From positions 1,173,553 to 1,237,552 of the forward strand of contig CP058708.1 of the NCBI GenBank assembly GCA_013414765.1: DNA of 64,000 nt. Direction: 5' to 3'. This document shows, one piece after another, positions 1-64,000 of the stretch. The translations under genes were made by a program, and so were the position numbers. The DNA comes from Candidatus Accumulibacter cognatus. Lineage in GTDB: Bacteria; Pseudomonadota; Gammaproteobacteria; Burkholderiales; Rhodocyclaceae. Within the stretch, counting starts at the first letter, position 1. The number at the start of each line of letters is the position of its first letter. The notes below the pieces were generated by a model. The model ran no database searches and was not told where the DNA came from. It was given only the letters and a program-made list of their open reading frames with translations.

Positions 1-1821
1 CGCATCCGGGCGGCGTACCCGATACACCCGGAAGTCTTCGACCGGCTGTATACCGACTGGTCGACGCTGGTCAAATTCCAGCGCACGCGTGGCGTGCTGC
101 GGCTGATGGCAGCGGTGATCCACAGTCTGTGGGAGAAGGGCGACCGCAACCCGCTGATCCTGCCCGGCAACGTGGCGATCGACGACGCGCGCGTGCAGTC
201 CGAGCTGACGCGTTACCTCTCCGACAACTGGGTGCCGGTGATCGAGAAGGATGTCGACGGGCCGAACTCGCTGCCGTTGAAGCTCGACCGGGACTTGCCC
301 AATCTGGGCCGTGTCTCGGCGTGCCGGCGGATGGCGCGCGCGATCTACATGGGCTCGGCGCCGACCACCGCTGCCGCGCACAAGGGGATCGAGGATCGGC
401 GTGTGAAGCTCGGCTGCGCGATGCCGGGCGAATCGCCGGCGGTGTTCGGCGACGCCCTGCGCCGCCTGGCCGGCGCGGGAACCTACCTCTACCAGGACGG
501 ACCGCATTACTGGTATTCGACGCAGCCAACGGTCACCAAACTGGCCGAAGACCGCGCCGAGCAGTTCAAACGCAATCCGGACAAGGTCGCGCAGGAGATC
601 GAACAACGCCTGCGCAAGGATCTGGAGCGCAAGGGCGACTTCGCGCGCATTCACCCGATGCCGGCAACCGGCGCCGACATTCCCGATGATCTGGATGCGC
701 GGCTGGTCGTGCTGGGCGTCAATCACCCGTACAGCAAGGAAGGCAACAGCGCCGGCGAAGTGGCCGCGCGGGCCATTCTTGAATCTCGCGGCAATGCGCC
801 CCGCCTGTACCGGAATACGCTGGTCTTCCTGGCGGCGGACAAGACCCGCTTGCAGGACCTGGACGAAGCGGCACGCAAATACCTGGCGTGGGAGTCGATC
901 CTCGCCGAGAAGGGGCAGCTCAATCTGACTCCCTATCAGGTCACCCAGGCCGAGACGCAAAGAGCCGCCGCCGATGGCACGGTCACCGCCAGGCTGCCGG
1001 AGACCTATCAATGGCTGCTGGTGCCGGTGCAGGCGACACCGCAAGCGCCGATCACCTGGGAAGCACAGCGGCTATCCGGGACGGACGCGCTGGCCGTGCG
1101 CGTCAGCAGGAAACTGCGCAGTGACGAGTTGTATCTGACCACCTTTGCCTCAACACGCTTGCGCATGGAACTGGAGCGCGTGCCGCTCTGGCGCGGCGAT
1201 CACGTGGCGGTGAGACAACTGATCGAGGATTTCGCGCGCTACCTCTACCTGCCCCGGCTCAAGGATTCGAGCGTTCTGCTGCACGCGATCAGTGACGGCG
1301 TGAATCTGCTGACGTGGACACAGGACGGCTTTGCCTTCGCCGACAGTTTCGACGAGGCGGCGGGTCGCTACCAGGGCTTGCGCGCGGGGCAGATGCTGAC
1401 CCTGATCGATGCTCACGCGCCGGGCCTGCTGATAAAGCCCGAGGTGGCCGTCCGGCAGCTCGATGCCGAGCGCGCGGACCTGGGTTCGAGGCGTGCCCCG
1501 GCAGCGCCGACCTGGGGCGGTCCCGGAACGATTTCTGGCCCACAGGCCGGGGAACCGGGAAGCGAAGTTCAGCCTGTCGCCGCCAGACCGAAGCGTTTCC
1601 ACGGCACGGCCGTCCTCGATGCCACTCGCGTTGGCCGCGACGCCAGCCGTATCGCGGATGAAGTGATTTCGCATCTGGTTGGTCTCGTTGGAACCCGAGT
1701 GACGGTAACCATCGAGGTGGAGGCGGAGATACCGGGTGGGGCGCCGGATCATGTCGTGCGCACCGTCACCGAGAACAGCCGGACGCTGAAATTTGCCAGC
1801 CAAGGGTTTGAGAATGAATAA
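1..1821 (+). CDS. DUF499-family AAA+ ATPase, C-terminal part (gene starts outside the window)
   Basis: The reading frame is open from base 1, so the 5' end lies off the window; about 606 C-terminal residues are visible. The stretch AYPIHPEVFDRLYTDW near the left edge and the tail with DATRVGRDASRIADEVI followed by VVRTVTENSRTLKF are typical of DUF499 proteins. These are large ATPases found in phage-defence-type clusters, often with a DUF1156 methyltransferase and a helicase. The P-loop part of the ATPase would be upstream and is not seen. No partner gene is visible here because the cluster would extend leftwards. The gene ends about 215 bases before the 3' end of a tRNA-Thr gene that faces it. 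The family call rests on recognised sequence signature; the defence role is inference from the family. Confidence 0.72.
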   Translation, partial: RIRAAYPIHPEVFDRLYTDWSTLVKFQRTRGVLRLMAAVIHSLWEKGDRNPLILPGNVAIDDARVQSELTRYLSDNWVPVIEKDVDGPNSLPLKLDRDLPNLGRVSACRRMARAIYMGSAPTTAAAHKGIEDRRVKLGCAMPGESPAVFGDALRRLAGAGTYLYQDGPHYWYSTQPTVTKLAEDRAEQFKRNPDKVAQEIEQRLRKDLERKGDFARIHPMPATGADIPDDLDARLVVLGVNHPYSKEGNSAGEVAARAILESRGNAPRLYRNTLVFLAADKTRLQDLDEAARKYLAWESILAEKGQLNLTPYQVTQAETQRAAADGTVTARLPETYQWLLVPVQATPQAPITWEAQRLSGTDALAVRVSRKLRSDELYLTTFASTRLRMELERVPLWRGDHVAVRQLIEDFARYLYLPRLKDSSVLLHAISDGVNLLTWTQDGFAFADSFDEAAGRYQGLRAGQMLTLIDAHAPGLLIKPEVAVRQLDAERADLGSRRAPAAPTWGGPGTISGPQAGEPGSEVQPVAARPKRFHGTAVLDATRVGRDASRIADEVISHLVGLVGTRVTVTIEVEAEIPGGAPDHVVRTVTENSRTLKFASQGFENE

Positions 1822-1990
1822 AGCCATTCAGGAAACAAGGCCCCGCGGCGAAAGACGGTTTTATAAGCAACATTGCATTCCCGAATTGCATTACAGCGCA
1901 ACTGTCGACACCCTAACGACCAGGTTTTCCTTGCCTGACGTTGATCCGGATTGCTGGATTTTGCTTACCATGTGCTCACTGATACGACTG

Positions 1991-2020
1991 AAAACAAAAA
2001 GGCCACCTTTGAAAGTGGCC
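1991..2020 (-). terminator. Rho-independent terminator of tRNA-Thr
   Basis: On the minus strand, just after the CCA end of the tRNA, the arms GGCCAC and GTGGCC (2001-2020) form a hairpin, with the paired stem probably extending through the flanking CTTT/AAAG bases. A T-rich run (TTTTTGTTTT, 1991-2000) follows. This is a standard intrinsic terminator. It also separates the tRNA from the convergent DUF499 gene. Confidence 0.85.
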
Positions 2021-2036
2021 TAGCTGCTGGATCTTC

Positions 2037-2112
2037 TGGTGCCGCTGCCCGGAATCGAACTGGGGACCTACGCATTACGAATGCGCTGCTCTACCGACTG
2101 AGCTACAGCGGC
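2037..2112 (-). tRNA. tRNA-Thr (anticodon CGT)
   Basis: The minus strand gives a full cloverleaf: acceptor arm GCCGCTG pairing with CAGCGGC, D arm GCTC...GAGC, anticodon loop TTCGTAA with anticodon CGT, a T loop containing TTCGATT, discriminator A, and an encoded CCA at 2037-2039. The anticodon stem-loop (GCGCATTCGTAATGCG) matches the usual bacterial tRNA-Thr(CGT). The intrinsic terminator lies directly downstream. Confidence 0.95.
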
Positions 2113-2207
2113 ACGGGTATTGATCGTACCCCATGCAGGCCCGAGATTATAACAGCGGACTCCTTCCTTGAAAACACCCATGAGCTTTCTCGCCGGTGCC
2201 CTCGGCC

Positions 2208-3608
2208 TCAGGCGTCGAAACGACGTACCCAGAACAGTTCATGGCGACGTACGGCCTTGCGGAAGAATTCGTTTTCGCCGGTGGGTGGCCAGGAACGACC
2301 AGTGAGCACTTGCTGGATGCGCCTGCGCAGGCGCTTCTTGAGCGACAGGCGGCCCTGCAGATCGTGCTGCATGGCCAGCGCCATGGCCTTGTCGAGCTGT
2401 ACCGCTTCGCTCAGCGTCGGGCTCCAGAGCGCATCCGCGGGCAACTGCACGAGTGCCGGCGGCAAGGCGATGCCACAGCCGGCCGGCCCCATTGGCCAGC
2501 GGTCGTTGTCGTGCAGGTGATTGGCGTAGAGCAGGGCGATTTCGGGTTGCCAATTCGCCAGTTTTGCCGCCAGATCAATTGCCAGGGTGGTGGCGTAGTG
2601 ATCGGGATGCGGGTCGAGCTGCGGGTGCGGCGTGATGACGATTTCAGGACGGAAGTGTTCGAGCAGAGCCACCAGGTCGCCGAGCAGGTTCTTCCCCGAA
2701 GGCTGGCCATCGGTGTCGGCTGGCAGTGGCAATGGATTGTGGCGGCGCGCGCTGCGGATGTCGGACTCGCCCGACGCGCGGGAAGCAAAGGTCTCTGCGG
2801 GATCGTCGAGCATCGCCGACAGCTGCAGGCAGTAGTAACCGAGCTGCACGCAGCGCTGCTGCGAAACGTCGCCCCAGAGCGGCACGGCGATGCTGTCCCA
2901 ACTGCGCAAGCGGCCTTTCAGCCTTGCCGCCTGCGCGGCATCGAGGTCATAACGCTGGTACGCCTCTGCTTCGACCTCGCCCTGCGTCAGCGTCACGATG
3001 AGCACCTCGGACGCCCGGCTGTAAAGGCCAAACGCTGCCAGCTCGGCGTCGTCAGGGTGCGGCGCGAGCACCATGACGCGGCGCTGTGCGTAGTCCGGGT
3101 TGTCCAGCGTATACAGCGTGGCGGTTGCCGGCAGACGGCAGTGCCGCCCCTGGATCAGCAACTCGCTACGGGCAAGCACGGCCGCCTGCCCCGAGACATT
3201 CAGATAGCGCCGGCCCATTACGCTGCGCTCGAAATCCTGTCGGTCATCACCAAGCAGGACCTGCGGATCGAACCAGCGTCCGAGTCCGCTGCTGCGCAGT
3301 TCGACTTCAAGGATCAAGGTCTCGCCAGCCGCCAGTGGCTCGCTCAACTGCACGCGGCCATCGCGTAGCGACACCTGCTGCCGGGGGGTATCGGGCGGGA
3401 ATCGGTACTGGTAGTCATCGTGCGGCGAATAGAAGAGATGGTCGGCCAACCAGGCCTCGTGCACGATCCAGCCGAGCAGCAGCAGGCCGGGCAGCAGCCA
3501 CCAGGCGACAAAAACACCGAGCACGACGAGCAACAATCCGGCCAAGAGCAGCAGATAGCGTTTCTGACGACGGTAGCGCGAGAGTAATTGGGGTTTGCGT
3601 GAAAGCAT
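2208..3608 (-). CDS. PIG-L family de-N-acetylase, DnpA-like, membrane-anchored
   Basis: The protein is 466 aa from ATG at 3608. This start is preferred over upstream in-frame ATGs because GAGG lies about 7 nt before it and it avoids overlap with the upstream gene. A hydrophobic hairpin at about residues 15-55 follows a basic N-terminus. The PIG-L signature APHPDDAE lies in the middle, and the second metal and active-site motif DPHPDH lies near the C-terminal third. PIG-L enzymes are Zn-dependent and remove N-acetyl groups from GlcNAc-like sugars. The long N-terminal extension and the adjacent mig-14-like gene match the DnpA/Mig-14 pair of Pseudomonas, where DnpA is linked to antibiotic tolerance within an LPS-core locus. 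The substrate here is unknown; a lipid-linked or surface sugar is likely. Confidence 0.8.
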   Translation of the reverse strand: MLSRKPQLLSRYRRQKRYLLLLAGLLLVVLGVFVAWWLLPGLLLLGWIVHEAWLADHLFYSPHDDYQYRFPPDTPRQQVSLRDGRVQLSEPLAAGETLILEVELRSSGLGRWFDPQVLLGDDRQDFERSVMGRRYLNVSGQAAVLARSELLIQGRHCRLPATATLYTLDNPDYAQRRVMVLAPHPDDAELAAFGLYSRASEVLIVTLTQGEVEAEAYQRYDLDAAQAARLKGRLRSWDSIAVPLWGDVSQQRCVQLGYYCLQLSAMLDDPAETFASRASGESDIRSARRHNPLPLPADTDGQPSGKNLLGDLVALLEHFRPEIVITPHPQLDPHPDHYATTLAIDLAAKLANWQPEIALLYANHLHDNDRWPMGPAGCGIALPPALVQLPADALWSPTLSEAVQLDKAMALAMQHDLQGRLSLKKRLRRRIQQVLTGRSWPPTGENEFFRKAVRRHELFWVRRFDA

Positions 3609-3655
3609 GACTGGCCTCGGGGATGAATCCGCTGGCATCGCGGAGGACACGTTGT

Positions 3656-4552
3656 CTAGATTTGATAGGCTGGCACACGATGGCACCAGCGATCCTTGTA
3701 TTCACGATCGGCACGACCGAAGGAATAGCGCAAGGGTTTGCCGAGCGCGCGCGCATCCTGCCAGGCGGCTTGCGTGTTGACGAAGCTGAGGACGCTGCCG
3801 GGGCTGAACTCGCGGCATTGCGGGTCTACTCCGCCATTGATATATTCGAGTGAAATCCACTGCGGGGCCTCGACGCGGTAGAGAATCTGGATGGCGATCG
3901 GCTGCCCGTTGCACAACAGTACCGCACCGGTCATGAATTCTCGCAACAGCGCAAAGACTTGGCTCAAGTGCGCCGCGCCGCGGGCGGCAAAGCCCCAGCG
4001 GCGCTGGAACAAATCGGCGTAGATGGCAGCCTGCTCGGACGGCGAGAAATCGAGCATCGAACGAACGCTGCCTCCCGCTTCTTCGAGCAGGCGCCATTCG
4101 CGGCGCTGGTTGTAGCGGAACTTCTTGCCGTAGTCTTCGGGGGCGCGCGCCAGCGCCAGGCCCTGCGGCTGCGGCCGCAGCGTACTGATGCGCGCGGCGT
4201 TGAGTTCGGAGACGTAGGGCACTCGGACACGCACCGGCACGGAGGCCTCGGCAGCGATCGGCAGAATGATCTCGGCATTACCGAGGTCGAACAGGCCGCG
4301 CTGGCCGCGCTTTTTGAGCACCACCTTGGACAGCGCCAGATAACGTCCCCAGCAGGGAATCGCCGCGAGCAGCCGATCGCCGGCAAACCAGCCGAGGTAA
4401 CGCACCGGTATCGCCGCCAGCCCCGCCAGCCGCTCGACGACGAGCGGGTGCGTAGCGACGCTGCCGCCGTACTGTTGCCAGGCTTGCGCGTAGCTCGCTG
4501 CATCGATCGGCGTCCAGCCACGCTCGCGCCAGGCGCGCAACAGCGTCAACAT
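3656..4552 (-). CDS. Mig-14-like GNAT-fold protein
   Basis: The protein is 298 aa from ATG at 4552, preceded by AGGCAGAG; longer in-frame extensions upstream lack the family sequence. The core motif YGKKFRYNQRREWRLLEE, the later AIQILYRVEAPQWISLEY and the C-terminal YSFGRADREYKDRWCH resemble Mig-14 proteins (Pfam Mig-14 / FemAB-like acetyltransferase fold). In Salmonella and Pseudomonas these affect resistance to cationic antimicrobial peptides, probably through envelope modification. The next gene, 47 bases downstream on the same strand, is the DnpA-like deacetylase, so the two probably act together. The catalytic activity is not established for the family. Confidence 0.72.
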   Translation of the reverse strand: MLTLLRAWRERGWTPIDAASYAQAWQQYGGSVATHPLVVERLAGLAAIPVRYLGWFAGDRLLAAIPCWGRYLALSKVVLKKRGQRGLFDLGNAEIILPIAAEASVPVRVRVPYVSELNAARISTLRPQPQGLALARAPEDYGKKFRYNQRREWRLLEEAGGSVRSMLDFSPSEQAAIYADLFQRRWGFAARGAAHLSQVFALLREFMTGAVLLCNGQPIAIQILYRVEAPQWISLEYINGGVDPQCREFSPGSVLSFVNTQAAWQDARALGKPLRYSFGRADREYKDRWCHRVPAYQI

Positions 4553-4805
4553 GCGTCTCTGCCTGCGGCAACGCGCGGTGCATGCACGGCGACCAGGCGG
4601 GTAACGTGCCAGAACTCCGCGCTGCACGCCTCCTGCTCCTGCCCCATCTTCCGATCGATCCCCAACGACTCTTCAAAACAAGAATGTACCGCTTTTTGTC
4701 ATGCTCTGGCTGCCCGCAAGCATGAACGCCAAGGCTTACCGTCGAACCCGGAGGTTATTGAGGAATGGCATCAAGGTCTGTCGCTGAAGGGGTCTGTGTG
4801 CGATC

Positions 4806-5792
4806 TCAGGGCTGGACGCATTCCCTGACGAGGCGATCCCCGGCGCGGCCGCAGGGTGTGGGGGTACCCGCCTGCGGGTGCGGGGTGCCGTCTTCGTCGA
4901 TCTGTGCGGCCACGGTATCCCAACTGACCAGTCCATGCCTGTCGAGAGACAGGCGCAGCAGCCAGCCGGTCCGGGCGGCGGGGAGATCAAAACCATCAAA
5001 GACGAAGTTGCCGAGACTATAGACGATCAGCTTGCCCTGGTAGTACTCGATGTCTTGCGTCACGTGCGGATGCCCGCCGACCACCAGGCTGGCACCGGCG
5101 TCGATCATCAATCGGGCCAGTTGCCGCTGCCGTTCGCTCGCTTGCCTTTCTCGTTCCCAGCCCCAGTGCATGAAGGGAATCACCAGGTCGGCGCCGGCCG
5201 CGCGCGCAGCACGAATGTCTGCAACGACCTGGCTATCCTCGCTCCAGGCGATTCCCGGCCATTCGGCTCCGGCTTCGAAGGCACGCGGCTTGAATTCGTT
5301 GTAGGCCAGTACGGCAATGCGCAGGCCGCGTTGTTCGATCCACAGCGGACGATGCGCCTCGGTCAGATGGCGACCGCCACCGACGGCGGCGATGCCGTTG
5401 CCAGCGAGATGACCGAGGGTTTCGAGAAACGCCGCCTGACCGTAATCGCCGGAATGATTGTTGGCCACAGCAAGCGCATCGAATCGCCCACGCAGAACTG
5501 GCAGCACGCGCGGGTCGGCGCGGAAGCTGAAAATCTTGTTGTCCCGCGCTTGTCCGCTCGTGGCGATCGGGCATTCGAGGTTGCCGATACGGTAGTCTGC
5601 GTCCTGCAGCAGCGCCGCGAAGGGTGCCAGAGGATCGCCGCCGCGGCGGATCAGGCGGCCCGCACCATCGTCGAGCATGATGTCGCCGACGAAAATCAGA
5701 CGGACGGGTTCGGCGCGTACACTCCCGGCAAGCATGGCCCCAAGTATGCCGAGCAAAGTGATCAGCAGGAGCAGCCTGCTCTGCCCACTCAT
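4806..5792 (-). CDS. CapA-family (poly-gamma-glutamate type) metallophosphatase-like protein
   Basis: The protein is 328 aa from ATG at 5792, which overlaps the stop of the preceding gene as ATGA, suggesting translational coupling. An N-terminal signal peptide (LLLLITLLGILGAML) precedes the CapA domain. Metal-binding motifs are all present: VGDIML, GNLECP, NNHSGDYG, HWGWE and GGHPHVTQ. CapA proteins have a calcineurin-like fold and were first linked to poly-gamma-glutamate capsule export, but most proteobacterial members are of unknown role. No PgsB/C synthase genes are nearby, so a capsule function is not supported. It is likely periplasmic. Confidence 0.8.
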   Translation of the reverse strand: MSGQSRLLLLITLLGILGAMLAGSVRAEPVRLIFVGDIMLDDGAGRLIRRGGDPLAPFAALLQDADYRIGNLECPIATSGQARDNKIFSFRADPRVLPVLRGRFDALAVANNHSGDYGQAAFLETLGHLAGNGIAAVGGGRHLTEAHRPLWIEQRGLRIAVLAYNEFKPRAFEAGAEWPGIAWSEDSQVVADIRAARAAGADLVIPFMHWGWERERQASERQRQLARLMIDAGASLVVGGHPHVTQDIEYYQGKLIVYSLGNFVFDGFDLPAARTGWLLRLSLDRHGLVSWDTVAAQIDEDGTPHPQAGTPTPCGRAGDRLVRECVQP

Positions 5793-6196
5793 CGTGTCGG
5801 CTCGCTGGGAGACCAGTCGCACCAGTATTGCAGCTCGCCGTCACGAATCGGCTCATAGACATGGTGGAGGCCCGTAAAGCCGTAGCCGGCACGCTTGCCT
5901 GCGACCGGCGGGTAAGGGTATGTTGCCTGCTGGATTGGCACCGGTCCGCTGTCCCGATCGGCAAAGACATAGAGCTTGATCGCCGCCAGATCTGCGGGTT
6001 CCTTCTGAAAAACAATGCGGAAGAGGAAGTACGATCCGATCGGCTGCACCGGGACGGTATAGGGCGAATTGACCGGCCGCGCTTCCAGGTCGCGTGTTTC
6101 ACCGCCGTAGGTGACGTGACAGAGCAGCTTCTCGGCATGCACGGGTGCGGCAAGCAGCAGGGTGACGACGAAGAGGGGTTGGCAGTGCTTCAGCAT
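5789..6196 (-). CDS. Small secreted protein of unknown function
   Basis: The protein is 135 aa with a clear signal peptide (LFVVTLLLAAPVHA, cleavage after residue 21 or so). The mature part is rich in Tyr, Pro and beta-strand-like sequence and contains two Cys (LLCHV and QYWCDW) that could form a disulfide. I do not recognise a family. It is translationally coupled to the CapA-like gene by a 4-base ATGA overlap, so a periplasmic partnership with it is likely. It starts 11 bases after the stop of the alpha/beta hydrolase, so the three genes probably form one transcript. Confidence 0.7.
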   Translation of the reverse strand: MLKHCQPLFVVTLLLAAPVHAEKLLCHVTYGGETRDLEARPVNSPYTVPVQPIGSYFLFRIVFQKEPADLAAIKLYVFADRDSGPVPIQQATYPYPPVAGKRAGYGFTGLHHVYEPIRDGELQYWCDWSPSEPTR

Positions 6197-6207
6197 CCTG
6201 TGCCAGC

Positions 6208-7005
6208 CTATGACTGCCGCTCGATCCAGGCCGCGATTCGCTCGGCCGCGGCTTCCCAGTGGGCGTCGAGCATCAGCGTATGTCCGGCACGCGGAACCAC
6301 CGCCACCTCGGCCTGCCAGCGCACGGCTGTCAAGCCCAGCCCGGCCGGCGGGAACAGCGCGTCCGCTTCGCCGCCGATGACCAGTACCGGCAACGCTGGC
6401 CGGCGCCAGCCAAGGTGCATCGCCAACAGCGTCAGATCAAGGATGGCGCGTCGTGATTCGGACTGGAAGAATGGCGCAAAGCGGATCAGGTTCTCGTTGG
6501 TCGTCTCCGGTGAATAATAGACATCGCGCATCATCTGCAGCGTCTCCGGCGAGTACTTGCCGCGGATGGCACGCGCTTGCTGGTCGAAGAAAGTGGGCTC
6601 GGACAAGGCAATCTTCATCGTCGCGCCGAGGATGCCGGTCGGTGGCACCGGTGCCATCAGGACTGCGCCCTGTGCCTGCTGACGTTCGAGAAGGCGTTCA
6701 ATGACCACGGTGCCCATCGAGTGCCCGATCAGGATCGCCGGCACATCAAATTTCCGGGTCACCTGGGCGAGGTCTTCGGCATAGTCGTTGATGCCGAAAG
6801 TGTGGAGATGCTCGCGGCCCTCGCTGGCGCCGTGGCCGGAGAGGTCGAGCGCGTGGCAATCGAAGCCGCGGCCGCTGAACCAGGGCAGAAAGTACGCGTC
6901 CCAGCAATTGGCGGTGGCATACCCGCCGTGGACAAAAATGAGAGGGGGAGAATGCCTGGCACCTACCGCCGGCCGATGCAGGGTATGGATGCGGCGAGTT
7001 TTCAT
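6208..7005 (-). CDS. Alpha/beta hydrolase
   Basis: The protein is 265 aa with a complete alpha/beta-hydrolase layout: oxyanion HGG (VHGGYATANCWD) near residue 26, nucleophile elbow GHSMG with Ser at about 96, an acid in VIGGEADALF, and catalytic His in RAGHTLMLD near 245. No signal peptide is seen. The substrate cannot be told from sequence; esterases, lipases and haloperoxidase-like enzymes all share this pattern. It is the first gene of a likely operon with the secreted protein and the CapA-like gene, and is divergent from the Card1-like nuclease. Confidence 0.82.
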   Translation of the reverse strand: MKTRRIHTLHRPAVGARHSPPLIFVHGGYATANCWDAYFLPWFSGRGFDCHALDLSGHGASEGREHLHTFGINDYAEDLAQVTRKFDVPAILIGHSMGTVVIERLLERQQAQGAVLMAPVPPTGILGATMKIALSEPTFFDQQARAIRGKYSPETLQMMRDVYYSPETTNENLIRFAPFFQSESRRAILDLTLLAMHLGWRRPALPVLVIGGEADALFPPAGLGLTAVRWQAEVAVVPRAGHTLMLDAHWEAAAERIAAWIERQS

Positions 7006-7269
7006 GAGCGAGTGGGAATTGGCGGTGAGACCTGTGGGTTGACGTTTTTGAAGGTTGATGACTGTCGGGCTAAGCGCTCAGGGTGCTGGCGAGGAATTCG
7101 CGAAGTATCGCAGGGTCGTGCCGGTACAGGCAATCTCCCTTTTTTCAATGAACTTTCGCGACCAGCCCTGTATTCTGATCGACACTGGCTTGGTGGCGCT
7201 CCTGCACCATCTCGATCGCCTACAAACTGGCGCACAATGGCACCTGCTGACCGTCTTTGGAACCATCGC

Positions 7270-8523
7270 ATGCAATTCCAGCCACGCATCCTCGTCTGTC
7301 TGGCCTCTGAGGAAATCATGCAGAACACCCTGCCCGCCCTGCGCCTGCGGCCAGCGATGGTGATCATTGCGACCAGCGACTCGGAACCGGCACGCCAGGG
7401 TGCACTACAATTCAGCCGCGTCCTGCACGATGCCGGCTGGCCGGCCCATGCGGTACGCATCACCGAGCACACGCCCGACCACGATCTCGGGAACATCAGC
7501 CGCTACGCTCAGGAGCTCGCTGCTGAACTGCAGGGCCAGCATCCCGGCCTGCCGATCGACCTGAATGCCAGCGGCGGCACCAAGGTGATGTCCTTCGGTT
7601 TTGTCGGCGCGCTCGCTGGTCTCGGCGATGCCTGGTATTGCGATACCCGCCACGGCCTACTCGAGCATCTGGGAGGTGGCGCGCCGCTGCTGCTGCCGGC
7701 CGATCTGCTCAAGCTCGGCGATGTCCTGCAGGTACAGGGTTATCGCGTAGTGACCGACCCGACCTGGAACCCGACCTTCGTTTGCGCCGCTGCCGCACGC
7801 GCCGACCTGACCGAACATCTGGTCCTTGAAGCACCACGGCTCAACGGCTTTTTCGGCTACGTCAACCGGCTGACGCGCGAAGCCTTGCCACAGACGCGTA
7901 CGGACGGCAGCATCGTGCGTACTTTCCGTGCCGAGATCCTCGCCCAGCGCCCGCTGTTCACGAATAACCACGAACTGGCGCGCGCATTTGAACAGGCCGG
8001 CATCTGGGAATGGGACGGCGATTGCCGCTTCGTCTTTGCCGGTGAAGCGAGCGCCAGGTACGCCGGTGGTGGCTGGCTCGAGGAATGGGCCTGGCTGACG
8101 CTGGCCGGTCTGCAGGCCGATGGCCTAATTCCCGACGGTCATTGGGGCACCAATCTGCGCGTCGATGCCGGGCACGGCCTGCAGGAGGCGGCCAGCAACG
8201 AACTCGATGCAGCACTGGTGTGGCGCAACCAGTTGCTGGTTCTCGAGTGCAAGACCGGCGTGCAGATCAGCACCGAAGGCGGCAGTCAGTCGATCCTCAA
8301 CCGCCTGGACAGCCTGCGCCGCCATGTCGGTGGTGCGATGGGCGAAACCTGGCTGCTCACCGCGCGGCGCCTGCAGCAGGGCAACGGCGCGGCGGCGCGC
8401 GAACGCGCACGTGCCTACCGCATCCGCCTGATCGAGCCTGAACATCTCATCGATCTGCGGCTGGAAATCTGTGCCTGGATGGATATCGCGACCGCCACGT
8501 CCGCAGCCACGGAACCACCTTGA
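7270..8523 (+). CDS. Card1/Can2-like (DUF1887) CARF-domain nuclease
   Basis: The protein is 417 aa from ATG at 7270, chosen because the first CARF strand (ILVCLAS) follows at once; an in-frame ATG at 7237 is an alternative. The N-terminal Rossmann-like CARF region carries NASGGTKVMSFG, matching the ligand-loop motif of DUF1887 proteins. A linker region with a helical, winged-helix-like character follows. The C-terminal PD-(D/E)xK nuclease shows GGWLEEWAWLTL, then ELDAALVW and VLECKTG, giving the D...ExK metal site. Characterised relatives are activated by cyclic tetra-adenylate from type III CRISPR systems and cut DNA and/or RNA. No CRISPR array, cas gene or Cas10-type cyclase is present in the window, so the activator is unknown here. 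Confidence 0.85.
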   Translation: MQFQPRILVCLASEEIMQNTLPALRLRPAMVIIATSDSEPARQGALQFSRVLHDAGWPAHAVRITEHTPDHDLGNISRYAQELAAELQGQHPGLPIDLNASGGTKVMSFGFVGALAGLGDAWYCDTRHGLLEHLGGGAPLLLPADLLKLGDVLQVQGYRVVTDPTWNPTFVCAAAARADLTEHLVLEAPRLNGFFGYVNRLTREALPQTRTDGSIVRTFRAEILAQRPLFTNNHELARAFEQAGIWEWDGDCRFVFAGEASARYAGGGWLEEWAWLTLAGLQADGLIPDGHWGTNLRVDAGHGLQEAASNELDAALVWRNQLLVLECKTGVQISTEGGSQSILNRLDSLRRHVGGAMGETWLLTARRLQQGNGAAARERARAYRIRLIEPEHLIDLRLEICAWMDIATATSAATEPP

Positions 8524-8572
8524 GCATGGAGGTGCGCCCGCCCGGCGGGCGACGACCAGCCAGGCAGCCCGA

Positions 8573-9376
8573 TCAGTTGGCGGGCAGGTGCAAGCGGTCG
8601 AGTCGCAGGCGCTGGCGTTCATCGAAGAGGCGTCGGGCGCCCAGACTCACCGCCACCATGGTGCCGAAACCGGTGCCGCCGGCGATCAGGAACATCACCA
8701 GAATCTGGTACTTGACGGCTTCCACCGGCGGTGTTCCGGCCAGGATCTGGCCGGTCATCATCCCCGGCAGGCTGACGATGCCGGCGGCAGACATGGCGTT
8801 GATGATCGGGATCATGCCGACCCGCATCGCTTCGCGGCGGCTGTCGGAAATCGCCCGCTGCCAGTCCTGACCGAGTGCCAGCCTGGCTTCGATGACCGCT
8901 CGTCCTTGCGCGGCGTCCTGGGTCAGACGATCGAGTCCCAGCGAGATGCCGTTCATGGTGTTGCCGAGCACCATGCCAAGCAGCGGTATCGCGTATTGCG
9001 GCGCGTACCAGGGGTCGGTGCCGATGACCAGGAGCAGCGCCAGCAGTGTCACCGTGAATGACGAGACGAACATCGACAGGGTGCCGACACCGAAACCCCA
9101 GCCGCCGACAAAGCGGCGCTTTTGCCTGACCATCACCTCGCGCCCGGCGACCACCAGCATCACCGCTGCCAGCAAGGCCACCCAGAGTGGCTGCGCACTC
9201 TCGAACAACACCTTGAGCACCAGGCCAATCAGAAACAACTGCACCGTGCTGCGCGCGGCCGAGACCAGCAGCGGGCGTTCGACGCCGATCCGCAGGCGCC
9301 GCGACAGACCGGCGAGAACTAGGATCAGGAGCGCGGCGATCGCAAGATCGAACGGCGAAAGCGCAAGCACGTTCAT
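8573..9376 (-). CDS. fetB: FetB-like (UPF0014/YbbM) ABC exporter permease
   Basis: The protein is 267 aa with about seven membrane segments and UPF0014 signatures: ARSTVQLFLIG, GNTMNGISLGLDR, IPIINAMSAAGIVSLPGMM and GGTGFGTMVAV. FetB with FetA forms an iron exporter that protects E. coli from oxidative stress; other members may move other substrates. The start codon overlaps the stop of the ATPase gene as ATGA, so the two are co-translated. Confidence 0.9.
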   Translation of the reverse strand: MNVLALSPFDLAIAALLILVLAGLSRRLRIGVERPLLVSAARSTVQLFLIGLVLKVLFESAQPLWVALLAAVMLVVAGREVMVRQKRRFVGGWGFGVGTLSMFVSSFTVTLLALLLVIGTDPWYAPQYAIPLLGMVLGNTMNGISLGLDRLTQDAAQGRAVIEARLALGQDWQRAISDSRREAMRVGMIPIINAMSAAGIVSLPGMMTGQILAGTPPVEAVKYQILVMFLIAGGTGFGTMVAVSLGARRLFDERQRLRLDRLHLPAN

Positions 9377-9978
9377 CGCCGCCCGCTCTCCTGCAGCTTG
9401 CCGCCGTCGAGGTGATAGCGGCGTTGCGCAACGCGCCCGATCTGGCCGGCGTCATGGCTGACCCAGAGCAGCGCCGCCTGTCGCTGCCGGCGATAGTCGT
9501 CGAGCAAGGCCTCGACGCGACGGGTACTGTCCTGGTCGAGGTTGCCGGTCGGTTCGTCGAGCAGCAGGACGGACGGGGCCTGCATCAGCGTTCGCAACAA
9601 GGCAAAGCGCTGCCTTTCGCCGGTCGAACAGCGGGCGACTTCCCAATCCATTGCGGCTACGGGCAGGCCGAGCCGTTCAATCCACGCCGCATCGATACCG
9701 TGCTCGAAGTGATCACGGATCCTTTCCGACCACCACTGGCTCTCGGCAACCAGCAAGGCCACCGCGCGCCGCCACGCGGGCGCTGGCAGGCTCGTGCAAC
9801 TGGCGTCATCAAGTCGCACCTCGCCACGATGCGGGTCGAGGTCGGCGATGGCGCGCAACAACAACGTCTTGCCACTGCCCGAAGATCCTTCAATGCAGAC
9901 ACACTCGCCAGCACCGATCGCGAGTTCAATCGGACCGACATGGCGGGTCACGAGCTGTTGAATGCGCAGGCAGGGCAT
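9373..9978 (-). CDS. fetA: FetA-like ABC transporter ATPase
   Basis: The protein is 201 aa from ATG at 9978, the position where homology to ABC ATPases begins; the frame is open further upstream but without family sequence. Walker A is EGSSGSGKT, a variant ABC signature is CSTGERQRFAL, Walker B is VLLLDEPTGNLD and the H-loop is WVSHD. The short length fits the FetA/YbbL group. It pairs with the overlapping FetB-like permease. The polyphosphate kinase gene lies 85 bases upstream on the same strand and could share a transcript. Confidence 0.87.
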   Translation of the reverse strand: MPCLRIQQLVTRHVGPIELAIGAGECVCIEGSSGSGKTLLLRAIADLDPHRGEVRLDDASCTSLPAPAWRRAVALLVAESQWWSERIRDHFEHGIDAAWIERLGLPVAAMDWEVARCSTGERQRFALLRTLMQAPSVLLLDEPTGNLDQDSTRRVEALLDDYRRQRQAALLWVSHDAGQIGRVAQRRYHLDGGKLQESGRR

Positions 9979-10063
9979 CGACGATCCGAAGTCTGAACCA
10001 GCGACCAGCACAGCGACTTGGTCGCAGGGGCGTTTGCGGCGCCCCTCACGAGTCGCCGCCGAC

Positions 10064-11320
10064 TTACAGGATCGGCGTATGTGCGGCAGTCGGCATTGCC
10101 GAGCCGCTCGGTTCGTATACCACATGCGGACGGCCAACGAGCAGTGGATCGATCGGGCCGATGGCCTCGATGTCCTTGCCGGTGTAATTCAGCTTGTGGA
10201 GGACGTAACGCATGGCGTTCAGACGCGCCCGCTTCTTGCAGTCGGACTTGATCACCGTCCACGGCGTCTCCGCCGTGTCGGTATGGAAGAACATCGCTTC
10301 CTTGGCTTTGGTGTAGTCATCCCACTTGTTGAGTGAGGCCAGGTCGATCGGCGACAGCTTCCACTGCTTGAGTGGGTGCACCTCGCGCTCCTTGAAGCGG
10401 CGGCGCTGTTCCTTGCGGCTGACCGAGAACCAGAACTTGACCAGGTGAATGCCACTGCGCACCAATGTACGTTCGACTTCCGGCGTCTGACGCATGAATT
10501 CCTGGTATTCCTCTTCGCTGCAGAAGCCCATCACGCGCTCGACACCGGCGCGGTTGTACCACGAACGATCACAGAAGACGATCTCGCCTGCGGTCGGCAG
10601 GTGACGGACATAGCGCTGGAAGTACCACTGACCCCGCTCCTGTTCATTCGGCTTCTCGAGCGCGACCACGCGCCCGCCCCGCGGATTGAGGTGCTCGGTA
10701 AAGCGCTTGATGGCACCACCCTTGCCTGCCGCATCGCGCCCCTCAAAAATGATCACGACGCGCTGCCCGGTTTCCTTCACCCAGTTTTGCAGCTTGAGCA
10801 GCTCAACCTGCAAACGGTACTTCTGCTTCTCATACGCCTTGCGCGACATCAGGTTGCGGTAGGGATAGGAATTGGTGTCGCGCCAACTGGTTGCCAGTTC
10901 GTCGTCGGGACTGGTCGCAGGCTTGGCCGCCGGCTCTTCCTCCTTGCCGAGCAGCGCCTTGCGCAGGGCCTGCGCATCATCCGGCGAAGATCCGGTCATG
11001 ATCGCTTCCAGCGTCTTGGCCAAGGAAGCCGTATCGCCGACGTTCGCCGAAGAGATGATGTCACGCAGGGCGACTTTCTTCTGTTCGATCGCCGAACTGG
11101 CGGCTTCGGCTACGTCATAGGCTTCCATGCCACCTGGGGTACGCGCCGGTGCAATGTCACCGGCAGAGGCCTTGCGCGGCTGTGCCGAACGCGTGGTCGT
11201 GGCAGGAGCACGTGTCCTGGTAGCCCGTCCTGCCGGTTTGGCAGCAGGAACCGCCGGATTGTCAGGGGTACCGGCCTTATCTTCAGCGCCTGCTGCGGGC
11301 GGCGGGGTTATCTTGTCCAT
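10064..11320 (-). CDS. ppk2: Polyphosphate kinase 2 (PPK2 family)
   Basis: The protein is 418 aa, with GGAGAAAG shortly before the ATG. The PPK2 domain starts at about residue 150: Walker A GRDAAGKGG, RFTEHLNPRG, Walker B DRSWYNRAGVERVMGF and the lid region SRKEQRRRFKEREVHPLKQWK. PPK2 transfers phosphate between polyphosphate and nucleotides, usually making GTP or ATP from polyphosphate. The first 120 or so residues are a low-complexity Ala/Pro/Thr-rich extension followed by a helical segment; this is longer than in basic one-domain PPK2 proteins (around 300 aa). Presence of PPK2 fits a polyphosphate-accumulating host. Subclass is not certain from sequence alone, although class I looks likely. 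Confidence 0.93.
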   Translation of the reverse strand: MDKITPPPAAGAEDKAGTPDNPAVPAAKPAGRATRTRAPATTTRSAQPRKASAGDIAPARTPGGMEAYDVAEAASSAIEQKKVALRDIISSANVGDTASLAKTLEAIMTGSSPDDAQALRKALLGKEEEPAAKPATSPDDELATSWRDTNSYPYRNLMSRKAYEKQKYRLQVELLKLQNWVKETGQRVVIIFEGRDAAGKGGAIKRFTEHLNPRGGRVVALEKPNEQERGQWYFQRYVRHLPTAGEIVFCDRSWYNRAGVERVMGFCSEEEYQEFMRQTPEVERTLVRSGIHLVKFWFSVSRKEQRRRFKEREVHPLKQWKLSPIDLASLNKWDDYTKAKEAMFFHTDTAETPWTVIKSDCKKRARLNAMRYVLHKLNYTGKDIEAIGPIDPLLVGRPHVVYEPSGSAMPTAAHTPIL

Positions 11321-11720
11321 CTATCTCTTTCTCCAATGGGGGGGTGTCTGTTGCGAAAAGTCGACGCCGGATCGTGGTTTGGCGGTGCCTGTGATGATAC
11401 CGCCGAGATGTCATACACTTCAATCGCTTGAATGCCCTTGAGCAAATCTTTTCCGGGTTTTTCTGCGGTTGCCGTGCTCACCCTGAAAAAGTCCGGCCCG
11501 GCACCTGCCGAGCGCGCCACGGGCGGCAAACGGCGCCCCAAAAAGCCGGACTTTGATGAGTGATTTCAGCGATTTTCGGACGATTCCATCTCTGATTGTG
11601 ATTATTCTTTGTGCAAGCACTTTCTCAATATGCAATTTGTTAGCATAGGCCGAATGCGCCGAGAAATTTGCATGCAAACAAACGTCACCATCGGTCGCGT
11701 CTCTAGAGGAGAAGACTGGA
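11321..11720. other. 400-bp divergent intergenic region
   Basis: This gap lies between ppk2 (minus) and the lactate dehydrogenase gene (plus). No credible coding sequence is seen. The right half (about 11570-11700) is clearly more AT-rich than the surroundings and ends in a strong ribosome binding site (GAGGAGA, 11706-11712) for the dehydrogenase. Promoters for both genes should lie here; I see no convincing consensus pair or operator palindrome. Confidence 0.5.
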
Positions 11721-14489
11721 ATGAAATCGCTAATTTCTGACCTGCACACGCATTTTCCCGCTGATCGGGTCATTGCCGACGAACTGCGCCGGCTGGCCTG
11801 GGGCACCGATGCCAGTTTTTACCGGCTGGTACCGCGCGTCGTAGTGGTCGTTGAAAACGAGGCCGACCTGCTGCACGTGCTGGCGGTCACCCGACAGCAC
11901 CGCATTCACCTGACCTTCCGCGCTGCCGGTACCAGCCTCTCCGGGCAGGCAGTGACCGACGGAGTCCTGGTTCTCATCGGAGAAGGCTTTGCCAGTTTCG
12001 AGGTGGCTGCCGATGCACTGAGCGTTCGCCTGGGACCGGGAATCGTGGGCAGCGAAGTGAATCGTCGACTCGCCCATCTGGGGCGCAAGATCGGCCCTGA
12101 TCCGGCATCGATCGCGACCTGCAAGATCGGCGGCATCGCCGCCAACAACGCTTCCGGGATGTGCTGTGGCACCGCCCAGAACAGTTACCGAACCCTCGCC
12201 GGCATGCGTGTCATCCTGGTCGATGGCTGTGTGCTGGATACCGAGGAAGCAGCCAGTGTTGCCGCTTTCCGTCAGAGCCACGCCAGGCTTCTCGATGAAC
12301 TTGAATGCCTCGCAGAGCAGACCCTTGCCGACACCGCCCTGGCCGGCCGTATCCGGCACAAGTTCAAGATCAAGAACACCACCGGCTACAGCCTCAACGC
12401 GCTGGTCGATTACCGCGATCCGCTCGAAATCCTGACGCATCTGATGATCGGCTCTGAAGGCACGCTGGGCTTCATTTCCCGAATCACCTATCGCACGGTG
12501 GTGGAAGATCCGTGCAAGGCCAGCGCGCTGATCTTCTTTCCGGATATCGAGACTGCCTGCCAGGCCGTGGTTCGCCTCAAGCCACAACCGGTTTCGGCGG
12601 TGGAACTGCTCGACCGCGCCGCCCTGCGTTCCGTGGAAAACAAGCCCGGCCTGCCAGCGATCATCCGTGCGCTCGGCGATTCCGTCGCCGCCCTGCTGGT
12701 CGAGGTTCGTTCGCAGGATACCCGCGGGCTGCAGGCACATATCGATGCCGCCCTCGCGGCAATGACCGGCGTTGCGACCGTCGAAGCGCCGTACTTTTCG
12801 ACCGACCCGGAAACCTGCGAAATGTACTGGAAAGTACGCAAGGGCACCTTCCCCTCGGTCGGCGCGATGCGCCGCGCCGGCACGACGGTGATCATCGAGG
12901 ATGTGGCTTTCCCGATCGCCTCCCTGGCTGCGGCCACGCTCGACCTGCAGGCTCTGCTCAAGCAACACGGCTACCACGAGGCGATCATCTTCGGGCACGC
13001 TCTGGAGGGCAATCTGCACTTCGTGTTCACCCAGGACTTCGGAGATCCGGCGGAAGTGCAGCGCTACGCCGGCTTCATGGACGAGGTCTGCAAGCTGGTG
13101 GTCGAGAAGTATGACGGCTCGCTGAAGGCCGAACACGGCACCGGGCGCAACATGGCACCTTTCGTCGAAATGGAGTGGGGCAAGCAGGCCACCGACCTGA
13201 TGCGCCGCATCAAGATGCTGTTCGACCCGGAGAACCGCCTCAATCCCGGAGTCATTCTGAATGACGATCCGGCGGCGCACCTGCAACACCTCAAGCCCAT
13301 GCCTCCCGCCGAGGACATCGTCGATCGCTGCATCGAATGCGGCTTCTGTGAACCTCTGTGCCCCTCGCACCAACTGACCCTGTCGCCGCGCCAGCGCATC
13401 GTCAGCTGGCGCGAACTGTCGCGGCGCAGCGCTGCTGGCGAGCCTGCCGGCGCACTCGGCAAGGATTATCCCTACTTTGGGCTCGATACCTGCGCGGGTT
13501 GCGGATTATGCTCCACCGCCTGTCCGGTGGCGATCAATACCGGCGACCTGACCCGTCGCCTGCGCGGCCGCGCCCAGAGTGATCTCGCGCGCAGCGTCGG
13601 CCGCTGGACTGGCGAGCACTTCGGAGCCGTCGCTTCGACTGCCCGCCTGGGATTGCAGCTCGGCCACCTGGCCAGTGCGGTCGTTGGCGACAAGGCACTT
13701 GGCATACTCTCCGGTGGCGCCTGGAAAACGGCCATGCCGCGCGCCGGCAGGGCGGTCAGGGCGCATCAGGGTAACGGCGATCCGGTGGTCTACTTTCCGG
13801 CCTGCGGCGGACGGATTTTTGGGCCGAATGCCGCAGGCGAAGCGCAACTCGGCGAGGTGATCCAGCAAGTGCTGGTCCGCGCCGGTTATGCCCCCCGCCT
13901 GCCACCGGAATTTGACCGTCTCTGTTGTGGCCAGATGCTGGCCAGCAAGGGCCTGGCTGAAGAAGCCAACGCCAGTGCCGCGCGCCTCGAGGCGGTACTC
14001 GACGCCGCCAGCGAGCACGGCCGCTACCCGATCATCATGGATGCCAGTACCTGCAGCGTGCGCATGCAGGAATATCTGGCTGGCCGCCTGCCACTCCTCG
14101 ACTTCCACGAATTTGCCCACGATGCGCTCCTGCCCAGGCTCAGGCTGGTCAGGCAGGCCGGCCCGATTGCCCTGCACATCAACTGCAGCGTACGCAAGAG
14201 TGGTTCGGACGCCAAGCTGCAGAAAGTCGTCCATGCCTGTGTCGAACGGGTGATTGCGCCGGCAGGGGTATCTTGCTGCGGCTTCTCGGGCGATCGCGGT
14301 TTCGTGGTGCCGGAGTTGAACCAGCATGCCCTGCGCAAGATTCACGACGAACTGCCAGCGAGCTGCATGCGCGGCGTCTCCAGCAACCGAACCTGTGAAA
14401 TCGGTCTGACGGCAGAAAGCGGGCGGACCTATCGTTCTGTTGCTTACCTGCTGGAGGAGTGCAACCGAACACCTACCATGGAAGATTGA
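11721..14489 (+). CDS. FAD-linked D-lactate dehydrogenase with fused Fe-S/CCG domains
   Basis: The protein is 922 aa behind GAGGAGA. Domains in order are: an FAD-binding (PCMH-type) domain at about residues 35-260 with FRAAGTSLSGQAV and GGIAANNASGM; FAD-oxidase C-terminal domain to about 520 with GHALEGNLHFVF and KAEHGTGRNMAPFVE; two 4Fe-4S motifs, CIECGFCEPLCP and CAGCGLCSTACP; and two cysteine-rich CCG motifs, CCGQMLASKG and CCGFSGDRGF. This is the architecture of quinone-linked D-lactate (or related 2-hydroxyacid) dehydrogenases, equivalent to GlcD and GlcF parts fused in one chain. It is likely attached to the membrane face and feeds electrons to quinone. Exact substrate, D-lactate versus other 2-hydroxyacids, is inferred. 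Confidence 0.88.
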   Translation: MKSLISDLHTHFPADRVIADELRRLAWGTDASFYRLVPRVVVVVENEADLLHVLAVTRQHRIHLTFRAAGTSLSGQAVTDGVLVLIGEGFASFEVAADALSVRLGPGIVGSEVNRRLAHLGRKIGPDPASIATCKIGGIAANNASGMCCGTAQNSYRTLAGMRVILVDGCVLDTEEAASVAAFRQSHARLLDELECLAEQTLADTALAGRIRHKFKIKNTTGYSLNALVDYRDPLEILTHLMIGSEGTLGFISRITYRTVVEDPCKASALIFFPDIETACQAVVRLKPQPVSAVELLDRAALRSVENKPGLPAIIRALGDSVAALLVEVRSQDTRGLQAHIDAALAAMTGVATVEAPYFSTDPETCEMYWKVRKGTFPSVGAMRRAGTTVIIEDVAFPIASLAAATLDLQALLKQHGYHEAIIFGHALEGNLHFVFTQDFGDPAEVQRYAGFMDEVCKLVVEKYDGSLKAEHGTGRNMAPFVEMEWGKQATDLMRRIKMLFDPENRLNPGVILNDDPAAHLQHLKPMPPAEDIVDRCIECGFCEPLCPSHQLTLSPRQRIVSWRELSRRSAAGEPAGALGKDYPYFGLDTCAGCGLCSTACPVAINTGDLTRRLRGRAQSDLARSVGRWTGEHFGAVASTARLGLQLGHLASAVVGDKALGILSGGAWKTAMPRAGRAVRAHQGNGDPVVYFPACGGRIFGPNAAGEAQLGEVIQQVLVRAGYAPRLPPEFDRLCCGQMLASKGLAEEANASAARLEAVLDAASEHGRYPIIMDASTCSVRMQEYLAGRLPLLDFHEFAHDALLPRLRLVRQAGPIALHINCSVRKSGSDAKLQKVVHACVERVIAPAGVSCCGFSGDRGFVVPELNQHALRKIHDELPASCMRGVSSNRTCEIGLTAESGRTYRSVAYLLEECNRTPTMED

Positions 14490-14612
14490 TTCAGGACAAC
14501 CCCTTGTCATCACCGCCACCAGTCAGACCTTCGCTGGCCTTCCGGGGGCATTTTTCACCTCTCGGATGACCGGATTTGGGGGACATCTCAGGGCCAGACT
14601 TCCTTCGCCCTT

Positions 14613-17600
14613 TTACGCAGGCACCGAACGTTCCTGGGCGGACCGAGGCAGCATCAGGGTAATGCCGACCCCGTGACCAGGTGAACTGGCCACCTCGACC
14701 GTCCCGCCGAGAATGCCGGTTACCAGATTATAGACGATGTACAAGCCCAGCCCGCTGCCACCCTGCCCCAGGCGGGTGGTAAAAAACGGTTCGAAGATAC
14801 GGTTGAGCGTTTCTGTGGCAATACCCACGCCATTGTCAAGATAGCGAATGACCAATTGCTGCTCGCCAAGGGCCTGCGCCTGCAACTCGATGCGCCCCTC
14901 GTCGATACCCTCAAAACCATGCACCAGCGAGTTGGTGACCAGATTGGTAATGACCTGTTCAAGCGGCCCGGGGTAACTGTCCATGACCAACCCGGCCGGG
15001 ATGTCCACGTCGATCCGGTGCCGCGTGTGCTTGAAGGTCAGCCGCAAGGTGACCAGCATTTCTTCGACTAGCTGACCCAGGTCGAAAGAACGACGACGGG
15101 CACTGCTCTGGTCCACCGCCACCTGCTTGAAGTGCCCGATCAGGTCAGCGGCACGAGCACTGTTGCGCTCCAGGAGAACGACAGCTTCGCGACCCTGGCC
15201 GAGAAACTCGTCCATCTGCGAGCGACGCAACGTGCCGGTAGCGAAAGCGTCGGCAATGTCGCGCAGTTGCCCGGCGAACAGACTGGCGACGAGGCGCGTG
15301 TTGCCAAGGGGGGTACTCAGTTCGTGCGCGACGCCAGCGACCAGATGGCCGAGTGCTGCCAGCTTCTCCGACTGGACGAGTTGCGTCATCGCCCGCCGCA
15401 ACTCGGTAGTACGCTCGGCGACCAATTCCTCGAGATGGTCGCGATGCCGCTGCAACTCCTCCTCGGCACGCTTACGCTCGGTGACATCGAATATCAGTGA
15501 CAACAATACCCTTTCATCGCCAAGACGCAAGGTCTCCGCTGCATAGAGTGCCTCTCGAACATCACCCGTCCTGGTCCGGAAACGCATGGGCGTTTCCGGG
15601 AAAAAACCATCCCTGCAAAGTTGCGCGATCATCCGTTCGCGCGCCTCAGGATCGACCCAGACCCCGAGTTCCTTGGCAGTATTCCCAATCAATTCTTCGC
15701 GGCCATAGTCCAGCATGCGCTCGAATTTGACATTGACGTCGATGAAGCGGCTGCTTTCGATTTCCGAAATGCCCATCGGCGCCGGACTCAGATGGAAGGC
15801 CTTGGCGAAGCGTTCCTCGCTTTCCCGCAATGCAGCCTCGGCGCGTCTACGCTCGGTGATGTCCAGTCCGACACTGAAGATTTCCTGCACCTGGCCTTGC
15901 GCATCGCAGATCGCCTTGTTGGTCCAGGCAATCCACACCCGCTTGCCGTTGCGGCACATGTTCTCGTTGCTGTGATGAGTGAACTGCCCGGGGTCAAGAA
16001 CGAGGTCCTGGACGATCGCCCGAAGATCTGTCCCGTCATCGGCAAACGGCGGGACGATTGTCCCAACCACATGCTGTCCCAGAAGTTCTTCCTCCGAGTA
16101 ACCAAAGAACTCCAGGCCAAACTCGTTGATGAAGATGATCATCCCCTGCGAATTCAGGCGCACGATGATGATATTGGCATTCTCGACGAGTTCCCGGTAT
16201 TTGTGCTCGCTCTCCAGCAGTGCCCGATCCGCCTGCTTGCTCGCGGTAATGTCCCGGATTGTGCCGATCATCTTGATCGCCACACCGTGCTCATCAAATT
16301 CGAGTTCCCCGAGTCCATGCACCCAGCGCTCCTGACCGTCGCTATAACGAAGGATACGGTACTGCCGGTCAAAGCGATTTCCTCTGGCGAGGACGTGGTC
16401 GCCAAGATGCTCGAGCATGTCCTTCCTGTCTTCCGGATGGACAAGGTCGGTCCAGCCAGCGACGGTCTTCGGAAAGGAACCATCAATGCCGAAGATCTGG
16501 TCGAGCGTCTCAGAACTGATCCAGGTACCTGCACGTACGTCGAAATAATAGGAACCCAGGCCACCGACTTCCTGCGATCGTCTGAGAACAAACGCACTCT
16601 CGCAGAGTGCCTTGTCAGCCTGGTCACGCTCTACCCGCACGCGCAGCACCCCGATGCCAAAGGCCAGATCGCCGGCCAGTTCACTCAACAGGACGATTTC
16701 ATCGCGATCGAAAGCATGCGCTGTTGCCGAGAAGATATTCAAGACGCCGAGTGTTCCGGATTGGGCCAGAAGCGGCAACGCGAACAGCGCGGCATAGTCG
16801 CGTTCGCCAACGGCCACACACCCGGGCGTGAAGCGTGGATCACTGTCAATGTCCTTGATCACGCAGGGTTGACCACTGCGCATGACCATGCCATGAGATC
16901 TGCCTGCACACTCACTGTCCGCCGAACCGATGTTCCACTCGTCGAGAATACCCTCTTTGTGGCTGGACTGCGCGACCACCGGACGAGGCGTACGGGCCTT
17001 GTCACCCTCGGAGTAAACCACATGGGCCCTATGGTAGCCACCAACTTCAACGATGATCCGGCAGACCGTGTTGACCAATTCGCTTTCGTCGGAGCTGCGG
17101 ATCAGTACCTGATTGCAGTCGCTGATCATCCGCAATTGCCGGTTGCTCCGGCGCAGTGCTTCTTCGATCTGCTCCCGACGGGCGATATCGTCGATCAGGT
17201 GTGCCTGTGCGAGCTGGAGGCTCTCAACCATCTTGTTGAACGACCTGGACAAACGCGCTGACTCATCGGCGCCAAGCTCCGGCGCCCGCAGATCGAGCCG
17301 CTGCAGACTGACAATGCTGTCCGCCGTTTCGCTCAGGCGCGCCAGCGGCTCGACGATGCGAGCCGACAACCGCTTGCTGACCAGGAAAACCAGTAGCACG
17401 ACAGCTCCGCCAACCAGAAAATAGCCGGCAATCAGGTAATGCGTGGCGACAGAAACCGTCTCGGAATTGGTGTAGAGCTGCAGTTCGGGACGAAGTGGAA
17501 GAAAACTCTCGGGGAGATCCAGACGCCTGAAGAGCATGGGCGGGTCTGAGCCCCTGTGACATCCCTCGGGAATCGGTATCTCGCGTTCCCCCATCCGCAG

Positions 17601-18212
17601 CATCAGGCAGCCCCCTTGTCCCATGAGCATGCCGGAACCGGTGAGGAGCGATTCATACTTGAGTACGGCGACCACGGCGCCTTCGATGCTTCCTGTCGGC
17701 GGAAACACGACGGGAGCGACAAACAAAAGATTTTCCTGATGCGCCAGCTCAACCTGGACATGCCCCCCTGCCAGCGCGGCCCTCAGGGCGAGAGAACCCT
17801 GGTGGTCGAAGCGCCAGTCAGGATCATTGGCGGCGATCGGCTTGCCCTCGAAATCGACGAGCCACAGCTCGCCCTCCCAAGCGCCCGGAAAGGCCTGATC
17901 GCGCAGGAAAGGAATCAGGTATTGGTCGCGGCCCAGGGAATCGACCAGACCGTTGCTGATGAAGGCATTGGCGGCCATCGCCCTGAGCATTCGATCGAGC
18001 GAGCGAATCTCGAATTCAAGCTGCCGAGCAACGACTTCTGTCTGGGAGTCAAAGGCAATCCGGGCGTTTTCGGTGATCAGGCGCTGGGAAACCAGGAAGG
18101 ACAGTGCCGCAAGAAAGGTCGCAGTGGCGGACGCCAGCGCCCCCATCAACAGTGCCAGGCGCACAGCGAGGCTTGCCTTTGCGCGTTCGCGCAGCCTCGA
18201 CAGGAAGTTCAC
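14613..18212 (-). CDS. Multi-domain membrane sensor histidine kinase (HAMP-GAF-PAS3-HisKA-HATPase)
   Basis: The protein is 1199 aa from a GTG start 18 bases after the binding-protein gene. A membrane segment at about 17-40, a periplasmic sensor region of about 220 residues, a second membrane segment near 260-280 and a HAMP region precede a GAF domain (about 350-540). Three PAS/PAC domains follow, each ending in a typical IRDITASKQ, LDITERRRAE or FDVTERKRAE linker. The H-box VAHELSTPLG lies near residue 960, and the ATPase domain has NLVTNSLVHGFEG, LDNGVGI and GGSGLGLYIV. No receiver domain or response regulator gene is next to it. The immediate upstream partner is a periplasmic substrate-binding protein, which suggests ligand-loaded binding protein is the signal. 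Confidence 0.9.
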   Translation of the reverse strand: MNFLSRLRERAKASLAVRLALLMGALASATATFLAALSFLVSQRLITENARIAFDSQTEVVARQLEFEIRSLDRMLRAMAANAFISNGLVDSLGRDQYLIPFLRDQAFPGAWEGELWLVDFEGKPIAANDPDWRFDHQGSLALRAALAGGHVQVELAHQENLLFVAPVVFPPTGSIEGAVVAVLKYESLLTGSGMLMGQGGCLMLRMGEREIPIPEGCHRGSDPPMLFRRLDLPESFLPLRPELQLYTNSETVSVATHYLIAGYFLVGGAVVLLVFLVSKRLSARIVEPLARLSETADSIVSLQRLDLRAPELGADESARLSRSFNKMVESLQLAQAHLIDDIARREQIEEALRRSNRQLRMISDCNQVLIRSSDESELVNTVCRIIVEVGGYHRAHVVYSEGDKARTPRPVVAQSSHKEGILDEWNIGSADSECAGRSHGMVMRSGQPCVIKDIDSDPRFTPGCVAVGERDYAALFALPLLAQSGTLGVLNIFSATAHAFDRDEIVLLSELAGDLAFGIGVLRVRVERDQADKALCESAFVLRRSQEVGGLGSYYFDVRAGTWISSETLDQIFGIDGSFPKTVAGWTDLVHPEDRKDMLEHLGDHVLARGNRFDRQYRILRYSDGQERWVHGLGELEFDEHGVAIKMIGTIRDITASKQADRALLESEHKYRELVENANIIIVRLNSQGMIIFINEFGLEFFGYSEEELLGQHVVGTIVPPFADDGTDLRAIVQDLVLDPGQFTHHSNENMCRNGKRVWIAWTNKAICDAQGQVQEIFSVGLDITERRRAEAALRESEERFAKAFHLSPAPMGISEIESSRFIDVNVKFERMLDYGREELIGNTAKELGVWVDPEARERMIAQLCRDGFFPETPMRFRTRTGDVREALYAAETLRLGDERVLLSLIFDVTERKRAEEELQRHRDHLEELVAERTTELRRAMTQLVQSEKLAALGHLVAGVAHELSTPLGNTRLVASLFAGQLRDIADAFATGTLRRSQMDEFLGQGREAVVLLERNSARAADLIGHFKQVAVDQSSARRRSFDLGQLVEEMLVTLRLTFKHTRHRIDVDIPAGLVMDSYPGPLEQVITNLVTNSLVHGFEGIDEGRIELQAQALGEQQLVIRYLDNGVGIATETLNRIFEPFFTTRLGQGGSGLGLYIVYNLVTGILGGTVEVASSPGHGVGITLMLPRSAQERSVPA

Positions 18213-18230
18213 GGCTGCCGTATTCGCCGG

Positions 18231-19445
18231 CTAACGACGCCCGTGCGCAACCGGGACGATGGCCCCATCGGGTGCATAACGGGTCATGATTACGTCGGAT
18301 TCGCTCAGTGCATCGTGGCGCCCTGCATCAAAGGGGCGTCGATAACGCTTGATCAGTCCATCGTAGTCGCGCACCTCTTCGAGCGCCTGTCTCACCGCCA
18401 GCCGATCGGTCGACCCGGCATGGTTGATCGCACGAGCCAGAATGTGGGTCAGGTCGTAGGCATGGGCGAGCCCGGTCGGTGAAGCAATGGCACGCGCATC
18501 GGGAAAGCCGAAAAGAAGATTTGCAGCATCCAGCACCTGGCGCGTGCGCGGCCGCTCATCGCCGATGAAACTGTAGGTCTGAACCATGACGAAATCCACC
18601 TCGGGCAACACCGAGCCCGCGGCTTCTGACATCTGCCCACCCGACACCCCCCAATGGGACAAGACGGGAAGCCGATCGGCCTTCGGCAGGCTCGCCACTT
18701 CCTTCAGCAGGATCGTTGCTTCGCGGTCGTTCGCCACCAGCAGGATGGCCTTGGCTCCCAAGCGCTTGAGATCGAGGTACTTGTCCAGGAGGCTCTGATC
18801 CTGCCAGTTGAACCAGCGGACGCCAACCAGTTTGAGCTGTGGTCGAGCCTTCGCCGCATACTGTTCCGCCGCAGCCAGATTGCTTCGCCCCCAGGTCGTG
18901 TTGAGGGCCATCATTCCGAAAGTTTTGATCCCCTTGCTGCTGCCGTACCGGAGCAAGGCGGGCATGGCATGGCTGTCACGAAGGGACAGCCGAAAAACAT
19001 AGTTGGGCGAAAAGCCGTTGTCGGTGATGAGGTCGGCCGCGGCCCATGGGTCCAGAAGAATCAGCGGCAAGGCGTGCACGGTCTCCAGCGCCTCGATCAC
19101 GGTCGGGCTGAATCGACCACAGAACACGGCGACCAGGTCCGTAGCCTGGGCGAATTCCCTGAGATTGCGGATACTGCGCGCAGGGATCGTCCCGTTATCC
19201 TTCTTGACCAGTTCGAGTGGTCGCCCTCCGAGAACACCACCACTGCGGTTGATTTCGTCGATGGCGATCAGGATGCCTTGCTCGATTGCCTGCGCCGAGG
19301 TACTTCCTGGCCAGGAAAACTCCGCGTCAAGACCGATCAGGACGGGCCCTTTTGTCGCCGCAACGCCCACAGGAAACGACGTCAGGATCAGCGTCCACAG
19401 CAACGAGACCAGCGCCCAACGCACCAAGATCGCCTTGACCACCAT
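18231..19445 (-). CDS. Periplasmic substrate-binding protein (branched-chain amino acid/amide type)
   Basis: The protein is 404 aa from ATG at 19445, with GGGAGG just before it; the open frame further upstream has no signal. A signal peptide (ALVSLLWTLILTSFPVGVAA) is followed by a type I periplasmic-binding fold (Peripla_BP_6, LivK-like): LIGLDAEFSWPGSTSAQAIEQG, AIDEINRSGGVLGGRPLELV and TTWGRSNLAAAEQYA (each part of the usual family pattern). No permease or ATPase gene is adjacent. The next gene, 18 bases on, is a sensor kinase, so this protein may serve sensing rather than uptake. Ligand unknown. Confidence 0.85.
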   Translation of the reverse strand: MVVKAILVRWALVSLLWTLILTSFPVGVAATKGPVLIGLDAEFSWPGSTSAQAIEQGILIAIDEINRSGGVLGGRPLELVKKDNGTIPARSIRNLREFAQATDLVAVFCGRFSPTVIEALETVHALPLILLDPWAAADLITDNGFSPNYVFRLSLRDSHAMPALLRYGSSKGIKTFGMMALNTTWGRSNLAAAEQYAAKARPQLKLVGVRWFNWQDQSLLDKYLDLKRLGAKAILLVANDREATILLKEVASLPKADRLPVLSHWGVSGGQMSEAAGSVLPEVDFVMVQTYSFIGDERPRTRQVLDAANLLFGFPDARAIASPTGLAHAYDLTHILARAINHAGSTDRLAVRQALEEVRDYDGLIKRYRRPFDAGRHDALSESDVIMTRYAPDGAIVPVAHGRR

Positions 19446-19619
19446 GCCTCCCTGAAACAGATGGGAAATCCTGCCCTGCCGACAGCAGTATAAGCAGCCC
19501 GACAAACCGTGGTCAAGCCGGAAACCGGCGTAGCCACTTCGGCGAAAGAATTCCTCTGCCACAGACTTGAGGAAAGCTTGGGGTAATATTCGCCGTTTCC
19601 TGCCTTGCGAAGCGATTAC

Positions 19620-20477
19620 ATGCAATCCCTGTGGATGCTTCTGGCCAGCCTCTTCTTCGCCTGCATGGGGGTATGCGCCAAATTGGTGGCAGCCACCCAC
19701 TCGGTGGTAGAGATCGTCTTCTACCGCAGCATCCTCTCGCTGGTCCTGGTGTATGCGCTGGTTCGTCTGCGCGGCGTGCCGCTGGCCACGCCGCACTGGC
19801 ACTGGCAGATCAGCCGCGGCCTCGTCGGTTTCGCGGCGCTGGTCGCTTACTTCTGGGCAATCACCCGGCTACCGCTGGCGACCGCAGTCACGCTCAACTA
19901 CACATCGGCGATCTTTCTCGCGATCTACCTGGTATTCACCGGCCATCGCCTGAACGCCGGCATCATCGGCGCCCTCGCACTCGGGCTGACCGGGATCGGC
20001 CTACTGCTCAAACCCAGCCTGCACGCCGACCAACTGCTCAGCGGCCTGATTGGCCTGGGTTCAGGGATGCTCGCCGGCATGGCCTACTTCAGTGTTCGTG
20101 AACTCGGCGCGCGCGGTGAACCCGAGAGCCGCACGGTATTCTATTTCGCGCTGGTTTCATCGGCGTGCGGCAGTTTATGGCTGCCGTTTTCCCCTCTTCA
20201 TCCGGTCGACCTGCGCAGCGGCGTGCTGCTGTTTGGTGTGGCGGCTTTCGCCACCGCCGCCCAGTTGGCGATGACCCGCGCCTACACCAGAGCGAAGCCG
20301 CTACTGGCAGCCGCTCTGGCTTACAGTACGGTCGTTTTTTCCAGTCTGTTCGGCATCCTCCTCTGGAATGAGGCTCACGATGCGTGGTCCTGGCTGGCGA
20401 TCGGCCTGATCGTGTTGTCCGGTCTCGCCGCCACACATTTCTCGCCAGCCAGGTCGGCACGCCGGCCCGCACCCTGA
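19620..20477 (+). CDS. DMT-superfamily (EamA) permease
   Basis: The protein is 285 aa from ATG at 19620; a TTG five codons upstream is a possible alternative. Ten hydrophobic segments form two EamA repeats, with the typical FYRSILSLVLVYALVR in the first half and TVVFSSLFGILLWNE in the second. Family members export or import small metabolites such as amino acids or nucleosides; the substrate cannot be assigned. It is divergent from the binding-protein gene and converges on the trifunctional polysaccharide enzyme, with only 13 bases between stops. Confidence 0.87.
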   Translation: MQSLWMLLASLFFACMGVCAKLVAATHSVVEIVFYRSILSLVLVYALVRLRGVPLATPHWHWQISRGLVGFAALVAYFWAITRLPLATAVTLNYTSAIFLAIYLVFTGHRLNAGIIGALALGLTGIGLLLKPSLHADQLLSGLIGLGSGMLAGMAYFSVRELGARGEPESRTVFYFALVSSACGSLWLPFSPLHPVDLRSGVLLFGVAAFATAAQLAMTRAYTRAKPLLAAALAYSTVVFSSLFGILLWNEAHDAWSWLAIGLIVLSGLAATHFSPARSARRPAP

Positions 20478-20490
20478 AGCCGGACGCCGA

Positions 20491-23400
20491 TCATCTCGCC
20501 GCCTGCACCGTCGCCTTGCGATCGATCTTCCCCCAACCCACGAGTACGCCGCGCAACGAGGTCATGGTACTCTTGATGGCCACGTAATACATCAGCTGAC
20601 GGTAGAAGAAGCGCTGCCAGAACAGCCAGACGAGCAGCCACCAGCTCTCCTTGCGTTCCATCGAGAAAGCCAGTACGGCCGCCAGATAATCCACCGTCAC
20701 GAACAGCGCGTAGTAGAACAGCACCTGCCACAAGGCGTCAGGGGAATACTCGTCCGGGTGCTGCACGTGATTGAAGGCGGCCACCGCGAGCGAGCCGATC
20801 AACTGCAGATCCATGATCGGCGAGATCAGCGGGAAAAGGACCTGAAAAATGATCACATTCGGCAGTGCGACAAAACCCAGCGCGCCGTAGCGCCGACGGA
20901 ACAACACGTCGCGGTGTTTCCAGGCCGCCTGCATGGTGCCGTACATCCAGCGGTAGCGCTGGCGGATGAAGCCGCGTACCGTATCGGGCGCTTCGGTCAG
21001 CGCCAGCGCCTCGTCCTCATAGGCGATGACATAACCGAGTTTGCGAATTGCCAGCGTCAGATCGGCGTCTTCCGCCAGGGTCACATCGGTAAAGCCACCC
21101 ACCCGTTCGACCAGTTCGCGCCGCCAGGCCCCTACCGCGCCGGGCACCACGGTGATGCAGTTGAGGGCATCGAAGGCGCGCCGGTCAAGATTCTGGCTGG
21201 TAATGTACTCCAGCGCCTGCCAGCGAGTCAGCAGATTGATCCGGTTGCCGACCTTGGTGTTACCGGCGACTGCGCCAACCGCCGGATCGACGAAATGGCG
21301 GACCAGTTTGGCAATCGTGTCGCGGGTGAACACGGTGTCGGCATCGAGGGCCACGATGATTTCCGCCTCGGTCTGCGCCATGCCCAGGGTTAGCGCCGCC
21401 GGCTTGCCGCCATTGGCTTTGGTCAACACCCGTACGCGCGGATCTTCGGCGAAAGCCGTGCGCGCCACTTGATAAGTGGCGTCAGTGGAGCCGTCATCGA
21501 CGACGATGATCTCGAATTGCCGGGAATGATCGCAAGCCAGCAATGAGGAGATCGTCTGCACGATCACCTTTTCCTCGTTGTACGCGGGGATCACCACCGC
21601 GACTGTTGGCGAATAGGCCGGATCGAAAGCCTGCCGGCGCTGTTGCCAGCGCTGGTACAGGGCAAGCATGCCGACGAAAAGCAAACGCGCGATACCCAGC
21701 ACGATCCCCAGCAGGAACAGCCAGTGGAGGGTCGCGGCCGACCAGTTGAGCACGCCAAAAGCAGCGCCATCCAGCCAGGTCCGCCACGCGCTGTCGGGCG
21801 GCACCAGCGGCATCACCTCATCACGGCTACGCCCAAGCAATTCGGAGACGCTGACGAAGCGAAATCCCCGCTGCTGCAATTCCTCGACAATTCTGGGGAT
21901 GGCCTGGATCGTCTGGCTGCGGTCGCCACCGGAATCGTGTAGCAGGATCATGTTGCCTTCGCCACGCTCGGCCTCTTCGACGGTGCGCCGCACGATCTCA
22001 TCCACCCCTGGCCGCTTCCAGTCATCCGGGTCGATCTGCATGCCCACCACGAGATAACCCAGGGCCGCAGCGAGTTCGATCGGACGAACCTGCTCGATGG
22101 TTTCCGGCTCGGCGTCGACCGCATAAGGGGGACGAAACAACAGCGAATGCCGGCCCACCGTGCTGGCCAGCAAATGCTTGGTCGCCGACAGTTCAAGTTG
22201 AAACTGGGTAGCAGAGATCGCCGAGATATTGGGATGGGTGAAGGTGTGATTACCGATTTCATGGCCTTCATCGACTTCCCGGCGCAGCAAATCCGGATGC
22301 ATCTGACCATTGACGCCAATGATGAAGAAGGTCCCCGGCACCCCTGCCTGCCGCAAGGCATCGAGGATTTGCGGCGTGTACAGGGGATCGGGGCCATCAT
22401 CGAAGGTCAGCGCGACCTTGCGTTCGGCACCACCATGACGGGTGATGACGTAGGGCGAAGGATAGACCGTGAACTGCTCGGCGCTGATCAGCCCACGCTT
22501 CGAGTCGAAAACAATGGTTCGACTGCCCGCCTGTGGTTGGGCAGTAATCTCGAGAATCTCTCCCTTGCCCTCGTAGTCCACGCCGTAGGGAAAGCGAATG
22601 TCCCCCAGTTGGGTGGCATGCGCCGCATCCAGTGCGCCCTGCTTGCCGAACACCTGCCACAGCGCCGGGTCTTCGCTGCCCAAACGCCACAGGGCAACGC
22701 CGCGCGGCTGTACCGAACGGATCACGACCATCTGATTGAACGCCGTGACTGCATCGAGCATCCACACCTGGTGAATGCGGTCATTGTCGTCAGCGTACTC
22801 GAAGGTCGGGTTGAGCGAGACTGGATCGAGCCGGATCCTGCCTTCGGATTCCTTGGCAACCAGAATTGCCTCCTCGAAGGTTCGTTCCTCGGCCGGACGA
22901 CCTTTCTGCCAGTCGTAAGCGTAATTGCCGATGGCCACGATCATTTTGTCGAGGGGAATGTCACGCTGTCGCTGGCGCAGTACCGAGGCAAACCAGGGCA
23001 GGCTGGAAATCGGACCCGGGGCACTGTCATTCCAGTGTTCGTCGTAGGCCATGAGAATCAGGTGGTCGGCGTTACGCGCCAGGCTGCGATAATCGAAAGT
23101 GGCGTCGTTGGCCGGCACGTTCACCGATACCAGCAGTTTTTTTGGGTGCATCGCTGCGTACAGTTCCGCCATGAAGCGCTGAAAATCGGGCTGTGCCTTG
23201 GGCGGAACGTTCTCGAAATCGATGCTGATTCCGTCAAAGCGATGACGCTCGACATAGGCTGTCAGCTCCGTTACGGTACGCGCCCGCGCCGCCGGGTTGG
23301 ACAGCATCCGCGCCAGCTTGGCCCCTTCCCATTGATGACCGTTCCAGTTATTGACCAGCGGCACGATCGACGCTTCGGGACGATGTGTACGGATGTACGC

Positions 23401-24000
23401 AGCCACTTGGGCGGTGCGCATCGGATCGTTTTCGCGCAGAGAACCGTCTGCGGCGGCAAGGTGCAGCCATTCGGCGATCACCATGTCCAGGTGATCAAGG
23501 TTCTGCCTGAGCGAACTCATGCTGGCGTCGTCCCAGTTGACGAAAAAACCGATCGCCAGCGTTTGCCGGTTGGGCATCAGACCCGGCTTGTGGGGTTGCT
23601 CCAGCCATTGTTGCAGGTTGGCCTCGCGTACCCGCGCCAGCTTGATCTGTTCACTACGCAGGACTCGCTCACGGCGTGTCAAGGGGCGCTCGGGAGAAAG
23701 CACAGGAATGGCCGGCAAGGCGTGCGCGCCTTGCGGCAAAAAGCTGATGCCGGGCAGATGCAGTGCCGGCAGCACCGGGCTGGCAAGAATGCTCAGCACC
23801 AGCGCCCCCAACAACAGCGACAGCGTCAGTCCGAGCAGCGTCACGCCCGCCCGCAGGCGCGGCCAGCGCTTGCGGGCGGGATCGAAGAAGACCGGTTTGC
23901 CGGACGATTCAGTACCCATGGCAGTTGTCGGTGGATCAGCGGGCAATGTCTTCGGGATATCTGGACGATCGTCTTTCGGCAAGTCGGGTCTTCTGCGCAT
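20491..24000 (-). CDS. Trifunctional GH18-like / polysaccharide deacetylase / family 2 glycosyltransferase
   Basis: The protein is 1169 aa. After a proline-rich cytoplasmic start and a membrane segment near 45-70, a GH18-like domain (about 130-450) carries the catalytic pattern FDGISIDFE. A NodB deacetylase domain (about 535-725) shows TFDDGP, HTFTHP and RPPYAVD, with the metal-binding Asp and HxxxH in place. A membrane hairpin near 745-780 leads to a processive GT2 domain with VIPAYNEE, VVDDGSTD, DADTVF, EDADLT and RQRYRW, then three or more C-terminal membrane segments. The layout suggests synthesis and export of an amino-sugar polymer by the GT2 part, with deacetylation and trimming outside, as in the separate PgaC and PgaB proteins. 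The polymer identity is inferred. It follows the secreted glycosidase-like gene by 32 bases, suggesting one operon. Confidence 0.88.
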   Translation of the reverse strand: MRRRPDLPKDDRPDIPKTLPADPPTTAMGTESSGKPVFFDPARKRWPRLRAGVTLLGLTLSLLLGALVLSILASPVLPALHLPGISFLPQGAHALPAIPVLSPERPLTRRERVLRSEQIKLARVREANLQQWLEQPHKPGLMPNRQTLAIGFFVNWDDASMSSLRQNLDHLDMVIAEWLHLAAADGSLRENDPMRTAQVAAYIRTHRPEASIVPLVNNWNGHQWEGAKLARMLSNPAARARTVTELTAYVERHRFDGISIDFENVPPKAQPDFQRFMAELYAAMHPKKLLVSVNVPANDATFDYRSLARNADHLILMAYDEHWNDSAPGPISSLPWFASVLRQRQRDIPLDKMIVAIGNYAYDWQKGRPAEERTFEEAILVAKESEGRIRLDPVSLNPTFEYADDNDRIHQVWMLDAVTAFNQMVVIRSVQPRGVALWRLGSEDPALWQVFGKQGALDAAHATQLGDIRFPYGVDYEGKGEILEITAQPQAGSRTIVFDSKRGLISAEQFTVYPSPYVITRHGGAERKVALTFDDGPDPLYTPQILDALRQAGVPGTFFIIGVNGQMHPDLLRREVDEGHEIGNHTFTHPNISAISATQFQLELSATKHLLASTVGRHSLLFRPPYAVDAEPETIEQVRPIELAAALGYLVVGMQIDPDDWKRPGVDEIVRRTVEEAERGEGNMILLHDSGGDRSQTIQAIPRIVEELQQRGFRFVSVSELLGRSRDEVMPLVPPDSAWRTWLDGAAFGVLNWSAATLHWLFLLGIVLGIARLLFVGMLALYQRWQQRRQAFDPAYSPTVAVVIPAYNEEKVIVQTISSLLACDHSRQFEIIVVDDGSTDATYQVARTAFAEDPRVRVLTKANGGKPAALTLGMAQTEAEIIVALDADTVFTRDTIAKLVRHFVDPAVGAVAGNTKVGNRINLLTRWQALEYITSQNLDRRAFDALNCITVVPGAVGAWRRELVERVGGFTDVTLAEDADLTLAIRKLGYVIAYEDEALALTEAPDTVRGFIRQRYRWMYGTMQAAWKHRDVLFRRRYGALGFVALPNVIIFQVLFPLISPIMDLQLIGSLAVAAFNHVQHPDEYSPDALWQVLFYYALFVTVDYLAAVLAFSMERKESWWLLVWLFWQRFFYRQLMYYVAIKSTMTSLRGVLVGWGKIDRKATVQAAR

Positions 24001-24032
24001 CGTTCTGGCGTTGGCGACAACGACGCTTCACA

Positions 24033-26231
24033 TCAAGGCACGGGGACCGGCGCGGCTGGCTGGGCGGACGGTCCCCGACTGCGGATCACCGTCAGGGACC
24101 AGGGCGGCAACTGTACCGCCAGCGGTGCATGCGAGTGTAGTACGCGATGCTCTGGAGGCCGACTGCGTCGCGGGCGACCGTGTTCGCCGTTCGCCCGCCA
24201 TTGGTACTGGGCGGTAGAAAACCGGAACAGCTCGGCCGGACCTTGCAGCCACTCGACCGCCTCCGGATCCGGCCCGGTGAAGCGCAGTGTGACCGACCAT
24301 GGCCGCTGCGGATCCTTGTTGACCAGCAGCAGCGCCCAGAGGCCGTCGGGGCGTTGCAGCGCGTAAGCGCTCAGCGGCGGCGCCACGGCGGTTTCGCCAT
24401 CGACACGGGCACGATAAATCCGATGCGCCTGATCCGGGTCCCCGGCCCATTGCCGCGCCAGCAGCCTGGCGCCGTGATAGGTGGCGGTACGCGCCCGGAT
24501 GTTTCGCTTCTGGTCGGAGAGGAACAGGGTATTGTTGCCCCAGGTTTCGCAATTGACCTGGGGTTCCCTGTCCAGAGGGCTCGGTTCATAACCATACAGA
24601 TAAGCCGTGCTGCCCCCCTCGGTCAGGAAGGTGGCGACCGTGTCAGCGTTGAACAGGGCACCGGCCAGGTCGACCTCCGCCTGCGTGGCGAAGGCCGAGT
24701 AGCCGTACTCGGTGATCAACAGCGGCGTCGCGCGCGGCAGACCCTGCCGATAGAGGTTGGCCATGGCCTCGGCGAGCTGGGCCGGCGCCTGCTGCAACTG
24801 TGGCGCCGCCGGCGCACAAACATCGTCGAAGGGGTACCATTCGAACGACAGGAAACCCAGATCGGACGCTCGCCCGCGCGCCTGCAGGTAGCTCAGAAAC
24901 CGCGCCAGCCACGGTCGATCGGGAGCAACCGGGGTTCCTGCCCAGGCCATCATCGGCTCATTCCACAAGGACTGGAAAGACGGTCCGCCGAGGATCACGC
25001 CCGCGTCGACTGCGCGCAACGCGTCCGCCGCCTGCAGGTACAAGGCACCATAGTCTTCCGGAGCAATATACTGGCCATCCGGCTCCTCGCCAAGCTCGAT
25101 GCCACGCAGCGGATAGCCGCGCCGCTTCAGATAGCGCAGCAGTGCGGCGGCGTTGTCGGGAGTATCGTACAGCACCCCGACCGGCACCAGCATCGGTAAG
25201 CCGTGCGTGAGCCCGCTGGCGAATACCCGGTCGATCCCGGCCTGTTCCACCCCCGGATCCAGATCGACTGCGCGGTGCCAAGGGTCAGTGGAGGAAACGA
25301 AAAAGCGGCTTTGGCCGTCGCGGCTGGCGGCGTGGCGAACGGCATCGTGCAACTCGCCGCTCGCTTTTTGTATTCCGATGGCCACCTCCCGCACCGCGAA
25401 ACCGAGGGCATCGCGTGGATCGCTGGCTCCCTCTGGTGCGCTGGCCGAGGATTCTTCGAGCAATACCCGCAGGTAACGTGCCGGTAACGCCCCCTGAGTC
25501 AGGCGCAGAATGCCGTCACCGCCGCGACCCTGCGTCACCAGACCGTCGGGAAAGGTTTGCCATCGGCCTTCGGGATACCCGTCCGGCAGATCCGTGTCTT
25601 CACCATCCCAGTATTGCACGGCGTAGCGCACGGCATACGGAATCCCCCAGAAGATGCGGATCGCGTTCACCGGGATTTTCTCTCCCAGATCGGCGATCAA
25701 CCATTGTGGGTGCCGGTCCTCGCCGGTGTAACGACGGTCCAGATAGGGATTGCTCTTCCAGAAAGTCGCCAGGTCGCCATCGGCCAGCCGCGAATAGCCA
25801 TCGTCATTGGCCTGGTCGATGCTGTTGCCGCGGCGCGGCAGCCGATAACCAAAGGACACCAGAATCGGATCACCAGGACGGTCGTCCGACGTCCAGTAAC
25901 CTTCTGCGTTCTTGCTGTCACTCCAGCGGCCGCGCGGATTCCAGTGCCAGGCCTGGATGCCGAGCTCGGTGCGCAGGCGGTAAGTCAGTGGACGCAGACC
26001 GACCGAACGCATGGCGCGCAAGATTGCCGGACGATAAATGGCGCTCGCATCGCCACGCGCGTGCCCGTCCACCCCGGCGCCGAGCGCGGCGGACGGCGTG
26101 AAGATATTGCTGGGCCCCGCTCCGAGATCGATGGTCACGCTGGCCGACTCAGCCGCCAAGACAGGTGGAGGAACGACGAAGAGGCCGGCAAGGGCGAGTA
26201 CGGCGAACAGCGGGGAGGACAAGCCAGGCAT
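24033..26231 (-). CDS. Secreted discoidin-like / glycosidase-like protein
   Basis: The protein is 732 aa from ATG at 26231, where a signal peptide begins (FAVLALAGLFVVPPPVLA). An F5/8C (discoidin)-like region at about 130-290 includes LADGDLATFWKS and PQWLIADLGE with the RYLRVLLEE strand. A TIM-barrel-like domain follows, with IELGEEPDGQY and LLITEYGYSAF as candidate acid/base and nucleophile glutamates of a clan GH-A type glycosidase. The C-terminus is a beta-rich region. I cannot place it in a numbered glycoside hydrolase family. Being directly upstream of the polysaccharide synthase gene, it probably acts on the same extracellular polymer. Confidence 0.72.
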   Translation of the reverse strand: MPGLSSPLFAVLALAGLFVVPPPVLAAESASVTIDLGAGPSNIFTPSAALGAGVDGHARGDASAIYRPAILRAMRSVGLRPLTYRLRTELGIQAWHWNPRGRWSDSKNAEGYWTSDDRPGDPILVSFGYRLPRRGNSIDQANDDGYSRLADGDLATFWKSNPYLDRRYTGEDRHPQWLIADLGEKIPVNAIRIFWGIPYAVRYAVQYWDGEDTDLPDGYPEGRWQTFPDGLVTQGRGGDGILRLTQGALPARYLRVLLEESSASAPEGASDPRDALGFAVREVAIGIQKASGELHDAVRHAASRDGQSRFFVSSTDPWHRAVDLDPGVEQAGIDRVFASGLTHGLPMLVPVGVLYDTPDNAAALLRYLKRRGYPLRGIELGEEPDGQYIAPEDYGALYLQAADALRAVDAGVILGGPSFQSLWNEPMMAWAGTPVAPDRPWLARFLSYLQARGRASDLGFLSFEWYPFDDVCAPAAPQLQQAPAQLAEAMANLYRQGLPRATPLLITEYGYSAFATQAEVDLAGALFNADTVATFLTEGGSTAYLYGYEPSPLDREPQVNCETWGNNTLFLSDQKRNIRARTATYHGARLLARQWAGDPDQAHRIYRARVDGETAVAPPLSAYALQRPDGLWALLLVNKDPQRPWSVTLRFTGPDPEAVEWLQGPAELFRFSTAQYQWRANGEHGRPRRSRPPEHRVLHSHAPLAVQLPPWSLTVIRSRGPSAQPAAPVPVP

Positions 26232-26433
26232 GGTTTGCAACCCGGACCAGTGATCGAGAAAATCCGCAGCAAATTCGGACTGGCGGATCGGGAAACTCAA
26301 GATATTGCTGAACAAGCTATGAAAAGCTCCAAATATGACGATATTCAGGGGCGGCTCGGTTTAACGAACCACTATATGTTGTGTTATCCGGTTAATCAGC
26401 TACTACCTGTTCTACCTGAGTAGTTACCTGAAA

Positions 26434-27297
26434 TCAACGTTCGTTTCTAACAAGGCCGAACGCCTTTTCCTTCTCGCGGATCAGCTCCGTCCCTGCTCCC
26501 ATCAGCTTTGCTCGCTCAATCCAACGTTTCACCCCGACCGTATCCTTGGCGGTGTGGCTCTTGTCAGCCAAAGCAAGGTAGTGGTCGACGATCCGGTTGG
26601 CGATGCCCTTCACTTCCTCGCCGCGATACTGGCCTCTTGGGTCTATCTGTCGTATCGCGTCGAGGCATGCCTTGGCGGAGCTCTCTGGAGGATCGGTGTA
26701 TTGCGCTTTCTCGACGAATTGAGTCGCCCGCCTAAGCTGATCGTCGATTTCCGCCTTATCCTTGTCGGAAAGTGTCACCGTTGACGAGTCGACGATCTTG
26801 GTTTCGACCACGGTCACCCGCTCCGTCTTTGTCCCACGCGTAAACCAGAATCCCGCCACCGCCAGCACGGCGACAATGGCGAAAGCGATGAACGGGGTAG
26901 CCCAACGTTTGGTCTCGCTGTCGCGCCGCACGCCATGGACGCGGCAGAACGAAGTGACATACTCGGCGGCCACGCGCGGATCAAGTCCCTTCTTCTTTCC
27001 AGTGGCCACCGCCAGCACCTTGTCGAGGGCATCGCGCTCCTCCTTGCCATCCAGACGCTTGTCGTTATCGGTGAACTGATGCAGCAGTCGATCCAACTCC
27101 TCCAGAAGCATACGCTCGCAAACCGCGCCGGCCTTTTCCAACTCGACGCGTATCACCAACTCGGCCTCGGCCACCGCGATACCTCGCGCGGCAGCCTCCT
27201 CTTTAATGCGCTTCTCCTCGTCACGATCGAGGTAAAAGTCGTCGTCAATAGCGGCGTGAACACGGTTCTCCAGCCACAGCTGATCAGCGGGGTTCAT
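26434..27297 (-). CDS. Membrane-anchored protein with helical acidic domain, last gene of the Ter-type array
   Basis: The protein is 287 aa from ATG at 27297 with AGGAGA seven or so bases before. Residues 1-125 are helical and acidic, with two Asp-rich turns, IDDDFYLDRDEE and FTDNDKRLDGKEERDALD, that look like TerB-like or calcium-loop-like repeats. A single membrane segment (FIAFAIVAVLAVAGFWF) at about 135-152 leads to a helical C-terminal region of about 130 residues. The second acidic unit, ending in FCRVHGVR, is shared with the preceding gene (FTDQDKKLDPKERSDA ... FCRANGVR). I do not recognise a named family. It is last in the 14-gene minus-strand array. Confidence 0.7.
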   Translation of the reverse strand: MNPADQLWLENRVHAAIDDDFYLDRDEEKRIKEEAAARGIAVAEAELVIRVELEKAGAVCERMLLEELDRLLHQFTDNDKRLDGKEERDALDKVLAVATGKKKGLDPRVAAEYVTSFCRVHGVRRDSETKRWATPFIAFAIVAVLAVAGFWFTRGTKTERVTVVETKIVDSSTVTLSDKDKAEIDDQLRRATQFVEKAQYTDPPESSAKACLDAIRQIDPRGQYRGEEVKGIANRIVDHYLALADKSHTAKDTVGVKRWIERAKLMGAGTELIREKEKAFGLVRNER

Positions 27298-27335
27298 AAG
27301 TGTTTCTCCTGTCGTGGTGCGTCGATGGATGATAA

Positions 27336-27830
27336 TCAGGGAATAGTCCAGCGTAGCAGGCCGACCTTCACGCGCACTCCATTCGCACGGCAGAAATTGA
27401 CCACGAGCGCATCGGCTACCTTTAACTCGAGACCCTTCGAATAACCGAATCTTGGTTTGCATACCATCTGGATGGCATCACTGCGCTCCTTCGGGTCGAG
27501 TTTCTTGTCTTGGTCGGTGAACCGCCGCAGCAGGTCCGTGAGTTCATCGCATAGCTTCTGCTCGTTGGCGCACCCCAGTCCTTCCAACGCCACGTCCGTC
27601 AGGAGTGCAGCCTTTGCGGGTTCCAGGCCGAAGTCCGATATCCCCTGCTGGATGAGTTCGCCGCGCAGCACCGAATCGCAGTAACCGCCGAACACGCGCG
27701 CGGCGATCCGATTGCGCAGGGCCGCGACCGGATCAGCAACGGGCTGGAGCGGCGTCGGCGAACCCGACACGGTTTGGGCCGCCGTGCCGCCGCTATTGCC
27801 GGACGAGGTCTTGGATAGATTGATGGACAT
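27336..27830 (-). CDS. Soluble protein sharing the helical acidic domain of the next gene
   Basis: The protein is 164 aa from ATG at 27830; an upstream in-frame ATG at 27851 would overlap pgpA. The first 30 or so residues are Ser/Thr/Gly/Pro-rich and probably disordered. The rest is helical, with LLRRFTDQDKKLD and DALVVNFCRANGVRVK aligned to the membrane-anchored protein encoded next. No membrane segment is present, so the pair would be a soluble and an anchored form of one domain. Function unknown; it belongs to the Ter-type array by position and strand, 30 bases after pgpA. Confidence 0.65.
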   Translation of the reverse strand: MSINLSKTSSGNSGGTAAQTVSGSPTPLQPVADPVAALRNRIAARVFGGYCDSVLRGELIQQGISDFGLEPAKAALLTDVALEGLGCANEQKLCDELTDLLRRFTDQDKKLDPKERSDAIQMVCKPRFGYSKGLELKVADALVVNFCRANGVRVKVGLLRWTIP

Positions 27831-27860
27831 CAGGGGCGCATCCTCTTTCAAATTCGCCAG

Positions 27861-28346
27861 TCATTTCGGTACGATTTCGGCTCCAACCCTTACGACGATA
27901 ATCGCGGGGATCGCGGCCAGGGCATCGTCCAGCATGACACCCAGGCCGTTCTTCAGTCGTGCATCCACGATGCAAATCGGCCATGGCTTCCAGATGTCGA
28001 ACAAGCGGAAAGCGAAGCACGCTGCGATCCACGCCACGACCGTGGTTGGCACGAAGAACAGGATTGCGGCCATCGCCACGATCTCGTCCCAAACAATGCC
28101 GCGATAGTCGGCCACTCCAATGGCGCGCCCGGTCACCTCGCACCAATGGCAGCCGAGTGCGAACAGAATTCCGAGGACAACCAAACCGGCGATCGTTGGA
28201 AACAGCGCGTGCAGCAGCACAAAAAGCGGATATCCGATCAGGGTGCCTACCGTTCCCGGAGCGAACGGCGACAGTCCAGCGCCGAAGCCGAAGGCGATAA
28301 AGTGGGCGGGGCGAGATGTGACGAAACGCCAGTCAGGAGAGACCAC
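27861..28346 (-). CDS. PgpA-family phosphatidylglycerophosphatase, intact copy
   Basis: The protein is 161 aa from a GTG that directly abuts the stop of the kinase-like gene (TAG then GTG). PgpA signatures are complete: FGFGAGLSPFAPGTVGTL, RGIVWDEIV, FRLFDIWKPWPI and GVMLDDALA. PgpA removes phosphate from phosphatidylglycerophosphate in the inner membrane. Its placement within a Ter-type operon, translationally linked to a kinase gene, suggests a specialised role rather than the housekeeping enzyme. A truncated paralogue lies 1.9 kb upstream. Confidence 0.85.
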   Translation of the reverse strand: MVSPDWRFVTSRPAHFIAFGFGAGLSPFAPGTVGTLIGYPLFVLLHALFPTIAGLVVLGILFALGCHWCEVTGRAIGVADYRGIVWDEIVAMAAILFFVPTTVVAWIAACFAFRLFDIWKPWPICIVDARLKNGLGVMLDDALAAIPAIIVVRVGAEIVPK

Positions 28347-29849
28347 CTACGCGCCCTCCACCATCTGCACCACTACAAGGCGGCCGCCATCGTCTCGCGA
28401 CAGCAGCAATTTCTGGCCGTCCTTGAGTTCGACCTTGCCGCCCACGGGCACGGCGATCTTATTGTCGATAGTGACATCGGCGAGGTCGGGCAGCGCCTCA
28501 TTGACCAGCCACCAGGCGCCGGCGTGCAGGACGAAATAGCCGACGCGCTTGCGATGCTCGGGCGCCAGACGCTCGTTGGGGAAGATGTTGCGATTGACGT
28601 GCCAGGGAAACAGCGACTGGTTCGTATAGACCATCAGCCGGTGGTTGTCCGGCCGGAAGCAGCCCTCCTTGCGCGCCGAGTAGAGTTTGAGGATCGGTAG
28701 CTTGCCCTGATATGGTGTGCCGCAGAACGGGCATTTGGGTGCGCGGGTATTGTCGAAAACGTACCACTTCTGCGCGCAGTCGGGATTGCGGCAGGGCTGG
28801 ACCAGGTCGACCGTTTTTACCAGTGCCACTTCCCATTCGTCAGCTGTGGGACGCTTGGTGACCTCATGCAGGCCATCGATGAACGCGTGCTTGAACAATT
28901 CCGATAAGTAGGGTCCAGTCACGGAAAAGGGAACCCTTGCCGTGTCATTCCACGGCAGTTCGCTGGGCTTGGCGTCCGACGCACGGATTCGATTGCTGGC
29001 ATCCGCAGGGTGCTCGACAAACAAGGCTTGAGAACCCAAGCATAGCTTCTCGTCCTTTTCCGGATCGAGATCGCAGACCCTGGCGCCACGCAGGGGGTGC
29101 CTGTAAAGCAGGAACATGTAGATCAGCACGGCCAGGGCGTGACGGTCGGTGGCGATGCACGGCAGCTTGCGGTTCTTGTCTTCCTTGGGCAGATGGCTGG
29201 TGGCGACGACTTCGGGGGCGATGAAGTCCGGCGTACCGATGACGTCTGGTGGACACTTGCCGGGAACCACTAGGCTGTCAATGTCGATGATGCAGGCGCC
29301 GCCGCGCACCGGGTCGACGAGCACGTTGTTGTACGACAGATTCGAGTGAGCGAGTCCTGCCGCGTGCAGGCGCCTGACAGCCTGCGAGATCAGGAGGCCG
29401 ATGCGCAGATAGTTGAGCCAGTCGCCGCGTTCGCGCGGGTCGAGGTATCGGTTCTGGTTATTGGCGCTGGTGAACCACTTGCCTTCCTTTAGCATTCCCT
29501 TGATGTTCAGGAAGTCGTTGTTTTTCGAGCCGTACTCAAAGAAGAACTGCTTCTGATAGGAAGGCAGCGTGAAGCCGAACCTGCCATTGATCTCGACTGC
29601 CGCTGTCGGCCAGCGATACAGGTTGCGCCAGTAGTCGCCTTCCGCTTGTCTGAAGACGCTATCCCGGTACTTGCCGGTGATCATTATGAGCCGGTCCTTG
29701 GCCTGGAAGTCCGTGTCACGGAATAACGCCACGACGTAGGAGCGATCCGGACTGAGGTAAACGTGTTGCATTCCGTCCGAGGCCTTGACTTCGTCAATGA
29801 ACTCGATGGGCTGCCCGTCGAGCGTCGTGGTTTTGATGAGGTTGGCCAT
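28347..29849 (-). CDS. Kinase-like protein with zinc ribbon and FHA-like tail; probable pseudokinase
   Basis: The protein is 500 aa from ATG at 29849. The protein-kinase-like domain (about 20-290) has activation-segment motifs GTPDFIAPEVV and IIDIDSLVV, but the catalytic loop reads HSNLSYNN where the sister copy has HSDLSYKN, so the catalytic Asp and the following Lys are both Asn. A zinc ribbon (CRNPDC ... CPFCGTPYQG) at about 350-380 leads to a beta-rich C-terminal region resembling an FHA-type domain (VPVGGKVELKDGQKLLLS). By eye it differs from the upstream copy at about 44 residues, mostly in the kinase domain. Loss of phosphotransfer is inferred. Confidence 0.85.
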   Translation of the reverse strand: MANLIKTTTLDGQPIEFIDEVKASDGMQHVYLSPDRSYVVALFRDTDFQAKDRLIMITGKYRDSVFRQAEGDYWRNLYRWPTAAVEINGRFGFTLPSYQKQFFFEYGSKNNDFLNIKGMLKEGKWFTSANNQNRYLDPRERGDWLNYLRIGLLISQAVRRLHAAGLAHSNLSYNNVLVDPVRGGACIIDIDSLVVPGKCPPDVIGTPDFIAPEVVATSHLPKEDKNRKLPCIATDRHALAVLIYMFLLYRHPLRGARVCDLDPEKDEKLCLGSQALFVEHPADASNRIRASDAKPSELPWNDTARVPFSVTGPYLSELFKHAFIDGLHEVTKRPTADEWEVALVKTVDLVQPCRNPDCAQKWYVFDNTRAPKCPFCGTPYQGKLPILKLYSARKEGCFRPDNHRLMVYTNQSLFPWHVNRNIFPNERLAPEHRKRVGYFVLHAGAWWLVNEALPDLADVTIDNKIAVPVGGKVELKDGQKLLLSRDDGGRLVVVQMVEGA

Positions 29850-29854
29850 GGGAC

Positions 29855-30247
29855 TTATGGCATCGACGACAGCGACAACGTGCCGGCAATCCAGACGTCG
29901 AACAAGCGGAAAGCGAAGAACGCCGCGATCCACGCTGCGACAGTTGCCGGGACGAAGAACAGGGTCGCGGCCATCTCCACGATCTCGTCCCAAACAATGC
30001 CGCGATGGTCGGCCACTCCGATGGCGCGCCCGGTCACCTCGCACCGATGGCAACCGAGCGCGAACAGGATTCCGAGGACAACCACACCGGCGATCGTTGG
30101 AAATAGCGCGTGCAGCAGCACAAAAAGCGGATATCCGATCAGGGTGCCTACCGTTCCCGGGGCGAAGGGCGACAGCCCGGCCCCGAAGCCGAGGGCGACA
30201 AAGTGGGCAGGTCGCGAAGCGACGAAACGCCAGTCAGGTGGCACCAC
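29855..30247 (-). pseudogene. Truncated PgpA paralogue with a fused foreign tail
   Basis: The frame is 130 aa from a GTG abutting the stop of the upstream kinase. It matches the intact copy through FRLFDVW, including LSPFAPGTVGTL and RGIVWDEIV. It then lacks KPWP and the GVMLDD end and finishes with IAGTLSLSSMP, a tail taken from the small membrane protein gene. The lost part contains conserved PgpA residues, so catalysis is doubtful. The frame is clean, so a stable membrane protein could still be made. Confidence 0.8.
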
Positions 30248-31753
30248 CTACGCGCCCTCCACCATCTGTACCAGCACCAGTCGGCCGCCGCCTTCCCGCG
30301 ACAGCAGCAATTTCTGGCCGTCCTTGAGTTCGACCTTCCCGCCCACGGGCACGGCGATCTTGTTGTCGGTAGTGACATCGGCGAGGTCGGACAGCGCCTC
30401 ATTGACCAGCCACCAGGCGCCGGCGTGCAGGACGAAATAGCCGACGCGCTTGCGATGCTCGGGCGCCAGACGCTCGTTGGGGAAGATGTTGCGATTGACG
30501 TGCCAGGGAAACAGCGACTGGTTCGTATAGACCATCAGCCGGTGGTTGTCCGGCCGGAAGCTGCCTTCCTTGCGCGCCGAGTAGAGATTGAGGATCGGTA
30601 GCTTGCCCTGATATGGTGTGCCGCAGAACGGGCATTTGGGTGCGCGGGTATTGTCGAAAACGTACCACTTCTGCGCGCAGTCGGGATTGCGGCAGGGCTG
30701 GACCAGGTCGACCGTTTTTACCAGTGCCACTTCCCATTCGTCAGCTGTGGGACGCTTCGTGACCTCATGCAGGCCATCGATGAACGCGTGCTTGAACAAT
30801 TCCGATAAGTAGGGTCCTGTCACGGAAAAGGGAACCCTTGCCGTGTCCTTCCACGGGAGCTCGCTGGGCTTGGCGTCCGATGGACGGATTCGATTGCTGG
30901 CATCCGCAGGGTGCTCGACAAACAAGGCTTGAGAGCCCATGCATAGCTTCTCGTCCTTTTCCGGATCGAGATCGCGGACCTTGGCGCCACGCAAGGGGTG
31001 CCTGTAAAGGAGGTACATGTAGATCAGCACGGACAAAGCGTGACGGTCGGTGGCGATGCACGGCAGCTTGCGGCTCTTGTCTTCCTTGGGCAGATGGCTA
31101 GTGGCGACGACCTCGGGGGCGATGAAGTCCGGCGTACCGATGACGTCCGGTGGATACTTGCCGGGAACCACCAGGCCGTCGATGTCGATGATGCAAGCGC
31201 CACCGCGCACCGGGTCGACGAGTACGTTCTTGTACGACAGGTCGGAATGAGCGAGTCCCGCCGCATGGAGGCGTCTGACAGCACGCGAGATTAGGATGCC
31301 AATGCGTAGATAATTGAGCCAGTCGCCGCGTTCGCGCGGGTCGAGGTATCGGTTCTGGTTATTGGCGCTGGCGAACCACTTGCCTTCCTTGTCCTTGCCC
31401 TTGATGTCCAGGAAGTCGTTGTTTTTCGAGCCGTGCTCAAAGAAGAACTGCTTTTGATAGAAAGGCGCCGTGACGCCGAGCTTGCCATTGATCTCGACTG
31501 CCGCTGTCGGCCAGCAGTACAGATTGCGCCAGTAGTCGCCGCCCGCCTGACTGAAGACGCTGTCCCGATACTTGCCGGTGATCATTATGAGCCGGTCCTT
31601 GGCGTGGAAGTCCGGTTTGTCACGGAATAGCGCCACAACGTAGGAGCGATCCGGACTAAAGTAAACGTCCTTCATTCCGCCCGAGGCCTTGATTTCGTCA
31701 ATGAACTCGATGGGCTGCCCGTCGAGCGTCTTGGTCTTGATGAGGTTACCCAT
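30248..31753 (-). CDS. Ter-associated protein kinase with zinc ribbon and FHA-like tail, upstream copy
   Basis: The protein is 501 aa. The kinase domain has the catalytic loop HSDLSYKN, the metal-binding IIDIDGLVV and the APE-type motif GTPDFIAPEVV. A Gly-containing loop, GGMKDVYF, is near residue 25; the usual VAIK lysine is not obvious (the strand reads YVVALFRD), so ATP binding may be atypical. The zinc ribbon (CRNPDC ... CPFC) and an FHA-like C-terminal region are as in the sister copy. Kinase, PP2C phosphatase and vWA (TerY-type) genes together form the 'TerYP' triad known from comparative genomics of Ter systems. Likely target: TerY/TerD-type proteins or the phosphatase circuit; this is inference. 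Confidence 0.87.
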   Translation of the reverse strand: MGNLIKTKTLDGQPIEFIDEIKASGGMKDVYFSPDRSYVVALFRDKPDFHAKDRLIMITGKYRDSVFSQAGGDYWRNLYCWPTAAVEINGKLGVTAPFYQKQFFFEHGSKNNDFLDIKGKDKEGKWFASANNQNRYLDPRERGDWLNYLRIGILISRAVRRLHAAGLAHSDLSYKNVLVDPVRGGACIIDIDGLVVPGKYPPDVIGTPDFIAPEVVATSHLPKEDKSRKLPCIATDRHALSVLIYMYLLYRHPLRGAKVRDLDPEKDEKLCMGSQALFVEHPADASNRIRPSDAKPSELPWKDTARVPFSVTGPYLSELFKHAFIDGLHEVTKRPTADEWEVALVKTVDLVQPCRNPDCAQKWYVFDNTRAPKCPFCGTPYQGKLPILNLYSARKEGSFRPDNHRLMVYTNQSLFPWHVNRNIFPNERLAPEHRKRVGYFVLHAGAWWLVNEALSDLADVTTDNKIAVPVGGKVELKDGQKLLLSREGGGRLVLVQMVEGA

Positions 31754-31758
31754 GGGAG

Positions 31759-32037
31759 TTATGGCATCGAAGACAGGGACAATACGACGGCTATCGCGAC
31801 AATGCAGCCGCGCGTGATGGTGATACCCACTTCGACGGCGTTACGCGCCGACCACTTGGGGCCGGCCGCCAGGCAGAAGACAATGAATAGGACGAGTGGC
31901 ATGATGGCTGCGGCGGCAATCGCCGCGCACACGCTTTCTATGCCGGGACCGAGGGCGGCGGGGGCGGGGATCACTGCCGACAAAGTGTACGCCCCCGCCA
32001 TCACGACGGCTTGGCGCGGATGCGCACGGGTGTCCAT
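31759..32037 (-). CDS. Small membrane protein of the Ter-type array
   Basis: The protein is 92 aa from ATG at 32037, behind GAGGGA and 16 bases after the PP2C stop. Two or three hydrophobic stretches (VVMAGAYTLSAVIPAPAAL, IMPLVLFIVFCLAAG, GCIVAIAVVLSL) indicate an integral membrane protein. No family is recognised. Its last codons (LSLSSMP) also appear at the end of the truncated PgpA, marking the duplication boundary. It starts the kinase-pgpA section of the operon. Confidence 0.65.
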   Translation of the reverse strand: MDTRAHPRQAVVMAGAYTLSAVIPAPAALGPGIESVCAAIAAAAIMPLVLFIVFCLAAGPKWSARNAVEVGITITRGCIVAIAVVLSLSSMP

Positions 32038-32053
32038 GACTAAGCCGTGTCCC

Positions 32054-33679
32054 TCACCACAGAACCGCGAGCGTGCGATCGTCATGATTGCCAGCGATCT
32101 TGAAATCCATCCATTCCAGAAGGCGTAGGTCAGGCTCGCTGCTATTCAAGCAGGCCTCAAGTTGGTCGGACCAGAATGCCTCCCAGCGCGACGGGTCAGC
32201 GAGGTTGTTGTCGGTTTCGAACCACGGGTCGCTTATGCCGTCGGTCATTAGCACGAGGCCGCGGAAATCCTCAACTACCTCGACGCGGAGGCGCTTGTCC
32301 ATCTCGGCGTGGCTGTACATGGTGCTGTCGAGGAAGCGGGTCTGGCCGGCAAAGTCGCCCGAATCAACCTCGCCTAGTAGGGTGACTGCCGGTCCATCGC
32401 GCAGAAGGCCGATGGCACCGTCGCCGACCCAGTAGGCGACGATCAGATTGCCGACTTTCAACGGGCGGTGGATGGCGACCAGCATGGTAGTGGCGTAGTT
32501 TTTGACGGGTACGCCGGTGGCCTTGTGCTCTTGGTCAATCGCGAGCACCGCTTCGTAGATCGCGCGGCTGAGAAGGTTGAACGCCGCTTGCCGAGTGCTC
32601 TCGGGATTCGTGCCCCACTTGTCGGCCACGGAAACCAGAATCGTGCCCTGCTCCGCGACGAGAGCTTTGCTCAGATAGCTGCCGGCTCGCTCGGTCGCCA
32701 GCTGGGAGCCCCGGCGCGAGCGCTTGGCGCTGCCAGCGCCGTCCGCAACGGCGAGAATGTTCCAGCCTTCCACGACGTCGACGAAGAAGTCATCGTCGCG
32801 AAAGCTACCGACATGGGCGTGGGAGCGGCCACGTTTGCTGGCGGCAGCGATGCGGCGATCTCCCGCGCCCGCAAGTAACCGTCGGTCCGTGTGCGGTTTC
32901 GGGTCCGGCTCGGAGGGATCCGGATCCTTTTCCTGCCAGATGGACCACGGGTCCGGGTTGATCACAAGATGGCATTCCCCAACGACCGGCGACGAGACGG
33001 CGTCTGCGCCGGTTGTTCGATAGAACACGCCCAAGACATGGTCGCCAGCCGCCGTCGGATTCCCCTTGAGTCTTTTCGTGGAAAGGTCATAGACAACTCC
33101 GAGCCCTTGGGGCACCTTCACGCCGACGATCACGACGTCGGGGTCCGACGCACGCAAGGACGCGTCGTAGTCTTCGCCTACCCGTGCATTGCGTTGGGTG
33201 CGGAAACTCACGCGTGGCGGTGGCGTCTTTGTGTTCTGCCTGCTGGTCGGCATGCTGCCAGGATGGGGTGCGGGATCATTTGGCCGCGTCGCGGCGGGCG
33301 TATGAGGTGGCGTCCGAGGCGGACCCGGCTGGGCAAGCGGAGGGTCGGCGAGTCGATCCGAAGTCTTCACTAGCTCCGAGGCCGGAGCGGCAGCGGGCGG
33401 GACGCTGACCCTGGAGTCTGTGGAAGGGCTCTGCGACTCCGGATCCGCACCGATCGATTGGACCGCCAAGTCGCGAAAGGATACCCGCTTGGGGTAGGCA
33501 TCCCAGCTTCGCGTCACCTCGCGTACGAACTGCTCGGCCGCGCGGATGACCTCATCCTGCTGCACGAACTCAGCCTGCACTTCATGCGTCACGACAACCT
33601 TTTGGTCCTTATGGGAGATGAAATGCTTCAGGACAGACCTGACCAAGTCTTCCATCTGGTTGCGATGGGTGTCCGACAT
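32054..33679 (-). CDS. PP2C-family protein phosphatase with Ig-like insert (TerYP triad)
   Basis: The protein is 541 aa. A helical N-terminal region (about 1-75), a Pro/Ser-rich linker, and an Ig-like (He_PIG-type) region at about 150-235 with VPQGLGVVYDLSTKRLKGNP and PTAAGDHVLGVFYR precede the PP2C domain (about 270-541). The metal-site motifs ADGAGSAKRSRRGSQ, WVGDGAIGLL, MTDGISDPWF and GNHDDRTLAVL are all present, so the phosphatase should be active with Mn or Mg. Together with the vWA protein encoded just upstream (2-base gap) and the downstream kinase it forms the conserved Ter-linked vWA-phosphatase-kinase set. No membrane segment is seen. Confidence 0.88.
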   Translation of the reverse strand: MSDTHRNQMEDLVRSVLKHFISHKDQKVVVTHEVQAEFVQQDEVIRAAEQFVREVTRSWDAYPKRVSFRDLAVQSIGADPESQSPSTDSRVSVPPAAAPASELVKTSDRLADPPLAQPGPPRTPPHTPAATRPNDPAPHPGSMPTSRQNTKTPPPRVSFRTQRNARVGEDYDASLRASDPDVVIVGVKVPQGLGVVYDLSTKRLKGNPTAAGDHVLGVFYRTTGADAVSSPVVGECHLVINPDPWSIWQEKDPDPSEPDPKPHTDRRLLAGAGDRRIAAASKRGRSHAHVGSFRDDDFFVDVVEGWNILAVADGAGSAKRSRRGSQLATERAGSYLSKALVAEQGTILVSVADKWGTNPESTRQAAFNLLSRAIYEAVLAIDQEHKATGVPVKNYATTMLVAIHRPLKVGNLIVAYWVGDGAIGLLRDGPAVTLLGEVDSGDFAGQTRFLDSTMYSHAEMDKRLRVEVVEDFRGLVLMTDGISDPWFETDNNLADPSRWEAFWSDQLEACLNSSEPDLRLLEWMDFKIAGNHDDRTLAVLW

Positions 33680-33681
33680 CC

Positions 33682-34743
33682 CTACCCCCTGCCGCGTCGG
33701 ACATCAAATCCCTCGTCCTCTTGCGTCGAGGCGTAGAAATTCACGGTCTTTTCGCACCACGGACACACCGCCTCGCCTGGGCCGCTTACGCACATCAGGT
33801 TGCCGCAGCCGCATTGGGCAAAAGCGGAAGGGTTGCCGCAGTAGGGGCAGCCGGGTATGCCGAACAGATCGGAAGTATTGACCGTCAGGTTGCTACGCGC
33901 GGGAGCCGACCACTCGAAATACGATTCGTCGATGGGATGGCAGCCGGTGAGGTCGTAACGGTTGGCCTGCAGCGCGAAGTCACGCGTCTCGACCTGCTGC
34001 GAGACGCGATCGAACTTCATGAGATACGGCTTGCGCGCGCGCTGGCAACGGCCGACGATGACCACGCAGTCGCGATCGCCGATGATCGACTGCGCCGCCG
34101 GGGTCTTCGCCAGCGACAGAATGGATTCGTCCAGGACGGCAATGGGGACGGCGCCGGATTCGCTGTCACCGACGCTGCGGCTTTGGCTGGTCACCGACGC
34201 AGTTACCCATTTGACGAACTTGGCGAAATCGTCCTCGCGGGAGTCCTCGAACAGCAGAACGGTTTCGGTCAGTCGCCGCAGTACGGCAAGATCGGCGTAA
34301 CGCCCGAGGCCGACTGCGATCAGGTGGGCCTTGCGCGCGTAGGTGCGCTGCCAGCGTTCGATCGCCGCGTCCGCGACGTCGGTAGGTTTGCCGTCGGTAA
34401 AAAGGTAGACGATGGGTTTCCAGTCGCCCTTGCGGTCCGCCGTCGTCCTGACCACAGTGCGATCGATTTCCGCCATGAGGGCGTTTAGCCCGGCACCGAG
34501 GGATGTGCCGCTCCCGATGGGTAGTTTGGGCGGATAGAACGACACAAGGTCCATCAGTGGCGCAATGGTGCGGGCAATGCCAGCGAAGGCAACCACGGAA
34601 ATATGAACGGTTTCCAGCGCGTGGGGATCCTGCCTGAGGGAGCGCACGATCATCCCCAGCCCGTCCTCCATCTTTTGCAAGTTATCTCCCGCCATGGACT
34701 CTGACACATCGAGCAGGAAAAATACGGGAAGGCGTCGCGACAT
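33682..34743 (-). CDS. TerY-type vWA protein with C-terminal zinc-ribbon (TerY-C) domain
   Basis: The protein is 353 aa from ATG at 34743, where vWA homology begins. The MIDAS motif is DVSESMAG; the other MIDAS elements are GSGTSLGAGL and LFTDGKPTD. After residue 210 or so a second domain carries DRDCVVIVGRC and a zinc-binding end with CPYCGNPSAFAQCGCGN and CPWCEKTVNF. This matches the TerY-C type of vWA protein described with PP2C and kinase partners. It starts 10 bases after the preceding vWA gene and ends 2 bases before the phosphatase start, so co-translation is likely. Confidence 0.87.
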   Translation of the reverse strand: MSRRLPVFFLLDVSESMAGDNLQKMEDGLGMIVRSLRQDPHALETVHISVVAFAGIARTIAPLMDLVSFYPPKLPIGSGTSLGAGLNALMAEIDRTVVRTTADRKGDWKPIVYLFTDGKPTDVADAAIERWQRTYARKAHLIAVGLGRYADLAVLRRLTETVLLFEDSREDDFAKFVKWVTASVTSQSRSVGDSESGAVPIAVLDESILSLAKTPAAQSIIGDRDCVVIVGRCQRARKPYLMKFDRVSQQVETRDFALQANRYDLTGCHPIDESYFEWSAPARSNLTVNTSDLFGIPGCPYCGNPSAFAQCGCGNLMCVSGPGEAVCPWCEKTVNFYASTQEDEGFDVRRGRG

Positions 34744-34753
34744 GGCGGATTCC

Positions 34754-35395
34754 TTAAAGAACGACTTGCACTTCGGCGGGAGGCGGCGGCAGGACGGTCG
34801 GACTGGTCGCGCCGGCGCTGCTGCTGCCAAAGGAAATGCTCGCGGAAACCCAGCGGAAAAATGCCACGAAAGCCGCGCTGTCGGTGGTGTCGAGGCTGAC
34901 GACCGTGTCGGTGAGTTCACGCAGGAATTCTTGCTTCGCCTTTGGCCCGGCCGCGCAAGCGACGATGTTGCCGAAATTGAGTCGCTTGACGGCGAGGACC
35001 GCATTCCGATAAGCCTGGATGTCCGCAGGTTTGCCATCCGTCATCACGAATAGCAGCGGGCGCCAGTCGCCCTTGCGCTCGGCGGTAGTGCGAATCACCT
35101 CGCTTTCGAAGCACTGGATCACCAGCTCGAGGGCGGAACCGAGCATGGTTGCGCCGGACTCGGGAGTGGTGATTTCCGGAACGCTGATGTCTTCAAGCGG
35201 CGTCAGCGACACCAGCTCCCGCGCTTCGATGTCGAAGGTGATGAGACACAGGTGCACGCTTTCGAGGGCGTAGGGATCCTGTTTCAATGCGCTGACCATG
35301 GCCTTGACGCCGACATTGACGGCCTGAATTGGCTCGCCCTTCATCGAACCGGATGTGTCGAGCAGGACATAGACTGGCAGGCGCCGCGAACTCAT
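34754..35395 (-). CDS. terY: TerY-like vWA protein, second copy
   Basis: The protein is 213 aa, essentially a single vWA domain. The MIDAS motif DTSGSMKGEPI starts at about residue 12, with ESGATMLGSAL and VMTDGKPAD following. The end is a Ser/Gly stretch and then a Pro-rich tail, LPPPPAEVQVVL. It is close in sequence and length to the other short vWA protein (36082-36720), and each follows a TerD gene. TerY-type proteins are thought to act as metal-dependent adaptors in Ter complexes at the inner membrane. Confidence 0.9.
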   Translation of the reverse strand: MSSRRLPVYVLLDTSGSMKGEPIQAVNVGVKAMVSALKQDPYALESVHLCLITFDIEARELVSLTPLEDISVPEITTPESGATMLGSALELVIQCFESEVIRTTAERKGDWRPLLFVMTDGKPADIQAYRNAVLAVKRLNFGNIVACAAGPKAKQEFLRELTDTVVSLDTTDSAAFVAFFRWVSASISFGSSSAGATSPTVLPPPPAEVQVVL

Positions 35396-35411
35396 GTCGA
35401 TGGTCTATCGG

Positions 35412-36059
35412 TCAGATGTAGTGGTCGCGCAGGATGTGCACGAAGCTGTCAGTCTCGAACGGGCGGCCGATGGCGTTGAACTTCCATCCGCCTTCTTCGC
35501 GAACCAGTTCCGCGAAGATCATCGAGCGGCAGTTCGCGAATCCCTCGCCGCCCGACAGATCGAAGCGCGCCATTTCCTTGCCGCCGCGATCGACGGCGCG
35601 AATGAAGGCGTTCTTGACCTTGCCGAAGTTCTGTTTCTGCTCGATCCCCTTGTAGATCTGCACGACGAAGGCGATCTTCTGGTACTTGTCTGGCAAGCCG
35701 TTCAGATTGGCGATGATCTGCTCGTCGTCCCCGTCGCCGACGCCCGTTCGGTTGTCGCCGGTGAGAAGCACTTGGCCAGTGTGGTGCTGCATGCTGTTGT
35801 AGAAGACGATGTCGCCGTTCACCAGCGTCGGTTGGCCGTTCTCGGTTTTACCCAGGTCGTTGACCTTCCCGCTACTGCCGCAAAGGAAGGCAACGACGTC
35901 GAGGTCATAGTCGGGTTCCTTCTTTGCGAACATGGAACCGAGCAGCCCACCCGACTTCGCCTGTGCGATGTCCCATCCGAGGCCGATGGTGACTTTCGAC
36001 AGGTCGTTCTGGTCCTTTCGCAAGCTGACGCCTTGTCCCTTCTTCAAGCTCACTGCCAT
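35412..36059 (-). CDS. terD: TerD-family calcium-binding stress protein
   Basis: The protein is 215 aa beginning MAVSLKKGQGVSL, the family hallmark. Calcium-site motifs are DYDLDVVAFL and LTGDNRTGVGDGDDEQI, with NFGKVKNAFIRAVD and FDLSGGEGF later. An insert after GWDI (AKSGGLLGSMFAKKEP) makes it longer than the usual TerD of about 190 aa. TerD proteins work with TerC-like membrane proteins in resistance to tellurite, phage and other stresses; here they are likely part of a stress-response complex. Confidence 0.93.
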   Translation of the reverse strand: MAVSLKKGQGVSLRKDQNDLSKVTIGLGWDIAQAKSGGLLGSMFAKKEPDYDLDVVAFLCGSSGKVNDLGKTENGQPTLVNGDIVFYNSMQHHTGQVLLTGDNRTGVGDGDDEQIIANLNGLPDKYQKIAFVVQIYKGIEQKQNFGKVKNAFIRAVDRGGKEMARFDLSGGEGFANCRSMIFAELVREEGGWKFNAIGRPFETDSFVHILRDHYI

Positions 36060-36081
36060 GACGCCCCTCCCAATAGAATGA

Positions 36082-36720
36082 CTACATGACGACGTTAACC
36101 TCCGGCGGTGGAGGCGGCAAGTCGCCCAGTCCCGTGACTTCCTTCTGGCCAGAGTCGGCTTTTTGGCTTCCGGAGGACACCGAGGCCGAGACCCACTTGA
36201 AAAACGCCTTGATCGTCGCCGAATCGGCCGTGTCGAGCTGCACGACGACCTCGGTGATTTGCTTGAGCACGGTCAGATCGGCACTGGGGCCGGCAGCGCA
36301 GGCGACGACCATTCCGGTCTTGGCCTTGCGCAGACTGGCGAGGCCGCGCTGCCAATCATCGGTCGGTGAACCATCGGTCATGAGAAACACCAGCGGCTTC
36401 CAGTCACCCTTCTTTTCGGCAGTGGTCTTCTCCACCTCAGTGTCGATGCGCTGTCCGAGTAGTGCGAGCGCACCGCCGAGGGCCGTGGTGCCGCTGGCCA
36501 TGAGGCTAGGCATCTGGAACGACGCCAGTTCGGTCAATGGGACGATCTGCTTCGCGGCGCTGTCGAAAGTCAGGACGGACAGATAGGCGGTTTCCAGGGC
36601 GTAGGGATCCTGGCGCAGGGTTGAAACCAGAACCTGAAGGCCGTTCTTTACGGCTTCGATGGGCTCGCCAGACATCGAGCCGGAGGTGTCGAGAACGAAA
36701 TAGACAGGCAAGCGGCGCAT
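36082..36720 (-). CDS. terY: TerY-like vWA protein, first copy
   Basis: The protein is 212 aa from ATG at 36720 behind GGAGGAG. The MIDAS motif is DTSGSMSGEPI, with ASGTTALGGAL and FLMTDGSPTD. The C-terminal tail LPPPPPEVNVVM closely resembles the tail of the second short vWA protein. It follows a TerD gene by 16 bases. The shared tail suggests a conserved binding or anchoring sequence. Confidence 0.9.
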   Translation of the reverse strand: MRRLPVYFVLDTSGSMSGEPIEAVKNGLQVLVSTLRQDPYALETAYLSVLTFDSAAKQIVPLTELASFQMPSLMASGTTALGGALALLGQRIDTEVEKTTAEKKGDWKPLVFLMTDGSPTDDWQRGLASLRKAKTGMVVACAAGPSADLTVLKQITEVVVQLDTADSATIKAFFKWVSASVSSGSQKADSGQKEVTGLGDLPPPPPEVNVVM

Positions 36721-36736
36721 GCGGAGCTCCTCCTGG

Positions 36737-37339
36737 TCAGACGATGTTGACGCCGTACTGGCGGCACAGGGCTTCGAGTCCGCCGGCATAGCCTTGGCCG
36801 ACAGCCTTGAACTTCCACTCGCCGCCATGACGATAGATTTCCGCGAAGACCAAAGCCGTTTCCGTGCTGAAATCCTCTGAAAGGTCGAAACGGACGATCT
36901 CCTGGTCGGTATCGTGGTTGACGATGCGCACGTAAGCATTGCTGACCTGGCCGAAGTTCTGTTTGCGAGCCAAGGCGTCGTAAATGGTGACGGTGACGAT
37001 CAGCCGCTGCACTCCTGGCGGAACCTGATCGAGGACAACCTTGATGGACTCGTCGTCCCCGTCACCGGCACCGGTCCGATTGTCACCGGTGTGCGTCACT
37101 GATCCGCAAGGAGAGCGCAAGTCCCCCGATCCGTCCAAGTCCTTTGATCCGTAAAAGACAAAGTCCTCGTCGCGTGCAACCTTCCCGGTGGCGGTCACCA
37201 AGAAAACACTGGCGTCGAGGTCGAAATCCTCACCCGTGGTGGAGCGAGCATCCCAACCCAGTCCGACGAGAAGTCGGTTGAGGTTGGGCGATGTGCGTGA
37301 CAGGGAGACGTTGCCCCCTTTTGCCAAGCTGACTGCCAT
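36737..37339 (-). CDS. terD: TerD/TerE-family calcium-binding stress protein
   Basis: The protein is 200 aa beginning [15 protein letters not shown]. The calcium-binding motifs [12 protein letters not shown] and [17 protein letters not shown] are intact, and [14 protein letters not shown] and [12 protein letters not shown] follow the family pattern. It is close to the standard TerD/TerE length. With the following vWA gene it forms the first of two TerD-vWA pairs, both downstream of the DUF475 membrane protein. Confidence 0.93.
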
Positions 37340-37364
37340 ACGATATTTCTCCTTCCGATGAGGC

Positions 37365-38411
37365 CTATGCAGTTTCCGGTTCCACTGCTCGACGGCGTTT
37401 GTAGCGAATCGACGAGATCAGGGCTAATGCGATGAAGCTTACGCCGACGAGGCCGGTGATAACCTCCGAGACATGATAAACGATACCGGCGAGCATGATC
37501 GCGGCGAGCGCTCCAATCGCGTAGTGGGCGCCGTGCTCGAGAAAGACGTATTCGTCCAGCGTTCCCTTGCGGACCAGGTGCACCGTCAGCGAGCGGACAA
37601 ACATGGCGCCGATAGCGAGCCCAAGCATGATGATCACCACGTCGCGTGTGATGGCGAAGGCACCGATAACACCATCGAAGGAAAACGACGCATCCAGAAC
37701 CTCGAGGTAAAGGAAACCGGTCACGCCGTTCCGCTTGGCGGTGGCTACAGCCGCGCCGCCCTCTTCCTCGCTTTCGAAAAGGCTGTCGAGACTGCTGACA
37801 GCCACGAAAAGCACCGCGCCTCCCACTCCCGCCACCAACATCGTCAGGCGGGCCGTAGCATCGATCTGCAGGAACTGTTGCATTGCCAACAGCACCATGA
37901 GGGCGACGACGATGGCGATCGAATCCAGTTTGCCCAGCCTCGCTAGCCGCTCTTCGGCGGCACCCAGCCAGTGCAGTTCCTTGCCCTCATCGAAGAGAAA
38001 GGAGAGGAAGACCAGTAAAAGAAACATGCCGCCGAAAGCAGCGATCCCGACATGACTCGCCTGAAGGTAGCGGGCATACTCGTCGGGGCGGTGGAGCGCC
38101 ATCCCGGTTACATCCGTCATGCTCAGCCCGGCGGCTACCGCAACGATGGCGATCGGAAAGAACAAACGCATTCCAAACACGGCAATCAGAACGCCAATCG
38201 TAAGGAAGACTTGCTGCCATTTCTCGTCCATATCCTTCAGCACCGAGGCGTTGACCACGGCATTGTCGAAGGAGAGGGAAACTTCCATGACGCCCAGAAC
38301 GGCGGCCAGGACGATTGCCGTGGCAACTCCGTAACCCGACTGGGCACCCCAGTATCCAGCAGCCGCCAGGCAGACAAAGGTGACAACGAATGAAAGGTGA
38401 AAATCTTTCAC
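37365..38411 (-). CDS. DUF475 (TerC-like) integral membrane protein
   Basis: The protein is 348 aa from a GTG at 38411, chosen because GGGGAGGAG lies about 8 bases before it and the homology starts with KDFHLSFVV; the longer frame has no ribosome binding site. About eight to nine membrane segments and the acidic motifs [14 protein letters not shown] and [17 protein letters not shown] are typical of DUF475, a branch of the TerC superfamily. Such proteins are inner-membrane partners of TerD and vWA proteins, possibly handling metal ions. It is the first gene of the Ter-type operon. Confidence 0.9.
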
Positions 38412-38526
38412 GGCGGCTACTCCTCCCCAGGGTAGGCGATGATCTTCTATGTCATCCGATGGTGATACTACCAATAGGCGCCAAGAGACGCAAGTCAAAA
38501 AGACAGTCATGTAGGGAACAAGTAAT
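38412..38526 (-). promoter_or_regulatory. Upstream region of the Ter-type operon
   Basis: All 14 genes downstream run in one direction with small gaps, so the main promoter should be here. On the minus strand a -35-like TTGACT (38493-38498) is followed about 16 bases later by TATTGG, a poor -10; another hexamer, TAGTAT, lies further on. The consensus is weak, so an alternative sigma factor or activator is possible. The inverted repeat of a deleted IS element begins directly at 38527. Confidence 0.3.
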
Positions 38527-39610
38527 CAGTCCGGGTTTGTAGCAAATTGAAGTGATGCGGCTGACAGAAAAGTACCGAGGGCGGCACGAGGGGTGGAGCG
38601 CGAAGCATTTTTACGCGTGGTATCGAAAAGACGGTGGCGCACGCAGCTACACCTGGGTGAAGAGTCGGCTGCAGGAAGCGGCCCTGGTTCCCAAGGCCCA
38701 GGGCCCGTGGGGCGCACCGGAAGCGCCGGGAGCGTTCGCCGTGGCCGGGATTGATGATTCATCAGGACGGGCGCACGCACGAAGGGGTCGCTGGCCAGCC
38801 ATGGGATCTGATCGTGACGATGGACGACGCGACCCAGGAGCCCTACTCGATGTTCTTCGTGGAGGAAGAAGGCACGATGAGCAGCCTGCGGGGCGTCAGG
38901 GAAGTCATTGAATCACGGGGACTCTTCTCGACCTTCTATTCGGACCGGGGCAGCCACTACTGGCCTACGCCGGAAGCCGGGGGCAAGGTGGACAAGCAAA
39001 ACCTGACGCCATTCGGGCAGGCCATGAAGCGCCTCGGAATCGAGATGATCGCCGCCTACTCGCCAGAAGCCCGCGGGCGCTTGGAGCGCAGGTTTCGCAC
39101 CCATCAGGACCGCCTGCCGCGGGAACTGGCGCTGGCCGGGATCACCGACCTGGCGGACGCCAACCGCTACCTGACCGAAGTCTATCGGCCGGCCTTCAAT
39201 GCCGAGTTCATGCAGCCGGCCATGGAGGAAGGGAGTGCCTTCGTCGGCTGGATCGGCGGCGCGCTCGACGACATTCTCTGCGAGCGGTTCGAGCGCACCG
39301 TCGGCAACGACCACTGCGTCAGCTTCGAGGGAATGAAGTTGCAGATTCCCGCCGATCGTCATCGCTGCCACTACGTCAAGGCCAAGGGGGCGGTGCTGCG
39401 CCGTACGGACCACACGCTGGCGATCTTGCACGGCCCACGCAAGTTGGCCGACTATGACGAAACCGGCAAAGTCATGCCTCCGAATTTGAAGGTGGCTGCG
39501 TAGGTCCGCCGCGGCCGCACGGGGCGGGGAAATCGGTTCCGGGCTACGCCCTCCACCACTTTCCCCGCCCCGGTCAAAGCGGACAATTCATGTGCTACAA
39601 AACCGGACAG
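38527..39610 (+). mobile_element. Deleted ISNCY-like insertion sequence with both terminal repeats
   Basis: Terminal inverted repeats are visible at 38527-38544 (CAGTCCGGGTTTGTAGCA) and 39593-39610 (the reverse complement reads CTGTCCGGTTTTGTAGCA), matching at 16 of 18 positions. Between them lies a transposase lacking its N-terminal part, so the element has an internal deletion next to the left repeat. A further related GGACAATT-type motif sits just inside the right end. The element lies directly upstream of the Ter-type operon, in the opposite direction. It could be moved only by a transposase supplied in trans. Confidence 0.75.
38552..39503 (+). pseudogene. ISNCY-family transposase, N-terminally deleted and frameshifted
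   Basis: The visible product starts at RLTEKYRGRHEGWSAKHFY in one frame and continues past a frameshift near 38700 as HRKRRERSPWPGLMIHQDG in another. The DDE catalytic core is recognisable, with LIVTMDDATQEPYSMFFVEE, FYSDRGSHYW and IAAYSPEARGRLERRF. Full-length members have roughly 85-90 more N-terminal residues with a helix-turn-helix. Start loss plus frameshift mean it is inactive. Confidence 0.85.
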
Positions 39611-39764
39611 TTTTATTTGTTGCCAACAGTCAAAAAAAAGAGCCAGCAATCGGAGGCTTGCCTGATGCCTGGGTGGATCGATGCGCGGATTTTCGATACC
39701 GGCAACGCCGGCAGACCAGCCCTTCGGGAGCCGTTGGGGGTGACGGCCGAGGGGCACATCAACC

Positions 39765-39798
39765 GCGCGACTCCCGTGAACAAGCACGGGAGTCGCGC
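39765..39798. repeat. Perfect 14-bp inverted repeat (hairpin)
   Basis: The arms GCGCGACTCCCGTG (39765-39778) and CACGGGAGTCGCGC (39785-39798) are perfectly complementary with a 6-base loop. There is no T run on either side, so it is not a standard intrinsic terminator. It lies 12 bases beyond the stop of the DUF2917 gene and may stabilise or end that transcript. The stretch 39611-39764 next to it shows no gene. Confidence 0.6.
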
Positions 39799-39810
39799 AG
39801 GTGGACAAGG

Positions 39811-40170
39811 CTATGCGCCGAGTTGACGGGAGGCCACCGGCAAGCGAAGCGGGGAATGCCGAGCGCGCAACGGCTGGTCGGAAAGGCCGCGCCGCAACTG
39901 CTGCCACTGGGCTCGCAGGAAGGTCGCCAGGGGCCGCGCAGCTTTTTCGAAGCGCACCTGCCCACTGCCAATGGCTTCCAGAAGGGCAAGGCCACGGCCA
40001 CGGACAAGGTGACTGTCACCTGGCACCAGCAGAATGTCGCCGGCTTCGCCCGCGACCGTCAGCCAGACCACGCCGGCCGTGCAGTGGATGCGCACACCCC
40101 GGGCAGAGAGCAGCCGGATCGGCGCGTTGTGGCTAAGGCAAAGCTCGGTGTTGTAGAGGTCGATGTCCAT
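39811..40170 (-). CDS. DUF2917 domain protein
   Basis: The protein is 119 aa. The central part, VRIHCTAGVVWLTVAGEAGDILLVPGDSH, is the DUF2917 signature with its WLT and LxPGD elements (shown here as short motifs HCTAGVVWLT and DILLVPGD). The predicted fold is a small cupin-like beta barrel; function is unknown. It is divergently paired with a MocR-type regulator, an arrangement seen repeatedly for this family, and probably is that regulator's target through the repeats in the intergenic region. Confidence 0.8.
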   Translation of the reverse strand: MDIDLYNTELCLSHNAPIRLLSARGVRIHCTAGVVWLTVAGEAGDILLVPGDSHLVRGRGLALLEAIGSGQVRFEKAARPLATFLRAQWQQLRRGLSDQPLRARHSPLRLPVASRQLGA

Positions 40171-40221
40171 GGCAGTCTCTCCTTGTGTTGACGAATCGCA
40201 GTGTAGAACGTTCGGCTTTCA

Positions 40222-40311
40222 TGGTACAGTTACAAGAAAGAGAAATTGTAACCAGCACAATTTGCTATTTTTCGAATTGTACTGGTCATTGTCCGGGACA
40301 ACTGTACTGGT
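40222..40311. promoter_or_regulatory. Operator-like repeats for the MocR-type regulator
   Basis: The intergenic region between DUF2917 and the MocR gene is AT-rich and carries TGTACTGGT twice in direct orientation (40278-40286 and 40303-40311, 25 bases apart) and a related inverted TGGTACAGT at 40222-40230. ATTGTAACCAG at about 40245-40255 is a further partial match. MocR/GntR regulators bind such spaced repeats and usually control themselves and the divergent gene. The 40303 copy lies directly before the start codon, consistent with autorepression. Confidence 0.55.
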
Positions 40312-40317
40312 GAGCCA

Positions 40318-41736
40318 ATGCAAAACGAGCTATTGCGTTACGAACGACTGGCGGAGGATCTGGGAGGCATCATCGTCGCCGGCAACTTGCGGCCGGGCGA
40401 ACGCCTGCCATCGGTGCGGCGTCTGTCGCGCGAGCGGCGGCTTTCGGTTTCAACGGTACTGCAGGCGCTGCACCATCTGGAGGATCGCGGTCTTGTCGAA
40501 GCCAGGCCGCAATCCGGGTACTTCGTGCGCCATGCGGCATCGCCGCGCGCCCAGCCGAATGCCCGCTCGACCCCTGAAGCGCCGGTGCCGGTCGACGTCA
40601 GTCAGCGTCTGATACGCGTCCTGCAAACCGGCATGCAGCCGGGCGTCGTGCCACTCGGAGCTGCCCTACCGGCGTGCACGCTGTTACCACTGGCCGCGCT
40701 GCAACGACTCTATGGCGGCGTCTTGAGGCGCCATCCGCGGCTGCTCGAGGGCGGCAGCCACATCAATATGGACGAACCGGCGCTGATTCGCCAATTGGTG
40801 CTCTGTTCGGTGGGCTGGGCCGGACCACTGGCGGCCAACGAATTCGTGATCACCAATTCCTGCACCGAGGCTTTGGGACTCTGCCTGCGCGCGGTGACCC
40901 GGCCTGGCGACACGGTGGCAGTCGAATCGCCGACTTATCACCTGATGCTGCAACTACTTGAAGTTCTGGGACTCAAGGCGCTGGAAATTCCCACCGATCC
41001 GCGCACCGGCCTGTCGATCGAGGCGCTTGACCTGGCCACCCGCGAAAGCGGGGTGGCTGCCTGCCTGCTGGTGCCCAACGCCAGTAACCCGCTCGGCAGC
41101 ATCATGCCCGACGAGCACAAGCGCCGACTGGCCAAGCTGATGGCCGAACGCGGCGTGGCGGTGATTGAAGACGACATCTACGGCGATCTGCATTTCAGCG
41201 GCGAGCGTCCCTGGCCGATCAAGGCTTTCGACAAGGCCGGCAATGTGATGCTCTGTTCTTCTTTTTCGAAATGTCTGTCGCCGGCCCTGCGTATCGGTTT
41301 CGTGGCCGCCGGCCGCTACCGGGCGCAAGTCGCCCTGCACAAGACAATCACCAGCGGTGGCACCAATCCGGTCACCCAGCAGGTCCTCGCGGAGTACCTC
41401 GAATCGGGCGCCTACGCGCGCCACATGCGCGGACTGCGACGCACCTACGAGCGCCAGGTGGACGCCATGCGCGCGTCGGTGGCCCGGCACTTCCCGACCG
41501 CCACGCGCATCACCCGGCCACAGGGCGGTTTCGTGTTATGGGTCGAACTGCCCGAGGGGGTGGACACCACCGCGCTCTACGATCGCGCCATCGCCGCCGG
41601 CGTCGCTTATGTCCCGGGAGAACTCTTTTCGGCCAGCGGCATGTACCGAAACTGTTTGCGGCTCAACTGCGGCAACCCGCACACGCCCGAAGTCGAGGAC
41701 GCCGTACGACGCCTTGGTGGCTTGATCGCTGGCTGA
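40318..41736 (+). CDS. MocR-family regulator (GntR wHTH fused to PLP aminotransferase fold)
   Basis: The protein is 472 aa. The N-terminal winged helix (about 1-75) shows LRPGERLPSVRRLSRERRLS and ALHHLEDRGLVEARPQSGYF. A fold type I aminotransferase domain follows from about 100, with ITNSCTEALGLCLRA, VPNASNPLGS, EDDIYGDLHF and SSFSKCLSPALRIGF, the last holding the PLP-binding lysine. These proteins act as PLP-sensing transcription regulators rather than enzymes in the cases studied. The divergent DUF2917 gene and the repeats between them suggest local control. Effector unknown. Confidence 0.92.
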   Translation: MQNELLRYERLAEDLGGIIVAGNLRPGERLPSVRRLSRERRLSVSTVLQALHHLEDRGLVEARPQSGYFVRHAASPRAQPNARSTPEAPVPVDVSQRLIRVLQTGMQPGVVPLGAALPACTLLPLAALQRLYGGVLRRHPRLLEGGSHINMDEPALIRQLVLCSVGWAGPLAANEFVITNSCTEALGLCLRAVTRPGDTVAVESPTYHLMLQLLEVLGLKALEIPTDPRTGLSIEALDLATRESGVAACLLVPNASNPLGSIMPDEHKRRLAKLMAERGVAVIEDDIYGDLHFSGERPWPIKAFDKAGNVMLCSSFSKCLSPALRIGFVAAGRYRAQVALHKTITSGGTNPVTQQVLAEYLESGAYARHMRGLRRTYERQVDAMRASVARHFPTATRITRPQGGFVLWVELPEGVDTTALYDRAIAAGVAYVPGELFSASGMYRNCLRLNCGNPHTPEVEDAVRRLGGLIAG

Positions 41737-41881
41737 GAGCTTGTGAAAAAATCGTAGCGAACAGTGCGCAATGCAAGGCGCGCGGAAGCAAACAACGAGA
41801 CATCCCAAGTGGATGGACGGGAGGAGTGAGCGACTGAGCAACGCAACAGATCGGTCGCGCAGTAGATGTATTCACAAGCTC
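41737..41881. repeat. 145-bp MITE-like element with terminal inverted repeats
   Basis: The element is bounded by GAGCTTGTGAA (41737-41747) and its exact reverse complement TTCACAAGCTC (41871-41881). It begins at the base right after the MocR stop codon. It has no coding capacity. The bounded, gene-free form and terminal repeats are like a miniature transposable or dispersed repeat element; no second copy is seen in this window. Confidence 0.55.
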
Positions 41882-41981
41882 CGACCTTTCGGCAGCAATG
41901 TCTGGCTCTTCAAACCCTGTGGTTTCGCTTGTTCCCCCCGCCTTCCTTCAGTGGCTTCTCGCCAGAAACGAGACGATCAAT

Positions 41982-42012
41982 CCGGACACCCGGACACCGA
42001 CACCCGGACACC
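41982..42012. repeat. Short tandem repeat of a CGGACAC unit
   Basis: The unit CGGACAC, often as CACCCGGACACCGA, is repeated about four times just outside the stop codon of the lysozyme gene. It is too short and too regular in base content to be a CRISPR array and is probably replication slippage or a remnant repeat. Confidence 0.6.
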
Positions 42013-43292
42013 TATTCCCCGATCCGGATGTCAATCACGCTCAAATCCTCGTCGGCAGGCGGGATCTTGGGGATTGGACTGCTTTCGAAGTACAACTGAA
42101 TCTCGCGTTCTCGACGCGTCTTCAGCGCAGCAGATTCCTTGCCGTTGACCTTGATCCAGCGCCGTAACTGGAACGGCACGCGCTCATGCTCGCCAGCATT
42201 GACCGCTTTCAGCAGCGTCGATTTCTGCAGATTGCCGACGCCCACGTTGTAGGTGAAATCACAAAGCGCCGCATACTGCCCGTCGCTGAGCGCCGTGGTC
42301 ACCATGCCCATCACCGCCAGCTGTGCCCGCCGCAGGTCCTGGACCAGCAGCGAATCACCTCGTGGCTCGCTGATGCCTCGCCGGAACTCGGGTGGTTCCT
42401 GACCATCGCAAGGTGCTTTCTTGACCAGGTGACCGTAGGCAATGCTGCAATAGCTTGCGGCATCGTTGTACAAGCGCGGCATGAAGCCCTCCGACACCTT
42501 GGTCAGGCGGATACCTTTTTCATGAATCGGGCGCGGCTTGATGCCCTTGGGCAGACTTACTCCGTCTTTGGATTCGAGCAGTATCCCCGGCGTCAGACGG
42601 TCTTCGAATCCGGCGCTTCGGCCCGGCATGCTCGCTGCGTCACAGGCATCACTCGCCGCAGCGCAGACCCCCCCGTACGCCATGCCGCCGAGCAGCGGCG
42701 CGGCACGCGGCAGCACCGCGAAGCTCTTCCCCGCCAATTGCCTGAGCTGGTTGCGGCTGACGATGGAAAGCCGGGCGAATGGGTCCTGCATCGCACCCTC
42801 TCCGTCGCGCTCGCCGTCCCCGTTCTGGTAGAAGTCCAGCGCTTCCCTGCTCAGAAAAGCTGCCACCAGCGTTGTGCCGTCGGGTGGCATGGCTTTCAGC
42901 TCGAACGTCATCTGCGCGTTCGGAATCGTCAGTGACCCGGCGGAAACGCGATTGTCAGGGTGATGCCGGTTTGGAAACAGCACGGTCGGCACATCGTCGG
43001 GACCAACGCTGAGCACGTTGAGGTAGCCTGCGCGCGGAATATCGATGCGGACCACCATCGCTTCGCCTTCGCGATGGAAAGTCTTGTCGAGTTGCACCGA
43101 CAGGCCACCGGCCAGCATGGCGGCATCCTCGGCGATGCGCCAGAAGGTCTGGCTGGCCGCAGACGTCGCGACTCTGGCTACAGCGCCCTGCGACGGCGGA
43201 ACGTCCTGTCCGAACGCCCCGCCGATGCCCATCGCCAGTGGCCACACGATCGGCCAGAGCATCATCCGGTCAGTGATGCCGCGTCTGATCAT
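42012..43292 (-). CDS. DUF4384 / GH24 lysozyme fusion protein, secreted
   Basis: The protein is 426 aa with a signal peptide (LWPIVWPLAMGIGGAFG). A DUF4384 domain at about 60-155 shows REGEAMVVRIDIPRAGYLNV and VLFPNRHHPDNRVSAG. After a linker, a phage-type lysozyme domain (about 265-410) carries TKVSEGFMPRLYNDAA with the catalytic Glu, then CSIAYGH and DFTYNVGVGNLQKSTLL. Ser stands at the place of the usual Thr before the xGYGH motif. The fusion suggests an exported peptidoglycan hydrolase with a sensor or binding domain. It starts 7 bases after the tpiA stop, an odd operon partner. Confidence 0.83.
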   Translation of the reverse strand: MIRRGITDRMMLWPIVWPLAMGIGGAFGQDVPPSQGAVARVATSAASQTFWRIAEDAAMLAGGLSVQLDKTFHREGEAMVVRIDIPRAGYLNVLSVGPDDVPTVLFPNRHHPDNRVSAGSLTIPNAQMTFELKAMPPDGTTLVAAFLSREALDFYQNGDGERDGEGAMQDPFARLSIVSRNQLRQLAGKSFAVLPRAAPLLGGMAYGGVCAAASDACDAASMPGRSAGFEDRLTPGILLESKDGVSLPKGIKPRPIHEKGIRLTKVSEGFMPRLYNDAASYCSIAYGHLVKKAPCDGQEPPEFRRGISEPRGDSLLVQDLRRAQLAVMGMVTTALSDGQYAALCDFTYNVGVGNLQKSTLLKAVNAGEHERVPFQLRRWIKVNGKESAALKTRREREIQLYFESSPIPKIPPADEDLSVIDIRIGE

Positions 43293-43299
43293 GAAAAGA

Positions 43300-44067
43300 C
43301 TACTTGCCGATTGATTCGCCCGGCGTGATGATGCCGAGGAAGCTGTCTGCCTTCAGCGCTGCACCGCCGATCAGGCCTCCGTCGATGTCCTTCTGGGCCA
43401 GCAGGCCGGCCGCATTCTCGGGCTTCATCGATCCACCGTACTGGATCGAGATCGACTCGGCCACGTTCTCTCCATACCGTTGCGCCAGCAGGCCGCGGAC
43501 AAAGGCGTGTGCCTGCTGTGCTTCGTCGTCGCTGGCGGTGACGCCTGTACCGATCGCCCAGACCGGTTCGTAGGCGATCACCGTGCGCAGGGCATCGTCG
43601 GCGGAAAGACCCGCGTAAGCACCATTGACCTGGGTAGTCAGAACGCTTTCGAGCTGGCCGCCCTGCCGCTCGGCAAGCGTCTCGCCAATGCAAATGATCG
43701 GCGTCATGTCGAGCGACTGGACCTTCTTGACTTTCTTGTTGACGGTTTCATCCGTTTCGCCGAAGTAGCTGCGCTGCTCGGAGTGACCGATGATCACGAA
43801 ATCGACACCGATTTCCTTGAGCATGTCGGCGCTGACCTTACCGGTGAAGGCACCCTGGTTTTCCCAGTGCACGTCCTGCGCCGCCAGCTTGACATTGCTT
43901 CCCTTGACCACCTCGGCCACCTTGGCGAGAGCCAAGTAGGTCGGGGCAATGGCGACGACTACATTCTTGATGTCCTTGGCTGCAGCGACGACGTCGGCGG
44001 CGAGCTTCACTGACTCGGCGACGGTCTTGTTCATTTTCCAGTTGCCGGCGATAACAATCTTGCGCAT
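43300..44067 (-). CDS. tpiA: Triosephosphate isomerase
   Basis: The protein is 255 aa and full length. The enzyme interconverts dihydroxyacetone phosphate and glyceraldehyde 3-phosphate. Signatures are GNWKMN with the active-site Lys, IIGHSEQRSYFGE with the catalytic His, AYEPVWAIGTG with the catalytic Glu, and IQYGGSMKPEN and GGLIGGAAL for phosphate binding. It follows pgk by 77 bases, so glycolytic/gluconeogenic genes are grouped here. Confidence 0.97.
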   Translation of the reverse strand: MRKIVIAGNWKMNKTVAESVKLAADVVAAAKDIKNVVVAIAPTYLALAKVAEVVKGSNVKLAAQDVHWENQGAFTGKVSADMLKEIGVDFVIIGHSEQRSYFGETDETVNKKVKKVQSLDMTPIICIGETLAERQGGQLESVLTTQVNGAYAGLSADDALRTVIAYEPVWAIGTGVTASDDEAQQAHAFVRGLLAQRYGENVAESISIQYGGSMKPENAAGLLAQKDIDGGLIGGAALKADSFLGIITPGESIGK

Positions 44068-44116
44068 GGTATTCCTCGATGTGACGATGTGATATTACAG
44101 AATGGCTTGACAGGCA

Positions 44117-44136
44117 GCGGCCCCGAGCGGGGCCGC
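44117..44136 (-). repeat. Intercistronic hairpin between pgk and tpiA
   Basis: The arms GCGGCCCC (44117-44124) and GGGGCCGC (44129-44136) form a strong 8-bp GC stem with a 4-base loop. No T run follows on the minus strand, so this is more likely an mRNA processing or stability element than a terminator; it may set the pgk to tpiA ratio. Confidence 0.5.
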
Positions 44137-44144
44137 CGACCGCC

Positions 44145-45401
44145 TTACTTTTCGGAAAGAGCGGCGACGCCCGGCAGGACCTTGCCTTCCAGGTATTCGA
44201 GCGAAGCGCCTCCGCCGGTCGAGCTGTGCGTGACTTTCTTGTCGGCGCCGTATTTCTTAGCGGCGGTGGCGGTGTCACCGCCGCCAATGACGGTGATCGC
44301 ACCCGCAGCCGTGGCCTGGACGACCGCGTCAGCCATGGCCCGGGTGCCGGCTTCGAACTTCTCGAATTCGAAAACGCCGGCCGGGCCATTCCAGATGATG
44401 GTCTTGGCCTTCAGGATCGCGTCGGTGAAAATCTTCGTCGATTGAGGACCGCAGTCGAGCCCCAACCAGCCGTCGGGAACGCCATCGACATCGTTGGCGG
44501 TGCCGGTGTTGGCGCTGGCGTCAAACTTGTCGGCAATCACGAAGTCGACCGGCAGCAGGATCTCCTTGCCTTTTTCCTTGGCTTTCTTCATCAGGTCCGG
44601 GACCAGCTTGGCGCCCTCCTCGTCGTACAGCGAGTTACCGATCGGCATACCCGAGAGGACTTTCTTGAAGGTGAAGGCCATGCCGCCACCGATGATGATC
44701 TGGTCGGCCTTGTCGAGCAGATTGTTGATCAACTGGATCTTGTCGGCGACCTTGGCGCCGCCGAGGATCGCCAGCAACGGCCGCTGAGGCGTTTCGAGAA
44801 CGGCCGAGAAGGCAGCCAGTTCCTTGTTCATCAGGTAGCCGGCAGCACGATCGGGCAGTTGCACGCCGGTCATCGACGAGTGGTCGCGGTGCGCCGTGCC
44901 AAAGGCATCGTTGATGTAGACGTCGGCGAGCCGGGTCAGCGAAGCGCGGAAGGCCTTGACGTCTTCCGGATTGGCCTTGACCTTGGCAACCGAGCCGTCG
45001 GCGCTGGTGACCGTGCCCTTGCCCTCTTCCTCAAGGTGGAAGCGCAGGTTTTCGAGCAGGATGACTTCGCCGGGCTTGATCGCGGTGCAGGCGGCTTCGA
45101 CTTCCGGCCCGACACAATCGGCCAGAAACTGTACCGGGCGTCCGATCAGACCCGCGAGCGCGGTCGCCACCGGTGCAAGACTGTATGCCGGCACGACCTT
45201 TCCGTCGGGACGACCGAGGTGGGACATGAGAATGACGGCGGCACCGTGGTCCAGCGCATATTTTATCGTCGGCAAAGCTGCCTCGATCCGCTTGGTGTTG
45301 GTGATGGCGCCGGTGGTCTTGTCCTGGGGGACGTTGAAATCGACGCGAATCAGCGCGCGCTTGCCTTCGAGGGCAAGATCTTCGATGAACAGTTTGGACA
45401 T
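44145..45401 (-). CDS. pgk: Phosphoglycerate kinase
   Basis: The protein is 418 aa from ATG at 45401, where homology begins ([23 protein letters not shown]). Family motifs include [50 protein letters not shown] and [11 protein letters not shown]. It transfers phosphate from 1,3-bisphosphoglycerate to ADP. The length and the internal insert ([20 protein letters not shown]) make it somewhat longer than many bacterial forms, about 390 aa. It lies upstream of tpiA on the same strand. Confidence 0.97.
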
Positions 45402-45710
45402 GATTTCCTCGATAGTGAGAGGGTGTTGAAAAAGGCCGAAATCAGAATGGGATGAAAGCGATGCAGGGACAAAAGCGTCAGGGTGTCGGTCGGTGGAAAG
45501 ATTTGCGAACAGAACACCTTTTCGCCGCTGCGTTGGGCACATGATGCCCCCCTGCGGTCAAGCGTTTCAGACGCGTAGACGAAGTATCCTTGGCGCCGAT
45601 AGCAGAGTCAATCGTCTGTTGTCAAGAGGATTGTGCATCACGTTGTGCATCATTTGGCCGTAGCCGGCAAAGGGTTTCTTGCCAGCTGTCGCGCAGCCAG
45701 ATCGCAGGCT
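45402..45710. other. 309-bp region between pgk and the phospholipase-D-like gene
   Basis: No convincing gene is present. It holds the candidate pgk promoter with direct repeats upstream (45583-45652) and a leader of about 180 bases before the pgk start. No terminator with a clear T run for the upstream gene was found. Confidence 0.5.
45583..45652 (-). promoter_or_regulatory. Candidate pgk promoter with upstream direct repeats
   Basis: On the minus strand TTGACT (45606-45611) and GATACT (45583-45588) are spaced by 17 bases. A second -35-like TTGACA (45620-45625) lies slightly upstream and could pair with TATCGG. Farther up, the plus strand reads TTGTGCATCA twice (45631-45640 and 45643-45652), which could be an activator or repressor site. 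Confidence 0.4.
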
Positions 45711-47306
45711 TCAGTAATAGATCCGGAAAACGCGCTGGATCTGCTCAAACTCGTACAGATACGCTTTCGCCATTTCGCGATTGGTGGCCACGACCGTCAG
45801 GTCATGGGAAAACACCGACGTGTTGTACCAATTGAAACTGCCTTCGATAACCGTCGCTTCGTCGATGATGCAGTACTTGGAGTGGATCGGCGAATAGGGC
45901 ACCGGGTGATCATCCTGTCCATACACCAGGCCGACCGCAATCCCCGCCGTCCGCAGTCCCTGCGCGGCCGGCAGGAGCGGGCGATTCAGCTCATCGTGCA
46001 TCGAACGCTCGACACCCACCTTACCCTGCCGTGCGAGATGCCCGTTGAGCAGGATATGGACATGCACACCGCGGTGTTTGGCGTTGATCAGCGCATCAAT
46101 GACGCTGTCGCCGTGCTCGCCCAGGAGGTTGCCGATCAGGAACAGCGTCAGCTTGATCGAATGCCTGGCGCGGTGAATCTCGGCCAGGATGGCATGATGC
46201 GGGAGGTAATGCTTGCCGTTGAGCAGCGCGTGTCGGCCGTAGGTGTAAAGCAGGTTGAAATGGCTGAGCGGGTCGATGCCATATCGTTGATTGACGCCGC
46301 CACGCTCGCTCTGGAAGATGTTGTCGAGCAGACGACAGACCCCTTTCGAATGAAAGGTCATTCCCGATTCCCAATTCGCCCACCAGCGATCGAAGGTGAT
46401 GTTGAACGAACCCAGGATGCAATCCTCATCGTTGAAGATGACGAACTTGGTATGCATGTCGGGATCGACCTCGATCAGATGATGTTGTGGCGTGCAGAAA
46501 ACGCCCAGCAGTTCGATGCCGGCACGCTTCAGGCGCGAGTAGTTCGGACTGTTGGTGAGCGTCATCTTCCGCCAGTCGACGATGCACTGTACACAGACGC
46601 CGTTTTCACTAGCGTGTACGAGGTGGCGAGTGAAGTCGTAGTCGTCGATGCAGTCGACGCTGACCTTGATGGTGCAGAAGCGATTGGGGTGAGCGTGCTT
46701 GCTGCGAATGACCTTGTCGATGTGATCGTGAATGAAGCGTTTGGGATGGTATGGGTGATATTGCTGGCCCTTGGTGAACTTGGGAATCAGGCGTAATGAT
46801 TCAAAATGGTGGTTGTACCAGTCCACATCGCACTGCAACTGCCAGGCGTTCACCTCATGCGTGCGATAGGGGTTGTTGGTCGCCCATTCCGGGGTGATCC
46901 TGCGATATTGCGGCGACTCCTCGCGCAATTGCTGCCAGTCCATGAAAATGTATTCGAGCTGCGAGGCGATCGAGTGTTCGTCGAGGTGCACCACAAAGGC
47001 CAACTTGATACAGTTGGCCGGCCCGAAGCTACTGGACGAGGGATGGATGTAGAAATCCCGGGTGCGCCGTTTGTGATGGTTCCACTGGATATCGTAGGGA
47101 TCGGTATCGACAATATAGGTTTCGCAAATATTATTATTTCGATAGACCCTCAGGATGACTTTCACATTTACCTGGGTGCCGAAGTACACATCGAAGCTGA
47201 TTTTTCCCCAACGCAAATAAAATTTCTCGTTAAAGTCGTTCACCCGAACGAAAGGCCCTCCCAGGTTGCCATGGATGGGTAGTGCGTATTGCTCTGCTGT
47301 TCTCAT
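45711..47306 (-). CDS. Phospholipase-D-like (PLDc) protein
   Basis: The protein is 531 aa. The first 130 or so residues are beta-rich, with aromatic residues and a carbohydrate-binding-module flavour (FYLRWGKISFDVYFG). Two PLD half-sites follow: MHTKFVIFNDEDCILGSFN near residue 280 and HSKYCIIDEATVIEGSFN near 490. The second is a normal HxKx4D; in the first the Asp position holds Asn. PLD enzymes act on phosphodiesters of lipids or nucleic acids; substrate unknown. It has no signal peptide. It follows the nuclease-like gene by 84 bases with the same orientation, so the two probably function together. Confidence 0.8.
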   Translation of the reverse strand: MRTAEQYALPIHGNLGGPFVRVNDFNEKFYLRWGKISFDVYFGTQVNVKVILRVYRNNNICETYIVDTDPYDIQWNHHKRRTRDFYIHPSSSSFGPANCIKLAFVVHLDEHSIASQLEYIFMDWQQLREESPQYRRITPEWATNNPYRTHEVNAWQLQCDVDWYNHHFESLRLIPKFTKGQQYHPYHPKRFIHDHIDKVIRSKHAHPNRFCTIKVSVDCIDDYDFTRHLVHASENGVCVQCIVDWRKMTLTNSPNYSRLKRAGIELLGVFCTPQHHLIEVDPDMHTKFVIFNDEDCILGSFNITFDRWWANWESGMTFHSKGVCRLLDNIFQSERGGVNQRYGIDPLSHFNLLYTYGRHALLNGKHYLPHHAILAEIHRARHSIKLTLFLIGNLLGEHGDSVIDALINAKHRGVHVHILLNGHLARQGKVGVERSMHDELNRPLLPAAQGLRTAGIAVGLVYGQDDHPVPYSPIHSKYCIIDEATVIEGSFNWYNTSVFSHDLTVVATNREMAKAYLYEFEQIQRVFRIYY

Positions 47307-47390
47307 GATATCGAGACCAAACGGTCTATGCTATTTAATGTGTGCTCGCCAGAATCCGTGATGGGCAAATGAATTTGCCGCACCCGCAGC

Positions 47391-48893
47391 TCATAGAGGC
47401 TCGAATGTTACCAGGTAGCCGAAATGATCGGAGACTCGCCCATAATCCTCATCAGTGAACACGATCTGGCCGGAGATTGCGTGCAAGCGACTCCCTCTGC
47501 GAAGAAACACATAATCGATTCGATGATCGTCTTCCAGCGCACGTTCCCAAGCTGATTCCCTGGCCTCAAAAATCTTGCGGAAAATCTGCGGCGAGTTGGC
47601 CGACAGAAACTGATCTGCATACTCGTTTGAATTGACGACGAATTGATAGCCCCTAGAACCGGCCTTGATGTTGAAATCCCCGCAAAGCATCGTGGCCGTG
47701 AGTTCGCTGCTGTGTTCATCGCTGGCCCACTGCCGCAGATTGTCGAACTGCTCCGCAAATCCGTCCTCCCACCAGCTCAGGTGCGAGGAGAAGACATTCA
47801 GCAAACCGAAATACGGCACCCTGACCTGGGCCATGACGACCTTTCTGGAGTGAATGCTGTAGGGGTCGGAACTCGCCGAGACATATTTCGCAGCATGTTT
47901 CTCGACCGGATATCGGCTGAGAATGGCCACCCCCTCGCGGTAATGCCCAAAGCCCAGATGCGACCAGTCCGTCACCAGGTGATAGGGGGAGACGAGACGT
48001 TCGTTGATGATCCTCGCCGTATTCGTTTCCCAGTCGCCCTCGCCGTCATTCCAGAGTTCCGCCACTTCCTGCAGACAGACGATGTCAACATCGAGGGAAC
48101 CAATCGCCTTGGCGATTTGCGAAAGCTTGTCATCCTGGTTCTCTTCCTGCCGGCAATGCAGGTTCAGGATCAGCACCTTGAGCGGCAGGCGCTGGACTGT
48201 ATAGTTCTTGCCGAAATTGTCGTCCCAGAGGACGCGCTGGCGGGTTTCGCAGGAAAGCCGGTATTGCACCCGCCACGCGTCGTCCACCTTCAGCACGGCA
48301 TTCCAAATCTGGCAGCCGTATTGATTGGGATTTCTCGCATTGCTGAGATACTCCCGGTCCCAGTACTTGCTCAGGTGTCGGCAGTGCGCCTTGTGCGTGC
48401 GCTGCCAATCGTCGGCAGTCCAATGCACCGTAACGCCCTTGGCTTGCAGACTCTTTTCGGTTGCCACGACAATCGGCAGAAAGCATTGGCCATCGGCCAG
48501 ACTATGCTCGTAGCCGACATTCAGAAGCGGGCGCCGATCCGCCACCAGGATTCCTGAATCGGCCTGAATGGCATGGTTCCTGCCGTGATTGTTATCCCAG
48601 TATTCCTTACCCAGAACGCGATAGCGCAAGGCGAACTCGACATTTCCGGGTAGCGGTGCGGCGGTGACCAGGGGGAATGTAGCACGGGCGAACCAGTACT
48701 CCTTGTCCTGATCAATGCGGCTGTGATACGTCGCCGCCAGGGTATGCCAGACCCCGTCTTCACCGGCCCAGACGACATCGACATGCTTGTCGAAAGCGAG
48801 ATTCTCCACCCACATCAGAAACGACAACTCCTGCTCTGCCGTTTTTCTGCCGATTACGTTTTTTGCAAATAGAAGATTGATTTTATTCATCAT
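47391..48893 (-). CDS. Two CBM21-like domains fused to an endonuclease/exonuclease/phosphatase domain
   Basis: The protein is 500 aa. Two repeats resembling starch-binding CBM21 modules occupy about 1-115 and 120-245: the first has MWVENLAFDKHVDVVW and YWDNNHGRNH, the second VTVHWTADDW and LWDDNFGKNYTV. The EEP domain (about 250-500) has LILNLHC, VCLQEV, CGDFNI, RIDYVF and VSDHFG, with Asn, Glu, Asp and His active-site residues in place. EEP enzymes cut phosphodiester or phosphate esters in nucleic acids, lipids or sugars. The pairing with glycan-binding modules suggests action at a glycogen-like or polysaccharide surface; this is inference. Confidence 0.82.
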   Translation of the reverse strand: MMNKINLLFAKNVIGRKTAEQELSFLMWVENLAFDKHVDVVWAGEDGVWHTLAATYHSRIDQDKEYWFARATFPLVTAAPLPGNVEFALRYRVLGKEYWDNNHGRNHAIQADSGILVADRRPLLNVGYEHSLADGQCFLPIVVATEKSLQAKGVTVHWTADDWQRTHKAHCRHLSKYWDREYLSNARNPNQYGCQIWNAVLKVDDAWRVQYRLSCETRQRVLWDDNFGKNYTVQRLPLKVLILNLHCRQEENQDDKLSQIAKAIGSLDVDIVCLQEVAELWNDGEGDWETNTARIINERLVSPYHLVTDWSHLGFGHYREGVAILSRYPVEKHAAKYVSASSDPYSIHSRKVVMAQVRVPYFGLLNVFSSHLSWWEDGFAEQFDNLRQWASDEHSSELTATMLCGDFNIKAGSRGYQFVVNSNEYADQFLSANSPQIFRKIFEARESAWERALEDDHRIDYVFLRRGSRLHAISGQIVFTDEDYGRVSDHFGYLVTFEPL

Positions 48894-49067
48894 TCACCAA
48901 ATGAGCGCGCCGCTACCGGAGGTCCATCGGCACTCTAAGCAAAAGAAGGCGTCCATCAGCGCCGAAATAGCGGGAGGCCGCCGCAAGCATCGACGCCGAC
49001 CCGGTGACGCGAGTGTCTGGCGATTCGAACGCACGACGCAAAGTATCTCCCGAGCGCTGCTGCCTCG

Positions 49068-50825
49068 TCAAATCGGCAGCGCCGGCGTCTGCGCGGCCGC
49101 CTTGGCTACCAGCAGGTCTTCCATGACCAGGTACTGCAGGTCGCAACCGAAGAACATGTTCAGCGCGTCGGTCGGCGAACAGATCATCGCTTCGCCACGA
49201 CGATTGAGCGAGGTATTGAGAACGACGCCGTTACCGGTCAGTCTTTCCAATTCGACCATCAGGTCGTAGTAGCGCGGGTTGAATTCGCGCCGCAGTACCT
49301 GCGCACGCGAACTGCCGTCTTCGTGCACGACTTCGGGGACGCGTTCCTTCCAGCCTTTCGCCACTTCGAAGGTGAAAGTCATGAATGGCGCCGGATGGGC
49401 ACTACCGAGCATCTGCGGGCCGACACGGTCGAGCATGCTCGGGCAGAACGGGCGCCAGCGCTCACGGAACTTGATCTGCGCGTTGATCCGGTCGGCAACA
49501 CCGGGGGCACTCGGGCAACCGAGGATCGAACGGCCGCCCAGGGCGCGCGGGCCGAATTCCATTCGACCCTGGAACCACGCCACCGGCTGGCCTTCGGCAA
49601 GCAGCCGGGCGATGCACTGAGGCACATCGTCGAGCCGCTGCCATGACGGGCGCGCCGGATGTCGGGCACAGGCGGCAATGACGTCTTCGTTGCTGTACGC
49701 CGGGCCAAGGTAGACATGTTCCATTTTTTCGACCGGGACACCGCGCGCCACCGACACGTAGGCGGCTGCGCCGACGGCCGTTCCGGCATCGCCGGAAGCC
49801 GGCTGGACGAAGAGTTCGCGCACCTCCGGGAGGGCGATGATCTTCTGGTTGAGCTTGACGTTGAGCGCGCCACCACCCGAAAAAGCGAGCCGGCCGGTCT
49901 CGCGTAGAATGTCGCCTAGGTAATGTTCGATCATCTGCAGCGACAGATCCTCGAAGAGTTTCTGCATGCTTGCCGCGTAGTGGATGTAAGGATCGTCGGC
50001 GATGTCTCCCGCACGCCGGGGACCAAGCCAGTCGACCAGCTTTGGAGAAAAATAGTAGCCCTTGCCGTTCTCCTTGTAGCGGCGGACACCGATCACGTTG
50101 GCGTAGTCGGTGTTGATTTTCAGTTCGCCGTTCTCGAACTTTGCCAGACGCGAGAAATCGTAGCGGTCCGGATCGCCGTAAGGCGCCATTCCCATCACCT
50201 TGTACTCGCCGTCGAGCATTTCAAAGCCCAGATACTCGGTCAGGGCGCCATACAGCCCCCCCAGCGAATCGGGGTCGTAGAATTCCTTGATCTTGTGAAT
50301 TTTGCCGTTCTCGCCGTAGCCGAAAAAGGTGGTGGCATATTCACCCTTGCCGTCGATGCCGAGAACCGCGGTTTTCTCCCTGAATCCAGAGCAATGGTAG
50401 GCACTCGCCGCATGCGCCAGATGATGCTCGACCGGCACGACCTCGACCTTCTTGAGATCGAAACCGAGTTGCAGCAGGCACCACTCGATACGTCGGCGGT
50501 AACGGAAAAATCGTCGGTTGCCGGTCAGAATGGCGTCTAGCGCCCGCTCGGGAGCGTACCAGTAGCGTTTTGCATAGTGCCAGCGCGCCGGTTCGGCGAG
50601 GCTGATCGGGGCAAACGGAATGGCCACCGCATCGACCTCGGCAGGCGTGATGCCGGCAAACTCCAGACAGAATTTCGCGGCCTCGTAAGGCATGCGGTTC
50701 TTGGCGTGCTTGTCGCGAACGAAGCGTTCCTCCTCTGCCGCCGCGACGAGTTTTCCGTCAATATAGAGCGCCGCCGAAGGATCGTGGGTCAGCGCGCCAG
50801 ATAGTCCGAGTAGAGTCAGTGCCAA
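49068..50825 (-). CDS. NodU/CmcH-type carbamoyltransferase
   Basis: The protein is 585 aa, normal for the family. The N-terminal Kae1-like part starts TLLGLSGALTHDPSAAL and has EEERFVRDKH, VEHHLAHAASAYHCSGF (the metal-binding His residues, here cited as HHLAHA) and LGIDGKGEYATT. The C-terminal part has MEFGPRALGGRSIL and NTSLNRRGEAMICSP. These enzymes transfer carbamoyl from carbamoyl phosphate to a hydroxyl on sugars or antibiotics. The acyltransferase gene 137 bases upstream runs the same way, so the target could be a surface glycolipid or polysaccharide; acceptor unknown. Confidence 0.9.
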   Translation of the reverse strand: MALTLLGLSGALTHDPSAALYIDGKLVAAAEEERFVRDKHAKNRMPYEAAKFCLEFAGITPAEVDAVAIPFAPISLAEPARWHYAKRYWYAPERALDAILTGNRRFFRYRRRIEWCLLQLGFDLKKVEVVPVEHHLAHAASAYHCSGFREKTAVLGIDGKGEYATTFFGYGENGKIHKIKEFYDPDSLGGLYGALTEYLGFEMLDGEYKVMGMAPYGDPDRYDFSRLAKFENGELKINTDYANVIGVRRYKENGKGYYFSPKLVDWLGPRRAGDIADDPYIHYAASMQKLFEDLSLQMIEHYLGDILRETGRLAFSGGGALNVKLNQKIIALPEVRELFVQPASGDAGTAVGAAAYVSVARGVPVEKMEHVYLGPAYSNEDVIAACARHPARPSWQRLDDVPQCIARLLAEGQPVAWFQGRMEFGPRALGGRSILGCPSAPGVADRINAQIKFRERWRPFCPSMLDRVGPQMLGSAHPAPFMTFTFEVAKGWKERVPEVVHEDGSSRAQVLRREFNPRYYDLMVELERLTGNGVVLNTSLNRRGEAMICSPTDALNMFFGCDLQYLVMEDLLVAKAAAQTPALPI

Positions 50826-50962
50826 GGTCGAAGTCTCAGAAGATCAGGGGTGCGGCCCGCACAGCAGTGCTTGCCGGCCGACGAAAGCGGTGAGTATACC
50901 TGCGCCGGCGTCCATTCGCCCGACGCAGAAAGCAGGCCGGGCGGGCGCGGAAGGGAAGGTGA

Positions 50963-51838
50963 TCAATAAGGGCGCGGATCGCCCGGAGGACGAGTCTTGA
51001 AACGGCGATGTACCCAATAGTACTGCTCGGGCATGCTTCGTACGGCAGCCTCGATCCAGGTGTTCATGCGGCGGGTATCGGCCTCGACATCGGCGGAAGG
51101 GAAATCCTGCCATGGCTCGCCGACTGTCACCGCATAGCCCTCACCACCGGGCAGCAGACGGGTCACGCAGGGAATGACGACAGCACCTGCGAGCCGTGCC
51201 AGCCGCGACAAACCGGGAACGGTTGCCGTCTGCACGCCAAAGAAGGGGACAAAGATCGAATCCCGCTTACCGAAATCCATGTCCGGCAGGTAGTACAGTG
51301 GCCGCCCGGCCTTCATTGCCCGCACGCTGGCACGGACGCTTTCCTGGCGTGAGAGAAGCAACTGGTCACCAAAACGTTGGCGGCCACGCAGCAGCAGGCG
51401 GTCGAAAACGGGGTTGGACTGGACGGCGTAAATGCTCGCGGAGTTGAAGCGCATGGCGATCGCCACGCCGCCAGCGTCTAGCCCGACGAAGTGCGGCGCC
51501 AGCAGCAGTACCGGACGTCCAGCATCGAGCAATGCCCGCATCCGTTCCTCGCCCTCTAACCGGATCATGCGCGACAGTCGCTGTCGGCTCGCCCACCAGA
51601 GCAGCGTACGTTCCAGCACGCTGCGCGTCAGGACCTTGAAATGCGCCTTTGCCAATTGCCGGCGCTGGTGTGCATCGAGGTGTGGAAAGCACAGGCCAAG
51701 ATTCACCAGCACAATGTGTCGGCGCCGTCTAGCCAGGGAGAAAATCAGGCTGCCCAGCGCATTGCCCAGACGCGCCAGTACCGGCAGCGGCAGGAAGTGC
51801 AGGAACCACACGGCAGCGACCAGCAGACGGCTCAACAT
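50963..51838 (-). CDS. LpxL/HtrB-like lysophospholipid or lipid A acyltransferase
   Basis: The protein is 291 aa from ATG at 51838; this gives the usual family length, whereas the frame upstream extends another 74 codons without homology. A membrane anchor (LVAAVWFLHFLPLPVLARL) is followed by the catalytic motif APHFVGLD (HX4D) near residue 125, then YYLPDMDFGKRDSIFVPFFG and PEQYYWVHRRFKTRP. LpxL-type enzymes add secondary acyl chains to lipid A; the C-terminal pattern fits. Precise acceptor is not certain. Confidence 0.88.
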   Translation of the reverse strand: MLSRLLVAAVWFLHFLPLPVLARLGNALGSLIFSLARRRRHIVLVNLGLCFPHLDAHQRRQLAKAHFKVLTRSVLERTLLWWASRQRLSRMIRLEGEERMRALLDAGRPVLLLAPHFVGLDAGGVAIAMRFNSASIYAVQSNPVFDRLLLRGRQRFGDQLLLSRQESVRASVRAMKAGRPLYYLPDMDFGKRDSIFVPFFGVQTATVPGLSRLARLAGAVVIPCVTRLLPGGEGYAVTVGEPWQDFPSADVEADTRRMNTWIEAAVRSMPEQYYWVHRRFKTRPPGDPRPY

Positions 51839-52026
51839 CGTCTCGGGCCCGCGCGGCCGGCGCAGTCGGAAATAGCGAGAAAAAAGACTTGATCGAGGAT
51901 GTTCATGCCGTGATGGATCAGGCAACAGTGGAGAATCAGCCGCACAGGACGCGTCGGTGCGGTATTGTACGTTCATCGACACGATGGTCAGGAGCTTTTC
52001 AGGGGCCATGCCGGCAGGTGTCTCGA

Positions 52027-52212
52027 ATGGAGGTCTGCCCTGATTCTGATCAGACAGCAAGTCCCAGGTCGTTCGGCGTATCCATCACGATTGGCGTTGG
52101 CATCGCGACGTTCGGTATCATTCTGCTTGTGTTCGCCGTTGCCGGTGCGGTTCCCTATTTGCTTCTGTTCCGGTCGCTGCCGGTATCTACTGATCAAGCC
52201 GGTGCGTCATGA
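52027..52212 (+). CDS. Possible small single-pass membrane protein
   Basis: The frame is 61 aa from ATG at 52027, with a hydrophobic segment [21 protein letters not shown] and a short charged N-terminus. Its stop overlaps an ATG (ATGA at 52209) in the frame of the next gene, hyi, although hyi more likely starts at 52239. No family is recognised. The frame could be chance; the clear membrane segment and position favour a real small gene. Confidence 0.35.
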
Positions 52213-52238
52213 CCCAACCTTGTCAAAGGAAAGCCGGA

Positions 52239-53024
52239 ATGCCCCGCTTTGCCGCCAACCTGAGCTTCATGTACCAGGACTTGCCGTTTCTTGAACGCTT
52301 TGCCGCCGCTGCCGTGGATGGCTTCGAAGGCGTCGAATACCTGTTTCCCTATGACTACCCGGCGGAAGAGATCGCCACCCGACTGCAGGCGCATGGCCTA
52401 CAACAGGCCTTGTTCAACCTGCCACCGGGCGACTGGTCGGCCGGCGAACGCGGCATTGCCTGCCTGCCCGGCCGCCATGTCGAATTCGCCGCGGGCGTCG
52501 AGCAGGCGTTGCACTATGCGCGGGTGCTCGGCAACGAACGCCTTCACGTGATGGCCGGCATCCCCAAGTCGGGAATGAGCAGGGCAGCCTGCCGCGATAC
52601 CTACCTCCGCAATTTGCGCCTCGCCTGCGCGCTGGCCGCCGCCGAAGGCCGGACGATACTGATCGAGCCGATCAATACGCGTGATATGCCCGGCTATTTC
52701 CTGAATCGGCAGGACGAGGCACACGCCATTGTCGCTGCGGTCGGCGCCGACAATCTCAAGGTGCAGATGGACTTCTATCATCTGCAGATCGTCGAGGGCG
52801 ACATCGCCATGAAGTATCGCCAGTACCGGGCGGGTATCGGCCACCTGCAGATCGCGGGCGTCCCCGAGCGCAACGAACCCGACAGTGGCGAAGTCAATTA
52901 CCCCTATCTGTTCGAAATGCTCGACGCCAGTGGCTACGACGGCTGGGTCGGCTGCGAGTACCACCCGCGCGCCGACACCTCCGCCGGCCTGGGCTGGCTG
53001 CGCGCCTGGCGCAAACGGCCTTGA
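52239..53024 (+). CDS. hyi: Hydroxypyruvate isomerase (Hyi)
   Basis: The protein is 261 aa from ATG at 52239 with AAGGA upstream; an ATG at 52209 would add 10 residues. The TIM-barrel isomerase family motifs are present: [75 protein letters not shown] and GCEYHPR. It interconverts hydroxypyruvate and tartronate semialdehyde in glyoxylate/glycerate metabolism. No glyoxylate carboligase gene is nearby. Confidence 0.9.
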
Positions 53025-53288
53025 TCCGCAAGACGCTGCCGCAGGTGAACCCAGTGCTGCCGGGAAAAGCCACCCGCCGGCATGGCTGCGGACGATGGCC
53101 TTGGGTGATCGCCGAGGCGTCGGGCAGTAGCCGAAACTGACGACGAAAGCCGAGAGGGCGCCTGATTTGCGATAGAATCACCTCCTCATCGTCGACCGGC
53201 GCAGTTGGGGCGCTGGCATCTGACGCCCCGATCGACGGATTTCTTATTCCTTCCGGGCATCCGAGAATAACACTCCAGGAAAACCAAG

Positions 53289-54143
53289 ATGACGGCAACA
53301 ATCCTCGACGGCAACGCGCTGGCGAAAAAACTGCGCGCCGATTTCAAGACGCGTGCCGAAGCGCTCCTGGCCAGCCACGGCACCCGCCCTGGCCTGGCGG
53401 TGATTCTGGTCGGAGAGGACGCCGCTTCCCAGGTCTATGTGCGCAACAAGGTGAATGCCTGTGCACAGGCCGGTTTCCACTCGGAAAAGATCCTATATGC
53501 GCCCGACGTCGAGCCGCAACGGGTCTTCTCCAGGATCGCCGAACTCAATGCCGACCCGAAGATACACGGCATCCTCGTGCAGTTGCCATTGCCGAAGCAC
53601 TTCGACAGCGACGCGGTGCTCAAGGCGATCTGCCCCGGCAAGGATGTCGATGGTTTTCACGCCGAGAACGTCGGCGCGCTGATGCAGGGTCACCCTCGCT
53701 TCATCCCCTGTACGCCCTATGGCGTAATGAAGTTCCTTGCCGAGGCAGGCATTGATCTCAAGGGCAAGGAAGCGGTAATCCTCGGACGCTCGAACATCGT
53801 CGGCAAACCGATGGCAATGTTGCTGATGCAGGCCAGCGCAACGGTCACCATCTGTCATTCGCAGACCCGCGACCTGGCCTTTCACACGCGCCGCGCCGAC
53901 ATCCTTGTCGCCGCGCTCGGCAAGCCGCGTTTCGTCACCGCAGGGATGGTCAAACCGGGCGCGGTGGTCATCGACGTCGGAATCAACCGCCTGCCTGACG
54001 GCAAACTTTGCGGCGACGTCGATTTTGCAGCGGTCAGCGAAGTCGCCTCGGCAATCACGCCGGTGCCTGGCGGCGTCGGGCCGATGACCATCACCATGCT
54101 GCTCGCCAACACCCTTGAAGCCGCCGAAAGGGAAGCACGCTGA
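53289..54143 (+). CDS. folD: Bifunctional methylenetetrahydrofolate dehydrogenase/cyclohydrolase
   Basis: The protein is 284 aa and full length. Motifs include [17 protein letters not shown] with the catalytic Lys, [40 protein letters not shown] and [16 protein letters not shown]. It makes 10-formyl-tetrahydrofolate, which feeds purine synthesis. That fits its overlap with purE (TGATG) and the following purK. Confidence 0.97.
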
Positions 54144-54640
54144 TGGCGCAACGCGAACCGCTGGTCGGCGTGGTCATGGGCTCCGATTCCGACTGGCCGA
54201 CCATGCAGGCGGCGGCGGTGATGCTCAAGGAGTTTGGCGTGCCCTTCGAGGCGCGCGTCGTTTCGGCGCATCGCACCCCGGATCTGCTGTTCGAATACGC
54301 GGCCGCGGCCGGCCAGCGTGGACTGAAAGCCATTATCGCCGGCGCCGGCGGCGCCGCCCATTTGCCGGGAATGCTGGCGGCCAAGACCACCGTGCCGGTA
54401 CTCGGCGTGCCGGTGCAATCGAAAGCCCTGTCCGGTCAGGATTCGCTGCTCTCGATCGTACAGATGCCGAAGGGGATTCCGGTGGCCACTTTCGCCATTG
54501 GCGAAGCCGGCGCTGCCAATGCCGCCCTGTTCGCCGTCGCCATGCTGGCCACCGGCGATCCGGCACTCGCCGGGCGCCTCGGCGACTTTCGTCGTGCACA
54601 GGCCGAGAAGGTGATGGCCATGAAGCTGCCGGAGGTGTGA
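54143..54640 (+). CDS. purE: 5-(carboxyamino)imidazole ribonucleotide mutase
   Basis: The protein is 165 aa with [35 protein letters not shown] and [17 protein letters not shown], all class I PurE motifs. It works with PurK to carboxylate AIR in purine synthesis. The start overlaps the folD stop by one base, and purK starts 47 bases on. Confidence 0.97.
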
Positions 54641-54687
54641 GCGACATTCCTGACCAGTCACCCCAACGACTTTCCCGGTACGGCACG

Positions 54688-55845
54688 ATGATTCTTCCCC
54701 CGGCAATTCTCGGAATGCTTGGCGGCGGCCAACTCGGCCGCTTCTTCGTTGCGGCAGCGCACGAGATGGGCTACCCCGTCTGGGTTCTCGACCCCGATCC
54801 ACACAGCCCCGCAGCTCTGATCGCCGATCGTCATCTGCTGGCGGCGTACGAGGATTTTGCAGCACTGGACGAACTGGCGCAGGGCTGCGCGGCCATCAGC
54901 ACCGAGTTCGAGAACGTCCCGGCCGGCACCCTTGACTATCTCGACAAGTTCGTGGTCGTGCGCCCCTCGGCCGCCGCAGTCAGCGTCTGCCAGAACCGCA
55001 TCACCGAAAAGACCTTCCTGCGTGACCAGGCCCTGCCACACGCCGCCTTCGCCGCGGTGCACAGTGAACAGGATCTGCGCGAGGCCGCTGCCGGCCTTTT
55101 CCCCGGAATCCTGAAAGTCGCCCGCTTCGGTTACGATGGCAAGGGACAGGCCCTGGTCGCCAACCCTGAGCAGGCGATCGCCGCTTTCCAGCAGTTCAAG
55201 GGCGAGACCTGCGTGCTCGAACAGCGGCTCGCCCTCGATTACGAGGTTTCAGTGGTCCTGGCGCGCGACGAAAGCGGCATCGTGACAAGCTTTCCGGCCG
55301 CCGAGAACTGTCACCGCAAGGGCATTCTCGATGTCTCGCTGGTACCGGCGCGTGCATCGACCGAACTGCGTGCCGAGGCCGCCGCACTGGCTGCCAGGAT
55401 TGCCGAGGGCTTGGGTTATATCGGCACCCTGGCCGTCGAGTTCTTCGTCGTACGCGGCGAACTATTGATCAATGAAATGGCCCCACGCCCGCACAACAGC
55501 GGTCATTACACCCTCGACGCCTGCCTCACCAGTCAGTACGAGCAGCAAGTGCGTGCCCTGTGCAGCCTGCCGCTCGGCGAAACGCAGGCGCATTCGGCTG
55601 CGGTGATGGTCAATCTGCTCGGTGATCTCTGGTATGAAACCACACCAGCCGGCCATCACTACCGCGAGCCCGACTGGTCGAAACTGTACGCTTTTCCAAC
55701 CCTCAAGCTGCATCTCTACGGCAAGCATCACGCCCGTCCCGGTCGCAAGATGGGACACTTCACCGTTCTCGATGGTGACCCGGAACGTGCCCGGCGAGTC
55801 GCGATGGCCGCGCGCGCCGCGATCGGGATCGTCGATGCGCCCTGA
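54688..55845 (+). CDS. purK: 5-(carboxyamino)imidazole ribonucleotide synthase
   Basis: The protein is 385 aa from ATG at 54688, where homology begins (ILGMLGGGQLGRFFVAAA). The ATP-grasp motifs are KVARFGYDGKGQ, AENCHRKGILDVSLVPA and INEMAPRPHNSGHYT. It uses ATP and bicarbonate to make N5-CAIR, which PurE then converts. The frame overlaps the next gene's start by 11 bases. Confidence 0.96.
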   Translation: MILPPAILGMLGGGQLGRFFVAAAHEMGYPVWVLDPDPHSPAALIADRHLLAAYEDFAALDELAQGCAAISTEFENVPAGTLDYLDKFVVVRPSAAAVSVCQNRITEKTFLRDQALPHAAFAAVHSEQDLREAAAGLFPGILKVARFGYDGKGQALVANPEQAIAAFQQFKGETCVLEQRLALDYEVSVVLARDESGIVTSFPAAENCHRKGILDVSLVPARASTELRAEAAALAARIAEGLGYIGTLAVEFFVVRGELLINEMAPRPHNSGHYTLDACLTSQYEQQVRALCSLPLGETQAHSAAVMVNLLGDLWYETTPAGHHYREPDWSKLYAFPTLKLHLYGKHHARPGRKMGHFTVLDGDPERARRVAMAARAAIGIVDAP

Positions 55846-56863
55846 AAAAAACGACCTCGATCATGCCGTAGCGCTGCTGCAAGCCGGCGAACTAGTTGCC
55901 TTTCCAACCGAGACGGTCTATGGCCTCGGCGCCGATGCCGCCAACCCGGTCGCCGTCGCCCGGATCTTTGCGGCCAAGCGGCGACCGGCTGATCACCCGC
56001 TGATCGTACACCTGCCGGCTGACGGCTATCTCGACCGCTGGGCACGGGACATTCCCAGCGCCGCCTGGGAACTCGCGGAAGCCTTCTGGCCCGGCCCGCT
56101 GACCCTGATCCTCAAGCGCGCGGCGGCGGTACCGAAGGTTGTCACCGGCGGTCAGGACAGCGTCGGCCTGCGGGTGCCGGCGCACCCCCTGGCACTGGAC
56201 CTGCTGCGCACCTATGCCCGCGCCGGCGGCGGGCTGTCCGGCATGTGTGGCATCGCCGCACCGTCGGCCAACCGCTTCGGCCGCATCAGCCCGACCGCGG
56301 CCGCACATGTACGCGAGGAACTCGGCAATGCCGTACCCCTGATCCTCGACGGCGGCCGCTGCCCGGTCGGCATCGAGTCGACGATTCTCGATCTAACACC
56401 CGCTGAGTCGCTGCCGCCGCGTCTGCTGCGCCTGGGGCGGGTCACTCCCGAACAGATCGCAACGGTCATCGGCGTCATGCCACAGATCGTCACTCGTCCG
56501 CCGGACGGCGACATACCGCGGGTTTCCGGTTCGCTGGCCGCGCACTACGCGCCAACGACGCCACTGCGCCTGGTACCACCCGCGCGCCTTTTCGAGGTCA
56601 TCGACCTTTTGCAGAGCACGGGTCGGCGCTGTGCCGTACTCTTTCACAGTCGCTTGCCCGCTACGCCGACAGCACACACTTGCCGCCGCTTGCCGGCCAA
56701 TCCACGCGCTTACGCCAGTGCGCTCTACGCTGCCCTGCGTGAACTGGATCAGGCCGACGCCGAGCTGATCATCGTCGAGGAAATTCCGGCAACCCCGACC
56801 TGGGCAGCAGTTGCCGACCGTCTACAACGGGCGGCAGCCGGTGGCGGCGCCTCAGGAGCCTGA
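55835..56863 (+). CDS. Sua5/TsaC-type L-threonylcarbamoyladenylate synthase
   Basis: The protein is 342 aa from ATG at 55835, inside the end of purK. The YrdC domain at 1-200 has FPTETVYGLGADA, KRRPADHPLIVHL, WPGPLTLIL and APSANRFGRISPT. A further 100 or so residues after RVSGSLAAHYAPTTPL form a Sua5-type C-terminal domain, so this is the longer Sua5 form rather than TsaC. It makes the threonylcarbamoyl donor for tRNA t6A37. Confidence 0.93.
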   Translation: MRPEKNDLDHAVALLQAGELVAFPTETVYGLGADAANPVAVARIFAAKRRPADHPLIVHLPADGYLDRWARDIPSAAWELAEAFWPGPLTLILKRAAAVPKVVTGGQDSVGLRVPAHPLALDLLRTYARAGGGLSGMCGIAAPSANRFGRISPTAAAHVREELGNAVPLILDGGRCPVGIESTILDLTPAESLPPRLLRLGRVTPEQIATVIGVMPQIVTRPPDGDIPRVSGSLAAHYAPTTPLRLVPPARLFEVIDLLQSTGRRCAVLFHSRLPATPTAHTCRRLPANPRAYASALYAALRELDQADAELIIVEEIPATPTWAAVADRLQRAAAGGGASGA

Positions 56864-57001
56864 TCCGTTATACAGCGGGATCGGCAAATTTAAGATAGAA
56901 CTGGGCCAAAAAATCTCCGGGACCAGACGACCAGACTGTCATCGCGCTTTTTCCCTACAAGGCGCTAGAATTGCGGATTTTCAACGCTTGGCGGTGACTT
57001 G

Positions 57002-58123
57002 ATGGAGCAAACCCCGCGACCGTCACCCTCAGCTCCTGCCAGAGCCAACGAAACCCCTGCGCCGCCACCCGCACGTTTGTTGCGGCTGTCGCGGTATCTG
57101 GCGCTGGCTTACCTCGTGTTGATCATCTACGCGAGCCTGTATCCCTTCGCCAACTGGCGCGACCTCGGCGTCTCACCGCTGGAGTTCATTGACGCGGCCT
57201 GGCCGCGTTACTGGACAGTTTTCGACCTGATGGTCAACGTCCTTGCCTACGTGCCGCTGGGCTTTCTGCTGGCGCTGGCGCTGGAGCCGCGCCGGCTGCC
57301 CGGCGGGCGCTGGACCGCAACCCTCGTCGCACTACTGCTTGGCAGCCTGTTGAGTCTGGCCATGGAATTCCTGCAGAATTGGTTGCCTTCACGCGTGTCT
57401 TCGAACCTTGACCTGGCATGCAACACCGCCGGTACTGCCATCGGCGCGGTGATCGCGTTCTCCAGTGGCCGGCAAATCTTCCGGCGCATCGGCGAGATCC
57501 AGCAGACCCTTCTGGCGCCGCTGGAGCACCTCGAACTCGGTCTGGTGCTGCTCGGCACCTGGCTGTTGACGCAGCTCTCTCCGGAAACACTGTTGTTCAC
57601 CACCGGCGACCTGCGCAGCGTGCTCGAACTGACGCCTGCGGTTCCCTACGCGGCGCACTCGTTCTTCGTTCTCGAAGCCAGTGTCATTGCGCTTAACACC
57701 ATCGTCATCGGCCTTTTGGCACGCACACTGCTGGCCGACCAGGCCGCGCCGCATCTCGCGCTGCTGCTCTTCTTCGTGCTCGCCCTGGCCATCAGGACGT
57801 TTGCCGCGGCGGTCCTGGTTGCTCCGCAGGAGGCTTTTGCCTGGCTGACACCGGGTGCCGAGCTCGGGCTGCTGATCGGTGGCGTGCTGCTCTCGCTGCT
57901 GCTGCTGCTGCCGGCGCCCATCCGTATCGCGTTGGCTGGTGTAGCGCTGATGGCCGGTAGCGCGCTGGTCAATCTGACGCCGGCCAACCCCTACTCGGAA
58001 GCGGCCTTGGCAGCCTGGCGACAAGGACACTTCCTCAACTTCAACGGCCTCACGCGCTGGGTCGCCAGTTTCTGGCCCTTCATCGCCCTGCCCTATCTGA
58101 CCTTGGTCGGCCGCCACTTGTAG
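57002..58123 (+). CDS. VanZ-family multi-pass membrane protein
   Basis: The protein is 373 aa with about ten hydrophobic segments. The VanZ-like part occupies the first 160 residues, with YASLYPFANWRD, NVLAYVPLGFLLALAL, SLAMEFLQNWLPSRVSSNLDL and NTAGTAIGA. The C-terminal half is an extra hydrophobic block of unknown role. VanZ proteins were linked to low-level teicoplanin resistance, but most chromosomal members have no known function. A TTG immediately before the ATG is not needed. Confidence 0.85.
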   Translation: MEQTPRPSPSAPARANETPAPPPARLLRLSRYLALAYLVLIIYASLYPFANWRDLGVSPLEFIDAAWPRYWTVFDLMVNVLAYVPLGFLLALALEPRRLPGGRWTATLVALLLGSLLSLAMEFLQNWLPSRVSSNLDLACNTAGTAIGAVIAFSSGRQIFRRIGEIQQTLLAPLEHLELGLVLLGTWLLTQLSPETLLFTTGDLRSVLELTPAVPYAAHSFFVLEASVIALNTIVIGLLARTLLADQAAPHLALLLFFVLALAIRTFAAAVLVAPQEAFAWLTPGAELGLLIGGVLLSLLLLLPAPIRIALAGVALMAGSALVNLTPANPYSEAALAAWRQGHFLNFNGLTRWVASFWPFIALPYLTLVGRHL

Positions 58124-58136
58124 ACCGGTTGGCCGC

Positions 58137-59165
58137 TCAAACCTCGCCCGGTTGGCGGCGAGCACGCAACTGGCGTTCCCAGGCAGCGAGTTGGGGCGCT
58201 CGTTGCTCAATGTCGGCCGCCAGGTGCATTTCGAGTCGTTCAAGCAGCGCAAGATCCTCGGGACCAACAGCCTGCGGGCAGATGCACTGCAGATGCAGCA
58301 CCAGATCGCCGACTGCAGCACCTTGTCGGTGTGGGAAACCCAGGCCCGTCAGACGTTGCTCAAGCGAACGCTGCGGCGGCAGTTCGAAGCGGGTCGTGCC
58401 ACGCAGGGTCGGCACCTCGACATGGCCACCGCCGAGCAGGCGGAAAATGCTCACTGGCAGTTGACAATGCAGATCATGGCCATCGAGGACGAACAGCGGA
58501 TGTGCGGCCAGGCTGATTTCAAGGTAGAGGTCGCCAGCGATGGCGTTGCCGGGAGTCAGTGGCGCCTGTCGGGCCAGGCGCAGTCGCTCGCCGTCGCGCA
58601 GCCCCGGCGGCACGCGCACGGCCAGAGTACGCCATTCCTGGCGCCAGCCACTGCCCATGCAATCGTTGCACTCCGTTTCGCGCAGATAACCGCGCCCGGC
58701 GCATCCTTCGCACACACTCGTGCCGCCACCTTTACGAGCGACCCGACCGCAGCCGTTGCAGCGCGGACAAGGCAGCGAGTGCTTGTGCTGCAAGCGACCG
58801 CTGCCACGGCAGCTCGCACAGCGAAAGTGATGCAGCAGTTCGATGTTTTTCAGGCAACCCGCCGCCGCTTCTTCGAGCGTCAGTGTCAGGGATTGCGTCA
58901 GATCCTCGGCAACCGGAGCGGCGGCAGGCGGGCGGCCCTCCCTGGCCGCTGCCGCCTGCGTCAACCGCCATTCGGCCAGGCGTTGCGGGTCGAGCAGCAG
59001 TTCGTAGGCAGCCTGGATGCGCAAGAACTCTTTGCCGGCTGCCGACGAGTGGTTACGATCCGGGTGCCACTGCATGACCAGCCGACGATACGCGCGCTTG
59101 ACTTCGTCAAGCGATGCATGGCGGTGTACGCCAAGAATGACGTACGGGTCCTCGCGGATATTCAT
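58137..59165 (-). CDS. DnaJ-like co-chaperone
   Basis: The protein is 342 aa. The J-domain is at 1-65 with HPD in VMQWHPDRN. The Gly/Phe region of classical DnaJ is replaced by an Ala-rich linker. A four-repeat zinc finger follows (CASCRGSG, CPRCNGCGR, CEGCAGRG, CNDCMGSG), then a DnaJ C-terminal substrate-binding part with LAVRVPPGLRDGERLRL. It is shorter than housekeeping DnaJ (around 375 aa) and not next to dnaK, so it is likely a secondary co-chaperone. It converges on the VanZ gene. Confidence 0.88.
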   Translation of the reverse strand: MNIREDPYVILGVHRHASLDEVKRAYRRLVMQWHPDRNHSSAAGKEFLRIQAAYELLLDPQRLAEWRLTQAAAAREGRPPAAAPVAEDLTQSLTLTLEEAAAGCLKNIELLHHFRCASCRGSGRLQHKHSLPCPRCNGCGRVARKGGGTSVCEGCAGRGYLRETECNDCMGSGWRQEWRTLAVRVPPGLRDGERLRLARQAPLTPGNAIAGDLYLEISLAAHPLFVLDGHDLHCQLPVSIFRLLGGGHVEVPTLRGTTRFELPPQRSLEQRLTGLGFPHRQGAAVGDLVLHLQCICPQAVGPEDLALLERLEMHLAADIEQRAPQLAAWERQLRARRQPGEV

Positions 59166-59367
59166 GAATGGTCAGAATGGGCATCGGTGAGGCGACCGCG
59201 GCAGGGGTTCCCGACCATCGACACCAAGGCTACCGGCATTTTATGCGATATCGCTGCCCGCAGTCGGCAGATTTGCAGACTGATGTGTGCTACCGGCAAC
59301 GGCGAGAGCAGAATCGGGGTTAGAATCAGGCGCCGCAGCCAGCAATCCACCCGAAGGAGCCTGCCTT

Positions 59368-59676
59368 ATGAGCTATTTCAAGCATCATGTTTTTTTCTGC
59401 TGCAACCAGCGCGGCGAGGGCGAGACCTGCTGCAACAATGCCGGCGCCACCACCGCCCAGACCTACGCCAAGGACCGCATCGGCGAACTGCGCCTCAAGG
59501 GCGCCGGCAAGATCCGCATCAACAAGGCCGGCTGCATGGACCGTTGCGACCAGGGACCGGTACTGGTCGTCTACCCTGAAGGGGTGTGGTACAGCTACGT
59601 CGACTGCGAAGACATCGAGGAGATCATCCAGGAGCATCTGGTACACGGGCGGGTCGTCGACCGTCTGCGCATCTAA
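59368..59676 (+). CDS. Thioredoxin-like [2Fe-2S] ferredoxin
   Basis: The protein is 102 aa from ATG at 59368 behind GAAGGAG. Four cluster Cys appear as FFCCNQRGEGETCC and GCMDRCDQGP, and VVYPEGVWYSYV follows, the pattern of the shethna-type thioredoxin-fold ferredoxins related to NuoE. It probably carries electrons in the cytoplasm; partner unknown. The hydrolase gene follows 34 bases later on the same strand. Confidence 0.92.
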   Translation: MSYFKHHVFFCCNQRGEGETCCNNAGATTAQTYAKDRIGELRLKGAGKIRINKAGCMDRCDQGPVLVVYPEGVWYSYVDCEDIEEIIQEHLVHGRVVDRLRI

Positions 59677-59710
59677 ACCGAAACAGCGCGACATCAGTGA
59701 AGGAAAAACG

Positions 59711-60349
59711 ATGAGACCGCAGGCAGAACAACTGCTGATCGATGGACCGGTCGGCAAGATCGACATCACCGTCGAGAATCCCGGCGCGCCGCGCGGTATC
59801 GCGCTGATCGCCCATCCGCACCCGCTGTTCGGCGGCGGCAATACCAACAAGGTGGTGCAGACGCTGGCGCGCACCTTCGTCCACTTCGACTACGTGGCGC
59901 TGCGTCCCAATTTCCGTGGCATCGGCCTGAGCGAGGGAAAACACGACGAGGGTAACGGCGAAAGCCAGGACCTGCTGGCCGTGCTCGAGGAAGCCATGTG
60001 TCGCTATGGCAATCTGCCGGTCGCGCTCGCCGGTTTCTCCTTCGGCGCCTATGTGGTGACCCGCGTCGCCGAAGCACTGCTCGCAGCCGGCCACCCTGCA
60101 CAGCGGCTGGTGCTCGTCGGCACCGCCTCGGGTTTTGTCGAAGGCGCTCGCACTTACCACACCAAGGCCGTGCCGAGAGATACCATCGTCATTCACGGTT
60201 CCGAAGACACCACTGTGCCGCTGGTCAACGTCATTGCCTGGGCCAAGCCGCTGGACCTGCCGGTCATCGTCGTTCCCGGCGCCGACCATTTCTTTCACCG
60301 TCGCCTGCACCTGATCCGCGAAATCGTCAGCCACGCATGGCGGCACTGA
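59711..60349 (+). CDS. Alpha/beta hydrolase (COG2945-like)
   Basis: The protein is 212 aa from ATG at 59711 with AAGGA upstream. Motifs are ALIAHPHPLFGGGNTNKVV, RPNFRGIGLSEG, the nucleophile elbow GFSFGAYV, the acid in IHGSEDTTVP and His in PGADHFFHRR, the typical small hydrolase group COG2945. Substrate unknown. It probably shares a transcript with the ferredoxin gene. Confidence 0.9.
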   Translation: MRPQAEQLLIDGPVGKIDITVENPGAPRGIALIAHPHPLFGGGNTNKVVQTLARTFVHFDYVALRPNFRGIGLSEGKHDEGNGESQDLLAVLEEAMCRYGNLPVALAGFSFGAYVVTRVAEALLAAGHPAQRLVLVGTASGFVEGARTYHTKAVPRDTIVIHGSEDTTVPLVNVIAWAKPLDLPVIVVPGADHFFHRRLHLIREIVSHAWRH

Positions 60350-60375
60350 GCGGTACGGATACCCGTCAGACGCCG

Positions 60376-61140
60376 TCAGTCGATCCGCCGAACGACCCCA
60401 CACACCGGACACCCCTGCATCGAAAACGGCTTCTCCAGCCGGCACTGCGCGAGCAGCACGTCGTCCCGGAAAAGTTCGCGCGTTTCCCCGTCCGCGGCGA
60501 TCCGTCCTTCGTGAAGAACAACGGTGCGCTCGCAGAGATCCATCACTAGGTCGAGATCGTGGCTGGCAATGATCCGGGTGTGGCGAAAGTCCTTGACCAG
60601 CGCCATCAGTTGCCGGCGTGCGAACGGATCGAGGCCACTGGTCGGTTCATCCAGGACGAGAATGTCTGGCGACATGGCCAGCACCGTGGCGATGGCGACG
60701 CGCTTTTTCTCGCCACCGGAAAGCAGGTACGGTGGCTTGTCGCGCAAGTGCCAGGCGCCGACCAGAACGAGGGCATCACGGCTGCGCTCTTCGGCCTCGG
60801 CCGGCGGCAAGCCGAGATTGAGCGGCCCGAAGGCGACGTCGTCCAGGACTGTCGGCATGAACAACTGATCGTCGGGATCCTGGAAGACCATGCCGACGGT
60901 GCGCCGGATCTGTGGCAGGGTGGCCTTGACCAGTGGGAATTCGCCCACTCGCACCTCACCCGAGCTGGAAACCAGGCAACCGTTCAGGTGCAGCAGCAGC
61001 GTCGACTTGCCAGCGCCATTGGCACCGATGACGCCAACGCACTCGCCGTGCGTGATGCGGAGCGAAACATCGGTTAGCGCGGCGGTACCATCCGGATAGA
61101 CATGGCCAAGGCGCTTCAGCTCGATGAGATGATGACTCAC
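60376..61140 (-). CDS. cbiO: Cobalt/nickel ECF transporter ATPase
   Basis: The protein is 254 aa from a GTG overlapping the cbiQ stop (GTGA). Walker A is GANGAGKST, the Q-loop region VGMVFQDPDDQLFMPTV is typical of ECF ATPases, the signature is LSGGEKKRVAIA, and Walker B is ILVLDEPTSGLD. The C-terminus has an unusual Cys pair, QGCPVCGVV. It drives uptake of cobalt or nickel with CbiM/N and CbiQ. Confidence 0.92.
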   Translation of the reverse strand: MSHHLIELKRLGHVYPDGTAALTDVSLRITHGECVGVIGANGAGKSTLLLHLNGCLVSSSGEVRVGEFPLVKATLPQIRRTVGMVFQDPDDQLFMPTVLDDVAFGPLNLGLPPAEAEERSRDALVLVGAWHLRDKPPYLLSGGEKKRVAIATVLAMSPDILVLDEPTSGLDPFARRQLMALVKDFRHTRIIASHDLDLVMDLCERTVVLHEGRIAADGETRELFRDDVLLAQCRLEKPFSMQGCPVCGVVRRID

Positions 61141-61946
61141 GGCAGCACCCGCCCGACCAGCACACCAAGAAGCTGCGACGCATCGTACGCACGCAACAGA
61201 CCGAAGAGGAGCAGCCAGCCAGCGACAAAGGCGACTTCGCCGCTACCGAAATTCCCCACCTTCCGGCTGTGGAAATCACCGCGGTAGGCCCTGGCGAGCA
61301 TCGCCATGTGGATGCGATCTGCCCGCTGCCAGGTTCGCAGCAGGAGAAATCCGATCAGCGAGGCGACGGTCGGCAAGTGCGGTGAGCGGCCACACGAGCG
61401 CAGTTCCAGCGCGCGAACGCTGCGCCTGGCGTCCTCGATCAGGACAAAGAGGTAGCGGTAGAGGAACTGCATCTGCATCGCCAGGACCCTCGGCATGCCG
61501 AGGCGCTCAAGCGCTTCACAAACCGCAGGAAATCCGGTCACACCGATGAGAATCAGCGCGGCACTGAGAGTGAGCACGGCACGCACGACGATCGACGCGC
61601 AGGAAATCCAGCCGGCGCTGATCGGGATCGCCCCCAGCTTGAAAAGCACCTGCTGGTCGAAAAGCGGGTTGAAGAGGCCAATCGCCAGCGCGAACGGGAT
61701 GGCCACGGCAACGTTCCCGGCGACATACGCCGTCGGCAGCTTGCCGAGTGCGGCCAGAACGATCGGAAAAATGAAAAATGGCAGTAGGGCCGCTACCGTA
61801 TATCGGTCGAAAGACGCCACGACAACGATGAAAGCCAGCGTCGCCACCACCTTGGCGCGGGCATCGAGACGGTGGATGGCGGTATCCGCGCGGGCAAACT
61901 GGTCGAGGCGACGAAAGTTTGCGGCCATGCCCTCGATCGATGCCAT
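61137..61946 (-). CDS. cbiQ: Cobalt/nickel ECF transporter membrane (T) component
   Basis: The protein is 269 aa with several membrane segments. The T-component motifs are HRLDARAKVVATLAFI and, in the coupling helices, EDARRSVRALELRSCG and RADRIHMAMLARAYRG. It links CbiO to the substrate-binding component. The stop overlaps the cbiO start. Confidence 0.92.
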   Translation of the reverse strand: MASIEGMAANFRRLDQFARADTAIHRLDARAKVVATLAFIVVVASFDRYTVAALLPFFIFPIVLAALGKLPTAYVAGNVAVAIPFALAIGLFNPLFDQQVLFKLGAIPISAGWISCASIVVRAVLTLSAALILIGVTGFPAVCEALERLGMPRVLAMQMQFLYRYLFVLIEDARRSVRALELRSCGRSPHLPTVASLIGFLLLRTWQRADRIHMAMLARAYRGDFHSRKVGNFGSGEVAFVAGWLLLFGLLRAYDASQLLGVLVGRVLP

Positions 61947-61996
61947 GCGGCGCGCTCAGAGGGGAAGCAAGGCGACTGACACCCGGCAGCACGCCG

Positions 61997-63073
61997 TCAA
62001 GGCAAGCCACCGGCACGCGGCATGCGGTGAGCGCATTTCTTGAGCAGGAAGCCGATCAGAAATGCCAGCAGCAGAGCCAGCAGACCGCCGACGATCCCCG
62101 AAACGCTGCTGCCGAGCCGGCTTTCCGGAAGGGCTTCGCCATGCGCGTCGTTTGTATCGCTGCCTCCGTTCTCCTGCGCTTCAGCATCGTCCTTCCGGAA
62201 GGCATAATCCGGCAGGATCGCGATCCTTTCCTGGAGCGCGGCCAGTGCGGCGTGGATTCCCTGCTCGGGTCCCTTGAGCCCGGCCTCGCCGCTTACCTGG
62301 GCAATCGCCCATTCGAGTCCGTCCGGGTCTTTCGACGCAAACCAGGAAAACAGTCCACCGGTCAGCACGGCCCCGGCGAGGAAAGCCAGCAGCAGCGTGC
62401 GCAGCGATGGCTGGCCAGGCGTGACCGTCGACCGGGCTGCACCGATCAATTCTGGCCGCGCACGATGGACGAACGAGACGATCGCGGCCGTCAGCACGCC
62501 TTCGACCATTCCGATAGCCAGATGAATGGGCTGCATGAACAGCACGAAAGTGGCAAAAGGCAGCGACGAAATCCCCGAGCTGACCGTCTCGACGACGACC
62601 CCGAACGCTCCCAGTTGCAGCCCGACGGTCGCCGCGACGATGGCCGCCACGCTCAGGCGCAGCTGGCCTGGCCGCTCACCGGCGATTTTCCGATAGATCA
62701 GGGGGTAGGCAATGAATGCCGGCAAAAATCCCAGATTGAAGAGGTTGCAGCCGAGAGCCAGCAGACCGCCGTCGGCAAAGAACAGTGCCTGCACCACCAG
62801 TACCGAGGCAATGGTCAGAAAAGCTGCATGCGGCCCGAGCAGAATCGCCAGCAGCAGCCCGCCGCCGAGATGGCCACTCGAACCGGTGCCGGGGATGCTG
62901 AAGTTGATCATCTGGGCAGCAAAAAGGAAGGCGCCGAGAACGCCCATCAACGGCACCTTGCGCTCATCGAGTTCGTCCGTGACCTTTTTCGAGCAATAGG
63001 CAATGGTGCCCGCCGATACTGCCCACATCGTTCCGCCAACAGCCGGCGACAACAGTGCATCCGCCATGTGCAT
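61997..63073 (-). CDS. cbiM: CbiM-type substrate component with fused CbiN/PDGLE domain
   Basis: The protein is 358 aa from ATG at 63073; MHMADALLSP gives the conserved N-terminal Met-His metal-binding start, so upstream ATGs are rejected. The CbiM domain (about 1-210) has GTGSSGHLGGGLL and HAAFLTIASVLVVQALFFADGG (motifs VQALFFADGG and GTGSSGHLGG). A linker leads to a PDGLE/CbiN-type region with SKDPDGLEWAIAQ and a C-terminal membrane segment (GLLALLLAFLIGFLL). The fusion resembles NikMN-type proteins. Metal preference, Co or Ni, cannot be decided. Confidence 0.9.
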   Translation of the reverse strand: MHMADALLSPAVGGTMWAVSAGTIAYCSKKVTDELDERKVPLMGVLGAFLFAAQMINFSIPGTGSSGHLGGGLLLAILLGPHAAFLTIASVLVVQALFFADGGLLALGCNLFNLGFLPAFIAYPLIYRKIAGERPGQLRLSVAAIVAATVGLQLGAFGVVVETVSSGISSLPFATFVLFMQPIHLAIGMVEGVLTAAIVSFVHRARPELIGAARSTVTPGQPSLRTLLLAFLAGAVLTGGLFSWFASKDPDGLEWAIAQVSGEAGLKGPEQGIHAALAALQERIAILPDYAFRKDDAEAQENGGSDTNDAHGEALPESRLGSSVSGIVGGLLALLLAFLIGFLLKKCAHRMPRAGGLP

Positions 63074-63174
63074 GATTTTCTCCCGCCCAATGATCGCGCC
63101 AACACGGGCGGATTCTGTCACAAAGCGAAGCACCGCTGTGGTCTGCGGAGCTGCACGGCGCTGCAGGGCGAGGC

Positions 63175-64000
63175 TCAGCTCGCCGGCATGCGCTCGAAGA
63201 GGGCGATCGATTCGACGTGCGAAGTTTGCGGAAACATATTGACCACGCCGGCACCGCGCAGCCGGTAATGTTTCTGGGCAACCAGAATGCCCGCATCGCG
63301 TGCCAGCGTGGCGGGACTGCAGGAAATGTAGACGATCCGCCGCGGGCCATCCGCGTCGAACGATTTGATCAGTTCGAGAGCGCCTTCGCGCGGCGGGTCG
63401 ATCAGCATTTTGTCAAAGCAGCCGAGCGCCGCCAGGCTCTCCGGAGTGGTCTCGAAGAGGTTGGCGACGCGATACTCGGTGAGACCGTCCAGGTCATTCG
63501 CCGCTGCGTTCTCGGTGGCGCGGCGAACCAGTTCGGCGCTACCCTCGACCCCCAGCACGCGCGCGCCGGAGCGGGCAATCGGCAGCGTGAAGTTGCCCAG
63601 CCCGCAGAACATGTCCGCAATCCGCTCACCCGCTTGCGGATCAAGCAGGGCCAGGGCGCGCCGCACCAGCACGCGATTGATCGCGTGATTGACCTGGGTG
63701 AACTCGGTCGGCAAGAAAGCGTGCTCGACCGCAAAATCGGGGAGCCGGTAAGAAAGTTGCGGTCCGTCGAGCGGATAGAAGCGATAAGCCGTCGCCGGCC
63801 CCTGCGGCTGCAGGTAGAAGACCACCGCGTGGCGGTCGGCGAAGTCGCGCAGCAGGGCCTCGTCCGCCGGATCGAGGGCTTCGAGAATGCGCAGCACCAG
63901 CGCCGTCATCCGCTCACCAATGGCCACCTCGATCTGCGGCAGGCGATCCCGGATCGACAGCGCGCCGATCAGTTCGCGCAGCGGCAAGAGCATCGCCGAA
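63175..64000 (-). CDS. rlmD: 23S rRNA (uracil-C5)-methyltransferase RlmD, C-terminal part
   Basis: The frame is open to the right edge, so the N-terminal TRAM/Fe-S part lies outside the window. The methyltransferase domain shows [32 protein letters not shown] for SAM binding, [10 protein letters not shown] and [12 protein letters not shown] with the catalytic Cys. It modifies U1939 of 23S rRNA. It is upstream of the cobalt/nickel transporter on the same strand with a 101-base gap. Confidence 0.94.

Follow-up and report, generated by a model that had tools for sequence, protein, structure and literature searches.

A Ter-type operon of Candidatus Accumulibacter cognatus with PgpA-family genes behind a tandemly duplicated kinase gene: a possible link to membrane lipids

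Results and Discussion

The window, by which we mean the whole analysed stretch of 64,000 nucleotides, holds a compact Ter-type gene cluster. An earlier note on this DNA had placed fourteen open reading frames (ORFs) on the minus strand at positions 26434-38411, and both the positions and the common strand are correct. The spacing is, however, tighter than the gaps of up to about 140 bp described there: neighbours lie -32 to +25 bp apart as far as U171, and by arithmetic 38 bp separate U171 from U342 if the ATG at 27297 is taken as the start of U342. The features are as follows:

26295..39679, no strand: inserted segment of about 13.4 kb, Ter operon and broken transposase (blastn of the empty-site locus L181 against the window)
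38552..39503, plus strand: broken transposase in two overlapping frames, upstream of the operon; read as such by eye (PF13683 rve_3 E 0.11, below cut-off)
37365..38411, minus strand: DUF475/TerC-family membrane protein (PF04332 E 1.7e-112, PF03741 E 1.3e-17; eight hydrophobic segments)
36737..37339, minus strand: TerD protein 1 (PF02342 E 6.2e-82)
36082..36720, minus strand: vWA protein 1 (PF00092 E 1.5e-13)
35412..36059, minus strand: TerD protein 2 (PF02342 E 9.1e-55)
34754..35395, minus strand: vWA protein 2 (PF00092 E 9.4e-12)
33682..34743, minus strand: vWA + TerY_C metal-binding protein, triad member (PF15616 E 4.1e-54, PF00092 E 2e-10)
32054..33679, minus strand: PP2C phosphatase, triad member (PF13672, PP2C_2, E 3.8e-41)
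31759..32085, minus strand: 108-aa hydrophobic ORF, doubtful gene (three hydrophobic segments; no family)
30248..31753, minus strand: kinase 1, which retains the catalytic motifs and has cysteine pairs after its kinase domain (PF00069 E 5e-7, below cut-off)
29855..30247, minus strand: PgpA1, truncated at the duplication junction (PF04608 positions 2-105 of 141)
28347..29849, minus strand: kinase 2, probable pseudokinase (D171N, G193S, R157Q, G25D, K28Q in kinase 1 numbering)
27989..29878, minus strand: tandem duplication, copy 2 (copy 1 at 29890-31782; 92.6% identity over 1893 bp)
27861..28346, minus strand: PgpA2, full length (PF04608 E 8.5e-35)
27336..27851, minus strand: U171, Ter-associated helical domain alone
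26434..27297, minus strand: U342, the domain of U171 followed by one hydrophobic helix and C-terminal helices (start ATG 27297, with AGGAG upstream, preferred over 27462)

Above the Pfam cut-offs, the 14 ORFs contain DUF475/TerC, two TerD, three vWA (one with TerY_C), PP2C_2 and two PgpA matches; no family passed for the 108-aa membrane ORF, U171 and U342. The TerY-P triad that the earlier note had proposed is indeed present, as a TerY_C vWA protein, a PP2C phosphatase encoded 2 bp away and a kinase with a C-terminal zinc ribbon. The two kinases reach 29.8 and 26.9 bits, both under the Pkinase cut-off of 31.7, and the ribbon was assigned by eye from cysteine pairs that are conserved behind the kinase domain in an 80-locus alignment. 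Pfam also bears out a Ter core of two TerD-vWA pairs and a TerC-like gene alongside the triad; the operon thus combines the TerD family (two genes) with the TerC family (the DUF475 protein with its TerC-family match). Neither TerB nor a terZA block was found by Pfam among the 14 ORFs. The genome has three TerD genes, the third 1.8 Mb from the operon. A sigma-70 promoter scan of 25900-39000 gave no site, and the mean in shuffled sequences was 3.1. The core of TerD, vWA, TerD, vWA, vWA-TerY_C, PP2C and kinase is an already known, widespread ter operon.

The genes that flank the operon are close together in three genomes of the same genus, at distances of about 733, 641 and 557 bp in G026, G005 and G006, and G026 has about 102 bp in place of the segment. 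From this spacing and the blastn comparison of the empty site, we regard the segment as an insertion. Our best reading is that the Ter operon is of the classical terY-X-Y / TerY-P kind and arrived by horizontal transfer. An insertion also fits a plainer account, which we consider possible but doubtful: the Ter operon would be an ordinary one, PgpA, the U proteins and the HAD-IB phosphatases found in other loci (see below) would be cargo of a mobile island, and kinase 2 and PgpA1 would be debris of a recent duplication.

In our preferred reading, a phosphatase gene is an optional part of the acquired operon, placed behind the kinase gene. We surveyed this slot in 80 loci, the best of 155 relatives of the kinase; the sample was selected by the kinase, and contig ends truncate some of its slots. 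The PP2C query matched in 76 of the 80 loci and the vWA-TerYC query in 72 (this query also picks up plain vWA); the Ter gene order persists, with some variation, in Pseudomonadota, Bacteroidota and Verrucomicrobiota. Four other loci of these best 80 of 155 (L008, L013, L041 and L059) have PgpA behind the kinase and on its strand. A fifth case, L179/L192, was found via PgpA, which is separated there from the kinase by one 102-aa ORF and precedes a TerD-like gene. The abutment of PgpA and Ter kinase therefore recurs beyond this genome. PgpA is a minority accessory, which 76 of the 80 slots lack. Chance would place about 0.02 PgpA genes in 80 slots, if one PgpA per 4000 genes is assumed and relatedness is ignored. 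When PgpA loci were drawn regardless of Ter, 1 of 68 was Ter-linked. The PgpA of L036 was not accepted as a Ter-linked case, because it lies on the opposite strand and over 4 kb away from the first Ter gene. Separately, L191 has a PgpA near a Ter operon but on the opposite strand, and it was left out of the slot count.

In six of the best 80 of 155 loci, and on plasmid L110, the slot is taken by a HAD-IB phosphatase (TIGR01490), with 45-63% identity between lineages and 91% for L026/L110. These proteins match TIGR01490 and TIGR01488 like other HAD-IB hydrolases; they stay far under the PgpC equivalog cut-off, however, and the window operon has none. We discarded PgpC as their identity: of the six proteins scanned, one reached 22 of 259 bits against TIGR01545 and the other five had no match at E 0.001. 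Seventy of the 80 slots (best 80 of 155) hold neither family, and no slot phosphatase was found in the enterobacterial plasmid operons L111 and L112 or in L188-L190. Consequently, a slot phosphatase is not required for Ter function. L188-L190 are additional kinase loci, three in all, from the phylum to which Desulfamplus belongs. On the kinase tree PgpA requires four changes and HAD-IB five, of which two are forced; these low counts indicate few independent gains. The many slots without either phosphatase suit mobile cargo, but in distant lineages PgpA again stands behind the kinase on the same strand, in L013 and L192 it lies within the operon, and two unrelated phosphatase families use one slot.

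The slot enzymes raise another reading, namely that the kinase phosphorylates a lipid or small molecule, not (only) protein, and that PgpA or HAD-IB is the opposing phosphatase. By their family matches, the slot enzymes belong to groups that act on small or lipid phosphates; the kinase has a weak Pfam similarity to Kdo/LPS kinases (E 0.0018, below cut-off), and the annotation of many plasmid copies reads "lipopolysaccharide kinase InaA family". We nevertheless hold this to be quite improbable: in Pfam the kinase matches Pkinase better, 76 of the best 80 of 155 loci encode a PP2C, which belongs to a family of protein phosphatases, and the slot enzyme is missing from most operons.

Returning to the optional phosphatase of our preferred reading, PgpA2 keeps 12 of 12 residues that are invariant in 77 of 77 comparison rows, which include the Ter-linked L179. 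Against the NCBIfam equivalog PRK11068 it reaches 126.3 of 226 bits, below the cut-off of a model that represents one lineage, so activity is not thereby excluded. In PgpA1 the homology stops ahead of the invariant K120, D140 and D141, and the protein is probably inactive; this truncation is what the debris account would expect. The PgpA tree, for which five duplicate rows were omitted and each row was trimmed to its PgpA portion (PgpA1 ending at residue 119), joins the window PgpAs with those of L008 and L013 in one clade (SH-aLRT 99); like all our trees it is a quick search without bootstrap. The clade has four rows from three genomes, every one behind a Ter kinase, and the other PgpA copies of these genomes fall outside it. 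The genome's own housekeeping PgpA (G000:C1:1148019-1148435) likewise has PF04608 with the invariant residues but belongs to a separate clade. The Ter-linked PgpA is the sole copy detected in the genomes of L041, L059 and L179, and because of this it may do the housekeeping job there. On plasmids PgpA2 matched 26 records, every one under 60% identity.

The "duplicated kinase and PgpA" of the earlier note proved to be a real duplication, but one local tandem event of 1.9 kb. Two working kinase-PgpA pairs are ruled out by this single event, the truncated PgpA1 and the loss of the catalytic Asp from kinase 2. Of 155 near-invariant positions kinase 2 has lost 10, the catalytic Asp included, versus none in kinase 1; one further departure is common to both. 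Residue 171 is D in 80/80 loci and residue 193 is G in 79/80 (best 80 of 155 kinase relatives). Pairwise dN/dS between the kinases is 0.24. With polarisation thresholds of our own choice, nonsynonymous to synonymous changes are 26:6 for kinase 2 versus 9:13 for kinase 1 (Fisher p 0.0036), so that constraint on the kinase 2 branch looks weak or relaxed, in line with the debris account. Dividing the 46 ambiguous changes equally gives, by arithmetic, ratios of about 31:23 and 14:30, under which kinase 2 would retain some constraint; this speaks against debris. So does a second intact/dead tandem kinase pair in one distant genome (L190/L191), far diverged with its frame still open. Kinase 2 may work with kinase 1 as a pseudokinase, or it may be a remnant of the duplication in decay. 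How the Ter kinase is regulated could be studied in the natural experiment that the tandem provides in two distant genomes. A kinase search of 369 class genomes at E 1e-100 returned the own genome and one partial match only, and a viral_contigs scan confirmed no relative.

The small membrane protein of the earlier note is present as a hydrophobic ORF and doubtful as a gene: it overlaps PP2C by 32 bp, has no evident ribosome site and gave no phmmer or profile homologue across the 80 loci (best 80 of 155 kinase relatives). We dropped it as a conserved part, and it may not be a real gene. The PP2C-kinase spacing is 300 bp here versus a median of 11 and a maximum of 270 in the 76 loci measured. 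Because it exceeds all of them, something extra sits between the two genes.

The two unrecognised proteins do share one rare helical domain, as had been noticed, and it has no Pfam or PDB match: a PDB search with the U profile gave one chance-level match, and a fold search nothing significant. Elsewhere the domain occurs in three places, each beside Ter genes (L011, L060 and one plasmid); the first two are Ter-linked by selection, as kinase-chosen loci, and the plasmid match is independent (1/1 Ter-linked). Thus the comparison of gene neighbourhoods that the earlier note had set as a test finds both PgpA and the U domain beside Ter genes elsewhere, and neither is confined to a single genome. 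Among 398 phylum genomes the domain was found in the own genome only, and the viral_contigs scan confirmed no relative. The U domain is all-helical with two acidic loops, each ahead of a helix, an arrangement that we take to be the TerB pattern. TerB was nonetheless rejected for U171 and U342, which have no match to it in Pfam, in hhalign (four-row TerB-type alignment) or among significant PDB folds; with such shallow alignments this is weak evidence.

While gene content, insertion, duplication, recurrence of the slot and residue loss in kinase 2 can be read from the DNA itself, we infer the mechanism: a phospho-regulated complex that may be tied to phosphatidylglycerol. Kinase 1 and PP2C would control whether the TerD and vWA proteins at the inner face of the membrane are phosphorylated, with metal, oxidative or envelope stress as the putative trigger, and the TerC-like protein would handle a divalent metal. 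PgpA2 would serve the system as its own membrane phosphatase; its substrate would most likely be phosphatidylglycerophosphate, or possibly a different lipid phosphate, and through it lipid would be supplied or remodelled at the site of action of the Ter proteins. In other operons a HAD-IB phosphatase would take its place. We give a probability of roughly 0.55 to this reading, with its horizontal acquisition of the Ter operon, its optional phosphatase gene behind the kinase gene and its lipid link. A bolder version is tentative and rather unlikely: a Ter branch with phospholipid output, in which the TerY-P switch, in some cases with a pseudokinase, controls PgpA or HAD-IB and the domain of U171 and U342 ties the complex to the membrane. 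If true, stress signals would locally alter phosphatidylglycerol or another lipid where TerD/vWA/TerC complexes sit, and HAD-IB would be a non-homologous replacement of PgpA. Because a phosphatase occupies the equivalent place in some other bacteria, the Ter stress system may be wired to membrane lipids; the recurring slot is a concrete, testable hint that some Ter systems act on them.

Comparison with known systems

Although tellurite is seldom encountered, clinical plasmids often carry ter genes. The kinase of the window matches 2318 plasmid records, and in the enterobacterial rows among the 40 listed it is 61.8-64.0% identical.

TerY-P triads are also known from defence. TerY-P is reported to shield Pseudomonas aeruginosa PAO1 from Autographiviridae (PMC10889362), and TerY-P triads are reported to accompany CoCoNuT restriction systems (PMC11090510). 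The window triad resembles those described there in its TerY-type vWA, PP2C and kinase with zinc ribbon, and one could imagine a phage-defence module that senses infection and in which PgpA alters the membrane. We consider this quite unlikely. Pfam detected no nuclease, helicase, McrBC or restriction family among the 14 ORFs; unlike the triads of antiphage and CoCoNuT systems (PMC11090510, PMC10889362), which stand with nucleases or McrBC-type genes, the window triad is joined to TerD/TerC and a lipid phosphatase. A PADLOC scan of nine proteins hit the kinase and one TerD only, weakly (E 9e-5 to 0.0076), and the TerD, TerC and extra vWA genes fit the classical ter kind.

The acquired Ter operon that we favour instead has its relatives among the ter clusters. 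It differs from the classical cluster (terZABCDEF + terWYXYY) by the absence of TerB from its 14 ORFs, and terWY1XY2Y3 of E. coli KL53 is a related ter operon of the terY1-X-Y2-Y3 type (PMC11003894). The IncHI2A plasmid pME-1a (NZ_CP041734.1) carries vWA-TerD-vWA-TerYC-PP2C-kinase in identical order and strand. Compared with it, the window operon has DUF475/TerC and an extra TerD in front, and it alone has the tandem kinase, PgpA and the U proteins behind the kinase.

Results and Discussion

All 14 ORFs that the earlier note had placed on the minus strand were indeed found there, and we conclude that the set is a real, tightly organised operon with the following order:

37365-38411, minus strand: DUF475/TerC-like gene, first in transcription order
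minus strand, next in order: TerD, vWA, TerD, vWA, vWA with TerY_C, PP2C, 108-aa ORF
minus strand, last in order: kinase 1, PgpA1, kinase 2, PgpA2, U171, U342

The close packing claimed earlier holds, but the spacing is tighter than the suggested few to about 140 bases, namely -32 to +25 bp as far as U171, the first of the two unknown proteins at the operon end. U342 follows at 38 bp, given its start at 27297. Both PgpA genes have a GTG start at zero gap from the preceding kinase stop. Whether the 108-aa hydrophobic ORF between PP2C and kinase 1 is a gene is doubtful. No Pfam family matched the N-terminal half of PP2C (32850-33679, minus strand), which by eye reads as a linker plus an Ig-like stretch.

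Within the genus (28 genomes, this one counted in), the Ter kinase was detected at high score here and in G019, with a weak partial match in G017. The left flank gene (24033-26315) is present in 5 of the 28 genomes and the regulator-like right flank gene (40318-41736) in 25. Matches to the two flank genes lie ~733 bp (G026), 641 bp (G005) and 557 bp (G006) apart in three of these relatives and 14.0 kb apart in the window; in G019 they sit on separate contigs. By blastn, the insert is bounded at about 26295-39679, where G026 has ~102 bp instead; a broken transposase (38552-39503) lies in it together with the Ter operon. Because its GC content (0.604) is near that of the flanks (0.616 and 0.608), composition does not support a foreign origin. 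Read by eye, two large genes downstream of the insert look like a secreted glycoside-hydrolase-type protein (24033-26315) and a protein with deacetylase- and glycosyltransferase-like stretches (20491-24000). A third TerD gene is found 1.8 Mb from the operon (L002, G000:C1:3001910-3002476).

Searching genome contigs with kinase 1 gave 155 relatives. In the loci of the best 80 of these 155, PgpA directly follows the kinase in the same orientation in four cases:

L008: Nitrosomonas MAG
L013: Pseudomonadota MAG
L041: Desulfamplus MAG
L059: 'Deltaproteobacteria' MAG

A fifth case, L179/L192, was reached via PgpA; here a 102-aa ORF separates kinase and PgpA, the latter lying within a long Ter operon, ahead of a TerD-like gene. 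With these loci, the pairing highlighted by the earlier note is not confined to this genome. In six of the best 80 of 155 loci (L019, L021, L026, L030, L060, L063) and on a Caballeronia plasmid, the same slot is taken by a hydrolase of the HAD-IB family (TIGR01490; in the six loci, E 4.5e-41 to 5.4e-35). One genus has two slot enzymes, PgpA in the window and HAD-IB in Candidatus Accumulibacter contiguus (L063). The other 70 of these 80 slots either are cut off or contain something else, in many cases a DUF475-like or TerYC gene. PgpA was absent from the slot in three further kinase loci (L188-L190) from 395 Desulfamplus-phylum genomes. At an assumed one PgpA per 4000 genes, and with relatedness ignored, 0.02 PgpA cases would be expected in 80. 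On the kinase tree, PgpA takes 4 changes, 4 of them forced by starred branches, and HAD-IB takes 5, with 2 forced. The phosphatase-slot association therefore recurs, though its independent events are few. A further accessory of such operons may be a protein that follows PgpA or the kinase (L013:12006-12800 and L011:2860-3666); the L013 copy gave a weak, sub-threshold TerB match (PF05099, E 0.00099), its L011 counterpart none at 0.01.

A quick PgpA tree (83 rows) groups both PgpAs of the window with L008 and L013 in one clade (SH-aLRT 99) and places the other PgpAs of those three genomes (L005, L100, L098) outside it. The other PgpA of the window's genome has ThiL- and NusB-like neighbours (named by eye), the usual housekeeping setting of PgpA. 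The Ter-linked L041, L179 and L059 make up a second clade with L180, in whose 3.4 kb locus no Ter gene was seen. L041, L059 and L179 come from genomes in which no PgpA other than the Ter-linked one was found, so this copy could serve the housekeeping role there as well. Ter linkage was observed in 1 of 68 PgpA loci (L113-L180) drawn without regard to Ter.

The claim of a duplicated kinase and PgpA is correct as to two copies of each, but PgpA1 has no last third and kinase 2 no catalytic-loop Asp. Over 1893 bp, segment 29890-31782 matches 27989-29878 at 92.6% identity; the duplicated unit begins in the final codons of the 108-aa ORF and stops within PgpA, which is why PgpA1 is without Pfam positions 106-141. 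In PgpA2 this part carries K120, D140 and D141, invariant in 77/77 comparison rows, and all 12 residues of that kind are present. We aligned both kinases with the best 80 of 155 relatives, taking positions as conserved at ≥95% and presence in kinase 1. Of 155 such positions, 10 are lost in kinase 2; kinase 1 has no losses of its own, and one departure is common to both. The residue that we take to be the catalytic-loop Asp, motif roles being assigned from general kinase knowledge, is D in 80/80 of these relatives and N in kinase 2, which also lacks R157 (80/80), G193 (79/80), G25 and K28 (each 78/80, the other two rows gapped). Because six of these relatives show 9-16 departures at the same columns, the count itself is not unique; the Asp loss, unlike the count, is unique to kinase 2 among the 80.

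The pairwise dN/dS of the kinases is 0.24. Per 100-codon block (28347-31753), dS is 0.24, 0.32, 0.17, 0.04 and 0.12, an unevenness that gene conversion in the C-terminal part could explain. Polarisation with the 25 nearest relatives gave nonsynonymous:synonymous counts of 26:6 for kinase 2 vs 9:13 for kinase 1 (Fisher p 0.0036), which argues for relaxed or changed constraint on kinase 2; an even split of the 46 ambiguous changes, 35 of them synonymous, would leave some constraint on it. Simple decay is countered by a second tandem, independent of ours, in a Desulfamplus-phylum genome (L190/L191, G1149:C249): its upstream Ter kinase is intact, while the downstream kinase-like ORF has Asp changed to Asn in the catalytic loop and no DFG-like motif, yet is open over 517 codons (293 bits against kinase 1; its neighbour 561). 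That operon has a PgpA gene near its opposite end, on the other strand. No second whole kinase was found in the other loci of the best 80 of 155. The two kinase hits in L063 are one gene split by a frame change, and TerYC likewise gives two hits there; MAG error or decay may lie behind this.

As proposed earlier, the two unknown proteins share a helical domain: about 125 residues of U171 have their counterpart in the N-terminal part of U342, a protein that continues with one hydrophobic segment and C-terminal helices. Homologues occur in the Ter-selected loci L011 and L060 and in an Azospirillum plasmid ORF ending a Ter operon; none was found in 397 other phylum genomes, and none was confirmed in viral contigs. 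For U171, AlphaFold predicts with confidence a helical domain that has two acidic loops preceding helices (block means of pLDDT 86-95 across residues 41-160); its model of U342 is weaker (mean 73.5, pTM 0.40). Foldseek against the PDB returned nothing at E ≤0.001 (best 0.38 for U171, 0.29 for U342). The pattern resembles TerB, but with no match in Pfam, the PDB or, by hhalign, a small TerB-type alignment, we do not assign the domain to that family.

Conclusion

We propose that kinase 1 and PP2C would act upon the TerD/vWA partners as a phospho-switch on the membrane side, with PgpA2 as its putative docked lipid-phosphate phosphatase. Among the papers listed for both subjects, none describes an association of PgpA (phosphatidylglycerophosphatase) with Ter in its title or in the opening of its abstract, and those listed that share both kinds of term are genome or array papers. 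Anantharaman et al. 2012, reportedly the founding analysis of Ter neighbourhoods, may mention PgpA. We found no description of three features of the operon: the slot for a phosphatase, the tandem of kinase and pseudokinase, and the U domain associated with Ter genes. Excerpts of published work state that TerC proteins of Bacillus subtilis aid Mn loading into exported enzymes (PMC10550928), that more complete ter clusters go with less lipid peroxidation under tellurite (PMC11003894) and that phage protection can come from TerY-P triads of TerY-type vWA, PP2C and kinase (PMC10889362).

The operon core, in turn, is already known. In the best 80 of 155 loci, several of which end at contig edges, phmmer matched PP2C in 76, vWA-TerYC in 72 (plain vWA also being caught), TerD1 in 59 and DUF475 in 32, and 2318 plasmid records match the kinase at E 1e-60. 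An IncHI2A plasmid carries the row terW, vWA, TerD, vWA, TerYC, PP2C, kinase, with terZ, terA-like, terB, terC, terD and a further TerD gene close by, and this row has the same layout as the terWY1XY2Y3 / TerY-P arrangement described in excerpts of PMC11003894 and PMC11090510.
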